Shown here: positions 1 to 31,735 of the stretch, one piece after another
How positions within the stretch are numbered: the first letter of the stretch is position 1
Layout of the letters: each line of letters opens with the position of its first letter
Virus record (IMG/VR): IMGVR_UViG_3300042320_001097
Location: 1-31,735 of that record
Source: a virus
Length of the DNA: 31,735 bases
Strand: one strand, 5' to 3'
The notes under the pieces: model-generated
The model's database searches: none
The model's input: only the letters and a program-made list of their open reading frames with translations
Told to the model about the DNA's origin: nothing
Program-made: the position numbers and the translations under genes

Positions 1-60
1 GTCGGCTGCGGCAGCCCGCAGGCAGAGCTGCAAAAAGCAAAGGCCAGGGGTGCGCTGTGA
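1..60 (+). CDS. C-terminal end of an upstream gene (partial)
   Basis: An open frame enters from the left edge in frame 1 and ends at a TGA at 58-60. Only 19 residues are visible (ending KARGAL), too few to identify a family. The stop overlaps the GTG of the next gene in a GTGA junction, the same coupling used between the following genes, so this fragment is probably the end of another member of the same operon. Its identity could reveal one more step of the modification cassette. Confidence 0.5.
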   Translation, partial: VGCGSPQAELQKAKARGAL

Positions 61-584
61 AGACCGTGCTTTACGTCGTCGGAGCGCCCGGTGTAGGTAA
101 AAGCACTGCGCTCACCGGACTACTCGACAAGTGGGCCACCGCGCTTGTTCAGTCCCCAAAGTGGACATTGAGTGCGCCGATTGCTCTCGTTGGTCACTAC
201 GTAAAGGGCGGCCATGATGGCGGCGACACCGTTCCCTACGACGGTGCGGCAGAGTGCTTGACGTACATGCGCGATGTTCTGTTGCAAGATCACCGCCTGC
301 ATGGCTTTGTGCTGGATGGTGACCGCTTTACAACCTCTACCTGCCGTCAGTTCACTGACGGCCTACCTGGCATCCGTGTTGTGTGTGTTCATCTACAAGC
401 CAGTGACGCAACACTCACAGCCAGACGGACAGCCAGGGGCAGCACGCAGAACCCAACATGGATGCTCGGCCGCAACACGAAGGCGGCACGGTTTGCTGAC
501 AGCTTCCCCGACGCGGTACGGCTGCAGACTGATGAAATGAGGCCGGATGAAGTCACCCAGGCAATACGGGAACTGTTGCGGTGA
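57..584 (+). CDS. P-loop kinase, 5-hydroxymethyl-dU DNA kinase-like
   Basis: The 175-residue product has a Walker A loop GAPGVGKST at residues 9-17, a second conserved block around 45-60 (GHYVKGG...GGDTVPYD), a Walker B-like stretch FVLDGDRF at 84-91, and a late basic block with RG at 126-127 followed by QNPTWMLGRNTK. This order (lG.Y, GxD, lxGDRf, Rg..q...gR.TK) is what I remember of phage 5-hmdU DNA kinases, which phosphorylate 5-hydroxymethyluracil within DNA to make a leaving group for later substitution. The match is from memory, not from a search. The start is GTG at 57, with AGGGG 6 bases upstream and a GTGA overlap with the preceding stop. It overlaps the sulfotransferase-like gene by 4 bases. 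A generic nucleotide kinase is the alternative, but the amino acid:DNA transferase-like gene three genes downstream favours the DNA-modification role. Confidence 0.72.
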   Translation: MKTVLYVVGAPGVGKSTALTGLLDKWATALVQSPKWTLSAPIALVGHYVKGGHDGGDTVPYDGAAECLTYMRDVLLQDHRLHGFVLDGDRFTTSTCRQFTDGLPGIRVVCVHLQASDATLTARRTARGSTQNPTWMLGRNTKAARFADSFPDAVRLQTDEMRPDEVTQAIRELLR

Positions 585-1624
585 GCGCATCGCCAGTCGC
601 ACTTGCAGAGCCAGATCTTGCGAAAGTGAAAGCTTTGCTTCTGGACACGGCATCACCCGTACACGGTGATCCATCGTGTGTAGTGGTGTTGTTGTCTGCG
701 AGCCGTAGTGGAAGCAGCACGGTGCATGACCTGCTGGCCCGGTGCGATGCCGTCGCGGCCTTGCCAGGAGAGATTGAGCCATACCTGCGATTGACTGGTA
801 ACGCGCAAGGCGTAGATGGAAGTAACGAGGTCACTTCCTTCACAAACATCGAAGAACTGCGCGCGCTTGTCCGCACGGATCTGCGCCTATGGTCGCAACC
901 TCTACCGCTGGTTCATGGTTCTGATTGGCATCAGCGTCGCCTGTTGTTTCAGTCTCCTATGGGCTTGGAGCTGGACGAAGGCTGGTATGACGGTTGCAGC
1001 AGACCGCCCGCTTCCAATCTCACGGTCTTGGAAGAGCCGCCACTGGTTCCAATAGCAGATGCGGTGAAGCCGGGTAGCCTAAACGGCGTCAAACTCATAC
1101 TCAAAACACCACAACTCGTCTATCGACGTGGGCTGGTGGAGGCGCTGTTTCCAAACAGTCCGGTTCACTACCTACACCTAAGACGCAGCGCGCCGGGGAC
1201 TGTCAACGGACTGCTTGATGGGTGGCTTGGTCCACACTTTTGGTCATATCGACTACCAGCGCCTGATGGGGCGGCGATGCCTGACTGGTGGTGCTTTGAT
1301 GTGCCGCCAGGATGGCACGCGACACGAGGACTGCTTGATGCCTGTGTGCTGCAATGGGTTGCCGCCAACACGGCTGCGCTTCTGCACCCGCTGGTGGGGC
1401 ATCTCCACTACGAGGACTTGTGGAGGCCGCAAGCAGAGCAACGAATAGCAGCCGCTTGTGGGATTGCCGTTGAGGCACGGCTACGTACAGTGATGGCGAC
1501 AGAACAGCCGGCTGAAAGACGCTGGGCAACCAAGCGGCCAGAACTTGCAGGCTTGATGGAGAGGAATGACGTTACACAGCTCATGGAGCAGCTGGGTTAC
1601 GTGAATGGAGGTGTCCAGTGGTAG
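581..1624 (+). CDS. Sulfotransferase-like protein
   Basis: This 347-residue protein has a PAPS-sulfotransferase-like 5'-phosphosulfate loop, SASRSGSS at residues 39-46, after a hydrophobic strand (CVVVLL). An acidic GEIEPYL segment follows at 63-69. A second strand ends in YLHLRRSAPGTVNG at 197-210, which resembles the 3'-phosphate binding site (strand, Arg, Ser/Asn further on). The length fits the family. Sulfotransferases move a sulfo group from PAPS to a hydroxyl or amine. Here the gene sits between a 5-hmdU kinase-like gene and an amidinotransferase-like gene with 4- and 7-base overlaps, so the acceptor may be a modified base, a precursor, or a small amine; that is inference. The GTG start at 581 is fixed by the GTGA overlap. 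Some sulfotransferase-fold proteins have other activities, so the reaction is not certain. Confidence 0.6.
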   Translation: MSASPVALAEPDLAKVKALLLDTASPVHGDPSCVVVLLSASRSGSSTVHDLLARCDAVAALPGEIEPYLRLTGNAQGVDGSNEVTSFTNIEELRALVRTDLRLWSQPLPLVHGSDWHQRRLLFQSPMGLELDEGWYDGCSRPPASNLTVLEEPPLVPIADAVKPGSLNGVKLILKTPQLVYRRGLVEALFPNSPVHYLHLRRSAPGTVNGLLDGWLGPHFWSYRLPAPDGAAMPDWWCFDVPPGWHATRGLLDACVLQWVAANTAALLHPLVGHLHYEDLWRPQAEQRIAAACGIAVEARLRTVMATEQPAERRWATKRPELAGLMERNDVTQLMEQLGYVNGGVQW

Positions 1625-2451
1625 GGTTACAGGTCGTCAACCCGGATGGTCGGCTACGTTCAGTGCTGGTATCCAGTGCTGACAAGCTTGCGGCATCCTT
1701 GCCGGCCGCTGTTCCCGCAAGCTGGCTCGCCATGCCAGACGCAAAGGGTCTGATGGCAGAAGTGGAAGCATTCCACGACTTCTTGCGATCGCGCTTGCAG
1801 CTTGTTGTTGTCGACGTGGCCGACGCAACGCTGTTTGATGGCCTGTATGCGCGCGATTACGGCGCCGTCGTCAATCAGACGCTGTATCTGATGCGCAGTC
1901 CAGTGCCGCATCGTGCGCCAGAACGAGACAGGGTGGCTGACGAGCTGCAAAGGCTTGGAATCAAGGCAGTGTGCGCGCCAGATGATGTCTATGGTGAGGG
2001 AGCAGACCTGCTTCCGCTTTCGCAGGGCCGATGGGCAATCGCAACCGGACGGCGCACAACACAAGGCATGGCCTTATGGATGCGCTCGCAGCTTCCATCA
2101 GATCAAGTCCTCTATCGAACCAAAAAGCGTGGACCTGATGTGCCTCAGCACCTGCTGGGTGGCAACCGCATCCTCAACGGGGTGCTTTACCACCGCGCAG
2201 ATGTCGAGCCACTGCCAGGATGGACGGGCGAGTGCGTCAGTCTGAATGTCAATGATGAGGTTGGCAGCAAGCTCGGCATGAACTGGCTCGTGCTGGACAG
2301 GGCGGAAGTCGTGATGGCAGAGGACTGCCCAGGAGTGCGAGCCATGCTGGAGAAAAAAGGCATCAAAGTTCATGTTCTGCCGATGGCTAACATCAGGGCA
2401 ATGGGGGGCGGCTTTGCCTGCGCCACGTTGCCGCTGTGGAGAGATCTATGA
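1618..2451 (+). CDS. Pentein-fold amidinotransferase / amidinohydrolase-like protein
   Basis: The 277-residue product resembles the pentein superfamily (glycine amidinotransferase, dimethylargininase, arginine deiminase). Visible features are ARDYGAVV at residues 78-85, EGADLLPL at 127-134, a GRRTTQG turn at 144-150, and a C-terminal glycine-rich motif GGGFACATLPL with the expected nucleophile Cys268. These enzymes attack the guanidinium carbon of arginine-like substrates and either transfer the amidino group to an amine or hydrolyse it. By eye, the usual His-(Leu/Ile)-Asp motif before the last strand appears as VSLN (207-210), so the general-base His may be replaced or supplied elsewhere, for example by H178. 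The start is GTG at 1618 with GGAGGTG at 1607-1613; a later start is unlikely because MVGLQVVNPDG begins the first strand. It overlaps the sulfotransferase-like gene by 7 bases and the next gene by 4. Confidence 0.68.
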   Translation: MVGLQVVNPDGRLRSVLVSSADKLAASLPAAVPASWLAMPDAKGLMAEVEAFHDFLRSRLQLVVVDVADATLFDGLYARDYGAVVNQTLYLMRSPVPHRAPERDRVADELQRLGIKAVCAPDDVYGEGADLLPLSQGRWAIATGRRTTQGMALWMRSQLPSDQVLYRTKKRGPDVPQHLLGGNRILNGVLYHRADVEPLPGWTGECVSLNVNDEVGSKLGMNWLVLDRAEVVMAEDCPGVRAMLEKKGIKVHVLPMANIRAMGGGFACATLPLWRDL

Positions 2452-3404
2452 CAGATGCGCTTGATCCAACGTCATGGCCCTTGTGGTCTGTGTTCATTCG
2501 CTTTGCACGTCGTCAGCTGGAAACGCTCGACTACGACCCGTTCCATCCGATGCTGGTGCACCTACAGCGCGGCACGAGTGTTGATGAAGGCTTGTGGTCC
2601 AGCTTCCTTTACATGGCCTTCTACAACCTGGGATCAGCCTACTGTGCGTGGACAACAACACGTCCGATGCAGGCACTTCCAGCAATAGCGGACCGATGGT
2701 CTATCGGAACGCAAAGACGCAACCTGCGAGCAAGCAGTGTTTGCAAGCATGTTGAGTCATTGGCATCGCAAGCCAGACCGCACGGGAGCCTCTACAGCTT
2801 CTTCACACATGACTTCACTGGTAACGAAAAGGCAGATTGGCTAAGCCTTCTGAACAGGCTGGAAGGCGTGTGGGGTAACGGAAGGTGGGGCGCTTACACG
2901 ACAGCTGAGCTGCTACAGAAAGTGAACCAGCTACCAGTGCAGCCAGCAACCCTTGGATTGGAAGGAGCCACAGGCCCACGAAAGGGACTGGTGGTGCTGA
3001 CGGGCCTATCAGCGGAAACCAGCACGGAGGTCATGCAGGTGTATGGTGACGCGCTACTGGCCAAGCTACGCAGCCTGTTTCCAAACCCCCGCATCCCCTG
3101 GGCAAGACACGGCATTGACTTCGCAATGACCGAAAGCATCCTCTGCGACTTCTACGGCTTGACCAAGGGTCGCTACTACATCGGGCGGGACATAGACCGT
3201 GAGGCAGGACGGATACTGTCTCAAAGTGGTCGAACTGACGTGGATATGGGTCCCTTGTGGGCCGCACGCGCCACAGTGTTCCCACCTCACCTGCTTGCTG
3301 AGCGACGGAGGACCGTGCTGGACATTGATTATGAAAGAGCGCGGGTCTACAAAGAGACTGGCCTGCTGGCAGACTACCGTGACGACTTCCCTTTGCTGCC
3401 ATGA
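2448..3404 (+). CDS. Amino acid:DNA transferase-like protein (aGPT-Pplase family)
   Basis: This 318-residue, mostly helical protein contains blocks I recognise from the alpha-glutamyl/putrescinyl thymine pyrophosphorylase family, later called amino acid:DNA transferase. They are a helix LYMAFYNLGSAYCAW at residues 54-68, GTQRRNLR at 87-94, VWGNGRWGAYTTAELLQKV at 141-159 and GPRKGL at 176-181. Family members replace the (pyro)phosphate on activated 5-hydroxymethyl-dU in phage DNA with an amine such as an amino acid or putrescine. No search was possible; the call rests on remembered motifs. The ATG at 2448 overlaps the previous stop as ATGA and has GGAGAG a few bases upstream, so it is preferred over the in-frame GTG/ATG codons at 2436-2448. 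It is the last gene of the four-gene overlapping set; a new promoter-like site follows. Confidence 0.7.
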   Translation: MTDALDPTSWPLWSVFIRFARRQLETLDYDPFHPMLVHLQRGTSVDEGLWSSFLYMAFYNLGSAYCAWTTTRPMQALPAIADRWSIGTQRRNLRASSVCKHVESLASQARPHGSLYSFFTHDFTGNEKADWLSLLNRLEGVWGNGRWGAYTTAELLQKVNQLPVQPATLGLEGATGPRKGLVVLTGLSAETSTEVMQVYGDALLAKLRSLFPNPRIPWARHGIDFAMTESILCDFYGLTKGRYYIGRDIDREAGRILSQSGRTDVDMGPLWAARATVFPPHLLAERRRTVLDIDYERARVYKETGLLADYRDDFPLLP

Positions 3405-3411
3405 GTGATTG

Positions 3412-3439
3412 TTGCGCATAACTGCCTGCATGTTAGTAT
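3412..3439 (+). promoter_or_regulatory. Candidate sigma70-type promoter (extended -10)
   Basis: TTGCGC at 3412-3417 is separated by 16 bases from TAGTAT at 3434-3439, which is directly preceded by TGT, giving an extended -10 (TGn). It lies in the 55-base gap after the hypermodification cassette and 20 bases before the ATG at 3460. The -35 matches the consensus at three of six positions, so this is a suggestion only. Confidence 0.35.
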
Positions 3440-3459
3440 GGTGGTGCAAGGGGGCCACC

Positions 3460-3798
3460 ATGATTGACTACAAACAGGCAGTAAGTGGGGAACAGCGTGC
3501 GGCTTGTGCGAGGTTGCAGGCCGACCTGCAGTTAGAGCTGAGCGCACTGCCTAAGCAGGCAAAGTGGCACGAGCGCATCGCCTACAACAACGCAATCGAC
3601 TGGCTCGATAGCGTCATTCAACATGGCGCATACGGTTGCCAGCTGTGCTTTACGAAGCATCCGGTCGTGTTGCGTCTTGCTGCGCATCATGGAGTGCCGG
3701 TAGCGCCCGCCCCGCGTCATGCCACGACTGATGATGTGCGTAGGTTGCGGGAAGGCATCGCGCTGACAGAAAGGGTGCGTCCTAACCTGCGCGCATAG
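3460..3798 (+). CDS. Hypothetical protein, 112 aa
   Basis: I do not recognise this family. The product is soluble and largely helical, with a central YGCQLCF segment (a single CxxC pair) and an arginine-rich C-terminal helix. The ATG at 3460 is chosen over an upstream in-frame codon at 3409 because a strong AAGGGGG stretch (3448-3454) lies just before it. It is the first gene after the hypermodification cassette and is separated from it by a candidate promoter. Its TAG stop (3796-3798) lies inside the first unit of a tandem decamer repeat. Confidence 0.65.
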   Translation: MIDYKQAVSGEQRAACARLQADLQLELSALPKQAKWHERIAYNNAIDWLDSVIQHGAYGCQLCFTKHPVVLRLAAHHGVPVAPAPRHATTDDVRRLREGIALTERVRPNLRA

Positions 3799-3830
3799 GG
3801 GCGCGCAGGGGCGCGTAGGGGCGCGTAGGG
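3791..3830 (+). repeat. Tandem decamer repeat (four units)
   Basis: Four consecutive 10-base units read GCGCATAGGG, GCGCGCAGGG, GCGCGTAGGG and GCGCGTAGGG. Further degenerate copies follow at 3841-3860 (GGCGCATAGGG, then its near inverse CCCATACGCG). The array begins inside the stop region of the 112-aa gene and fills the front half of the 166-base gap before the next start. It could be a protein-binding array or a replication or regulatory element; nothing in the sequence decides between these. Confidence 0.8.
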
Positions 3831-3892
3831 GCCTGTAACGGGGCGCATAGGGTGCCCATACGCGCCAGCACTGGCAACGCATGGCCGGTGCG

Positions 3893-3921
3893 TGCACAGG
3901 GCTAACACCCTACAATATAAC
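3893..3921 (+). promoter_or_regulatory. Candidate sigma70-type promoter
   Basis: TGCACA (3893-3898) and TATAAC (3916-3921) match the -35 and -10 consensus at four and five of six positions, with an ideal 17-base spacer. It lies between the decamer array and the ATG at 3965, in a local AT-rich patch that is unusual in this GC-rich region. Transcription would start near 3927 and read into the 115-aa gene. Confidence 0.45.
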
Positions 3922-3964
3922 GGCAGCGCAACACGGTACAGCAAACAGTAAGGCAGATCAAAAC

Positions 3965-4312
3965 ATGACTATCTGGACAATACGGGAAGCTGGCGATAAC
4001 AAAAGCGTGGGGGCTGACGGGCAGGTGGTGTTCGACCCCAGCTTTTCGCCTAACTGGCTGCAGATGCCCGATGACCTCGGCGGACAGCAGCATCGTGTCG
4101 CTGGCAGCTGCTGGATGTCGTGCGCGCCCAACCCGGAAAGAGATCTGAATGACCAGTCAACGTGGTGGCTGGAGCAGAAAACACGCTGGCACGTTCTGGC
4201 TGACTCGCCGATGGTCGTGGCCGAGGTGGTGGGCAAGGGCTGGGTTGTGATTGAGCCTGGACCGGAGGCGCGCTCGTTCCTTATGAGGCTCGCCAAGCTG
4301 GAAAAGCTCTAA
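3965..4312 (+). CDS. Hypothetical protein, 115 aa
   Basis: The product is unrecognised. It is a small soluble protein with many Trp residues (for example WTIREAG near the start, CWMSC and STWWLEQ mid-protein) and no membrane segment. The ATG at 3965 is preferred over the earlier in-frame start at 3881, because the latter would lie upstream of the candidate promoter and inside the AT-rich control region. AAGG about 12 bases upstream is a weak ribosome site. A long hairpin follows 13 bases after its stop and separates it from a convergent minus-strand gene. Confidence 0.6.
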   Translation: MTIWTIREAGDNKSVGADGQVVFDPSFSPNWLQMPDDLGGQQHRVAGSCWMSCAPNPERDLNDQSTWWLEQKTRWHVLADSPMVVAEVVGKGWVVIEPGPEARSFLMRLAKLEKL

Positions 4313-4325
4313 GACGCAAGGCCGC

Positions 4326-4369
4326 ATCTCATGCCGCCGCCCGGTTCAGCCCGGCGGCAGGTATGAGAT
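4326..4369. terminator. Long hairpin between convergent genes (possible bidirectional terminator)
   Basis: ATCTCAT (4326-4332) pairs with ATGAGAT (4363-4369), and GCCGCCG (4333-4339) pairs with CGGCGGC (4352-4358), leaving a 4-base bulge. The structure separates the plus-strand 115-aa gene from the minus-strand 105-aa gene, whose stop codon (4346-4348) lies in the loop. Neither side has a good T-run, so it may act as an RNA-stabilising structure rather than a classical intrinsic terminator. Confidence 0.55.
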
Positions 4370-4663
4370 AAGGTAGTGCACACCACCACCATCCATCAGA
4401 AAGGTGCCGCCGGCCAGAAGGCCGTGGAAGTCCAGCGTCACGCTATCGCCGTTGTGTACGTGCATAAACGCACCGCTGGGGAACGTAAACGTGGCGTCAC
4501 CGCTATGGGCTTCTACGTGAAGGTGGTGTATTGCCGCACCACCGTCAATCACTAAGGTGGTGAGGGCAGACACTTCACCACCAAGCACGACGAGCTGGCC
4601 GCTGGTGGTGGGTCGCCCGTCCGCTGCTCCTGCTACCCGGTCGTTCCAAGCGTGAGTGGCCAA
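4346..4663 (-). CDS. Hypothetical beta-rich protein, 105 aa, lone minus-strand gene
   Basis: This is the only minus-strand gene I support in the left arm. The product is rich in Gly, His, Val and Thr with alternating hydrophobic residues (LTTLVIDGGA, IHHLHVEAHSG, VTLDFHG), which suggests a small beta-sandwich or decoration-like domain; I cannot assign a family. The TTG start at 4663 has GAGG 6 bases upstream. No better downstream start was found. Its 3' end folds into the long hairpin. It is head-to-head with the zinc-ribbon gene at 4722, with only 58 bases between them. It could be a late-acting accessory gene inserted in the early region. Confidence 0.6.
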   Translation of the reverse strand: MATHAWNDRVAGAADGRPTTSGQLVVLGGEVSALTTLVIDGGAAIHHLHVEAHSGDATFTFPSGAFMHVHNGDSVTLDFHGLLAGGTFLMDGGGVHYLISYLPPG

Positions 4664-4721
4664 TCTTCACCTCAAAGACAGCGTAGCGCAGGCGTGCGTC
4701 AAGCGCCCGGAGGACCTACAT

Positions 4722-5009
4722 ATGAGTGGAGGCATCATGTCAGGGCTACTGTGTGAGAAGTGTGACAGTGGGACAAAGGTTGTAGACAGCCGTTGCACCC
4801 CGCATCCAGATACACCGATCGCAGCGAGGCGCGCGGCGATGGCGTGGGGTGGTATTGATGAGAGCTGGCAGTGTCGCCGTAGGGTTTGCTCTACCTGCTT
4901 CGCAATCAGCTGGACGATTGAGATGCCGATGACCACGCTGATGGACCTGATGATGCTGGTTGAGCAGGGCAAGGCCAAAAACGTAGTCGCAGCTCTGCAA
5001 GGAAAGTAA
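4722..5009 (+). CDS. NrdR-like zinc-ribbon protein, 95 aa
   Basis: The N-terminal half resembles the zinc ribbon of NrdR: CEKC at residues 11-14, then VVDSR at 20-24, an arginine-rich turn, and CRRRVCSTC with the second pair C56/C59. In NrdR this ribbon binds NrdR boxes upstream of ribonucleotide reductase genes and an ATP-cone follows. Here no ATP-cone is present and the protein is shorter, so DNA or RNA binding is likely but the target is unknown. The ATG at 4722 is set by GGAGG (4709-4713) 8 bases upstream; an alternative ATG at 4737 with its own GGAGG would remove five residues and leave all four cysteines. The next gene starts 5 bases after its stop. Confidence 0.65.
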   Translation: MSGGIMSGLLCEKCDSGTKVVDSRCTPHPDTPIAARRAAMAWGGIDESWQCRRRVCSTCFAISWTIEMPMTTLMDLMMLVEQGKAKNVVAALQGK

Positions 5010-5014
5010 GGCTG

Positions 5015-5344
5015 ATGCCTGCAATCGGTCTGGTTCTAATGGTCAAGCTCACGGCTTACACAGCCGACTGCACTGGATGCAGTGGTGTCATGGCGGACGG
5101 GCGGCGTGCGGACCACCGCCTGCAAGTCGTTGCTGCAAGCAAGGCATGGCCGCTCGGCACATGTCTGGAGCTGGAGCTTGGAGGCGACAAGCATCGTGTG
5201 CAGGTGGCTGACAGGCTTGGTCCTCGCACACGCCAACAACCCGGAGCAGACCGGCATCTGGACTTGCTGGTTGAGAGCACGGCCCAGGCTCGCGCTATGG
5301 GTGTTCAGCAAGTGCGTGCGCGGGTTGTGTCGTGCAAGAGCTAA
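5015..5344 (+). CDS. 3D-domain / RlpA-like double-psi beta-barrel protein, 109 aa
   Basis: The protein matches the 3D (three-aspartate) barrel found in MltA and stationary-phase secreted hydrolases: LTAYTADCTGCSGVMADG at 12-29, WPLGTCLEL at 45-53, VADRLGP at 64-70 and DRHLDLLV at 79-86, with Asp66, Asp79 and Asp83 as candidate catalytic or fold aspartates. Such barrels cut or bind peptidoglycan. There is no convincing signal peptide, so it would need a holin or act on another target. The ATG at 5015 follows AAGG by 4 bases; an ATG at 5039 is possible. The next gene begins inside its last codons. Confidence 0.62.
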   Translation: MPAIGLVLMVKLTAYTADCTGCSGVMADGRRADHRLQVVAASKAWPLGTCLELELGGDKHRVQVADRLGPRTRQQPGADRHLDLLVESTAQARAMGVQQVRARVVSCKS

Positions 5345-5769
5345 CCTTGCCTCAACGTGTGGCTGCCGCGCCGTGGTGGCGCTGGCCCATCGGCTGTGCG
5401 GTGCGCACGCCCGGCTGCGCGGATCTGCTGCGGGTGGTGGGGCACCAGCACGTGCAGCGGGCGCCGCACCTGCGCCTGCGGGTGCACGCGCGCGGGCTGG
5501 TGGAGCTGACGATGCGGGCCACGGCCTGCGCGCCCGCGCTGGACGACGACGCCACCGCCGCGCTGCTGCTGGCGGCCCTGTGGGCGCACGACCCCGAGTG
5601 GCACACCCACCACGACGCGGAGGGCTACGTGGCGCACGTAGACCCGCGCAGGGGCGAGTGGACGGCGCAGGTGCGGGGCGAGGCGCTGGCGCTCGCTGCG
5701 CTTGCCTGCCTTGGCGAGAACGGGATGGCGGGCGTCTGGCCTGCAATCAAAACAAAGGATGAACCATGA
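5332..5769 (+). CDS. Hypothetical protein, 145 aa
   Basis: No family is recognised. The sequence is strongly GC-rich compared with the genes before it and is rich in Ala, Arg, His and Trp. An acidic stretch ([19 protein letters not shown]) and a [10 protein letters not shown] helix suggest a helical soluble protein. The GTG start at 5332 overlaps the preceding stop by 13 bases, and its end overlaps the dUTPase start as ATGA, which supports the frame. It appears to belong to the same transcription unit as the nucleotide-metabolism genes. Confidence 0.6.
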
Positions 5770-6212
5770 CAACCCGTGACCATCACGTGCTCGTGCACGC
5801 ATCGCCTGCTGCTGTGGGCCTCCCCGAGTACGCAAGCAAAGGGGCCGCAGGCGCGGACCTACGCGCCGCGTCCGCCGTAGTGCTGGACCCTGGCTGCACC
5901 GCGCTGGTGCCGACCGGCATCAGCCTGCAGCTGCCGCCCGGTGTGGAGGCGCAGGTGCGCCCACGCAGCGGGCTGGCAATGAAGCACGGCATCACCGTGC
6001 TCAACGCGCCCGGCACCATTGACAGCGACTACCGGGGCGAGGTCAAGGTGTTGCTGGTGAACCACGGACGGGATGCGGTGCAGCTGGAGCGCGGCGACCG
6101 CATCGCGCAGCTGGTGCTGGCCCCGGTGCTGAGGGGCGTGTGGCTACCCGTGGACGAGCTGGACGAAACGGAGCGCGGGGCTGGTGGCTTTGGCTCAACG
6201 GGTCGCACATGA
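5766..6212 (+). CDS. dut: dUTP diphosphatase (trimeric dUTPase)
   Basis: All five trimeric dUTPase motifs are present in 148 residues: AGADLR (29-33 region), PRSGL (66-70), GTIDSDYRG (83-91) with the catalytic Asp, RGDRIAQL (109-116), and the glycine-rich C-terminal arm [10 protein letters not shown] (137-146). It hydrolyses dUTP to dUMP and pyrophosphate. This limits uracil in DNA and supplies dUMP, the precursor of dTMP and, in hypermodifying phages, of hydroxymethyl-dUMP. The length is normal and the enzyme looks complete. The ATG at 5766 and the stop at 6212 both form ATGA overlaps with neighbours. In this genome it plausibly feeds the modified-base pathway encoded at 57-3404. Confidence 0.95.
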
Positions 6213-6751
6213 AGACGCGGGTCCTGCATCTTGCACTACGAGCAGACGGACCCGCGCCGTGGTCCCCTTGGATCACCGCCTGTGGGCGCAAGGAATGGGA
6301 AGAAGATCTGGCAACCGACGAAACGAAAGTGTCGTGTAAGGCGTGCCTGAGAACTGAGGCTGGGAGAGACGCGGTGGCAGAACAGACGGTGCTGGCTATG
6401 GGGCTAAGCCCCACGCCCGCCGCCACGTGCGCCACCGTGCCATGCGATCAAGAAAAAGGACCAACCCCGCTGGAGACTGGGCTACTTATCAACCTTCCAC
6501 CTCAACTATTGGTGGACATACAGGCACGCGCCGCCTTGGGGCGCGACAAGTATGGAATGCAGCTGCGCGCACCGTGGCCGCAGGGGCTGAACGAGGCACT
6601 GCCCGAGCTGCTGGATGCGGTTGCATACCTATTGTCCAGCGGCCATCCAGACTCGACCTCGCTCGTGCGCCAGCTGGTGCCCATCATCGGGCAGCTGCAC
6701 CGGCTGCTGCGCGGCGAGCCAGCGTGGCCAGCATCGCCCGAGGCGCTGTGA
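6209..6751 (+). CDS. Zinc-site plus MazG-like helical protein, 180 aa
   Basis: Two parts are visible. The first 50 residues carry a likely zinc site (H7, C25, C43, C46 in VLHLAL, TACG and SCKAC) of a type common in small phage proteins. The second part (about 86-150) contains [14 protein letters not shown] and [17 protein letters not shown], which resembles the all-alpha MazG/dNTP pyrophosphohydrolase helices with an E..LD metal-binding pattern. It may hydrolyse a nucleotide to tune pools for DNA synthesis, in line with the adjacent dUTPase. The ATG at 6209 overlaps the dUTPase stop as ATGA and is preferred over the in-frame codon at 6140 inside dut. The full EExxE..D set is not clear, so activity is uncertain. 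Confidence 0.6.
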
Positions 6752-6833
6752 TGCGCGGCGGGCACCGCTTCCTCGGTGCAGTGTAAAAAGCGTGGATGGC
6801 CAAAGTCATTGTGAGTGAAGGAGGTATAGGATA

Positions 6834-7232
6834 GTGACACAAGATCAGGTATGCGAAGTGATTGTTGGCCTCGGTGGCAAAGAATACCCCGATGCCCAAA
6901 GGTCAGGCGCTACTCGCTGCTTCTACATGAAGCGACTTGTTGGTGTAGCAAAGTGCGGCCTAAACGACAGGGCGCCGAGCATTCACGTCATCACCCATGC
7001 CGACTTTGAGGACACCTACAATAATCAACGGTTTGACGGTGGCGTTGAGTTTACGGTTAGTGGTCAGGCTGGTGGCGGGCGCTGGATGAAAGCTCTGATC
7101 TACGGCGTTAGCCGTGATGAAGTGCAAGGTCTGATGCCAACAATCGAAGCAACGGCAGCTGCCGTATGGTCGGCTTTCGTGGCCTCGCTTGAACACGAGG
7201 ACAAGGCAACTGCCAGCAACAACGGCGACTGA
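6834..7232 (+). CDS. Hypothetical protein, 132 aa
   Basis: The product is unrecognised: a soluble mixed alpha/beta protein with VCEVIVGLGG near the N-terminus, GGVEFTVSGQAGGGRW in the middle and a long C-terminal helix. The GTG start at 6834 has a perfect AAGGAGGT (6818-6825) 8 bases upstream, the best ribosome site in the window, which predicts strong translation. An 82-base gap before it contains a small hairpin (GCACCG 6762-6767 / CGGTGC 6774-6779). It is the last plus-strand gene; the minus-strand structural operon converges on it. Confidence 0.7.
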   Translation: MTQDQVCEVIVGLGGKEYPDAQRSGATRCFYMKRLVGVAKCGLNDRAPSIHVITHADFEDTYNNQRFDGGVEFTVSGQAGGGRWMKALIYGVSRDEVQGLMPTIEATAAAVWSAFVASLEHEDKATASNNGD

Positions 7233-7302
7233 TGAGGTGTAGGGTTTACGGTTGCCACGTGGCGCACCGCTAACCCCGCGCCGCAAGGGGCAAGGCAGCC
7301 TG

Positions 7303-7521
7303 TTAGGGCCGCGCTACACCACCCCTGCGTGCAACGGCTACCCGCAACACCGGCCCGGCTTGTGGTGTGTTTATGGGCGCTGTGGGTGCGGGCGCCGCAT
7401 CTTCACGGTGATTGCGCACCATCTGCAGTGGAGCCGTGCCAAGCTCTACACGGCAGGTGTGCACATCATCCCGTGCAGCCATCACCAGTGCGAGCAGTTC
7501 ATCCCGCAGGCTGTATGTCAT
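7303..7521 (-). CDS. Hypothetical protein, 72 aa
   Basis: This small protein is unrecognised. It has a helical, Leu/Ala-rich first half (LRDELLALVMAARDD) and a Pro/Ala-rich tail. The ATG at 7521 is supported by GGAG 8 bases upstream and by an ATGA overlap with the stop of the gene before it (7518), the usual arrangement in this operon. It is the final gene of the minus-strand late operon. A plus-strand frame over the same bases is discussed separately and considered less likely. Confidence 0.58.
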   Translation of the reverse strand: MTYSLRDELLALVMAARDDVHTCRVELGTAPLQMVRNHREDAAPAPTAPINTPQAGPVLRVAVARRGGVARP

Positions 7522-7820
7522 GGCAGGCGCTCCAAGGTGGTGTGGATCTGCTGTAGTGATTGATCCACGCTCACAAGTCGCTGGTCAATGCGGGCAAGTA
7601 GCTGCTGATCTGATCTCTGGTGCTGTTCCAGCTGTGCAACGCGAGGCACAAGCTGTGCACCCTCCGTGCGGTCGCTCACCGTTTTCAGCTCGTCCAAACG
7701 ACGATGAAGGGTGGCGATGTGCTCCCGCGTCCTATCACTTGTGCGAACCCACACGCGCTCCAGTGTCACCAGGGCGGACAAGGCAAGGCCCGCCCAGCCC
7801 ACTACCTCGTCCGCCGTCAC
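7518..7820 (-). CDS. Small membrane-anchored coiled-coil protein (holin- or spanin-like context)
   Basis: The 100-residue product starts with a moderately hydrophobic segment (VVGWAGLALSALVTLERVWV, about residues 6-25). A charged coiled-coil region then runs to the end, with heptad-like Leu/Val/Ile spacing (ATLHRRLDELKTV, RVAQLEQHQ, LLARIDQRLVSVDQSLQQI). This layout is common in small phage membrane proteins coded after tail fibres, including holin-like and Rz-like proteins, but no specific family motif is visible. The GTG at 7820 overlaps the previous stop as GTGA. One transmembrane segment and a cytoplasmic coil is the simplest model. Confidence 0.62.
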   Translation of the reverse strand: MTADEVVGWAGLALSALVTLERVWVRTSDRTREHIATLHRRLDELKTVSDRTEGAQLVPRVAQLEQHQRSDQQLLARIDQRLVSVDQSLQQIHTTLERLP

Positions 7821-8125
7821 GGCTGCACCCGGCGCCGTGCAGGCGGTATGGCGTCGGCGGGCGGCGCCGCCGCAGCGGCAGCCGTAGCCACGGCAGGCGC
7901 GCCTATCGCATCCGTGGTGGGGATCTCACGACCCTCTACCACGTAGCGAAGGTCGGCCTGCCGCAGCGCGAGGCTGTGCACGTCCACGTCGGGGTGCTCG
8001 GGGTCGTTGACCCCACGCACCGCCAGCAGCACCACCATCCCCTGCAGGAACGGGTGCTGCACCAGCGAGGCGGCGCGCAGCGTCACCTCGCCGGTAGGGC
8101 TGGCCCAGCGGACGAGCACAGCCAC
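7817..8125 (-). CDS. Hypothetical protein, 102 aa, downstream of tail fibre
   Basis: I cannot assign a family. The first two thirds look beta-rich (VRWASPTGEVTLRAASLV, MVVLLAVRGV, DVHSLALRQADLRYVV) and the C-terminus is an Ala/Pro-rich low-complexity tail. The GTG start at 8125 lies 5 bases after the tail-fibre stop; the ATG at 8130 is in a different frame. A four-base overlap links it to the membrane coiled-coil gene. It could be a small structural or fibre-assembly protein. Confidence 0.6.
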   Translation of the reverse strand: MAVLVRWASPTGEVTLRAASLVQHPFLQGMVVLLAVRGVNDPEHPDVDVHSLALRQADLRYVVEGREIPTTDAIGAPAVATAAAAAAPPADAIPPARRRVQP

Positions 8126-8129
8126 GGCA

Positions 8130-9449
8130 TCAGCCCAGGTAGTTCGCGGTGATCACGTCATCCACGGTCGGCGCGGTGCCGCCCAGGGTGACGCGGGTCT
8201 TGCTGGTGCCGGTGTTGCGATCCACCACGAACTCGCCATCGCCGGGCGTGCTGGCCACGGAGAGAAGAAGCTGGCCGTTCAGGGCCACCATGACGCCGGG
8301 GTAGAACTCGCTGCGGATGTCCTGCGACAAGTCGTAAGCGAGCGCGGTGCCGCCGGTGAAGCTCTGCGCGTAGGGCCGGAACCCGGCCTTTGCGAGCGTC
8401 ACGGCGTTGTCGGCGATCTTGCCCGTGACCACCGCCCCGTTCGCCAGCTGCGTGGTGCCCACGCCACCGTCGGCGATCTTGACACCCGTACCGCTCTGGC
8501 CCAGGGTGCCACCGTCGAGCAGAAGGGTGACGAACCCGCTGCCGTCGATCTGCACACCACCCGTGGCCTTGACGGCCAGCGCGCCGGACGAGAACTCCAG
8601 ACCCTTGTTTGCGGCAAGGCCAACGGAAAGACCGTCTCCATCCTTGATGATGCCGCTGTTCGACTTGATGCGGACGGTCAGTCCGTTGCTGTCCGCGATC
8701 AGGCCGGGGTTGCTGGCGTTGAGCTTCAGCTGCACGCTGTCGGACAGCACCTGCACGCCGTTGCTGGTGTTCACCGACAGGGTGTTCCCCGTTTTGGCCA
8801 GACCGTCGCCGGCCACAATGCTGGCGGCACCAGTGAACTGAACGAACGTGATGGCCGTGCTGCCCAGCGTCACAGCGTCGTTCGTGCACACCCAGCCGGT
8901 GTCGGCGTTGCCCGTGCCCTCGCTGACGAAGATGGCGGCGCTCGGGAACTCGCTGCCGGCGTCGAGGTCGGCAGCGCGCGAGGCGGCACCGGACGCGGGC
9001 GCCACGTACACGCCGTTTTGGCTGCCCGTGGACTGGCCGATCAGCAGGATGCGGTCGCCTTCCACCAGCGTCACGCCGTCCACGGTCTGCCCCGCCGCCA
9101 GCGCCGTGCTGATGTCCACGTTGGCGATGGCCACCACGCGGGCGGGCTGCTTCCACTTGATGCCCTGGGCCACGCCGTCCACGTAGGACTTCGTCGCCAC
9201 GTCGTCGGACGCGCTCGGGGCCGCAGCGCGCAGGGTGCCGCTGGTGAAGCTCCACGTGCCGGTGAGGTCAGCCTTGCCGGCGGTCACGGCGTTGGCCGCG
9301 AGCTTTCCGGTGGTGACGTTCAGATCAAGGATGGCGGCGGTATCCACCGCATCGTTCGCGAGCTTGCCGGCGGTGACGGCGTTGTCAGCCAGCTTGCCGG
9401 TGGTGATGCTGAGGTCTGCGAACTGCCGGGTAACGAACTGCAGGGCCAT
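8130..9449 (-). CDS. Tail fibre protein
   Basis: The 439-residue protein is built from short glycine- and threonine-rich beta repeats typical of trimeric phage fibres. Its N-terminus holds a 30-residue repeat with TTGKLA(D/A)NAVTAGK. The middle has DVATKSYVDGVAQGIKWKQPARVVA, a motif frequent in phage fibre stalks, and blocks such as SNGLTVRI, GDGLSVGL and GGVQIDGSG. The C-terminal part (FTGGTALAYDL, MVALNGQLLL, DVITANYLG) may be the distal receptor-binding or trimer-forming region. The ATG at 9449 has GGAG 5 bases upstream. No peptidase or endosialidase motif is visible. Confidence 0.82.
   Translation of the reverse strand: MALQFVTRQFADLSITTGKLADNAVTAGKLANDAVDTAAILDLNVTTGKLAANAVTAGKADLTGTWSFTSGTLRAAAPSASDDVATKSYVDGVAQGIKWKQPARVVAIANVDISTALAAGQTVDGVTLVEGDRILLIGQSTGSQNGVYVAPASGAASRAADLDAGSEFPSAAIFVSEGTGNADTGWVCTNDAVTLGSTAITFVQFTGAASIVAGDGLAKTGNTLSVNTSNGVQVLSDSVQLKLNASNPGLIADSNGLTVRIKSNSGIIKDGDGLSVGLAANKGLEFSSGALAVKATGGVQIDGSGFVTLLLDGGTLGQSGTGVKIADGGVGTTQLANGAVVTGKIADNAVTLAKAGFRPYAQSFTGGTALAYDLSQDIRSEFYPGVMVALNGQLLLSVASTPGDGEFVVDRNTGTSKTRVTLGGTAPTVDDVITANYLG
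9276..9416 (-). repeat. 90-base tandem repeat coding the fibre N-terminal repeat
   Basis: Two closely similar 51-base blocks (9276-9326 and 9366-9416) are spaced exactly 90 bases apart and encode a 30-residue repeat (TTGKLA.NAVTAGK). A weaker related block appears near 8390-8455 (TQLANGAVVTGKIADNAVTL). Repeats of this type in fibre stalks allow change in length by recombination. Confidence 0.75.
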
Positions 9450-9497
9450 GACTGCTCCAAGCGGTGAGTGCCGTTGAGTGCTGTGCTGGTGGCCCGT

Positions 9498-9872
9498 CTA
9501 CGCAGGTCGGTAAGCCACCTCTATACCGCTTGGAGAGGCTGGGGGGAAGGGTAGTGTGAAGGTGGTGGACGAGCTTTCCGAAAAGTCTGTTAGCCGTAGC
9601 CGCTGGCCGCTGTCATATACTTGGAGGCTACCGGGATAATACGCAGCAGGCACAGTGAACACGGTGCGCACACCATCCACCTGAGCGGTCAGGTCGGCAC
9701 GCAGCAGCGCGGCGCGCACGGCGCGCGTAGCCACCACCACCGCGCCAGTGTAGTCCTGGGCGGGGCTGGGCGCTGTGGTCGCCTGCAGCAGCGGGTCCGG
9801 GTTGTCCTCGGTTGTCCAATACACCAGCACGCCATCACTTACCCGACGTGCACGGTTTACGTACTGCAGCAC
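9498..9872 (-). CDS. Hypothetical tail-associated protein, 124 aa
   Basis: This small beta-rich protein is encoded between two fibre-like genes. Residues near the C-terminus (VRTVFTVPAAYYPGSLQVYDSGQ) resemble the 'T.F.L...p..gsl.vy.nG..l' pattern common in phage fibre and tail-tip domains. The GTG start at 9872 follows GGGAGG by 4 bases. A likely role is a tail-tip or fibre-attachment component; the exact family is not known. Confidence 0.62.
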   Translation of the reverse strand: MLQYVNRARRVSDGVLVYWTTEDNPDPLLQATTAPSPAQDYTGAVVVATRAVRAALLRADLTAQVDGVRTVFTVPAAYYPGSLQVYDSGQRLRLTDFSESSSTTFTLPFPPASPSGIEVAYRPA

Positions 9873-9881
9873 GATGCCTCC

Positions 9882-10715
9882 CTACTCGATGCGCAGGCCG
9901 GCGAAGCCAACGATGCCAAGGTCGTCCGGGTCGCTGGCGTCCACGAGATCGGCGTGCAGCTCGTACACTCGCGAGCTGGACCGCAGGTTACCCGGCTGCG
10001 TGCCAACGGTCAGGCCCGCGCTGAGCACGGCCACGGGCGCAGCCCCCGTGCGCGCCACCACAGCACCCGTCACGTACTCGGCATCGCCCACGTTCCACAG
10101 CCGGACCCGCACCTGCCACCCGCCGGCAGTGCTGAGCACGGACTGCAGGCGCACCGTGCGCCCGTCAGGGTAGTCGGCAGGGTTCCACGGCACGGCAGCC
10201 AGCACGCGCACACCGTCGCGGTCTGTGACAAGCTGCTGCCCGCACCACACCATCGGCTGATGCAGCGGCGCCGGCACGTAGCTGGGCAGCTGCCCCGCGC
10301 CCTGGCTTGCCAGCACTCGGCCAGCCGTGCCCACCGCAAGGCGCGCCCACGTGCCTTGTGTATCGCGTACCAGCAGGTCGCCCGTGGTCTGCCCGGCGAC
10401 GCCTACGGCCAGAGACACAGGACCACCAGGGCCGCCATCGGCCAAGGTAAGGCCAACACCTGCGGTCAGCACTCGTTCTGCAGTAAGGCCCGCGCTTGTC
10501 CCGATGACCACGTAGCTGGCGTCGGTGGGCGCGCCGCCACCCTGACCACCAGACACAAGGTCGAACGACAGCGTAGCCGGGTTCCACGAAAGCGTGGACC
10601 CCTCGGCTGTCTGCACCGTAGCACTTGATCCAAGCTTAGGCGCGTGACCGGCAAGGTTGAGTAGCGCGATGCGCTCGGCAGGGCTACCACCGCCACCAGC
10701 ACGACCGGACATCAT
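9882..10715 (-). CDS. Tail fibre / tail-tip protein, 277 aa
   Basis: The centre of the protein contains GDLLVRDTQGTWARLAVGTAG followed by RVLAS and LPSYVPAP, a block common in phage fibres (GDLlyr...arLaiGt.GqvL...g.p.W). The N-terminal part is Gly/Ala rich and the C-terminal part is a beta-rich domain (GGWQVRVRLWNVGDAEYV). The ATG at 10715 forms an ATGA overlap with the preceding gene; the Met at the next codon is an equal alternative. Position after the hub-like gene suggests a fibre that attaches to the tail tip. Confidence 0.72.
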   Translation of the reverse strand: MMSGRAGGGGSPAERIALLNLAGHAPKLGSSATVQTAEGSTLSWNPATLSFDLVSGGQGGGAPTDASYVVIGTSAGLTAERVLTAGVGLTLADGGPGGPVSLAVGVAGQTTGDLLVRDTQGTWARLAVGTAGRVLASQGAGQLPSYVPAPLHQPMVWCGQQLVTDRDGVRVLAAVPWNPADYPDGRTVRLQSVLSTAGGWQVRVRLWNVGDAEYVTGAVVARTGAAPVAVLSAGLTVGTQPGNLRSSSRVYELHADLVDASDPDDLGIVGFAGLRIE

Positions 10716-12367
10716 GCACCCCCGGCCATGCTTGCTGATGCACTACCGCCGCCGAGGGCGTAGTAGCGCGCCCACACGCGCAGTCCAAGCGTGCACGCAG
10801 ACGGTGTGTAGGTGATTGACTCAACCGTTGCGCGCTGCTCTGACCACCCAAACTCGGCATCCGTCAGCAACACTGTGTCGCCACGCCGCAGATGAAGCAA
10901 AACCCAAGGTGCAGCAAGATAATCGACACGATAGCTGGGCAGCGCCGTATGCTCCACCAGCCAGTCCACCACCGCCTCTGCCACCTGCTGTTCAGCAATC
11001 CACAGGCTCTCCACAACGTCGCCTTGACGCTCGCCCACCATCTGCCGGCTAATCTGACACAGCAGGCTGTTCGTCGGGTCACGCTGCACGACGCCAGTGT
11101 AGGCATCGGTCAGCGGGTCGTATCCGTACTGCATGGTGAAGGTGTTTTGCAGATTGGAACGTGGGCTTTCTGAAACGCTCGTGGCCCTATCAAGCAGGGG
11201 CCACTGGTCAGCGACCAAAGACAACACGGGTGGAGCACGCCTGTCAGTGACAATCGGGCCGTACCCACCACCTTCCCAGATCATCGACACCATCGGAAAG
11301 CTTGTAAGGAACTCCCCCTCGATGAAGGCAATGACAGTCGTGTTGGATGCGCCGCTGGCGTTGACGGCGCAGCGTGCAGCCATACGTGAGCCGAGCTTTG
11401 CCTGCGCCTCCGCAAACAAGCCGTGTGAGGCTCCAGCAGGTCCAAGTGTGGTGTAGCCCTCCACAAGCTCACGAATGATGGTTGTGGGCGTGCCATCACT
11501 CGGCCCACCGCTAACCGACACATATACAGCTTCATCACCAGAAAAGCCAGATAGTCCGCCGGTAAAGGACAGACGAGTGTATGGCTCGCCCATTGCGTCC
11601 ACCGCGTTGACCTGCGCCCACGGGTAGTAAATGGAGGTTGACGTATAGGCAGCACCATCCACATACACGGCTGTAATCGTCAGGTGTCCGTGGCACACAG
11701 CATAGGCGGGCGTCGAAACAGACGACGAGACGAGGATGGCAGGAAGCGGGTCGAACGAAGGCAGAACGACTGGTAGCCGTTGGCCCTCACTTGCCGATGG
11801 CAGTCCGCTGATGCGCTCGGAAGTCAAAACATACGGTGGTAACTGCTGGTCACAGCTGGCCAGCGGGTCAGTCACGGTGCAGGAAACAACCTGAGCGATA
11901 GCGCCAAACTGAACATCATCCATATCACCACGGATGAGAACAATGCGCTGGTCGTGATCTCCACCGTCTACGTTCAGCGACACCTCTGCCACGCCAGACA
12001 GCAACCGACCCGCCGCAATCAGCCCCGCTGCGTTGACCAGTGCGTTGGGAACAGTGACAGACAACGTCTTTGCCGTGCTGGACCCGCTCGCAAGCTGATA
12101 GTCCATCGTGATGCTGATGCTGTCGCTCAACAACCCGTGCCAGGACTGAACCTCGCCCGTCAGGCTGCTACGTGTGCTGCACTGCCTGTTCGCAACCCGC
12201 ACCACATGATCATCGCCAAAGACAAGCTCTACACAAACGGCAAGGCCATATAGCTGAGGGTCGATCTGCAGCACGCCCTGCCAGTAGCTGCTGCTCAACC
12301 CACGAGCGCCAAAGCGCCCGGTGCGCCAGCGAGTGAAAGCCGGGTGCTGCAGGTAAAGACTGCTCAC
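10712..12367 (-). CDS. Tail-tip / baseplate hub-like protein, 551 aa
   Basis: No family motif is decisive, but size, beta-rich composition and place (after the tape measure and two large tail proteins, before the fibres) fit a tail-tip hub or tail-associated protein. The C-terminal segment (LLHLRRGDTVLLTDAEFGW, then YTPSACTLGLRVWARYY) resembles the region of hub proteins that handles orientation of the measured surface (r.GD.v.l....). Overlaps of 4 bases at both ends place it firmly in the operon. The ATG at 12367 fits the ATGA overlap. Confidence 0.55.
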   Translation of the reverse strand: MSSLYLQHPAFTRWRTGRFGARGLSSSYWQGVLQIDPQLYGLAVCVELVFGDDHVVRVANRQCSTRSSLTGEVQSWHGLLSDSISITMDYQLASGSSTAKTLSVTVPNALVNAAGLIAAGRLLSGVAEVSLNVDGGDHDQRIVLIRGDMDDVQFGAIAQVVSCTVTDPLASCDQQLPPYVLTSERISGLPSASEGQRLPVVLPSFDPLPAILVSSSVSTPAYAVCHGHLTITAVYVDGAAYTSTSIYYPWAQVNAVDAMGEPYTRLSFTGGLSGFSGDEAVYVSVSGGPSDGTPTTIIRELVEGYTTLGPAGASHGLFAEAQAKLGSRMAARCAVNASGASNTTVIAFIEGEFLTSFPMVSMIWEGGGYGPIVTDRRAPPVLSLVADQWPLLDRATSVSESPRSNLQNTFTMQYGYDPLTDAYTGVVQRDPTNSLLCQISRQMVGERQGDVVESLWIAEQQVAEAVVDWLVEHTALPSYRVDYLAAPWVLLHLRRGDTVLLTDAEFGWSEQRATVESITYTPSACTLGLRVWARYYALGGGSASASMAGGA

Positions 12368-15300
12368 ACCTCCTCCTCAAAGGTCACTGCCAAGTCGCCC
12401 ACCTGCACCCACCTCTGGAGCGTTGTATCGTACCGCCATCCGGCATTCGCCAGCTCGGTGCTACCCATGAAGCGTGAGTAAAGCATGGAGAGGCTTTGCT
12501 TTTGATCGTCGCTGCACAGCACGAGTGGATGCGCGCCATACCGGCCAAGGTGACGCATCGTTGCACGGAAAGCCTCACGCCAACGCTCAACATCACCTTG
12601 ACTGTTCCCAGTAACGACACGACGCGGAGTGCCGGCGACGTAAGCTGTACGGGCGCCAGAAACAGCGGTTGTAAACTCAACATTCCCTGACTGTTCATCC
12701 CCGGTGTTCCAGTCAAGCGGAACGCTAAACGGCAAGGTCATGCCAGCGACAATCGAACCGATACGCCAATAGCCCTCGGGCGGCGCACCCTGCACAGCAT
12801 CGGATGGAATGGTGATGCGCAGGTAGCGAGGGAAGTCGTTGTCGGCGCGCCGTGTACCAGTGCCAGATGCGTCCGCAATAACCCGTACACCTTGCGGGTA
12901 GTCAGCGAAGGCCAGAAGGTGCCGATCCGCCCAGATGTCCAGGGTCACACCGCTGGTGATCCCATAGCTAAACAGACCCTGCGTCAATCCGGCAAAGTGG
13001 ATTGTGTCGCCGTGGTTGGTGGCGATGCGAATGATGCTCGGGTTGGTGCTGAGCGCGTGCACCTGTGCCCGGCAGTAGTGCCCCGCCAGCTCTCCATCAC
13101 GCCACTGCGCCGCCTGCGATGCGTTGACCCGCACGCTGTTGCTTGCAAGACCCTGGGATTGCAAGGTGGCGATGTACCGCAGACCGTCTACGTAGATGCG
13201 CGAGGGTGATGAAAGGGTGGCATCATCACCGTACTCCAGTGTGAAGTAGCGGCTGTTGGTTCCAACGACGGCAAAGCCACTGTGCCGGAAGCGAACGACA
13301 TCGCCAGTGACGGAGGCTCGCTGTGCGTCAAGCAGCAGCTGTTGTTCAGCCTCCGTTGTGCTGCGCCACCCGCTCTCCGGGCTGGGCGTCACAAGCTGGT
13401 CGCCACCATACTGATACTGAACCGGGGCAACGAAAGTATCGCCATCAAAACCGCCGCCACCGCCCCACCGGATGCTGATACCCTGCGCCACGTGTTGCGG
13501 CTCGGCCGCAGCAAGCCATCCACGCAGATTGCTCGGATTGGTCAGGCCATATTGCCCCAGGCTGCTGACGCGCGACCACCATGCTTCGCGCCATTCATGT
13601 GTGAATGTAGCGGTTGCCTGGACAGCAAGGTGTCCCCACTCAACACGCTGAAACGCGGTCGGCAGGACTGCGCTTGTTAGCGTCAGCGGCCCGGTGGTGT
13701 TCCACACGTTGTCGCCGGCACGCGACCACGAAAGCTCGGCACTTGTGGTGCTGACCTGGGTTTGGATGGCAACACGGAAGTCATACCAGCTGCCGGTCGT
13801 GATGCCAGCGAGCGCGTTTTGCGGGCTGAGGAACAGAGTTGTGACAGCGTTGGGGTCGTAGATGCCGACGCTCCCATCGCTGGAGAGGTGGACGCCAACA
13901 GCAAAGGATAGACCCGCGCTTGACAGTGCCTGGATGCCAGCCCCCCAGCGGGGCGCCCGCATAGCCGCCCCAGTCACGGCAGACGGCTGCGTGCTGCTCG
14001 TTCCTGCCGTTGCGCGGGTTGTCCATCCCAGCACACCATCGTCGGCCATAAACTGCGTGACGGCCGCAGCCGCTTGCGAGACGCTGATGGAGAGGCGGCT
14101 GGGCGTTCCTACAGTGAACTGGGTTGCGTCCGCTACCCATGTGAGCAACGGCGTGCCAGCGGAGGATGCCCCCCAGGGAGTGAACGCGCTGGCACCGCTG
14201 TAGGCTGGTGGCCCGTATTGTGAACTCCAATAGTTAGTGAACATGCTGCCGAACTCGTCGGACAGCACGCCAGCTTCACGGTGCACGGGTCGTCGGCTGT
14301 AGCCCGACCAGTAAGCAAGTGTTCCTGCCTTCCAGTCTGCCGTGCCTGTTCCAGTTTCACGGTCGATGCCGCCCGCCAGGAAGCCCAGCCGATCGCCCAG
14401 CCATGCCAGCGTGCCGCCCTTGGGGCCGTAGCGCATGGACCCGGTGTGACCCAGGATATCGTCGCCCCACAGCACCCACTCTCCGACACGCGGCGCGGTG
14501 GCGCTCCATCCTGCCTGAATGCGATCTACAGGAATGAGGAAGCTGTAGTTGGCGAAACGGTTGTTCCCAGCCGCATCATCTGTATGAACAAGCAGGTAGA
14601 CGTAGGCGCCGCCACGAGCCAGATACAGCGCCTTGCTGTTACCGACTGCACTAATCAAGCCAACGGTGAAGCCAGACGGCGCCCAGGCACCGCCACGGCT
14701 TGCGAACTCATACCTCCACGTGCCAGCAGCCAGCGCACGGACACGGAAAAAGGCCCCATCAAGGGTTCCAAGTCCAACGATGTCGTTCAGCTCGTTAGCG
14801 TTGAAGCTGTCGCCATTGGAAAGGTCGTCCAGCCCATCCGGCTCGGCCACCGCCGCGCCCCACGTGGCACCGCGATCACCGCTATAAACGCTGGCAATCC
14901 CCTGCGTCGCCGTGCTGCCAAGCCAAAGCTCCATTCTGAGCCAGTCGCCGCTCACGGCTGCACGCATGGCGAAGATCTGATGGGTGCGACCGTAGATGGC
15001 AGAAACGATGCCCGGCGTTGCCAGTGTCCACGTTGCGCCACCATCACGGCTGGTCAGCATGTCAACATCAGACATGCCGGGGGCGCCGGAAGGGTCGGGC
15101 ACGTAGGTATAAAACCACCGCAAGCTGCCGTCAGGCAGCTCTACAATCGCAGAGTAGCCAGTGAAGGCAGGAACGCGCCCGATTGCAGGCGTGTATGTCG
15201 TGGTGGTGTAGTTAGCGGAGGGATCAGAAGTGGACAGGCTGCGGTAAGCAATGTCAAAGACGGACGTTCCGCTTCTCAACCGCACCGCGACAACACGATT

Positions 15301-15801
15301 GAACGCGGAGCTGTAGGCAAGCGCATAGTGTCCAGCGGCCGTTTTCGCCGTGTTCCACGGATGATGGACGCCCTGTTCATATCGCAGGTCGTGGGCGCCG
15401 CGCGTCTGTGACTGGTCGTCCGTTTGGTATCGCCAGCCCCACTCGGCACCCTCAAACAGACCGCCCGTAGACAACAGCTGTGCCACCATCCCGGTAGGCG
15501 AAGGTTGCGGTGTTGATGGCGTAGTATCCCAAGCTCCAGCCAAGAAAGGCAGCAGATCGCCCTCGTTGGTGGCGTCAGGGTAGGCGGTTCCAAGTCGCGG
15601 GCCTTGCTGACTGGTGGCAGTGGACAACACGTTGCTGCGCAGCGCCGCGTCCTGGGTCAGCAGAAATGAGCGAGGTTCCGCCCTGTCTGCCTGCAGATCA
15701 AGGTCGGCCCATACAACCTCTGCCGTTGCTCCAAACGCGGTGCCACTGGTGATGCCGAAGTGGACGACAGACGCAACAGCGCCAGAGGCAGGGGTAGCCA
15801 T
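12364..15801 (-). CDS. Large tail protein with Asp-box (sialidase-like) repeats, 1145 aa
   Basis: Two clear Asp boxes, SRDGGATW (residues 251-258) and SGDRGATW (307-314), mark a sialidase-like beta-propeller covering roughly residues 150-480. Asp boxes are structural turns in sialidases, BNR proteins and some phage spikes that bind or cut sugars. The remainder is beta-rich, with possible lectin-like domains around 500-750 and further beta modules to the end. I do not see the full arginine triad of a sialidase, so glycan binding is safer than catalysis. Its ATG (15801) shares one base with the stop of the upstream gene (TGATG). It is probably a tail-tip or side-fibre protein that contacts host surface sugars. 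Confidence 0.68.
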   Translation of the reverse strand: MATPASGAVASVVHFGITSGTAFGATAEVVWADLDLQADRAEPRSFLLTQDAALRSNVLSTATSQQGPRLGTAYPDATNEGDLLPFLAGAWDTTPSTPQPSPTGMVAQLLSTGGLFEGAEWGWRYQTDDQSQTRGAHDLRYEQGVHHPWNTAKTAAGHYALAYSSAFNRVVAVRLRSGTSVFDIAYRSLSTSDPSANYTTTTYTPAIGRVPAFTGYSAIVELPDGSLRWFYTYVPDPSGAPGMSDVDMLTSRDGGATWTLATPGIVSAIYGRTHQIFAMRAAVSGDWLRMELWLGSTATQGIASVYSGDRGATWGAAVAEPDGLDDLSNGDSFNANELNDIVGLGTLDGAFFRVRALAAGTWRYEFASRGGAWAPSGFTVGLISAVGNSKALYLARGGAYVYLLVHTDDAAGNNRFANYSFLIPVDRIQAGWSATAPRVGEWVLWGDDILGHTGSMRYGPKGGTLAWLGDRLGFLAGGIDRETGTGTADWKAGTLAYWSGYSRRPVHREAGVLSDEFGSMFTNYWSSQYGPPAYSGASAFTPWGASSAGTPLLTWVADATQFTVGTPSRLSISVSQAAAAVTQFMADDGVLGWTTRATAGTSSTQPSAVTGAAMRAPRWGAGIQALSSAGLSFAVGVHLSSDGSVGIYDPNAVTTLFLSPQNALAGITTGSWYDFRVAIQTQVSTTSAELSWSRAGDNVWNTTGPLTLTSAVLPTAFQRVEWGHLAVQATATFTHEWREAWWSRVSSLGQYGLTNPSNLRGWLAAAEPQHVAQGISIRWGGGGGFDGDTFVAPVQYQYGGDQLVTPSPESGWRSTTEAEQQLLLDAQRASVTGDVVRFRHSGFAVVGTNSRYFTLEYGDDATLSSPSRIYVDGLRYIATLQSQGLASNSVRVNASQAAQWRDGELAGHYCRAQVHALSTNPSIIRIATNHGDTIHFAGLTQGLFSYGITSGVTLDIWADRHLLAFADYPQGVRVIADASGTGTRRADNDFPRYLRITIPSDAVQGAPPEGYWRIGSIVAGMTLPFSVPLDWNTGDEQSGNVEFTTAVSGARTAYVAGTPRRVVTGNSQGDVERWREAFRATMRHLGRYGAHPLVLCSDDQKQSLSMLYSRFMGSTELANAGWRYDTTLQRWVQVGDLAVTFEEEV

Positions 15802-16847
15802 CAGGAAGCCCCGTACCGAAGGGTCAGGTTGTCAAGGTCAGCAGCGGCCCAGCCGGTGCCGCCGGGCTTATCGGTGCGCAAGAAGGTGCACAGCCCACCA
15901 CTGGGAGACATTGCCGTTCCAGTGCCCGACGCAGTGCTTCCGCCCAAGGCCATCCCAGCAGTTCCAGTCGGCAGTGTTCCATCACCCGCAGCGGCCACGT
16001 TGACCTGTACCGCTTGCACAGCAGGTGAGGTCCAGGCAGCGTTGATGTTCGTGCGGTTTTGGAGGTTCACTTGGAAGGTGCTTGCGGTCGGTGTGGAAGT
16101 GTACGATGCGTCAGCGGCATCTTCCAGCGCCTGCCAGTTGCTCGGAGCACCAGTCGGCAACCACGCGCCGTTGATGTCGTCCGCGTTTGGCCGCAAGCCC
16201 TGGATCCATGTGGTGCTCGTCACTGGATCACTGCTACTGCCCCACACAACCGTATGATCATGGTAGGCGACCACTGTACCAGCGCCGCCGCCAGCCATCG
16301 GCGCGCCCCATCGCGCAACATCAACCCCACTGACTGTAGTGAGGGCCGTGCTGCGGCTCAGCACCTGCACGCCGTCCACCCACAGCGTCAAGGTGACGGT
16401 GCCGCCCACGATGGCCCAGCGAAGCGCAAGCCGGATCCATCGGGCAGTCGTCACTGTTGCGCTGGTAGTGCCCACAGTCACGCCATTGTGCTTGACCGTC
16501 AGCCGTGTGCTTACCCCCGTATCGGCGGCGTAGACGCCAGCCATCTCCAGGCCACCAGTGTCATACACGGCGACCAGCGGAACGGTGGAAGCACCATTGA
16601 AGTTTTGTGCAGCTTGGAAAGTTGTGTTGATGCCACCCCCGCTGGGAACGGAAAACACAGGCGCAGTGCGAAGCCAGCTATCAGCCGTCAAGGACAGGCT
16701 GGTGTTGCCGCCGCCATACCCGCTCGGGTGCTGGTGGGTGACTGTGCGCTCGTTTGGATCAACGCCCCCGACTGACGACCAAGCGGTGTTTGTGTAGAAG
16801 GCAAGCGGTGCACGAACTTCCCAGCCCCAAGCCCAGATGATGGCCAT
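15801..16847 (-). CDS. Tail protein with LamG/concanavalin-like domain, 348 aa
   Basis: Residues about 60-210 have the pattern of a concanavalin-like jelly roll (LamG type): LTVKHNGVTVGTT, ARWIRLALRWAIVGGTVTLTLWVDG, then VQVLSRS. These beta-sandwich folds bind glycans or other virion parts. The N-terminus has many Trp and Gly residues, and the C-terminus is Ala/Gly/Thr-rich. The ATG at 16847 has AGGAG 6 bases upstream. It sits directly after the tape measure gene, where distal tail proteins are usually encoded, so it may combine distal-tail and sugar-binding roles; the first role is only positional inference. Confidence 0.6.
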   Translation of the reverse strand: MAIIWAWGWEVRAPLAFYTNTAWSSVGGVDPNERTVTHQHPSGYGGGNTSLSLTADSWLRTAPVFSVPSGGGINTTFQAAQNFNGASTVPLVAVYDTGGLEMAGVYAADTGVSTRLTVKHNGVTVGTTSATVTTARWIRLALRWAIVGGTVTLTLWVDGVQVLSRSTALTTVSGVDVARWGAPMAGGGAGTVVAYHDHTVVWGSSSDPVTSTTWIQGLRPNADDINGAWLPTGAPSNWQALEDAADASYTSTPTASTFQVNLQNRTNINAAWTSPAVQAVQVNVAAAGDGTLPTGTAGMALGGSTASGTGTAMSPSGGLCTFLRTDKPGGTGWAAADLDNLTLRYGAS

Positions 16848-16865
16848 GCTTCACTCCTGCCGCCG

Positions 16866-19800
16866 TTAGAACTTGCCACGGTCGAAGCCGACGTGCACGC
16901 CCGCCCGCAGTGTAGTGCGTCGAAGCTCACGCTGCAGCCTCGGTGCCTCTCCACGCTGGCCAGCCGTAAACAGCACCTCGTCCAAAGTGCGCCCGTTTGC
17001 CTGCACCACCACCTGCACCCGTTGGCCGCCCATGCCCCCACCACCACCGCCGGCAGCGCCTTGCATAGCCGTGGCGGCCTGTAGCATGGCACTGGCAAGG
17101 CCAGCCGCCGCAGGCACCTCCACCTCGCCGGGCAGGTAACCACGCGCGGCGGGCGCCAGCCCGTTGGCAAGCTGACCACGCATTGCATCGAGAGCCTGCT
17201 GGAGCAGATCTGCCGGACGCTGGGCGGCGATGATGTAGTCGCCGGGTGCAAACCGGGCAGCCATGCCCTCAGCGCCCGCCTTCACCGCTCCGGGCGTGTC
17301 CCCGAACGTGGCAGTTTCTGCCTTGCCAAGCGTGAAAATCTCGGCCAGCACGTCGCGGAAGAACTGCACCAGCTTCTGCAAGCCAAGGACGATGGCCTCA
17401 CCGATGCCCCGTGCAAGGTAGCCGAGTGCCTGCCCGATGGCCAACAGCAGCCCGACCGTGACCTCATACAGAATGACAGGCAAAGCCTTGATAAAGGCAG
17501 GCACGAACTGCGTGATGAACGCAACGATGAAGGTGGGGATCAGGTTGATGACTGCAGTGACAATCTGCGGTAGCGCGCGTGCAATACCAAGGATGATCGC
17601 GGGGATCAGGCGCACGACGGCAACAATCAGGTCAGGCAGCATGATGATGATGGCCGCAATCAGGCGCGGCAGCATGGCGATGATGCCAACCACGATGTCA
17701 GTCGTAGCCATCAGCAGGTTTTCGATGATGGATGGCAGCTGGCGAACCAGCTCCAAGATCAACATCGTAGCCGCCTGCATCAAGCCAGCGACGATAGCCG
17801 GCAGCATATCAACCACCGCCAGCACCAACCGGGGCACCTCTGCAATCAGCATGGCCACGAGTTGAAGCGCGCCGGCTGTCAATGCCTGGATGATGCGTGG
17901 AAGCTCCAGCACGACGGCGCCAACGACACCGATCGCTGCATCAACAAGCGCCGGCACCAGCGCCTGCAACACCTGCATCAAGGCTTGCACCAGCTGCGGC
18001 AACGCGCGCGCCACGGCGCCGACAAGCACCGGAACCAAGTCCACCACGGCCAGCACGGCTCGTAACAGTGAAGGCAGGGCAGCTTGCAGGGACGCCACCA
18101 GCTGATCCACGATCAGCGGCAAGTCCTCAATCAGTGCCTGGACCAGCAGCACCACGCTATCGGCCAGGGCGCCGATGATGGCAGGAAGCTCAGCAATGAT
18201 GGCAGACGCGAGCTGACCAGCCGCCTGCGCAAGTGTTGACGCAAGCATGGGAAGGGCGTCTGCGAACTGCTGCAGCAGCGACGGCAGCTGATTGGCCAGC
18301 GCCTCCAACGCTGCGGGCGCCGCCTCTACGAAAGTGGCCAGCAGCTCGCTTGCGCCATTCACAAGCTCGGTGACGTATGCTTCTGCACCAGCCACTGCAG
18401 TCATGGGCAGTGCGGCCAGCTTTTCCTCATACTCGTCAACCGAGATCTCACCAGCGGCCAGCTGCTCTTGCAGGGCTGCTACTTCCTCCATCCCCTTCTT
18501 GGCTTTCTCCATTGCGTCTGAAAGGCTGAAACTGAAGCCAGTCAGCTCCTCAAAGAGCGTCAACACGCCCATCGCGGCCTTGCCGATGCCGATGCCGATT
18601 GCACGCGCAACATCAACCGCAGCGGCCCGCACATTCTCCATCACCTGCTTGGCCACATCACCGAATGTATCAACGCCTTCCTCCGCTTTTGCCAGCGCGT
18701 CGGCAATCGCGGCGTTGTAGTAGGCAATGACTGCCTCACGCTCTGCCAGCTGATCCTCTGCCAGCCGTGAAAGCAGTTGGTCACGCTCCTTCTCCAGCTC
18801 ATAGACCCGCCGGTAGTCACCCGCCGTCAGCATACGCACTTCCTCTGACAGTGCGCGCTTTTGGTTCAGCACTCGCTGGTCATACACAGCGTTGATCTCG
18901 GCAACCTGACGCCCGGTCGCGTTTGCGCTCTCTACCAGCGTGCGCAAACGCTCCAGCTCGATGCGCTGCAGCTCGTTCATCTGCGCTTCTGCATCAGAAA
19001 GCTGCAGCTGCTCAATGATCTGATTGATGCGTGTGTAGGTGTCACGCACACGCTGTTGCGCCTCTGCCGCCTCCACTTCTTCGAGCTTTGTACGTGCCTG
19101 CATGAAGCGCAGCAGCACGTCAAGCCGTTCCGTTGCGCCACGCTCGTAAAGCGCCAGCTCTTGCTCAAACTCCAGTCGCAGCGCCTCGCGTCGGGTGTTG
19201 ATGCGAGACTGAAGCTCAAACGCTTCCCGGTCTGCTTCATCCCTGCCAGCGGCTGCCAACGCCTCACGGAGCTGTTTCAGTACCGCTTCTTGTTCTTCCT
19301 GCTGCTGGCGCGCCGCGTCGGCACGCACGACGGCCACAATCCGGGCGCGTTCCAGCTCTGCCGCACGGATCTTGTCCGTCTGCTTGCCATAGGCCAACAC
19401 CTCGGCATCAAACAGACGATTGAGTTCTTCCAGCTGCAAGCGAAGCTCAATCGCCGCCTGCTCGCTCGCCTTTGCGCGTCGTCTGGCGATGTCGTCCTCG
19501 GCCTTCTGAACCGCGCGCACCCGCGCCTCATAGGCCCGTCGCCATTCCTCCGACGCGTCTCGTGCCTGACGTGCGGATTGCTCGTCAACATCGCCCATCA
19601 TGGCCGTCTTTTTGGCGGCCAGCTCTGCTGCAATCTCCTTCTTTGCCAGCGCCTGCGCCGCAAGCTCAGCACCCTGCGCAAGCCCTTCTATCTTCGCTTG
19701 CGCATCCTTGACCTGTTGGCCCAGGTCCTCCTGCCGCTTGCGCACTTCCTCAACCGTTGCGCCGAACGTCGAAAGAACGCCCTTGTAGGCGACAGTTTCG

Positions 19801-21779
19801 TTGCCACCGGCCTCCACGAAAGTGTCGTAGTCATTGATCGCAATATTGAGCTTGTCAAGCTGACGCTTGCTGTTGGCAAGTTCACGCTGCGCATCCATCT
19901 GCGTAGTCTTGAAGCTCGCCGCTGCAGCGTCTGCTTGTGATGTACCGTCATACTGAAGCTGCAACGCGGTGGCGTGGTCAAGCACAACCTTTGTGCCATT
20001 CATGGTGGCAGTGAACAGCTGACCACTTGACAAGCCGGCTTGGATGGTTGCGCTGTCAAGACCCTGCAACCGCTGGATCTGTTGCTCCAGACTCACGTTT
20101 AGCGTGTTTTCTGTTTGCAGCAGCAGTTCCAGATTGCCCATGCGCAGGGCTTGCTGTGCAGCCAGCTCTGCTGCTGCCTGACGCTGCTTGTTTGCCCTTG
20201 CCTCCTGCTCTACAGCCAGCTTTTCCTCTGCTGCACGCAAGCGTTCCGTTGCCGCCTCAGCCTCTCTGCTCACTGTTGCAAAGTAGACCAGCCCCGCAAT
20301 CAGGGTGCCGACCGCCGCAACCACAGCGTAGATGCCACCCGAAGCTGCGGTAAGAGACAGCATAAGAGTGCGAACACTGCCGCTAACCACGCCGATTGCG
20401 CTGGCGGCACTGCTCAACGATGCGACGAACACGCGCACACGATCTGCCGCCCACACAACGATCATCACCTTGGAGATCTGCAACAGCACGGGCAGTAGTC
20501 GTGCCAGCGTCTCGGTAGCCCCACGCACGCTCTTGATGAAGTCAATGAAGGTCGTAGCAATCATGGCCCGGTTGTCGCGCAGGTACGCCACCGCACGGCC
20601 GACCATGTCCTCAAAGCTGCGGCCGATAGTGCCAGCCTCACGGTTGAACACCTGAGCGACGTAGGCGATTGTGTTCGCAACCTCGTCCAGCAGGTCCGCC
20701 ATCGGACCTTTCATGGTGTCGAACAGCGACAACATCAGCTCTTGGAAGGCAGACAACGCGATGTCAAGGCGCCCCTGCACCGTGTTCGTCATTGAGCCGT
20801 ACAGTGCTTCTGCCTCACCTGCGCCATTCTTCATGGCATCCAGCAGCGTGTAGTATTCAGTCGTTCCGTCTGCGAACTGACGCGCAATGTTGGCGATGTT
20901 TGCGCCGCTACGCAGACCGAACACCTCCAACATATCGGTGGTCGTCATGGCTGCCTTGCCGACAGTCTCCATGATCTCTGCAAAGCTGTGTAGCTCAGGG
21001 TTGATGTCCTCTGCCGTCAAACCATACTTTGCAAGCACCTTCCTTGATTCATCTGTAGCGTTGGCGGCTGCCGCCATCGACATACGGAAGTTGGTGCCGG
21101 CCATCGACCCTTCGAGGCCAAGGTTGCGGAACATGGCCAGCGCGGCGGTCGTTTCCTCCAACGCATAGCCAAAGCCTGCACCCACAGTGCCGCCGTACTT
21201 CATGGCCTCGCGCAAGCTGTCCACCTCAAACAGTGACTTGCGCAGAGCGATGCTGAACACGTCGGACACACGCCCGGCCTGGGTCGCGTCAAGCTGAAAC
21301 TGAGACAGCGTGGCTGCCGTCAGGGCGGTTGCGGTCGCCATATCGGTGCCCGCGCCACCAGCGAACAGCATGGCGGGGCCGGTGGATGCCAGCACCTCAT
21401 TGACACTCATTCCGGCCTGGGCCAGAAACTTCATAGCGTCTGCGGCTTCCGTAGCTGTGAACTTGGTGGACGCTCCAAGCTCCCGCGCTCTGTCCGTCAG
21501 TCGCTCCAGATCATTGTCACTTGCGTTAGCGATCGCTCCTACGTTCGTAATCGCCTGCTCAAAGTCAATGCCGGTCTTGACAGTGGCAACGCCGAACGCT
21601 GCCATCGCCGCACCAGCAGCCGCCAGTGCGCCGGTTACAGCTTTATCAAGCGCGCCACCGAACATGAGACTGGTCTGCTGCAGCTGTTCCAGGGCCGCAG
21701 TCGCGGACTTGACGCCACCCTTGAAGTTGGTGTCATCAAGTCCAAGCTCAACAAGCAGCTTGCCGATGGTGCTTGCCAT
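16866..21779 (-). CDS. Tail tape measure protein, 1637 aa
   Basis: The N-terminal 400 residues match the TP901-type tape measure core: GKLLVELGLDDTNFKGGV at the start, IDFEQAITNVGAIANA, ELGASTKFTATEAADAMKFLAQAG, then MAGTNFRMSMAAAA and FGLRSGANIA. A hydrophobic stretch near 460-500 may be membrane-active. Residues about 510-1080 are long charged coiled coil, and about 1150-1460 form regular hydrophobic LP repeats. It sets tail length; at about 1.5 angstrom per residue a tail near 245 nm is expected. The ATG at 21779 follows the frameshifted chaperone gene, the conserved siphovirus order. The C-terminal tail is Gly/Ala-rich with GGGGGMGGQ. Confidence 0.95.
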   Translation of the reverse strand: MASTIGKLLVELGLDDTNFKGGVKSATAALEQLQQTSLMFGGALDKAVTGALAAAGAAMAAFGVATVKTGIDFEQAITNVGAIANASDNDLERLTDRARELGASTKFTATEAADAMKFLAQAGMSVNEVLASTGPAMLFAGGAGTDMATATALTAATLSQFQLDATQAGRVSDVFSIALRKSLFEVDSLREAMKYGGTVGAGFGYALEETTAALAMFRNLGLEGSMAGTNFRMSMAAAANATDESRKVLAKYGLTAEDINPELHSFAEIMETVGKAAMTTTDMLEVFGLRSGANIANIARQFADGTTEYYTLLDAMKNGAGEAEALYGSMTNTVQGRLDIALSAFQELMLSLFDTMKGPMADLLDEVANTIAYVAQVFNREAGTIGRSFEDMVGRAVAYLRDNRAMIATTFIDFIKSVRGATETLARLLPVLLQISKVMIVVWAADRVRVFVASLSSAASAIGVVSGSVRTLMLSLTAASGGIYAVVAAVGTLIAGLVYFATVSREAEAATERLRAAEEKLAVEQEARANKQRQAAAELAAQQALRMGNLELLLQTENTLNVSLEQQIQRLQGLDSATIQAGLSSGQLFTATMNGTKVVLDHATALQLQYDGTSQADAAAASFKTTQMDAQRELANSKRQLDKLNIAINDYDTFVEAGGNETVAYKGVLSTFGATVEEVRKRQEDLGQQVKDAQAKIEGLAQGAELAAQALAKKEIAAELAAKKTAMMGDVDEQSARQARDASEEWRRAYEARVRAVQKAEDDIARRRAKASEQAAIELRLQLEELNRLFDAEVLAYGKQTDKIRAAELERARIVAVVRADAARQQQEEQEAVLKQLREALAAAGRDEADREAFELQSRINTRREALRLEFEQELALYERGATERLDVLLRFMQARTKLEEVEAAEAQQRVRDTYTRINQIIEQLQLSDAEAQMNELQRIELERLRTLVESANATGRQVAEINAVYDQRVLNQKRALSEEVRMLTAGDYRRVYELEKERDQLLSRLAEDQLAEREAVIAYYNAAIADALAKAEEGVDTFGDVAKQVMENVRAAAVDVARAIGIGIGKAAMGVLTLFEELTGFSFSLSDAMEKAKKGMEEVAALQEQLAAGEISVDEYEEKLAALPMTAVAGAEAYVTELVNGASELLATFVEAAPAALEALANQLPSLLQQFADALPMLASTLAQAAGQLASAIIAELPAIIGALADSVVLLVQALIEDLPLIVDQLVASLQAALPSLLRAVLAVVDLVPVLVGAVARALPQLVQALMQVLQALVPALVDAAIGVVGAVVLELPRIIQALTAGALQLVAMLIAEVPRLVLAVVDMLPAIVAGLMQAATMLILELVRQLPSIIENLLMATTDIVVGIIAMLPRLIAAIIIMLPDLIVAVVRLIPAIILGIARALPQIVTAVINLIPTFIVAFITQFVPAFIKALPVILYEVTVGLLLAIGQALGYLARGIGEAIVLGLQKLVQFFRDVLAEIFTLGKAETATFGDTPGAVKAGAEGMAARFAPGDYIIAAQRPADLLQQALDAMRGQLANGLAPAARGYLPGEVEVPAAAGLASAMLQAATAMQGAAGGGGGGMGGQRVQVVVQANGRTLDEVLFTAGQRGEAPRLQRELRRTTLRAGVHVGFDRGKF
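17440..18320 (-). repeat. Hydrophobic LP repeats in the tape measure protein
   Basis: The coding region holds about a dozen repeats of 22-24 residues, each beginning with (L/V)P followed by a helix of Leu, Ile, Val and Ala (examples: LPSLLQQFADAL, LPLIVDQLVASL, LPQLVQALMQVL, LPDLIVAVVRLI). The DNA itself is less conserved than the protein pattern, so this is mainly a protein-level repeat kept by selection. Confidence 0.75.
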
Positions 21780-21827
21780 GCCCGCGCCCCTTGTTCATCG
21801 TATCGCGCGAGGGCGCAAGATGCGTGC

Positions 21828-22621
21828 CTACACGTCCTCTACCGGAAGCCCAAGGGCTGCCAGCTGTGATGCCAGATCACGCTTCTGCTTACCTGCACCC
21901 TCCTGCTTATTATCAACCCTTGCGGCGCGCGGCTTCGCTTGCTTCTTTACCTTGCCTCCAAGCGCCGAGCTGATGGCACCCATGACAAGGTTCGCTTGCT
22001 CTGCCTTGTAGGCTACGACGCACTGGCTGACAACCTGTAACTGCTGCCACGTTAGACCAAGAACGTCGTCAAGCGTCCAGCCGCTTGCGAACAACATGCC
22101 AAGTCCCTGCTGTAGCTGCTCAATCGTCAGCCCGGCACCTTCACGTTCATGCCGCTGGCGATCACCTGCACCCCCTGCCCCAGCCTCCGAACGAAACGCT
22201 CCGAGAAAGGGACGAGGGACACAGCCAGCTCCTCGATCGCCAGCGCGTCAAGCGGGTCACGGCCACCAAGCGCATCCGGGTAGGCTTCACTGAACGCCTT
22301 GCCCAGTAGATCGGCCACCTGTTCGTCGGTAGCCAGCTGCACCACTGCGTCCACCAGCCCGGCAGTGCCAGAACCACGCACGAGCGCCACAGCGCCGGAC
22401 AGCTGCGGAAGCTCGGCCATCTGCTTGATGGTACGGAACACCTGCACCTGCCGACGTGCAGAGATTGCGCCGGGAAGCGTGATGTCCTGGCCATCCACGG
22501 TGCGGACGTGAAGCTGGTCAGGCGGCACAAGCTTGTCCAGCAGGGCCGACAGCTGCGCGTTGAAGTCGGAAGGCGAAAGAGTGTTGTCGGTGGTCTGGGC
22601 GTGGTTTTCGTTCTGGCTCAT
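21828..22621 (-). CDS. Tail assembly chaperone G-T fusion, made by -1 frameshift
   Basis: The 3' frame (21828-22097 and its open extension up to 22247) has no good independent start and lies in the -1 frame of the G-like gene. A CCCTTTC heptamer at 22211-22205 is correctly phased for slipping. Predicted product: 139 residues from the G frame, then 125 from the T frame, 264 in total. The junction passes through a flexible Gly/Ala/Arg linker (AFRSEAGAGGAGDR) into LTIEQLQQGLG, SGWTLDDVLGLTWQQL and a basic tail (KVKKQAKPRAAR). As in lambda gpG/gpGT, it should help assemble the tail tube around the tape measure encoded just downstream. The coordinates cover the whole fusion; one base (22205) is read twice. 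Confidence 0.82.
22127..22621 (-). CDS. Tail assembly chaperone (gpG-like), 164 aa
   Basis: This is the unshifted product. It is a soluble, helical, acidic protein located between the major tail protein and tape measure genes, the invariant place of tail assembly chaperones. It has FNAQLSALLDKL near the N-terminus, a basic ITLPGAISARRQVQVFRTI segment, and ends SGMNVKVPG. The ATG at 22621 with AGGAGGT 4 bases upstream is preferred over the GTG at 22627, which would lie inside that ribosome site. The stop is at 22127; the slip site lies 76 bases before it. Confidence 0.85.
   Translation of the reverse strand: MSQNENHAQTTDNTLSPSDFNAQLSALLDKLVPPDQLHVRTVDGQDITLPGAISARRQVQVFRTIKQMAELPQLSGAVALVRGSGTAGLVDAVVQLATDEQVADLLGKAFSEAYPDALGGRDPLDALAIEELAVSLVPFSERFVRRLGQGVQVIASGMNVKVPG
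22205..22211 (-). promoter_or_regulatory. Programmed -1 frameshift slippery heptamer CCCTTTC
   Basis: On the minus strand the message reads GTC CCT TTC in the G frame, so the heptamer C CCT TTC is in the exact X XXY YYZ phase. Both tRNAs can re-pair after slipping (CCU to CCC, UUC to UUU). The -1 frame is open from 22247 to the stop at 21828. Another G-run at 22171-22175 is a weaker alternative because the A-site tRNA would not re-pair. Confidence 0.75.
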
Positions 22622-22682
22622 GTGCACCTCCTACGGCGTCGCCGCGACTGTATCACGGGTGCACACAGGCCGGAACGCAAGA

Positions 22683-22720
22683 GCGGCGCAGTGTGGCATG
22701 GTTTGCCACCCCTGCGCCGC
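22683..22720. terminator. Strong hairpin between major tail protein and chaperone genes
   Basis: GCGGCGCAG (22683-22691) pairs perfectly with CTGCGCCGC (22712-22720), and inside it TGGCA (22694-22698) pairs with TGCCA (22704-22708) around a 5-base loop. It lies 24 bases past the major tail protein stop in the transcript. No T-run follows, so partial termination, attenuation or protection of the upstream message from decay are all possible. It would favour high output of the abundant tube protein. Confidence 0.7.
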
Positions 22721-22743
22721 TTGGAACGCACCACCAGATCAGA

Positions 22744-23295
22744 TCAAAGCTGACGCTCCAGCTTGATCAGCTGAACACGCGGTCCCAGCGTGGCGCCGTT
22801 CCAGTCCGTGTTGGAGCGCAGCGCGGTGTAGGAATACTCGAACTGGTGCTCATCCTGGCCGAGCGGCAGGTTCAGCCCCATGTCCGAGCTGGCCTTCCAC
22901 ACGTACACGTTCATGGTGTTGCCGGTCACAGCCATGTAGTGCTGAATGTGCAACGCGCACTCGGTGACGATGGGATCACCACCAAAGCTGAACGTCTCCG
23001 CGCTGCCGGAAACGGTCGTGGTGCCTGCACCCATTGCGCGAGCAAAGTTGTCGAAGTTCCACTCGATGCCCGTGACCGTCACCTTCGCGCCCTGGGTCTG
23101 GCTGAAGTTGTAGACGGGGATCTTGGGGTTGCCCTGGGAGATGTACCGCTTTTCGCTGGTGATCTCGATGCTGACGCCATCCTCGGTGATGGAGCCGACA
23201 TCGACGGTCGGGGTCGCTCCAGCGACGCCGAGGTACAGTACGGCAGGGCCGAAGCTGATGTCGTTGGTCGTGACTGTAGGAATGTTGAACGGCAC
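22744..23295 (-). CDS. Major tail (tube) protein, 183 aa
   Basis: Size, position just before the tail chaperones and beta-rich content identify the tail tube subunit. The N-terminus (IPTVTTNDISFGPAVLYLG) and the stretch GSITEDGVSIEITSEKRYI, then QTQGAKVTVTGIEWN, follow the pattern of siphovirus tube proteins, in which an early hairpin describes 'what is added and the effect' on a beta-barrel core. The GTG start at 23295 has GGGAGG 5 bases upstream. It is flanked by a 101-base spacer before it and a strong hairpin after it, unlike the overlapping neighbours, which fits separate control of an abundant protein. Confidence 0.88.
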   Translation of the reverse strand: MPFNIPTVTTNDISFGPAVLYLGVAGATPTVDVGSITEDGVSIEITSEKRYISQGNPKIPVYNFSQTQGAKVTVTGIEWNFDNFARAMGAGTTTVSGSAETFSFGGDPIVTECALHIQHYMAVTGNTMNVYVWKASSDMGLNLPLGQDEHQFEYSYTALRSNTDWNGATLGPRVQLIKLERQL

Positions 23296-23361
23296 GGGTG
23301 CCTCCCTTGCATTGTGTGCTTGATGCTTGGCACCGCTCGCGCCTTCCAGCGTCTACTGCGG

Positions 23362-23378
23362 GATAACCGCACGTTATC
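23362..23378. repeat. Inverted repeat upstream of the major tail protein gene
   Basis: GATAAC (23362-23367) and GTTATC (23373-23378) form a perfect 6-base inverted repeat around five bases, in the 101-base spacer before the major tail protein. It may be an operator, part of a late promoter, or a short hairpin. I see no convincing -35/-10 pair nearby. Confidence 0.4.
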
Positions 23379-23396
23379 ACAGACCAGCGCCCTGGG

Positions 23397-23741
23397 CTAT
23401 GGCCTACGCGCATCCTCCAACCTGTTGCGCTGACCGCAGCGACGGCACGGCACTTCCACCACACCACCAGCGCCGGGCCGCACGTAGCAGATGAAATCCT
23501 TGTAGCGCACGCGCAGCTCGTCCGACTTCTCATCGTAGATGCCAAGTCGTGCTGCACAGCTTGCGCACGACCACACCGTATCGCGCATCGTGGTGGCCTC
23601 GTCAGTGTCGCCACCACCACCGCTATTGGAAGTGGCAGCAGCCACCATCGCAAGCTGGCCGGAAAGACCCTGGACGGCCGCTTGCAGCTCGTCGATCACC
23701 ACTTCCAGTCGATGAATGCGTGCGTCAGCGTTGGCTGCCAT
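23397..23741 (-). CDS. Coiled-coil plus zinc-ribbon protein, 114 aa
   Basis: A short N-terminal coiled coil (RIHRLEVVIDELQAAVQGL, residues 9-27) is followed by a Gly-rich linker and a four-cysteine ribbon: CASC (59-62) and CRRC (99-102), separated by a beta hairpin containing YKDFICYVRPG. This is like the Com-type or rubredoxin-like knuckles seen in small phage proteins. It may bind nucleic acid or serve in head-tail assembly; the sequence does not decide. The ATG at 23741 overlaps the end of the preceding zinc-ribbon gene by 17 bases; the longer frame to 23918 is rejected because it would run through that gene. Confidence 0.65.
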   Translation of the reverse strand: MAANADARIHRLEVVIDELQAAVQGLSGQLAMVAAATSNSGGGGDTDEATTMRDTVWSCASCAARLGIYDEKSDELRVRYKDFICYVRPGAGGVVEVPCRRCGQRNRLEDARRP

Positions 23742-23928
23742 TCTGCACCCCCAGCCGCACAGTGCGGCCACACGCGTCACAGCACAGGGCCGTATCGGTG
23801 CCATCCCCACGGGCACGCGCGGCCGTAATGGGGGCGGGTAGCGTTGCCAGCGTGGCCCCACAGGCGCACCGCAGCCGCAAGGCTGGCCCCGCCGGGGCAT
23901 TGCTGGCCTGCCAATCATGCGTCCTCAT
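23725..23928 (-). CDS. Small zinc-ribbon protein, 67 aa
   Basis: The product has CAC at residues 21-23 and CCDAC at 49-53, enough for one zinc site, with LRLRCACGA and ALCCDACGRTVRLG forming the two knuckles. The ATG at 23928 has AGGAG 6 bases upstream and forms an ATGA overlap with the tail completion gene. Function unknown; its place between tail completion and tail tube genes suggests a small assembly factor or regulator. Confidence 0.62.
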   Translation of the reverse strand: MRTHDWQASNAPAGPALRLRCACGATLATLPAPITAARARGDGTDTALCCDACGRTVRLGVQNGSQR

Positions 23929-24362
23929 TGTCCACTCCTGTAACTTACGCGCATCGTCCACTGTCCACGCACGTAGTAAGCCCGCGTCAGTTCATTCCAT
24001 CCATCGTCTGGCCGCTCTGCTTCTACACAATAGCCGGCCACCGATATGCCATCCCTTCTCAACAGCTGGTGCTGCAGCGCGGCGGCACACGCATCATAGA
24101 CCCGTGCCGCCAGACCGGAGCTATCTCTGCTGTATGCGTAAACGTCCACCCTGATGGCCTGATAGGTGCTTGTTGGTCCCGTTCTACCAGTGATTAGCTC
24201 AAACACGACCAGCGGATAGAGCGCGTTCACGGCATCCGGTGTTTGCAGGTGAGCGCCGTGCACCTGCGCGCCCACAAGTGCGCTAACAGCCGCATCTGTA
24301 AGCAGATGGCTGCGAAGCAAAAGCTTGACCTGCTCGATGCTCGGTGCGGGACTAAGGGACAT
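23925..24362 (-). CDS. Tail completion / head-tail joining protein (DUF3168-like), 145 aa
   Basis: The sequence reads as the small tail-terminator type encoded before the major tail protein: IEQVKLLLRSHLLTDAAVSALVG at the start, ALYPLVVFELITG in the middle, then AIRVDVYAYSRDSSGLAARVYDACAAALQ. That last block is typical of the 'v.v.v.s.....a..i.d.v...L' region of DUF3168 proteins. The ATG at 24362 is chosen over the codon at 24413 because it gives only an 11-base overlap with the previous gene. It would cap the tail tube and help join it to the head. Confidence 0.72.
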   Translation of the reverse strand: MSLSPAPSIEQVKLLLRSHLLTDAAVSALVGAQVHGAHLQTPDAVNALYPLVVFELITGRTGPTSTYQAIRVDVYAYSRDSSGLAARVYDACAAALQHQLLRRDGISVAGYCVEAERPDDGWNELTRAYYVRGQWTMRVSYRSGQ

Positions 24363-24897
24363 TGGGTCCTCCACTACCGAAACGGATGCCAGCCTGGGTG
24401 CGTAGCTCGGCACCCATCACCAGCACAAATGCACGCAGCAATGCTGGTCGCAAAGCCGGATCGCTTACCGTCCACCACAACACGTCACGCCCCTGCATGA
24501 CGCGCGTTCCTTCCACAACCCACGGAGCGTGGGTTGGAACCTGCACCATCCAGCCGACTAAGTAGTATGGGCGTGAACCGCCACCACCACCAGCACGAAA
24601 CTTCAGAAGGCCCTGCAGCCGTGCGGCCATCAGGCCAGTGCGCTCATGGACGACGTGCGGCTGACTGGGATGAATGTTGATTGAGCCATGACGCTTTGCG
24701 TATGGGTGATCCATGCGGCGCAGCTGCGCAAGGCTGTGGTCATTGCGTGTAAGGTTGGCATATACCGCCGTCATCGCGACTCCACCAACCTTGGTCAATG
24801 CCCTGCCAGCCGCCGCACGGATGAACTTGTCTTTCAGATCACGGAGGTTGATGACCGTTGCCTCGATCCCAACCACACGTGTCTTGTCACGTGGCAT
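24352..24897 (-). CDS. HK97 gp10-like / tail neck protein, 181 aa
   Basis: Order and composition fit the HK97 gp10-like proteins that lie just before the tail completion gene: a helical N-terminus (VINLRDLKDKFIRAAAGRALTKVGGVAM), a mid segment with RTGLMAARLQGLL, and the C-terminal LLRAFVLVMGAELR. The ATG at 24897 has GAGGG 8 bases upstream; it overlaps the glycosyltransferase stop (24887) by 11 bases. The Gly-rich loop RAGGGGGSRPYY is unusual. I recognise the family by position more than by motif. Confidence 0.6.
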   Translation of the reverse strand: MPRDKTRVVGIEATVINLRDLKDKFIRAAAGRALTKVGGVAMTAVYANLTRNDHSLAQLRRMDHPYAKRHGSINIHPSQPHVVHERTGLMAARLQGLLKFRAGGGGGSRPYYLVGWMVQVPTHAPWVVEGTRVMQGRDVLWWTVSDPALRPALLRAFVLVMGAELRTQAGIRFGSGGPNVP

Positions 24898-27715
24898 CCT
24901 TGCCGCCCTCACCAACAGTATGCGGCGAGGTCAATGCCGCGTCCAGTGCATCCAGCAAGCTGTGCAGATCCACACCATCCGGCACCGCCGTCCGGCCCGC
25001 GCCCAACACGGGCTGGTCAGGCGCGTGCTCGCGCAGCCACCCGTGCATTGCTTCGACCTGCGGCATCAGTGTGTGTGCGGGCGCGAGCCTTCGCTGAGCC
25101 TCACCAACAAGCAGGCGAGCGGCCCGTAGATGGTAAAGCGCCGCCTCACGGAAAGGCAGGTAGCCGGTGCCCGCGCAGCGCATTGCGGCTTCGTAGCACT
25201 CCCACTGCTCGGCACGTCGCCCGTCGTTGCCGTATTGCAAGCCCAGGCTCACCCACGCGCCAGGGCTTGCCGGCTCGTCGGCAATCTGCTTGACCAACAG
25301 GCGCGTGTACCTTTCCAGCTTCCCCTGCATCGCATCGGGTCCGCCGGCCAGCCCACGGTGATCAACCGTAAAGGGCGCATAGCGCACCTGCGGGTGGATG
25401 CCGCGCCGACCCAGCTCGGCCATGCCGCGCTCCAAAGTCTCATGGACGCGGAAGTTGAAGCGGAGGATGCCACCGGCAAGCCGGAACAGCCGAGTATTCT
25501 CAGACCAGTTCCACTGCCCGTCTGCTCGCCAGTTGCGGAAGCGGAACATCCACGCCCAGCTGTCCGTGACCTCAACCATGCGGCGCAGCGCCACCGTGGC
25601 CAGGAACGTGCTCTCGTATTGCTCGTCCGGGTCCATCACAAGGCACCACGCGCATCCGTGCGCGCGCAGCCGGTCCACGCCCGCGTTCCGCGCCGTGCCC
25701 AGGTCGTCGTTCAGCGGCTGGTACACCCATTCGGCGCCGTAGCGCGCTGCCACGTACTGCACGTCGGCGCTGGGCGCGGTGCCCTCCGGGCCAGTCCACA
25801 CCAGCACCACATGATCGGCAAGTGCGTAGACGCTGTCGAGGTGACGATGCAGGTCGAACAGCTGCTCGCCAGCGTGCCACAGCATCGTAAAGCCGATGCC
25901 GTTGTCGGGCTGCCACGGGGCCAGCTGCATCCCTTCCTCTCTCACGAGGTGGTCGTACCCGCCACCGCCACTGGTGCGGCCTTGCGTGAGCACACTGTCA
26001 GGCTGCGCGTCCTTCTCGCGGTAGAAACGGAACTTGCGCAGCCGGTCGGCGTGGCGCAGGTAGCCATAGTGACGGAACCGCAGCGCCGCCACGCGCTTGG
26101 CGTTCTCGCCCGCGTCGGGCACGTTGCCGCAGTGCAGGCCGATGGCGTTGCCCGCCTGCACCTGCTGCACGCTCGGGTGCGTCACGCGCCACAGGCGGAA
26201 CCCGCGCATCGAGCTGCGGTAGTCGGGGCCGCACCAGGGCACGTCCACGCGGCACAGGCGCGGGCTGTCCCAGTGGTTCGCCCAGCCCACGTCGTAGTGC
26301 GTGACCAGCGGGTCAGGGTGTCGCATCCACTTCTGCAAAAGCTCGCGGTCAACGCGTTCCTCCACCACCTCATCGTGGTCCACCGACATCATCCAGTCGG
26401 GGGCCAGCTGCAGGCCCAGGCGGATCGCCGCGTTGCGCTCGTCGCGCTCGTTCCACTCGCCAGCCCACCCGCGCACCAGCACGGGAACCTCGCGCCCTGC
26501 ACTGGCTTGCGCGAGATCGAAGGCGTACCGCTGCAGCGCATCGGCCTGTGCGTCCAGCGTGGCGCCCTGGCACGCATCCAACAGCGCCTGCTCGGCGGGC
26601 GGCATCATGCCAGCCTGCCACTCCGGGCTGGCCAGCACGTCGGCGGGATTGCCGGTAAGCAGGATGGCCATGCCGTTCACCAGCTGCGCCGTGCGCCCCA
26701 AGCTCGCGCGCAGCATGGCAAGGTCGTTCGGCACGTGCAGCTTGACGCGCCACACCGCAACCAGCCGCTGCTCTCGGCTGGTGTACGCTTCCCAGGTGCG
26801 CAGGTACGTCGGCAGGTTGGCCAGCCCGCGCTGCGCCTCGGGGAACACGCTGTCCAGCGTCTGGTGCCCCAGGTGGTGCACGTAGCAGTTCGTCGCGATG
26901 GCCATGCGCCAGCCCAGCAGCTGCGCGCGCGCCGCGATGTCGTTGTCGTCGTACCCGCCCACGCCGTACTGCGGGCGCACAAGGCACACGCGACCCTCGT
27001 GCTGCTCCAGCAGCTGCAGCAGGCACTCGCGGTCATACAGCACGCACAGCCCGGACAGGAAGCTGGCCGCCATCGGGGTCCACCCGTTCTGCTCCGCGTA
27101 GCTGCCGGCGAACTGGTCCAGCATAGTGTCGGCGTCGGCGGTGAAGGCGCTGCCGGTGGGCAGCTTCACGTCGGGCGCGCGCACCTGCTGCATCCCCGCC
27201 ACCACGTTGGACACGGGGCCGACCATGCCGATCCGACCGTACCCGGCGACCGGGTGCGCAGGCGCCTGTAGGCCGTAGCCGGCCACCTCGCCCTGCAGCT
27301 TGATGTCGGGGCTGGTGAGCGCGCCGTGCAGCCGGTGCAGCCAGCTCGGCGTCACGCGCACGTCGTCGTTCATCACCACCACCGTAGGCGGAAGGCCACC
27401 GTGCTGCAGCGCGGCCTGGACGCCAGCGTTCACCGCGCCCGTCCAGCCGACAGGGCCGGGTAGCTGCACCCACTGCAGCTCCACCTGCTGCGGGCTGGTC
27501 GCGTTCGCCAGCTGCACCAGCGCCGACACCTGCTGGTGCAGCGCCTCGATGGTTCCGTCCTCCATCGCCTGCGGCAGCGGATTCACCACCAGCATCAGGC
27601 GCCAGCGATCAACCTGTGTGCAGCTGACCAGCCGCTGAACGCACGGCAGCACGAGGTCGGGGCGGCCCATCGTGGGCACGATGATGATGGCGTTGTTGGC
27701 GTCGTCGTGGTTCAT
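24887..27715 (-). CDS. Multi-domain glycosyltransferase, 942 aa
   Basis: Three GT-A-like domains appear in a row. Domain 1 (about 8-330) starts IIIVPTMGRPD, has the metal-binding MNDDV (115-119), and ends with GYDDNDIAARAQLLGW and VHHLGHQT, typical of family 2 enzymes. Domain 2 (about 400-610) has MMSVDHDEVVEE near residue 440. Domain 3 (about 620-800) has PLNDDLGTARNAG and CLVMDPDEQYES near 695, again with a D-x-D-type triad. A helical C-terminal part (about 820-900) with WVSLGLQYGNDGRRAEQWECYEAA looks like TPR repeats that may bind a protein acceptor. The ATG at 27715 has GGGGAG 5 bases upstream. Lying inside the head-tail operon, it probably glycosylates a virion protein, although modified DNA is an alternative acceptor. 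Confidence 0.85.
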   Translation of the reverse strand: MNHDDANNAIIIVPTMGRPDLVLPCVQRLVSCTQVDRWRLMLVVNPLPQAMEDGTIEALHQQVSALVQLANATSPQQVELQWVQLPGPVGWTGAVNAGVQAALQHGGLPPTVVVMNDDVRVTPSWLHRLHGALTSPDIKLQGEVAGYGLQAPAHPVAGYGRIGMVGPVSNVVAGMQQVRAPDVKLPTGSAFTADADTMLDQFAGSYAEQNGWTPMAASFLSGLCVLYDRECLLQLLEQHEGRVCLVRPQYGVGGYDDNDIAARAQLLGWRMAIATNCYVHHLGHQTLDSVFPEAQRGLANLPTYLRTWEAYTSREQRLVAVWRVKLHVPNDLAMLRASLGRTAQLVNGMAILLTGNPADVLASPEWQAGMMPPAEQALLDACQGATLDAQADALQRYAFDLAQASAGREVPVLVRGWAGEWNERDERNAAIRLGLQLAPDWMMSVDHDEVVEERVDRELLQKWMRHPDPLVTHYDVGWANHWDSPRLCRVDVPWCGPDYRSSMRGFRLWRVTHPSVQQVQAGNAIGLHCGNVPDAGENAKRVAALRFRHYGYLRHADRLRKFRFYREKDAQPDSVLTQGRTSGGGGYDHLVREEGMQLAPWQPDNGIGFTMLWHAGEQLFDLHRHLDSVYALADHVVLVWTGPEGTAPSADVQYVAARYGAEWVYQPLNDDLGTARNAGVDRLRAHGCAWCLVMDPDEQYESTFLATVALRRMVEVTDSWAWMFRFRNWRADGQWNWSENTRLFRLAGGILRFNFRVHETLERGMAELGRRGIHPQVRYAPFTVDHRGLAGGPDAMQGKLERYTRLLVKQIADEPASPGAWVSLGLQYGNDGRRAEQWECYEAAMRCAGTGYLPFREAALYHLRAARLLVGEAQRRLAPAHTLMPQVEAMHGWLREHAPDQPVLGAGRTAVPDGVDLHSLLDALDAALTSPHTVGEGGKDAT

Positions 27716-27763
27716 GCTGGCTCCCCGCCTCCTGGGCGTGTGTGGGTGCACAGCGTATCTCAC

Positions 27764-27788
27764 ATCAGCCGGATTGTGAACGGCTGAT
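27764..27788. terminator. Hairpin after the stopper-like gene
   Basis: ATCAGCC (27764-27770) and GGCTGAT (27782-27788) pair around an 11-base loop, immediately after the minus-strand stop at 27788. No T-run follows. It separates the stopper-like gene from the large glycosyltransferase in one of the few non-overlapping gaps of the operon (72 bases), so it may reduce transcription into the glycosyltransferase. Confidence 0.5.
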
Positions 27789-28420
27789 CACTTAGGACCG
27801 TAACGGTCTGCCCGGCAGTGCCAGTGATGCGGCCGGAAACCGAAGCCAACGCGGATCTCTCGCACACCACCTACAAGCCACTGGTCGCCAGTGTCATCTT
27901 CGATGAAGAAGTCCTGCGCGCTCGGTGCCCAAGTTTCCTCATAGTCAATAAGGAAGATTGCCGCATCTTCCTCCTTTGTGCCCTGATTGTAGACGGGCAC
28001 CTTGATCCAGCCTGACCATCCAAGCACTGCGGGCTTGCTTTCCGCCACGGTCACGAGCATGAACTGTGGCGTACCGTCCGCGCTCACTGCCTGCACGGAA
28101 ACCGTTGGAATAACTGCTTCATTCGCAAGCCCTGTGGTCACCACACTTGTCAACGTCGCAAAACGCTTGGTAGAAACCTGAGTTCCGTTTGCTGCAAACG
28201 TCAGCGTTTCTGACTGTGAAGCACCACCCGGCGCTGTACCGACCAGCTGCACGGTTCCACTTCCAGTCGTTCCGTTTGCTACCGTGACCTGTAAGAACGC
28301 CTGACCGAGCAAAGCGCGTGTCGGGGTCATGTTGGCCGCAGCTGGCGAAGCAACGAGAGCGAAAGCAGTCTTTCGCTGTACGGTGATGTAACGATTGGCA
28401 CTGCTGCTAACCGTGCTCAC
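27788..28420 (-). CDS. Head-tail joining (stopper-like) protein, 210 aa
   Basis: The first two thirds are Thr/Ala/Val-rich beta structure (FLQVTVANGTTGSGTVQLVG, SETLTFAANGTQVSTKRFATL), resembling an Ig-like or decoration domain. The last part (DFFIEDDTGDQWLVGGVREIRVGFGF) resembles the short beta-barrel core of head-closure/stopper proteins (D..G..w.V..v). Position between the connector and tail completion genes supports a head-tail joining role. The GTG at 28420 overlaps the methyltransferase stop as GTGA. The assignment is tentative, and an accessory virion protein is also possible. Confidence 0.5.
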   Translation of the reverse strand: MSTVSSSANRYITVQRKTAFALVASPAAANMTPTRALLGQAFLQVTVANGTTGSGTVQLVGTAPGGASQSETLTFAANGTQVSTKRFATLTSVVTTGLANEAVIPTVSVQAVSADGTPQFMLVTVAESKPAVLGWSGWIKVPVYNQGTKEEDAAIFLIDYEETWAPSAQDFFIEDDTGDQWLVGGVREIRVGFGFRPHHWHCRADRYGPK

Positions 28421-28926
28421 GCCCGCACACCCCAAACGAAAGTGTCCAACCCGTTGCGCTCCAGTCGGCCATGCAGGCTCGACCACTCGCACTCTTTCCG
28501 CAAGACTTCCAGCATCTCGTCAGGATCACGCCCACCGTAGTATCCCGGCGTTGGACTATCCTCCAGATGATGCTCGGGGCGCGCCCGGCTCGCGCAGCTG
28601 AACGCCAGCAGGCCGCCCGGCCGCAGGTGCGCCGCCGCCGCCTGCAGGGTCTGCTGCCAGAACGGGTCGTGCTCCAGCATCTCCGTGGATACCACCACGT
28701 CCACGGGGCCGCCCTCGGGCGGGTGCTCGTGGGCGATGCCCACCACGTCCACGCCAGCGCCCGCATAAGCGTCGATGCCCAGGTAGTACGACGGGGCCGG
28801 GAACAGCCGGCGCGGGCTGCCGTTGATGTCGCGGCTGCCGTATTCCAGCACCCGCGCGCCCGGCGCGAACAGTGCGGGATGCGCAAGGCGCAGCCCCTGC
28901 AGCCAATCCATCACGGTGCTGTGCAT
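28417..28926 (-). CDS. Class I SAM-dependent methyltransferase, 169 aa
   Basis: The Rossmann-fold methyltransferase signature is visible: motif I ARVLEYGSRDING (25-36), the acidic end of strand 2 in YLGIDAYAGAGVDVV (48-62), and motif IV-like DVVVSTEMLEHDPFW (76-90), followed by LRPGGLLAFSC. This is the small type often encoded near phage or bacterial glycan genes, where it methylates sugars; DNA or protein are other options. The ATG at 28926 follows the previous stop by 2 bases and has GAGGA 7 bases upstream. The first 110 residues are coded by much more GC-rich DNA than the last 55, suggesting a mosaic junction near 28575. Confidence 0.82.
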   Translation of the reverse strand: MHSTVMDWLQGLRLAHPALFAPGARVLEYGSRDINGSPRRLFPAPSYYLGIDAYAGAGVDVVGIAHEHPPEGGPVDVVVSTEMLEHDPFWQQTLQAAAAHLRPGGLLAFSCASRARPEHHLEDSPTPGYYGGRDPDEMLEVLRKECEWSSLHGRLERNGLDTFVWGVRA

Positions 28927-28928
28927 AA

Positions 28929-29594
28929 TCAATCCTCGTCCTGCTCGGCCTGTTCTTCACTGGTGTCGCTGTCGCTGGCCAAGTTGTCAGCCATCAACTC
29001 AGGCGGCACCAGTATCTCGTCAGGTGGTGCCGGCAGCTGGGCGGACACGTCGGGCGCTACAGGCGCCAAAGGCGCGCCGGGGTGCGCCGCAGCCTCCGGG
29101 GCAGCCGCCCCTACCCCCGGCACCGCCGCAGCGCCCTGGTGGGCGCTTACGGGCCGCATCAGGGTGGGTACTGGTTGCCAACCGCCCGGCCCATAAGCCT
29201 GCACCGCAACCTGGGCAGCATCCGACACCACCACTCTCAAGGCTGCGCTACCCACATCAACCACATGCACTTCGTGGTGCGAAGTAAGCGACTGAGCGGC
29301 ATCCCGTACCGCCGGGGCATCGCCATACACCAACAACACCACCGCCGCACGCAGGTCGCCCACCGCCAGCGCGCGCAAAAGGTAGGGTTGTGCGCCTGCT
29401 AACAGGCTGGCGCGCCCCACCTGCGCCCGGTAGCCGTGCCGGGCTGCAACCGCCCTACCGCGCCCCACGGCCGGTAACGGGGCACCGCCGGGCTGGTCGG
29501 TAAACAACACGTGCCGCGCATAGTGCAGGCCCGGCTGAGCAAGTGGAAGCAGGTCCAGGGAAGGCACAATGCCCACCACATCAGTTTGGCTCAC
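28929..29594 (-). CDS. Unknown protein with Pro/Ala linker and acidic tail, 221 aa
   Basis: No family recognised. Residues 1-145 look like an alpha/beta domain (VVGIVPSLDLLPLAQPGLHYARHVLF, LRAAVVLLVYGDAPAV, HEVHVVDVGSAALRVVV). Residues about 150-195 are a Pro/Ala-rich linker, and the end is strongly acidic (SDSDTSEEQAEQDED), possibly a mimic of nucleic acid charge or a docking tail. The ATG at 29594 forms an ATGA overlap with the dehydratase stop. It may work with the neighbouring sugar genes or in head-tail joining. Confidence 0.6.
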   Translation of the reverse strand: MSQTDVVGIVPSLDLLPLAQPGLHYARHVLFTDQPGGAPLPAVGRGRAVAARHGYRAQVGRASLLAGAQPYLLRALAVGDLRAAVVLLVYGDAPAVRDAAQSLTSHHEVHVVDVGSAALRVVVSDAAQVAVQAYGPGGWQPVPTLMRPVSAHQGAAAVPGVGAAAPEAAAHPGAPLAPVAPDVSAQLPAPPDEILVPPELMADNLASDSDTSEEQAEQDED

Positions 29595-30589
29595 GTTGCC
29601 TCCACATAAGATGCAAGCTGAACATCACTGCCACGGTACGCGGCAAGCAGCCTGTCAAGATGCTGCGGATCCAACAGGCGCTGCCGTGCCTCCCATCCCA
29701 GCCGGCGCAGATAGTCACCTGTCACGCAGTAAGCCCGGTCTTGACCGGGCCGGTCGCGGCTGTCCACCACCGCAGCGTGCGCTGGTACACCCGCCCGCTC
29801 AGCCAGCGCGAGCACCACCTGTCGCACACTGGCCACGCACGGGCCTGCGATGTTGACGGTCGTGCCCGCTTGCAACCTTCCGGCTGCAAGCCACGTGGAA
29901 ACGGTGCACAAGGCGTCAGCAAACTCGCCAACCGCGATCCACTGGCGAAGCTGGTGCCCGCCACCGTGCAGCGGCACGGGGCGCCCAGCCTGGAGTAGCG
30001 CGCAGGCGATAGGCACCAGCTTCTCGCCCAGCTGGCCCTCGCCCCATGCGTTGCACCCGCGCGTGATTGCGTAGCGCAGGCCCGCGCTCGTGCCCATCGC
30101 CCGCACTGCAAGCTCCCCGGCGGCCTTCCCGGCGCTGTATGGGCTGCTTGGGTTTAGTGCAGATCCCTCGCTAAATCCTTCGAACGACGGTTGCCCCTCA
30201 ACCACGGGTCCATACACCTCGTCGGTGGAGCAGTAGACCAGCGGCACGCCAGCGGTCGCGCAAGCGGAAGCAACAACCTGTGTGCCGTAGCCGTTGACGA
30301 TCATGGCTTCGTTTGGTTGTTGTAAGCTACGATCTACATGACTTTGTGCAGCCAGATGCAGCACTACATCAGGCTGCGCGTCCAACATCGACACACGCAC
30401 TTCATGCGGATCGCACACGTCACCGCGCCACAGCTGGTCGTCAATCATACCTTGCACGGCATCCCATCCGGTCGCCGCGCGCGTGCGCGCGTCCAGCACG
30501 GTCACGCTGCGCGCGCCGTGCCTTTGCACAAGCTGTCGAACCACGTGCTGACCGATGAAGCCAGCTCCACCTGTGACAAGGAAGCGCAT
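29591..30589 (-). CDS. dTDP-glucose 4,6-dehydratase-like (extended SDR), 332 aa
   Basis: The product is a complete extended short-chain dehydrogenase with the NAD-binding TGGAGFIG (6-13), LHLAAQSHVDRS (78-89), the RmlB-type active-site motif STDEVYG (121-127) giving Thr-Asp-Glu, and the catalytic YSAGK (Tyr151, Lys155). RmlB converts dTDP-glucose to dTDP-4-keto-6-deoxyglucose, the branch point for rhamnose and other deoxy sugars. A related NDP-sugar substrate is possible. The ATG at 30589 is fixed by a TGATG junction with the preceding gene, not by the longer frame to 30661. The encoded sugar nucleotide may serve the large glycosyltransferase in the same operon. Confidence 0.88.
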   Translation of the reverse strand: MRFLVTGGAGFIGQHVVRQLVQRHGARSVTVLDARTRAATGWDAVQGMIDDQLWRGDVCDPHEVRVSMLDAQPDVVLHLAAQSHVDRSLQQPNEAMIVNGYGTQVVASACATAGVPLVYCSTDEVYGPVVEGQPSFEGFSEGSALNPSSPYSAGKAAGELAVRAMGTSAGLRYAITRGCNAWGEGQLGEKLVPIACALLQAGRPVPLHGGGHQLRQWIAVGEFADALCTVSTWLAAGRLQAGTTVNIAGPCVASVRQVVLALAERAGVPAHAAVVDSRDRPGQDRAYCVTGDYLRRLGWEARQRLLDPQHLDRLLAAYRGSDVQLASYVEAT

Positions 30590-30822
30590 CAGCCACCACT
30601 CTTGCGGCGTCGGGTCTTTGCTTCTGTCACTGGCTGCACAGGGGGCTGAACGGCCTGCCATCGCTTCCGCAGCAATACTGCCTCAGCCGTGGTTGTGTGC
30701 GCTTCCGCGATCCAGCTTCCGTCCGCATTACGTGTGGCGACGACGGCTTCCTCTGGCGTATACACCACCATTCCATCATCAGGATCGCCATAGACGTGCG
30801 GGCGTGTCCAAAAGGTGCTCAT
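30589..30822 (-). CDS. Hypothetical protein, 77 aa, neck region
   Basis: This small protein is unrecognised. It has an aromatic N-terminus (FWTRPHVYGDPDDGMVVYTPEEAVV), a central beta/helix segment and a basic C-terminus (AKTRRRKSGG). It overlaps the connector gene by 4 bases (ATGA) and the dehydratase by one base. The arrangement implies co-translation with the connector; a small head or neck accessory role is likely but not shown. Confidence 0.6.
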   Translation of the reverse strand: MSTFWTRPHVYGDPDDGMVVYTPEEAVVATRNADGSWIAEAHTTTAEAVLLRKRWQAVQPPVQPVTEAKTRRRKSGG

Positions 30823-31388
30823 GCTGTTGCGTCCGTCGGCATGACCCGAATGTAACGGGCAAGTATGGTAAGGGCTGCAGCAGGAAGGCCGCTGGTATCA
30901 ACGCTGTAGCGGTATCCGGTTGCGCCTTCATTCCGCAGGCCCGCGTGGCGTGCGCGGTTGAACTCGGCCACAGCGATAAGGGTGGCTGCGTGTTGCAGAT
31001 CAGCAGGCGGCGTAGCGTAGCCGAACGTGTAGGTCACACTCACACGTTGCCGCCCCTCAGGGAAGTAGTAGCCACTTGGAGCAAGCCGCACGATGCCGGG
31101 CCGCTTGTCCACGTACCACTGGTCAACCCCAAGTGTTGATCCAGCTGCTACCACTGCAGCAACACTGATCACCGGGAACGCGCGCAGCCGTAGCTCGCTG
31201 GTTCCAGCCGCCTCAATGTCGTAGATCTCGGTGACCGTGGTGGACGTAAGGGCAGCCATCCCGCAGTAGTTGATGACTGCTTCCTCCCCCACATCTATAA
31301 GGTCGTCCAGCAGCGCATCGTGCATGGTGACACCCGCAGGGATGCCAAGAACTCGCTTGCAGCGTGCAGTGCTGGTCAGGGTCGCCAC
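30819..31388 (-). CDS. Head-tail connector (HK97 gp6-like), 189 aa
   Basis: The N-terminal helices (CKRVLGIPAGVTMHDALLDDLIDVGEEAVINYCG) match the usual start of gp6-type connectors (vk.yLgi....dd.lL..li..A...ie.y). The middle has RAFPVISVAAV and a WYVDKRPGIVRLAP hairpin that is characteristic of phage connectors, followed by VSVTYTFGYATPPADLQHAATLIAVAEFNRA. It would form the ring beneath the portal. The GTG at 31388 is chosen because GAGG lies 6 bases upstream and it follows the previous stop (31390) directly; the longer frame to 31454 would overlap that gene by 65 bases. Confidence 0.8.
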   Translation of the reverse strand: MATLTSTARCKRVLGIPAGVTMHDALLDDLIDVGEEAVINYCGMAALTSTTVTEIYDIEAAGTSELRLRAFPVISVAAVVAAGSTLGVDQWYVDKRPGIVRLAPSGYYFPEGRQRVSVTYTFGYATPPADLQHAATLIAVAEFNRARHAGLRNEGATGYRYSVDTSGLPAAALTILARYIRVMPTDATA

Positions 31389-31389
31389 T

Positions 31390-31735
31390 TCACACCTCGT
31401 CTGCGCGCGGGCCGCGCCGGTAGCGATATCCCACGTTGCCATGCTGGGCTGCATGCCGACGCTGGCGAGCCGTCAGGTTGCATTCAGCCAGCCCACGTTC
31501 CTCCAGCAGCCGGATCGTCGTGCGCCATTCACCATCACTGATGCCGCTGGCCTGCATCAGTTGCTGCTTGCTTTGCCACTGATCACTAAGCGCAGCGAAG
31601 ATTGCTCGCTGAGCAGGCGTGCTGATGCGCGGTTTTGCATCCTCCAACGCTTGCAGCCACTCGTCAGTCGCGTCCTGCCAGCCCTGGCACAGTGCGCGAT
31701 GCCGAGCCGTTTCGCCTTGCAAGAACAGCGTGTGA
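31390..31735 (-). CDS. Winged-helix-like protein (5' end outside window)
   Basis: The frame is open to the right edge, so the start is not seen. The visible 114 residues contain ISTPAQRAIFAALSDQWQSKQQLMQASGISDGEWRTTIRLLEERGLAEC, laid out like a winged helix-turn-helix of the MarR type (helix, turn, recognition helix, then a basic wing with RYRRG). It may be a DNA-binding regulator or a DNA-binding head protein. It stops 2 bases before the connector start, so it is in the same operon. An in-frame TTG at 31722 could be the start, but CTG and TTC codons continue upstream without a stop. Confidence 0.62.
   Translation of the reverse strand, partial: HTLFLQGETARHRALCQGWQDATDEWLQALEDAKPRISTPAQRAIFAALSDQWQSKQQLMQASGISDGEWRTTIRLLEERGLAECNLTARQRRHAAQHGNVGYRYRRGPRADEV

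Follow-up and report, generated by a model that had tools for sequence, protein, structure and literature searches.

The 31,735-nucleotide stretch of viral DNA analysed here (the window) encodes a sulfotransferase-fold protein and a pentein as a pair within a conserved operon that very probably serves DNA hypermodification. The kinase and amino acid:DNA transferase (ADDT) core of this operon is known; new is the pair in the tailoring slot, which lies outside the DNA modifications described in the literature searched. We hold the core pathway assignment to be very probable, and the view that the pair provides tailoring enzymes of this pathway is nearly as firm. As a whole explanation, a TET-initiated thymine hypermodification operon building an arginine-derived, sulfonated side chain is slightly favored.

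The window opens within a six-gene operon

The window was 100% identical to positions 28596-60330 of the 79,355-bp viral contig IMGVR_UViG_3300034019_000950 (G001). Since it is an internal piece of this contig, it begins mid-operon, and the operon starts about 1.6 kb ahead of it. There, on the same strand and outside the window, a ParB_N gene recognized by profile match (L001:3992-4732, +) precedes a TET/JBP 2OG-Fe(II) dioxygenase gene (L001:4720-5625, +), the 3' end of which occupies window positions 1..60. The kinase gene starts with the GTG at position 57, in a 4-base overlap with the TET stop, and is followed by the sulfotransferase-fold, pentein and ADDT genes. The original prediction had described a cassette of four genes overlapping by 4, 7 and 4 bases. 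These exist as described (57-584, 581-1624, 1618-2451 and 2448-3404, all on the + strand), but they are the last four of six end-overlapping genes, the ParB and TET/JBP genes upstream of the window having been missed. All six genes recurred in the same order in a second 79-kb phage (G002), with 33-45% protein identity, which argues that the four-gene arrangement is not a product of chance.

The core enzymes match known hypermodification families

The TET/JBP protein scored 87.4 bits against PF12851 (cut-off 34.9, E 8.1e-25), with its HxD...H iron ligands (YHRD and VWHGN motifs) and its YR motif intact. No TS homologue was found in G001 or G002, and a TS-type hydroxymethylase was rejected as the hydroxyl source in both, a TET being present instead. 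Given the TET/JBP gene upstream of the window, TET is the probable source of the hydroxyl, which it would introduce in the DNA itself; a dUMP hydroxymethylase is the less likely source.

The P-loop protein (57..584, +) is a candidate 5-hydroxymethyl-pyrimidine DNA kinase. It matched AAA_33 (5e-7) and, at a borderline 27.4 bits against a cut-off of 27, Ploopntkinase3 (PF18751, 2.9e-6); the latter score was 29.1 for the G002 kinase and 26.4 for the over-long window ORF. The protein resembles actinophage kinases such as Kozie gp4 (1.3e-15), and two actinophage relatives scanned against Ploopntkinase3 gave 3.6e-50 and 7.8e-59. Neither G001 nor G002 gave any match to the HMUDK_hel domain (PF18723) of 5-HMUDK. 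The ADDT gene (2448..3404, +; ATG at 2448, longest ORF from GTG 2436) matched PF18724 with 64.4 bits (cut-off 26.2, 1.6e-17), and its product was 29-45% identical to actinophage and metagenomic ADDTs. Another locus considered as an ADDT relative, L006, was discarded, as it is an unrelated phage gene with a chance DYDPFHPM peptide. The hypermodification core of kinase and transferase proposed at the outset was supported.

The window kinase matches PHROG 800, a group that bears the label "terminase small subunit," and the same annotation is attached to the related LilMcDreamy gp5 (L067:3761-4333). The label may have been carried over from the adjoining terminase gene in actinophages.

The tailoring slot differs from that of described systems

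The TET-ADDT-kinase core is common to cultured actinophages, most of which have ParB first (Tonitrus, PMC11955845; CaiB; Phelemich), and Kozie carries TET, ADDT and kinase. These clusters share with our operon the core, the position of TET near the start and the overlapping gene ends. They differ in the tailoring slot, which holds a FAD/DAO-type oxidoreductase in Phelemich and Kozie, a protein annotated as oxidoreductase in CaiB, an Asp/Arg-hydroxylase-like protein in LilMcDreamy and an unknown protein in Tonitrus; flavoproteins are frequent in this slot of the actinophage clusters, and the sulfotransferase and pentein stand there in our operon. Among 50,697 cultured-phage records, no relative of either protein was detectable.

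Thymidine hypermodification in M6, ViI and phi W-14 (5-NedU, 5-NeOmdU and putrescinylthymidine) was reportedly described by Lee et al. in 2018/2022. The described thymidine tailoring enzymes are of the radical SAM, PLP, flavin and acetyltransferase kinds, and we know of no sulfotransferase or pentein among them. Within the partial coverage of the literature searched, nothing linked either family to phage base modification. The route in M6, ViI and phi W-14 runs from 5hmdU through a 5hmdU DNA kinase to an alkylamine transferase (PMC6449724). Our operon would share its 5-hydroxymethyluracil intermediate and has in common with it a DNA kinase, an ADDT-type transferase and variable tailoring enzymes, but those phages incorporate 5hmdU at replication, whereas the search for a TS homologue here found none and a TET/JBP gene is present. 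The known decorations of hydroxymethyl-dU or -dC comprise glycosylation, amination and carbamoylation (PMC12783734). The earlier suggestion that the two proteins are extra tailoring enzymes outside the described repertoire was supported.

The sulfotransferase-fold protein retains the 5'-PAPS loop

The window protein (581..1624, +; Sulfotransfer_3 superfamily) matched Sulfotransfer_3 weakly when taken alone (E 0.04, 14.6 against a cut-off of 27), while its orthologues passed with 27.1 to 44 (E 6.2e-6, 9.3e-10, 2e-10 and 4e-11). The 5'-phosphosulfate (5'-PAPS) loop SR(S/G/A)GS(S/T) was intact in 15/15 sequences, reading SRSGSS in the window protein. At the 3'-phosphate site, Arg202 is kept and the usual Ser of the Arg...Ser pattern is replaced by an invariant N-G, within the motif N209-G210-L-x-D-G-W. 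The structure model was of low confidence (pLDDT 59.6) and is not usable for residue-level claims; its top fold matches were still sulfotransferases, the best neighbor being the olefin-synthase sulfotransferase 4gox. Sulfation in the family of 4gox prepares elimination. True sulfo transfer from PAPS is plausible and somewhat likelier than not.

In prokaryotic genomes, the sulfotransferase appeared on one contig only, at its edge: a relative at L052:9905-11164, in a Candidatus Kerfeldbacteria MAG, beside ordinary bacterial genes (FtsE/FtsX-like). It may be an integrated phage or a mis-binned piece.

In sequence, the pentein is closest to DDAH and arginine deiminase

The single-domain pentein (1618..2451, +), a member of the guanidine-modifying superfamily, passed PF02274 (7.6e-7). 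Catalytic Asp80, Glu127, Arg146, His178 and Cys268 were kept in all sequences aligned; Arg79, which precedes Asp80, is Lys in one lineage. Its AlphaFold model reached a pLDDT of 86.7 and matched the folds of AGAT, DDAH, ADI and ArgZ. Foldseek ranked AGAT first and also listed the amidinotransferases HsvA, SxtG and StrB1, as well as ArgZ and AgrE. The whole-length profile match was to DDAH (5e-20) and then ADI, with ArgZ and AgrE also among the profile matches, whereas amidinotransferases matched through the C-terminus only (AGAT 2.8e-8, HsvA 2.5e-4, StrB1 4.9e-4).

AGAT and ADI carry an HxD motif, which is required in amidinotransferases and which we take to be His303/Asp305 in AGAT. After the catalytic His, 13/13 pentein sequences had Leu or Ile followed by Leu or Gln, never the HxD Asp, and DDAH carries HLK at these positions in the profile alignment. 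The protein is a 277-aa domain, like DDAH or ArgZ, amidinotransferases having roughly 350-390 aa; the HxD and the long chain with inserts of AGAT and StrB1 are lacking in the pentein and its homologues. Hence, the pentein part of the predicted "pentein/amidinotransferase" held, on profile, fold and catalytic residues, while the amidinotransferase part, weakened as first choice by profile ranking, chain length and the absent HxD Asp, is less well supported than a DDAH/ADI-like enzyme.

The pentein thus shares with DDAH, arginine deiminase, ArgZ and AgrE the fold, the single domain and the Asp/Glu/Arg/His/Cys active-site positions, and with DDAH also the lack of an HxD aspartate. Its identity to DDAH is only 16-18% in structural alignment, and the phage operon context implies a substrate different from theirs. 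Guanidino chemistry is reasonably probable, and to a like degree we favor a hydrolase over an amidinotransferase. Hydrolysis of a guanidino group is the simplest reading of the DDAH-nearest profile, the absent HxD Asp and an arginase that takes the place of the pentein in one contig (G016, below).

The pair occurs in two genomic contexts

Profile scans of IMG/VR provided further contigs. The sulfotransferase gene was directly followed by the pentein gene in 11 contigs (two near-identical), and in G014 two small genes lay between them. By identity, the sulfotransferase-pentein contigs represent about nine divergent phage lineages, and the pairing was recovered independently from both queries. 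The order was sulfotransferase-ADDT-pentein in G017 and sulfotransferase-ADDT-arginase (PF00491 5.1e-13) in G016, a 61-kb phage contig which also encodes HMUDK_hel and a dUMP-type TS homologue. The arginase-family gene (L045:2064-2744) overlaps the ADDT gene, and this replacement was seen in one contig only; phages were reported to lack arginase homologues (PMC9992855).

In one context, the pair accompanies ADDT, together with TET in G001, G002 and G017 or with a TS homologue in G005 and G016. An Asn at the specificity position of TS homologues denotes a dUMP enzyme (PMC8670742). This Asn was present in G005 and G016, as in every ADDT contig with a TS homologue found and read. The 188-kb phage G005 carries an AdoMet_dc/SpeD homologue (L005:6766-7113) shortly upstream of its ADDT-sulfotransferase-pentein genes. 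A variety of SpeD homologues from phages have been reported to decarboxylate arginine or ornithine (PMC10407285, PMC9992855), and this one may do so too.

In the other context (G007-G015 group), the gene order was P-loop kinase, sulfotransferase, pentein, TS-like gene and APH kinase, and in most contigs another TS homologue flanked these genes on one side or the other. The cassette at L031:9405-14686 ends with a dCMP-hydroxymethylase-like gene, as do those of other large phages (L029, L030, L032-L036, L044, L048), and several large phages of this type encode a pair of TS homologues. Among solved structures, the second TS homologue of L031 was most closely related to CMP hydroxymethylase and T4 dCMP hydroxymethylase. 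Its specificity position is occupied by Asp, which was also true of the others read. ADDT (PF18724) had no match in the contigs of this group, and HMUDK_hel and Ploopntkinase3 were absent from those tested. The locus resembles 5hmC hypermodification (T4-type glycosylation; carbamoylation, PMC8670742) in that dCMP-hydroxymethylase-like genes adjoin the pair, but it has the sulfotransferase-pentein pair with APH-type and P-loop kinases instead, no glycosyl- or carbamoyltransferase being seen among the genes scanned there.

With the pair standing beside dCMP-hydroxymethylase-like genes where ADDT was not recognized, it is not tied to thymine, and a model based on amino acid transfer must be incomplete for this group. 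The original prediction had missed this second context. The pair fits a tailoring module for hydroxymethyl-pyrimidines and looks portable.

A proposed pathway and its alternatives

From family knowledge, we infer the following steps, their order and their protective role. Hydroxylation of thymine by TET would give 5-hydroxymethyluracil within the DNA. The kinase would phosphorylate this hydroxyl, and ADDT would swap the phosphate for an amine or amino acid; the incoming molecule probably bears a guanidino group (arginine or agmatine). Arginine is suggested by the pentein, by the arginase of G016 and, weakly, by the SpeD homologue of G005. Hydrolysis of the guanidino group by the pentein would then either leave a ureido/citrulline-like side chain or cleave the group, and the sulfotransferase-fold protein would sulfonate a hydroxyl or nitrogen of the side chain. 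The resulting bulky, charge-altered base could shield phage DNA from host nucleases. It is possible, though doubtful, that a portable two-enzyme module (sulfotransferase-fold protein with pentein or arginase) decorates both hydroxymethyluracil and hydroxymethylcytosine with an arginine-derived, sulfonated side chain.

If true, DNA base modification would gain two new kinds of group, one guanidino-derived and one sulfo. A pair serving both types of system, thymine and cytosine, would extend the known chemistry, provide DNA-labelling enzymes and point to new targets that anti-phage nucleases may have. This prediction is a concrete one, as co-expression of a few genes in E. coli would be expected to give a nucleoside whose mass can be foretold.

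The pentein lends itself to two other roles, both rather improbable. As an amidinotransferase, it would move the amidino group of arginine onto the amine installed by ADDT (+42), and the sulfotransferase would sulfate the product. The pentein fold, the Foldseek ranking and the C-terminal match to AGAT agree with this, but the whole-length profile order, the short single domain and the HxD Asp missing in 13/13 sequences do not, nor does the arginase of G016. With a DDAH/ADI-like pentein and this arginase, the +42 transfer is no more likely than an enzyme that removes or deiminates a guanidino group. Alternatively, the pentein (in G016, the arginase) would never touch DNA and would act on free arginine, supplying ornithine or citrulline to ADDT as the arginine dihydrolases ArgZ and AgrE do. 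Both proteins are among its profile and fold matches, and arginase and dihydrolase alike yield ornithine; however, contigs that lack ADDT conserve the pair just as well, and an enzyme that only supplied substrate would have no need of a sulfotransferase partner.

It is unlikely that the sulfotransferase activates rather than decorates, making a sulfate leaving group out of the hydroxymethyl or of a hydroxyl on the side chain, in parallel to phosphorylation by the kinase. The 4gox match and the lack of a visible ADDT in the dCMP-hydroxymethylase group speak for such a role, but kinases are present in both contexts and a second activator seems redundant. Some phage TETs reportedly act on 5-methylcytosine (Burke et al. 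2021). A hypermodified cytosine made in this way is the least probable of these readings: the C5-methyltransferase gene near the G002 cassette and the pairing with dCMP-hydroxymethylase-like genes elsewhere favor it, whereas G001 had no match to PF00145 and the TS homologues found and read in ADDT contigs were of the dUMP type.

Genes surrounding the operon

In G002, the C5-cytosine methyltransferase gene (L002:10288-11160, -; PF00145 1.1e-41) lies ~1.3 kb past the cassette. In the window, a dUTPase gene (5766-6212; PF00692, 2e-35) is located 3' of the cassette on the same strand. Elsewhere in G001, a MoxR-type AAA ATPase gene (L011:5256-6506; bpMoxR 1.1e-59) is followed by a gene for a VWA-domain protein (6618-8102).

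Follow-up and report, generated by a model that had tools for sequence, protein, structure and literature searches.

A NucO/NucN-family gene pair among phage DNA-base modification genes: a possible sulfo-guanidino tailoring module

Phages tailor the bases of their DNA with amino acids, among other groups. Sugars, amines and carbamoyl groups are also known to be used, according to PMC12783734. A second line of precedent comes from the antibiotic nucleocidin of Streptomyces calvus, whose sulfamate requires nine cluster genes plus PAPS genes according to PMC10946740. There, knockout of nucN, nucO, nucK or the PAPS genes nucA/nucW abolished sulfamylation, and nucN/K/O complementation was achieved in two species. 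The same paper treats the annotation of NucO as tentative, cites an earlier study that tied nucN, nucK and nucO to fluorination, and describes the CurM and OLS sulfotransferases as activating their substrates by sulfonation. The effect of the PAPS-gene knockouts could run through NucK rather than NucO. A literature search, with incomplete coverage of key papers, found no report of the cassette described below.

We analysed a viral window (the whole 31,735-nucleotide stretch of DNA) whose first base is base 7421 of a 79-kb parent contig, L002. At its left end lies an operon that runs, in the parent contig, in the order TET/JBP oxygenase, P-loop kinase, sulfotransferase-fold gene (ST), amidinotransferase-fold gene (AmT) and ADDT:

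1 to 60, + strand: last 19 codons and stop of a TET/JBP 2OG-Fe oxygenase gene, truncated at the left window end
57 to 584, + strand: P-loop kinase, presumed hydroxymethyl-pyrimidine kinase (AAA_33 30.6 against 27; Ploopntkinase3 27.4 against 27)
581 to 1624, + strand: ST, 347 aa, GTG start, sulfotransferase-fold protein of the NucO/AcmO family
1618 to 2451, + strand: AmT, amidinotransferase/DDAH-fold guanidino enzyme of the NucN/AcmN family (PF02274 28.9 against 22.8)
2448 to 3404, + strand: ADDT, amino acid:DNA transferase (PF18724 64.5 bits against 26.2)

The original prediction of a sulfotransferase-like gene between a kinase and an amidinotransferase holds: the open reading frame is real, with the kinase upstream and an ADI/amidinotransferase-fold gene downstream. 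Adjacent genes share a few bases at each junction: GTGA at 581, 7 bases at 1618 and ATGA at 2448. ParB, TET/JBP, kinase and ADDT belong to a single gene run with overlapping ends (L002 5847-10824), in which the TET/JBP gene occupies 6575-7480 (PF12851, 87.4 bits). The PF18748 5-hmdU DNA kinase was rejected as a label, with no match anywhere in the parent record; the window kinase is PF18751-like, as in phages Phelemich and Tonitrus. Neither RNA families nor tRNAs were found in the window.

The identification of ST as a sulfotransferase is borne out by its predicted fold and by PF13469 matches in its relatives. The window protein itself scores below threshold against Sulfotransfer_3 (14.6 bits against a cut-off of 27, E 0.04) and is one of the 2 that fail where 29 of 31 aligned family members match PF13469 at E<=0.01; relatives pass the Pfam sulfotransferase cut-off (L007 48.6, L074 44.0, S. 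calvus NucO 45.1 bits). Because it falls below the gathering score, we file it as a NucO-family, sulfotransferase-fold protein and not as a proven PAPS sulfotransferase. The AF2 model (pLDDT 84.0, pTM 0.87) matched STF9 (Z 13.5), CurM (13.2), TPST1 (12.9) and 4gox (12.8) in VIA fold comparison, and among the matches listed 50 of 50 were sulfotransferases. With Foldseek, tick TPST (5.9e-4) was the only PDB entry to reach E<=0.001, others being weaker, and the best BFVD matches were generic viral sulfotransferases (E 1.7e-4 and 1.8e-4). CurM/OLS sulfotransferases are the best PDB sequence matches of the family and also among its best fold matches. In single-sequence PDB searches, the window ST found only an unrelated transposon protein (E 0.13) and the L074 ST only antibodies. 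Fold and family together rule out a chance resemblance. The notion of ST as a second NucK copy was likewise discarded: viral profile A2 misses S. calvus NucK at E<=1e-3 and finds S. calvus NucO at 8e-64 and 5e-66.

Searches from the antibiotic side lead back to the same pair. With S. calvus nucO as the phmmer query, the viral STs are retrieved (E 1e-26 for the window, 2e-20 to 1e-48 for others), and nucN recovers the viral AmTs (8e-10 for the window, 4e-7 to 2e-29 for others). By sequence, ST is assigned to the NucO/AcmO family and AmT to the NucN/AcmN family, with AcmO/AcmN tied in by gene order. A guanidino-enzyme neighbour, from the amidinotransferase or arginase family, accompanies 47 of the 50 bacterial ST homologues found: AmT is adjacent in 12, and an arginase-family gene lies within about 1.6 kb in 35, as with the NucO of Burkholderiales. 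The three loci with neither partner are two contig ends and S. calvus, whose AmT is about 9 kb off. On the S. calvus contig (locus L079, where labels nucG to nucO were assigned by gene kind, from Pfam, and order), nucO/nucN share the sequence with two sulfatases, radical SAM/B12 and nucK genes, a methyltransferase, rubrerythrin and a gyrase-methyltransferase. At least one of nucG,I,J,K,L,P,Q occurs in 11 of 12 bacterial AmT loci (the exception is L068). At E<=1e-4 the viral flanks, about 8 kb at most, yielded none of these genes. Calling the viral locus a sulfamate cluster was rejected on these missing companions, and a finished nucleocidin-type sulfamate ester is therefore not expected from the pair alone.

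Residues of both enzymes were examined in family alignments. For ST, an alignment of 31 members (13 viral and 18 of the 50 bacterial) contains 23 invariant columns, and the following sites stand out:

695 to 718, + strand: 5'-phosphosulfate loop S-A-S-R-S-G-S-S, residues 39-46 (R42, G44, S45 in 31/31)
770 to 772, + strand: E64, putative catalytic base, the Glu within GE(x)EP (31/31)
1103 to 1105, + strand: K175, Lys of KTP(Q) (31/31)
1184 to 1210, + strand: candidate 3'-phosphate site R202...N209-G210 (R202, G210 31/31; N209 30/31)

The loop aligns to the PRSGST/PRSGTT loops of 4gox/CurM and TPST1. The 'GE' of E64, the candidate catalytic base, aligns to the TPST1 'GE', and K175 aligns with the Lys of DKSP in CurM/4gox, in stretches scoring near zero. 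R202 falls on the TPST1 Arg, within the LRRS...N stretch (residues 200-209). Other sulfotransferases carry a Ser eight residues after this Arg (R+8); the ST family has Gly there in 31/31, and the printed TPST1 alignment ends at R+7. The loop and the LRRS...N region had been put forward as the two PAPS contact sites. That proposal is partly supported: the family keeps the 5' loop, a candidate catalytic Glu, a candidate Lys and the Arg of the 3' site, and lacks the usual Ser. The PAPS site appears partly canonical.

The neighbouring AmT carries a recognizable active site:

2419 to 2421, + strand: C268, predicted catalytic Cys, in the profile column of Cys249 of P. aeruginosa DDAH

This column holds Cys in 21 of 22 aligned AmTs and a gap in one. 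The AmT profile keeps seven DDAH active-site residues (D66, R85, E114, D117, R132, H162, C249), whose roles we assume to be those of DDAH, so that an arginine-type substrate is expected. The pentein fold, with its Cys-His-Glu/Asp site, reaches VIA Z of about 27-31 to ADI, bacterial DDAH, AGAT, HsvA and SxtG. Fold and residues of this kind are common to hydrolases and transferases; AmT may act as a hydrolase, DDAH being its best PDB sequence match.

Whether ST recurs next to hmdU-kinase-like genes of other phages had been set as a test, and its linkage with a kinase and with genes for base modification does recur across distinct viral loci. We counted 13 distinct viral STs, of which L009-L011 are close to each other, after dropping identical-protein copies (L015, L072, L073) and L017, which is L007's contig. 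AmT is present in 12/13 of these loci, a P-loop kinase in 11/13 and an ADDT or TS-family gene in 13/13; E-values of this gene-family search are circular, because the models were built partly from those loci. Independent Pfam support is as follows. PF18724 (ADDT) was found in 6 of 14 records, one (L015) a copy, all 6 passing the cut-off in the record scan (hmmscan of the L070 protein gave 25.6 against 26.2). Across the 13 viral records, PF00303 occurs in 8 (7 above cut-off), PF12851 (TET) in 3, PF00145 in 1 and the PF18748 kinase in 2 (1 above cut-off). P-loops occur in the short kinases of L009-L016; among these, the proteins of L009, L010, L012, L014 and L016 gave no Pfam match above cut-off. 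No ADDT was found in the records of the seven TS-type phages, whose sequences are fragmentary or of unknown completeness.

Searching from the partner genes gave a similar picture. An AmT-only scan returned 12 contigs, 11 already with ST and a 12th that starts at its AmT. The survey is incomplete because loci were found through short motif patterns; the AmT scan missed L071 and L074, for example. From the ADDT side (5 loci), L005 and L006 carry ADDT and kinases without ST and L008 gave a weak match, so that ST linkage is not universal seen from this side. In the tree, the window ST pairs with the L069 ST (100/99), and the two lean, weakly supported (84/86), towards the clade of the sulfamate clusters; the tree neither establishes nor rejects a single viral clade (AU p 0.316).

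Named phages show the base-modification genes without the pair. A DNA search of named phages found no close relative of the window, five viral STs (window, L007, L010, L071, L070) found no match in a 50,697-record phage collection, and the L016 AmT found none in the named-phage collection. A control for ordinary phage sulfotransferases, with S. calvus NucK against named phages, also returned no match and is uninformative for that reason. ADDT homologues occur in 17 records of cultured actinophages in the collection without a match to the five STs.

The original prediction spoke of hmdU-kinase-like genes. A kinase does stand beside base-modification genes; the specific base is less settled, with Asp-type (dCMP-like) TS-family genes in 7/13 viral loci (L009-L014 and L016) and a window kinase outside PF18748. 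The L071 TS-family gene is also Asp-type, the L007 TS has Asn, the second TS-family gene of L010 is nearest to CMP/dCMP hydroxymethylases, and L069 carries a C5-methylase gene. No C5-methylase was found in the window's parent record, which has TET/JBP. The modified base may be hydroxymethyl-cytosine or hydroxymethyl-uracil.

There are several possible explanations for the pair. From the computed folds, the families to which the proteins belong, the order and overlap of the genes, and their conserved partners, we lean towards a sulfo-guanidino (S-N bond) tailoring module, formed by the NucO-family ST and the NucN-family AmT, within a phage DNA-base hypermodification operon. It had been suggested that ST sulfates the base or a precursor amine, or provides a leaving group; these options are now narrowed, and S-N chemistry (sulfo-guanidino or sulfamate) is favoured over plain O-sulfation because the NucO/AcmO family travels with guanidino-acting enzymes. 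Plain O- or N-sulfation of a hydroxymethyl base or amine, with AmT separately capping or amidinating another amine and no S-N guanidino chemistry, would fit the sulfotransferase fold and conserved residues, and L070, with ST, kinase and ADDT and no AmT in its 42-kb record, indicates that ST can occur without AmT. We nonetheless judge it unlikely, given the AmT/arginase-family pairing in 12/13 viral and 47/50 bacterial loci and the need, according to PMC10946740, for both NucO and NucN to make one and the same group.

The substrate-activating CurM/OLS enzymes, as best PDB sequence matches and among the best fold matches, lend some colour to a sulfo leaving group, in which ST would sulfate the 5-CH2OH, as CurM/OLS do an alcohol, and an amine or amidine would displace the sulfate. 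Known base-modification pathways use phosphate as the leaving group, a job that the P-loop kinase in 11/13 loci could do here, and the arginase/AmT pairing would be left unaccounted for; we regard this reading as improbable. Production by ST and AmT of a small molecule, a sulfamate or sulfated guanidine aimed at the host or one of its proteins, or at the virion, with no involvement of DNA, draws on the bacterial homologues, which sit in clusters resembling small-molecule pathways. It is highly improbable in view of the ADDT or TS-family gene in each of the 13 viral loci, the TET genes in three and PF18748 kinases in two, and the position of ST and AmT between kinase and ADDT within an overlapping-gene run in both the window and L069. 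Least of all do we expect a degenerate, non-PAPS ST that binds substrate for an AmT yielding a guanidino-modified base: the Gly at R+8 would suit it, and R42, G44, S45, E64, K175 and R202, kept in 31/31, argue for a retained active site.

For the favoured sulfo-guanidino module, the donor, acceptor, order, product and protective role that we infer would be as follows. TET/JBP oxygenase would form a 5-hydroxymethyl pyrimidine, the P-loop kinase would place a phosphate on the hydroxymethyl, and ADDT would swap this phosphate for an amine-bearing group. AmT would then act on a guanidino group derived from arginine, and ST would put sulfuryl, probably from PAPS, on a guanidino nitrogen. The final base would bear an N-sulfoguanidino or, after cleavage, a sulfamate-type group, whose negative charge could block host nucleases. 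Since the operon holds homologues of the gene pair needed for nucleocidin's sulphur-nitrogen group, the DNA of the virus may itself come to bear sulphur. More tentatively, and short of an even chance in our estimate, the phage would put an S-N group on a DNA pyrimidine through a module shared with sulfamate-antibiotic clusters, NucO itself forming the S-N bond when it transfers sulfuryl to a guanidino nitrogen.

We know of no natural DNA base that bears a sulfo group; if true, such a group would add a chemical class to the known base modifications and a type of anti-restriction charge not described before. The cassette is also of interest for the question of how nucleocidin and ascamycin acquire their S-N bond. 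Phage NucO-NucN pairs, without the other cluster genes in their flanks, and Burkholderiales NucO with its arginase-family enzyme may therefore offer simpler settings for NucO assays.

Compared with known systems, the closest on the DNA side are Tonitrus (Rhodococcus), Phelemich (Mycobacterium) and MO526 (Microbacterium), the three cultured actinophages examined, which hold together TET, kinase and ADDT genes homologous to the window's, without ST or AmT. Tonitrus and Phelemich also have the ParB homologue, making all four genes, whereas MO526 has three of four; against PF12851, the TET protein of Tonitrus scores 32.2 and that of Phelemich 22.3, both short of the cut-off of 34.9. We take Tonitrus-type loci to be phage thymidine hypermodification loci and place Phelemich and MO526 there by homology. 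Where the window has ST and AmT, Phelemich and MO526 have an FAD/DAO-type oxidoreductase in the locus and Tonitrus a neighbour without a Pfam match. Like T4-type 5hmC pathways, seven ST-bearing viral loci have TS-family genes with Asp at TS-177; the tailoring genes of T4 are glucosyltransferases, whereas those of ST-bearing loci are a kinase, ST, AmT and an APH-type phosphotransferase. The saxitoxin pathway also combines an amidinotransferase, SxtG, which is among the AmT fold matches, with sulfotransferases, although it makes a small molecule and the likeness of the STs there is one of co-occurrence rather than family comparison. Both members of the nucleocidin pair, NucO and NucN, have homologues in the phage ST and AmT, and both act on a nucleoside; the nearest folds of NucO named in PMC10946740, CurM (4GBM) and 4GOX, are top matches of the phage ST too. 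In nucleocidin, however, the two are part of at least 11 sulfamylation genes serving a ribose 5'-OH, none of the others being found in the phage flanks, and the phage pair is flanked instead by kinase, ADDT, oxygenase or TS-family genes.

By itself, the 347-residue protein encoded at window positions 581-1624 (+), an open reading frame that is present as the original prediction described, scores only 14.6 bits against Sulfotransfer_3, whose cut-off is 27. A distant phage (L007), in which an amino acid:DNA transferase (ADDT, PF18724), a homologue of this sulfotransferase-fold protein (ST) and an amidinotransferase/DDAH-fold gene (AmT) are mutually adjacent, encodes an ST with 34% identity to that of the window across 216 residues, and this relative lies over the PF13469 cut-off at 48.6 bits. 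Profile scans recovered further viral relatives and 50 bacterial ones. In an alignment of 31 STs (13 viral and 18 of the 50 bacterial), PF13469 is matched at E<=0.01 by 29. The AF2 model of the window ST (pLDDT 84.0, pTM 0.87) gave a single Foldseek match at E<=0.001, a tick tyrosylprotein sulfotransferase, with ranks 1-27 all sulfotransferases; with VIA-align, 50 of the 50 matches listed are sulfotransferases.

VIA-align matches to the window ST model (structure, Z, rmsd, number aligned)
STF9, 13.5, 4.0, 248
CurM, 13.2, 4.0, 208
STF1, 13.0, 3.9, 237
TPST1, 12.9, 3.5, 213
4gox, 12.8, 4.5, 207

Residues R42, G44 and S45 of the loop, E64, K175, R202 and G210 are each kept in 31 of 31 aligned STs. 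In a profile alignment to TPST1, the loop falls on PRSGTT, the GE of E64 falls on a GE that we take to contain the catalytic Glu, and R202 falls on the Arg of RDGRASVH. The 3′-phosphate site of known sulfotransferases has Ser at R+8. The SASRSGSS loop and the LRRS...N region had been proposed as two PAPS contact sites; both exist, but the second is non-canonical, with Gly at R+8 and Asn just before it in the 31-member alignment, and we therefore regard PAPS use, as read from these alignments, as likely.

The window is a virus record 31,735 bases long. Window bases 1-11,401 are identical to a stretch of the 79,355-base IMG/VR contig IMGVR_UViG_3300034019_000950, which extends the gene cassette at its 5′ side. 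Its order is as follows:

ParB_N gene, 5′ of the TET/JBP gene in the longer contig
TET/JBP 2OG-Fe oxygenase (PF12851, 87.4 bits), L002:6575-7480 on the parent contig, with its body in the longer contig; the window opens within its last 19 codons
P-loop kinase
ST, window 581-1624 (+)
AmT, window 1618-2451 (+)
ADDT

Adjoining cassette genes share a few bases at their ends, which suggests a single transcript with translational coupling. A dUTPase (window 5766-6212; PF00692, 121.8 bits) fits a phage managing its own pyrimidine pool. Three minus-strand genes close to one another (24887-27763, 28417-28932 and 29591-30661) encode a large protein of the glycosyltransferase-2 type, a SAM methyltransferase and a sugar epimerase that depends on NAD; these are possible virion or surface glycan genes.

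Distinct viral STs number 13 (window/L002, L069, L007, L074, L070, L071, L009-L014 and L016). AmT is present in 12 of these loci; the exception, L070, has none anywhere in its 42-kb record. A P-loop kinase accompanies 11 (it is absent from L007 and L074) and is immediately 5′ of ST in 10. ADDT occurs in six loci and a thymidylate-synthase-type (TS, PF00303) gene in the remaining seven, about 5.8 kb off in L016. When scanned from the AmT side, 12 contigs were found, 11 holding ST, and the twelfth (L087) begins inside the cassette. Record-wide Pfam searches placed TET/JBP in L002, L069 and L074, the TS family in L007, L071, L009-L012, L014 and L016 (L013 by a local model), and PF18748 above its cut-off in L070 only. 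A candidate 5-hydroxymethyl source is present in 12 of the 13 viral records, with none seen in that of L070.

The AmT model (pLDDT 91.6) matches arginine deiminase, arginine dihydrolase, bacterial DDAH and the amidinotransferases HsvA, SxtG and AGAT, with Z of about 27-31. Its profile retains D66, R85, E114, D117, R132, H162 and C249 of P. aeruginosa DDAH, which presumably serve guanidino binding, carboxylate binding and catalysis, and these seven columns are kept in 21 or 22 of 22 aligned AmTs. The retained residues thus point to an arginine-like substrate side, and fold and residues would fit transfer or hydrolysis alike.

One of the bacterial ST relatives, L055, belongs to Streptomyces calvus T3018. 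On its contig (L079), the viral ST profile matches an ST homologue at 5e-66 and the AmT profile an AmT homologue at 5e-43, in the company of two sulfatases, a radical SAM/B12 protein, a strong Sulfotransfer_3 protein, a methyltransferase, rubrerythrin and a gyrase B-methyltransferase fusion. This is the set that a section of PMC10946740 gives for nucleocidin, and for ascamycin an excerpt of PMC4257720 lists acmN, acmO, acmP and acmQ in a row, acmO being entered as hypothetical; from these matches we assign the labels NucO to the ST homologue and NucN to the AmT homologue. NucK was ruled out as counterpart of the viral ST, having no match to the viral profile. According to the same section of PMC10946740, knockouts of nucN, nucO, nucK, six further cluster genes and the PAPS genes nucA and nucW lost sulfamylation, kept fluorination and were complemented; it also terms the sulfotransferase annotation of NucO tentative and states that an earlier report on nucN, nucK and nucO conflicts with a sulfamylation role. 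In a passage of PMC9113183, AcmN is described as a proposed S-N bond-forming enzyme, and an additional enzyme would be required.

AmT adjoins ST in 12 of the 50 bacterial loci, and an arginase-family gene lies within ~1.6 kb of ST in 35 (L035:7231-9976, where it scores 62.4 bits with PF00491, and 34 more among L020-L067), from Oxalobacteraceae, other Burkholderiales and Kerfeldbacteria/Parcubacteria. A SAM-type methyltransferase is close to ST in 34 of these 35. Only three loci have neither neighbour: the contigs of L019 and L065 stop 350 and 713 bases past ST, and AmT is ~9 kb from ST in L055. NucN-type AmT was absent from all five bacterial genomes tested (L019, L020, L026, L035 and L057). 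Other nuc homologues occur in 11 of the 12 bacterial AmT loci (the exception is L068) and in L065, with none in the flanks of the viral ST loci. The regular companion of NucO is a guanidino-acting enzyme of either of two unrelated folds. Given this pairing, the main new clue to ST function, the ST substrate is probably a guanidino group or a product thereof.

In a Deltaproteobacterial MAG (L064:7099-9649), the NucO and NucN frames are each broken into several ORFs, through either decay or assembly error. Salinispora mooreana, an actinobacterium, carries a NucO-NucN pair (L068:7383-9718) and may, judging by its flanking genes, be a further place where the pair acts alone.

In the most likely scheme, ADDT would put an amine on the 5-CH2 of the pyrimidine, ST would sulfate a guanidino nitrogen and AmT would move or cleave that guanidino group; that the amine would then bear an N-sulfoguanidino or a sulfamate-type end group is a guess.

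The residue falling on TS Asn177, a column that we take to be position 177 from the E. coli TS motif, is Asp in 11 TS-like proteins from seven loci (L009-L014 and L016) and in L071, and Asn in L007. The second TS-like protein of L010 is nearest to CMP and T4 dCMP hydroxymethylases (3e-22 and 4e-20), far ahead of TS (2e-10), and the first is divergent, with CMP hydroxymethylase nearest (0.002). Asp at this position is the dCMP-specific form according to a passage of PMC8670742. With both Asp-type and Asn-type genes across the loci, the cassette seems to be used by hydroxymethyl-C and hydroxymethyl-U phages; the window's phage may carry either base. TS-type phages have one or two divergent dCMP-hydroxymethylase-like genes (L010:10819-13412, L014:6569-11679, L012:9107-10841), and between or beside such genes, near kinase-ST-AmT, is an APH-type phosphotransferase (PF01636 in L010, L012, L013 and L014) that may phosphorylate the hydroxymethyl group. 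The nearest relative of the window cassette, L069, has a C5 cytosine methylase (L069:12193-13065; PF00145, 141.9 bits), the only one found by record-wide Pfam search of the 13 viral records, which suggests that TET acts on 5-methylcytosine in that phage.

No title or abstract in the literature searched described a sulfotransferase in phage DNA modification, though prior mention elsewhere is possible, and neither 'sulfotransfer' nor 'amidinotransfer' occurs in the main text of PMC8670742 or PMC12783734. Relatives of the window ADDT are found in 17 records from Gordonia, Mycobacterium, Microbacterium and Rhodococcus phages. In the three phages examined (Tonitrus, Phelemich and MO526), TET, ADDT and kinase homologues are grouped together, and a ParB homologue was found in Tonitrus and Phelemich. 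Whereas the window cassette adds ST and AmT, Phelemich and MO526 have a FAD/DAO-like oxidoreductase as their extra gene, and that of Tonitrus has no Pfam match. Because the backbone in cultured phages carries a different extra gene, ST and AmT seem to sit in the slot of a tailoring gene within a recognised locus.

What the first reader, a model, noticed from the sequence alone, without database searches (positions are those of the whole stretch)
1618..2451. Pentein enzyme in a DNA-modification operon, possibly with a changed general base
Cys268 in GGGFACAT and the RD and EGAD motifs are in place for amidino transfer. Where amidinotransferases and DDAH normally show His-Leu/Ile-Asp, I align VSLN (207-210). 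A guanidino-modified base or nucleotide would be new; alternatively the enzyme may use a different donor or a remote His such as H178.
Basis: partly seen in the sequence, partly recalled or inferred. Interest (0 to 1): 0.75.

Follow-up and report, generated by a model that had tools for sequence, protein, structure and literature searches.

The report
Phage arginine-enzyme in DNA-modification operon
A virus gene cluster that probably decorates the virus's own DNA carries an enzyme of the arginine-processing family, paired in every relative found with a sulfate-transferring-type enzyme; the pairing looks new, but the enzyme's active site appears complete, not altered as first thought.

Summary
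The ORF at 1618-2451 is a real pentein: model pLDDT 86; best structural matches arginine deiminase Z 31.8, ArgZ 28.9, amidinotransferases about 28, DDAH 27.7. The claimed altered general base is wrong. The catalytic His is H178 in PQH[LI], invariant in 11 of 11 complete, distinct family members and aligned to DDAH His162. The triad is C268-H178-E127; Glu is the ADI/DDAH acid, amidinotransferases use Asp. The residues matching the arginine-binding pair of DDAH are invariant too. Arginine-type hydrolysis giving citrulline is therefore favoured over amidino transfer, without proof. The gene lies in a TET/JBP-kinase-[insert]-AADT operon like the thymine-hypermodification cassettes of actinophages. 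The insert is a sulfotransferase-like gene plus the pentein; the two occur together in 13 of 13 viral records found (12 distinct). Ten of the 11 records without TET have thymidylate-synthase homologues by Pfam. One record and a syntenic sister contig also encode ArgG-ArgH (citrulline to arginine) and APS kinase. tblastn found neither gene in 50,697 phage records, and literature searches found no report of the pair. The chemistry on the base is unproven.

The parts
1..60 (+). 3' end of a TET/JBP-type dioxygenase gene; the complete gene is L001:5538-6443, in the longer contig with identical sequence
   Evidence: PF12851 Tet_JBP E 8.1e-25 for L001:5538-6443; the window is identical to L001 over the 10,448 bases compared; the place follows from that offset
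57..584 (+). P-loop kinase, candidate 5-hydroxymethyl-pyrimidine DNA kinase
   Evidence: AAA_33 30.6 bits and Ploopntkinase3 27.4 bits, both just over the cut-off of 27; tblastn to the kinase region of phage MO526 33%, 5e-15, and of Tonitrus 23%, E 0.004; PMC11955845 calls the Tonitrus gene a 5-hmU DNA kinase
581..1624 (+). sulfotransferase-like protein, partner of the pentein in every record found
   Evidence: profile hits two sulfotransferase domains (4gox 5.7e-5, 4gbm 1.6e-4); model pLDDT 64; Foldseek best E 4.7e-3, none at 0.001; VIA rows 1-39 are sulfotransferases (Teg12, Teg14 and StaL by recall), best Z 14.0; two relatives pass PF13469; the window copy alone scores 14.6 bits, below the cut-off of 27
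1618..2451 (+). pentein, DDAH/ADI-like with a Glu-His-Cys triad
1996..1998 (+). codon of Glu127, triad acid (equivalent to DDAH Glu114)
   Evidence: invariant 11 of 11; aligned
2149..2151 (+). codon of His178, general base (equivalent to DDAH His162)
   Evidence: invariant 11 of 11; aligned
2236..2247 (+).
   Evidence: position 208 is S, H, I, L, A or T; only L209 is kept (10 of 11)
2419..2421 (+). codon of Cys268, nucleophile (equivalent to DDAH Cys249)
   Evidence: invariant 11 of 11; aligned to the Cys of the GGxxC motif of DDAH and GATM
2436..3404 (+). AADT (amino acid:DNA transferase / aGPT-Pplase family)
   Evidence: PF18724 64.4 bits against a cut-off of 26.2; 30-42% identical to the seven other viral rows of the alignment

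Best explanation
The gene encodes a pentein with a complete active site of the Glu-His-Cys (DDAH/ADI-like) type. It works with its sulfotransferase-like neighbour as a two-gene tailoring module of a viral pyrimidine-hypermodification pathway. In the window the pathway would run: TET/JBP hydroxylates the 5-methyl group (inferred), the P-loop kinase activates the hydroxymethyl (inferred from the Tonitrus annotation and from the 5hmdU kinase step described in PMC6449724, passages read), AADT attaches an amine-bearing compound (inferred from the family name), and the sulfotransferase/pentein pair makes or finishes the side chain. The pentein's own step: Cys268 attacks the guanidinium carbon of arginine, or of an N-omega-substituted arginine held by Arg99 and Arg146; ammonia or an amine leaves; His178, backed by Glu127, activates water; citrulline is released (inferred from the active site and from ArgG-ArgH in a relative). 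Arginine would therefore serve as nitrogen donor or side-chain precursor. Shown: pentein family, predicted fold and triad residues, the pair, the operon. Inferred: substrate, product and role on DNA.
For: Fold and triad. The acid is Glu in 11 of 11; ADI/DDAH use Glu (PMC11659421, PMC3474736), amidinotransferases Asp (PMC3684758). R99, R146 and D/N74 align with DDAH Arg85, Arg132 and Asp60 (counted on the printout); PMC11659421 section 9 says two arginines and an aspartate of ADI and DDAH hold the substrate carboxylate and amine, and matching them to these positions is my inference from spacing. Pairing: both genes in 13 of 13 records, two of which show one partner only as a fragment at the contig end; overlapping or 1 nt apart in 10 of the 11 loci measured, 709 nt apart in the other. 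Operon. Whole records: TET in 2 of 13, thymidylate synthase in 10 of 13, none with both. Citrulline: ArgG and ArgH adjacent in G009, both over NCBIfam cut-offs, and again in sister contig L048. PAPS: APS kinase in G009 and in the record of L048.
Against: No activity, product or modified base was observed. ArgG and APS kinase were each found in 1 of 15 records, plus the sister contig; in G009 they lie 42 and 36 kb from the pentein, and the APS kinase stands among KDO and GDP-mannose genes by eye, so they may serve surface glycans or general metabolism. ArgH was sought only in fetched loci. The window copy of the sulfotransferase is below the PF13469 cut-off, Foldseek gives the partner model no match at E 0.001, and the Ser of the 3'-phosphate site is Asn in all 11 rows, 10 distinct. 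Leu180 replaces the Asp that ADIs use to hold the guanidinium. The window protein is below all four NCBIfam cut-offs shown (scores of the other 10 members are not shown). VIA Z does not separate ADI, ArgZ, amidinotransferases and DDAH clearly (26 to 32), and a single-sequence search ranks GATM, StrB1 and DDAH almost level.
Confidence: 0.5

Rival explanations
1. Amidinotransferase: Cys268 keeps the amidino group of arginine, ornithine leaves, and an amine on the base or a precursor takes the amidino group, giving a guanidino-modified base.
For: Single-sequence search of the window protein lists GATM and StrB1 first (0.0014, 0.0016), DDAH close behind (0.0019); GGGFACAT resembles the GGGFHCAT of StrB1; VIA Z 28 for HsvA, GATM and SxtG; AADT supplies an amine nearby. 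Secondary-metabolite pathways combining an amidinotransferase with a sulfotransferase exist (recalled).
Against: Triad acid Glu in 11 of 11, Asp in the amidinotransferases (PMC3684758); family profile DDAH 4.8e-20 against GATM 1.3e-8; residue before Cys is Ala in 11 of 11; ArgG-ArgH in a relative fits citrulline, whereas amidino transfer would yield ornithine.
Confidence: 0.22
2. Plain arginine deiminase-like supply enzyme: free arginine to citrulline plus ammonia, feeding a nitrogen or amino-acid need of infection, not a step on the base.
For: arcA model matches 11 of 11 members at E <= 0.1; substrate carboxylate- and amine-binding residues kept; ArgG-ArgH present in a relative.
Against: The guanidinium-holding Asp of ADI is Leu180 (10 of 11); the gene is paired with a sulfotransferase-like gene in 13 of 13 records and sits beside modification genes of two different architectures.
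Confidence: 0.15
3. The sulfotransferase/pentein pair makes something unrelated to DNA, for example a virion or host-surface decoration, and shares the operon only by position.
For: Sulfotransferases usually act on glycans, peptides or small molecules (recalled); the window carries glycosyltransferase and epimerase genes elsewhere; in G009 the APS kinase lies beside KDO genes by eye.
Against: The pair lies between the kinase and AADT with overlapping genes in the window and in L008, and near kinase, thymidylate-synthase-like and APH genes in most of the others.
Confidence: 0.13

Closest known systems
DDAH (dimethylarginine dimethylaminohydrolase), P. aeruginosa 1h70/3rhy
   Same: Single-domain pentein of similar size, Cys-His-Glu triad, Asp80, the two arginines equivalent to Arg85 and Arg132; best profile match (4.8e-20)
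   Different: Leu (10 of 11) instead of Lys two residues after His; Asn instead of Asp60 in 9 of 11; 15-17% identity in VIA rows; window protein below the two DDAH cut-offs shown; phage operon context
Arginine deiminase (ArcA)
   Same: Triad, C-terminal C-M-x-x-P-x-x-R-like pattern in most members, N.....RD motif in 9 of 11 (KD in one of these); best structural match Z 31.8
   Different: 277 aa against about 400; guanidinium-holding Asp is Leu; far below the arcA cut-off (13.1 against 489.1 bits)
L-arginine:glycine and inosamine-phosphate amidinotransferases (GATM, StrB1)
   Same: Fold (Z 27-28) and a GGGFxCAT-like motif
   Different: Triad acid Glu not Asp; no HxD; Ala not His before Cys
Thymidine-hypermodification cassette of Rhodococcus phage Tonitrus (ParB, Tet-like JBP, aGPT-Pplase2, 5-hmU DNA kinase; PMC11955845, passages read)
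   Same: ParB, TET, kinase and AADT homologues
   Different: No PF02274 match in Tonitrus, LittleMunchkin or MO526 (0 of 3 whole records) and no sulfotransferase homologue in their fetched loci; gene order differs
CurM / olefin-synthase sulfotransferase domains and tyrosylprotein sulfotransferases
   Same: Fold of the partner protein (VIA Z 13-14), SR[SG]GS[ST] loop, Arg202
   Different: Asn for the 3'-phosphate Ser; substrate unknown; low-confidence model (pLDDT 64)

Membership tests
Pentein (guanidino-group modifying) superfamily | five-fold beta-beta-alpha-beta propeller fold | tested here: met
   Model pLDDT 86.3, pTM 0.87; 143 PDB chains at Foldseek E <= 0.001, the 50 listed all penteins; VIA Z up to 31.8
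Pentein (guanidino-group modifying) superfamily | catalytic Cys, His and acidic residue | tested here: met
   C268, H178, E127 each 11 of 11, aligned to DDAH C249, H162, E114 (counted)
Amidinotransferase (GATM/StrB1/CyrA) | Asp-His-Cys triad (PMC3684758) | tested here: not met
   Glu127 in 11 of 11; no alignment here reached this position in GATM itself, so the correspondence runs through DDAH
Amidinotransferase (GATM/StrB1/CyrA) | amidino transfer to an amine with release of ornithine | not testable with these tools
   needs an enzyme assay
Arginine deiminase (ArcA) | Glu-His-Cys triad with both guanidinium-holding Asp residues (PMC3474736) | tested here: not met
   Triad and Asp80 present; the second Asp is Leu in 10 of 11, Gln in 1
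Arginine deiminase (ArcA) | NCBIfam arcA equivalog cut-off | tested here: not met
   13.1 bits against 489.1 for the window protein
DDAH | Glu-His-Cys triad and Arg85/Arg132/Asp66 equivalents | tested here: met
   E127, H178, C268, R99, R146, D80 invariant in 11 of 11; alignment
DDAH | Lys two residues after the catalytic His (PMC11659421) | tested here: not met
   Leu in 10 of 11, Gln in 1
DDAH | NCBIfam equivalog cut-offs | tested here: not met
   29.6 against 340 and 27.7 against 300 bits for the window protein
TET-type thymine hypermodification cassette | ParB, TET/JBP, kinase and AADT genes together | tested here: met
   (ParB and TET read from the longer contig L001)
TET-type thymine hypermodification cassette | hypermodified thymine in virion DNA | not testable with these tools
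   needs nucleoside mass spectrometry
PAPS-dependent sulfotransferase (partner gene) | sulfotransferase fold | tested here: met
   VIA rows 1-39 are sulfotransferases, best Z 14.0, first other fold (adenylate kinase) at Z 9.1; but the model is low-confidence and Foldseek had no match at E 0.001
PAPS-dependent sulfotransferase (partner gene) | 5'-phosphosulfate loop and 3'-phosphate Arg...Ser | tested here: inconclusive
   SR[SG]GS[ST] and Arg202 invariant, but the Ser position is Asn in all 11 rows, 10 distinct; the motif definition is recalled

The most novel reading that the evidence does not exclude
Arginine is used as a nitrogen synthon on DNA: the hydroxymethyl-pyrimidine is activated (by the kinase or by sulfation), becomes bonded to the guanidino nitrogen of arginine, and the DDAH-like pentein then cuts the N-omega-substituted arginine, leaving an amino- or guanidine-derived (possibly sulfated) pyrimidine and citrulline; some of these viruses recycle citrulline with their own ArgG-ArgH and make PAPS with their own APS kinase.
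Probability: 0.15. Interest if true: 0.9.

Novelty: new variant of a known kind. Interest (0 to 1): 0.6.

Why it matters
Known thymidine hypermodifications are built from a few amines, amino acids and sugars (general knowledge). A conserved sulfotransferase-like/pentein module beside two kinds of pyrimidine-modification genes points to a possible class of arginine-derived or sulfated bases not yet seen in DNA, and names the exact genes to test. If the pentein acts on a nucleotide or DNA substrate it would extend a superfamily known for arginine metabolites, proteins and antibiotics to nucleic acid.

Tried and rejected
Rejected: the altered general base (H178 is the His). Rejected: VSLN as the His-x-Asp site (only L209 kept). 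Tried without result: tblastn of the window pentein, of the L018 pentein and of the L018 sulfotransferase-like protein against 50,697 phage records at E <= 0.01 (no match; the window's own sulfotransferase was not searched there); two scans of bacterial and archaeal genome contigs (58 and 54 pattern matches, 0 confirmed; confirmation uses only the divergent window sequence, so weak); literature searches for amidinotransferase, sulfotransferase or arginine deiminase with phage base modification (two papers, each holding the word 'amidinotransferase' once and not opened; none in the other three). A search for viral ArgG/ArgH listed one paper, PMC5513705; the passages seen place these enzymes in microbial aspartate metabolism and name a viral aspartate ammonia-lyase. 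The papers on thymidine hypermodification that I looked for (10.1093/nar/gkab781 = PMC8989533, PMC5889632) and two others tried by DOI are not held, so 'not in print' is limited to these searches. Searches to bring the acid of the triad of GATM itself into an alignment failed: the alignments shown there were to DDAH, ADI and NnhA. Coordinates of the predicted models were not available, so Cys-His-Glu distances were not measured. The HMMs for the two thymidylate-synthase paralogues gave the same genes, so the paralogues are not told apart there. RESC5 (an RNA-editing protein with this fold, Z 23.5) was considered and not pursued.

A predicted cytosine C5-methyltransferase near the L008 cassette (1 of 15 records) leaves open that TET acts on methylcytosine there; so I write pyrimidine, not thymine, for the family.

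Full report
Observation. The ORF at 1618-2451 is there (277 aa, GTG start). It is a pentein: PF02274 matches above its cut-off (28.9 bits against 22.8). A model made with 10 homologues has mean pLDDT 86.3 and pTM 0.87. Foldseek gives 143 PDB chains at E <= 0.001, and VIA-align gives arginine deiminase Z 31.8 (273 residues, 2.3 A), ArgZ 28.9, HsvA 28.3, GATM 28.0 and DDAH 27.7. Z values this close do not assign a subfamily.

The general base. With homologues in hand this fails. Eleven complete members (near-duplicate L030 and truncated L039 left out; pairwise identity 24-83%) all carry PQH at 176-178. The family profile aligns along most of its length (positions 38-281 of 288) with P. aeruginosa DDAH (3rhy, E 4.8e-20). 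Counting residues on that printout puts H178 on His162, E127 on Glu114, D80 on Asp66, R99 on Arg85, R146 on Arg132, position 74 on Asp60 and C268 on Cys249. In the chain of the H162G mutant (3bpb) the same place reads G. One result stands against: in the weak single-sequence match to GATM H178 faces an Asn and the GATM His faces a gap. At position 180, two residues after the His, ADIs have Asp and DDAHs Lys (PMC11659421, section 9 read); here it is Leu in 10 of 11 and Gln in 1.

Hydrolase or transferase. ADI and DDAH use a Glu-His-Cys triad (PMC11659421 and PMC3474736, passages read); the amidinotransferases GATM and AoaA use Asp-His-Cys (PMC3684758, passages read). This family has Glu in 11 of 11. 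I could not bring the GATM acid itself into an alignment, so the correspondence runs through DDAH. The profile ranks DDAH and ADI (4.8e-20, 1e-16) well above GATM (1.3e-8) and StrB1 (5.8e-4). NCBIfam DDAH and arcA models match 11 of 11 members at E <= 0.1; the window protein is far below their cut-offs, and scores of the other members are not shown. The arginines aligned to those of DDAH are kept. These points favour guanidino hydrolysis of an arginine-type substrate, giving citrulline. They do not prove it: the single-sequence search of the window protein put amidinotransferases first by a hair (0.0014 and 0.0016, DDAH 0.0019), and in this superfamily the outcome depends on whether water or an amine takes the intermediate (general knowledge).

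The operon. The window record (31,735 bases) is identical, over the 10,448 bases compared, to part of a 79,355-base contig (G001). There the order is ParB, TET/JBP (PF12851 8e-25), P-loop kinase, sulfotransferase-like, pentein, AADT (PF18724 64 bits). Apart from the sulfotransferase-like gene and the pentein, these kinds of gene are those of Rhodococcus phage Tonitrus, which its authors say may be a thymidine-hypermodification system (PMC11955845, passages read). The whole records of Tonitrus, LittleMunchkin and MO526 and of the AADT contigs G003, G004 and the weak match G006 have no PF02274 match; two of the eight records (G002, G005) have one.

The partner. Searches started from the pentein and from its neighbour each reached 12 records, 11 of them in common. 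In 13 of 13 records (12 distinct, as G012 and G013 are 99.98% identical over 17 kb) both genes are present; in G015 only a 56-residue end of the sulfotransferase and in G016 only the start of the pentein are held. In 11 loci measured, the genes overlap or lie 1 nt apart in 10 and 709 nt apart in one, by the longest-ORF starts. A P-loop kinase of one of two kinds is found in 11 of the 12 records whose upstream flank is held; G005 has none by these models. The partner's profile hits sulfotransferase domains (4gox, 4gbm). Its model is weak (pLDDT 64) and Foldseek has no match at E 0.001 (best tyrosylprotein sulfotransferase, 4.7e-3), but VIA rows 1-39 are sulfotransferases, Z up to 14.0. The loop SR[SG]GS[ST] and Arg202 are invariant; the usual Ser of the 3'-phosphate site is Asn in all 11 rows, 10 distinct.

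Two architectures. TET occurs in 2 of 13 records (the window's G001 and G002), a thymidylate-synthase homologue at E <= 0.001 in 10 of 13 (8 over cut-off), and no record has both; G011 has neither by Pfam but has the thymidylate-synthase-like gene by HMM. AADT occurs in 3 of 13 (G001, G002, G005). Nine of 13 carry an APH-type kinase near the pair. So the pair travels with two routes to a 5-substituted pyrimidine and is not tied to AADT. Most records may be fragments, so absences are weak. A C5-methyltransferase in G002 (1 of 15) means cytosine cannot be excluded as the target.

Supply genes. G009 encodes APS kinase (7.6e-74; 1 of 15 records) and an adjacent pair ArgG-ArgH, both over NCBIfam equivalog cut-offs (ArgG in 1 of 15 records). 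A second contig, L048, from the same metagenome number as L018 (3300032270) and syntenic with G009 at about 74% nucleotide identity, has ArgG (78% identical) with ArgH and APS kinase in the same record. That L018 and L048 are pieces of one virus is inference. ArgG-like sequence is found in 16 of 50,697 phage records at E <= 1e-10. These genes fit a system that turns arginine into citrulline and uses PAPS. But ArgG and APS kinase lie 42 and 36 kb from the pentein, and the APS kinase stands among sugar genes by eye, so the link is suggestive only.

Novelty. No homologue of the window or L018 pentein, or of the L018 sulfotransferase-like protein, was found by tblastn in 50,697 phage records, nor was a pentein confirmed in the genome-contig scans. 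Full-text searches of the held library listed no paper on such a pair, but key papers are not held. I call it a new variant of a known kind: known enzyme superfamilies and a known operon type in a combination I did not find described.

Noticed in passing
L045:3202-5684 (phage contig G009) and L048:6001-8485: Adjacent argininosuccinate synthase and lyase genes over NCBIfam equivalog cut-offs in two related viral contigs.
   Followed up: partly
L041:6608-7561 (G009:66607-67560): APS kinase domain followed by a HAD-like part, next to a cytidylyltransferase-like gene and, by eye, KDO and GDP-mannose pathway genes.
   Followed up: partly
L011:4294-5367: Adenylosuccinate-synthetase homologue with motif GGQFGSEGKGK; matches both PurA and PurZ models below cut-off, best a PurA model, so a PurZ-like 2-aminoadenine system in the same virus as AADT and the pentein is possible, not shown.
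   Followed up: partly
L011:6766-7113: AdoMet decarboxylase (PF02675 56 bits) about 0.8 kb upstream of AADT, hinting at polyamines in that virus.
   Followed up: no
L031:9365-9826: Nucleoside 2-deoxyribosyltransferase-like gene (PF15891 2e-34) between the sulfotransferase-like gene and the pentein.
   Followed up: no
L018:8874-9608 and L018:5330-6190: Two inserted genes that look by eye like homing endonucleases, on either side of the kinase-sulfotransferase-pentein genes; not at the same places in the related L019 and L021.
   Followed up: no
window 24887-27763 (-), 28417-28932 (-), 29591-30661 (-): Glycosyltransferase 2-type protein of 958 aa, a methyltransferase and an NAD-dependent epimerase.
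   Followed up: no
window 5766-6212 (+): dUTPase (PF00692 2e-35) downstream of the modification genes.
   Followed up: no
L008:10288-11160 (-): Cytosine C5-methyltransferase about 1.3 kb downstream of AADT, the only one among 15 records.
   Followed up: partly
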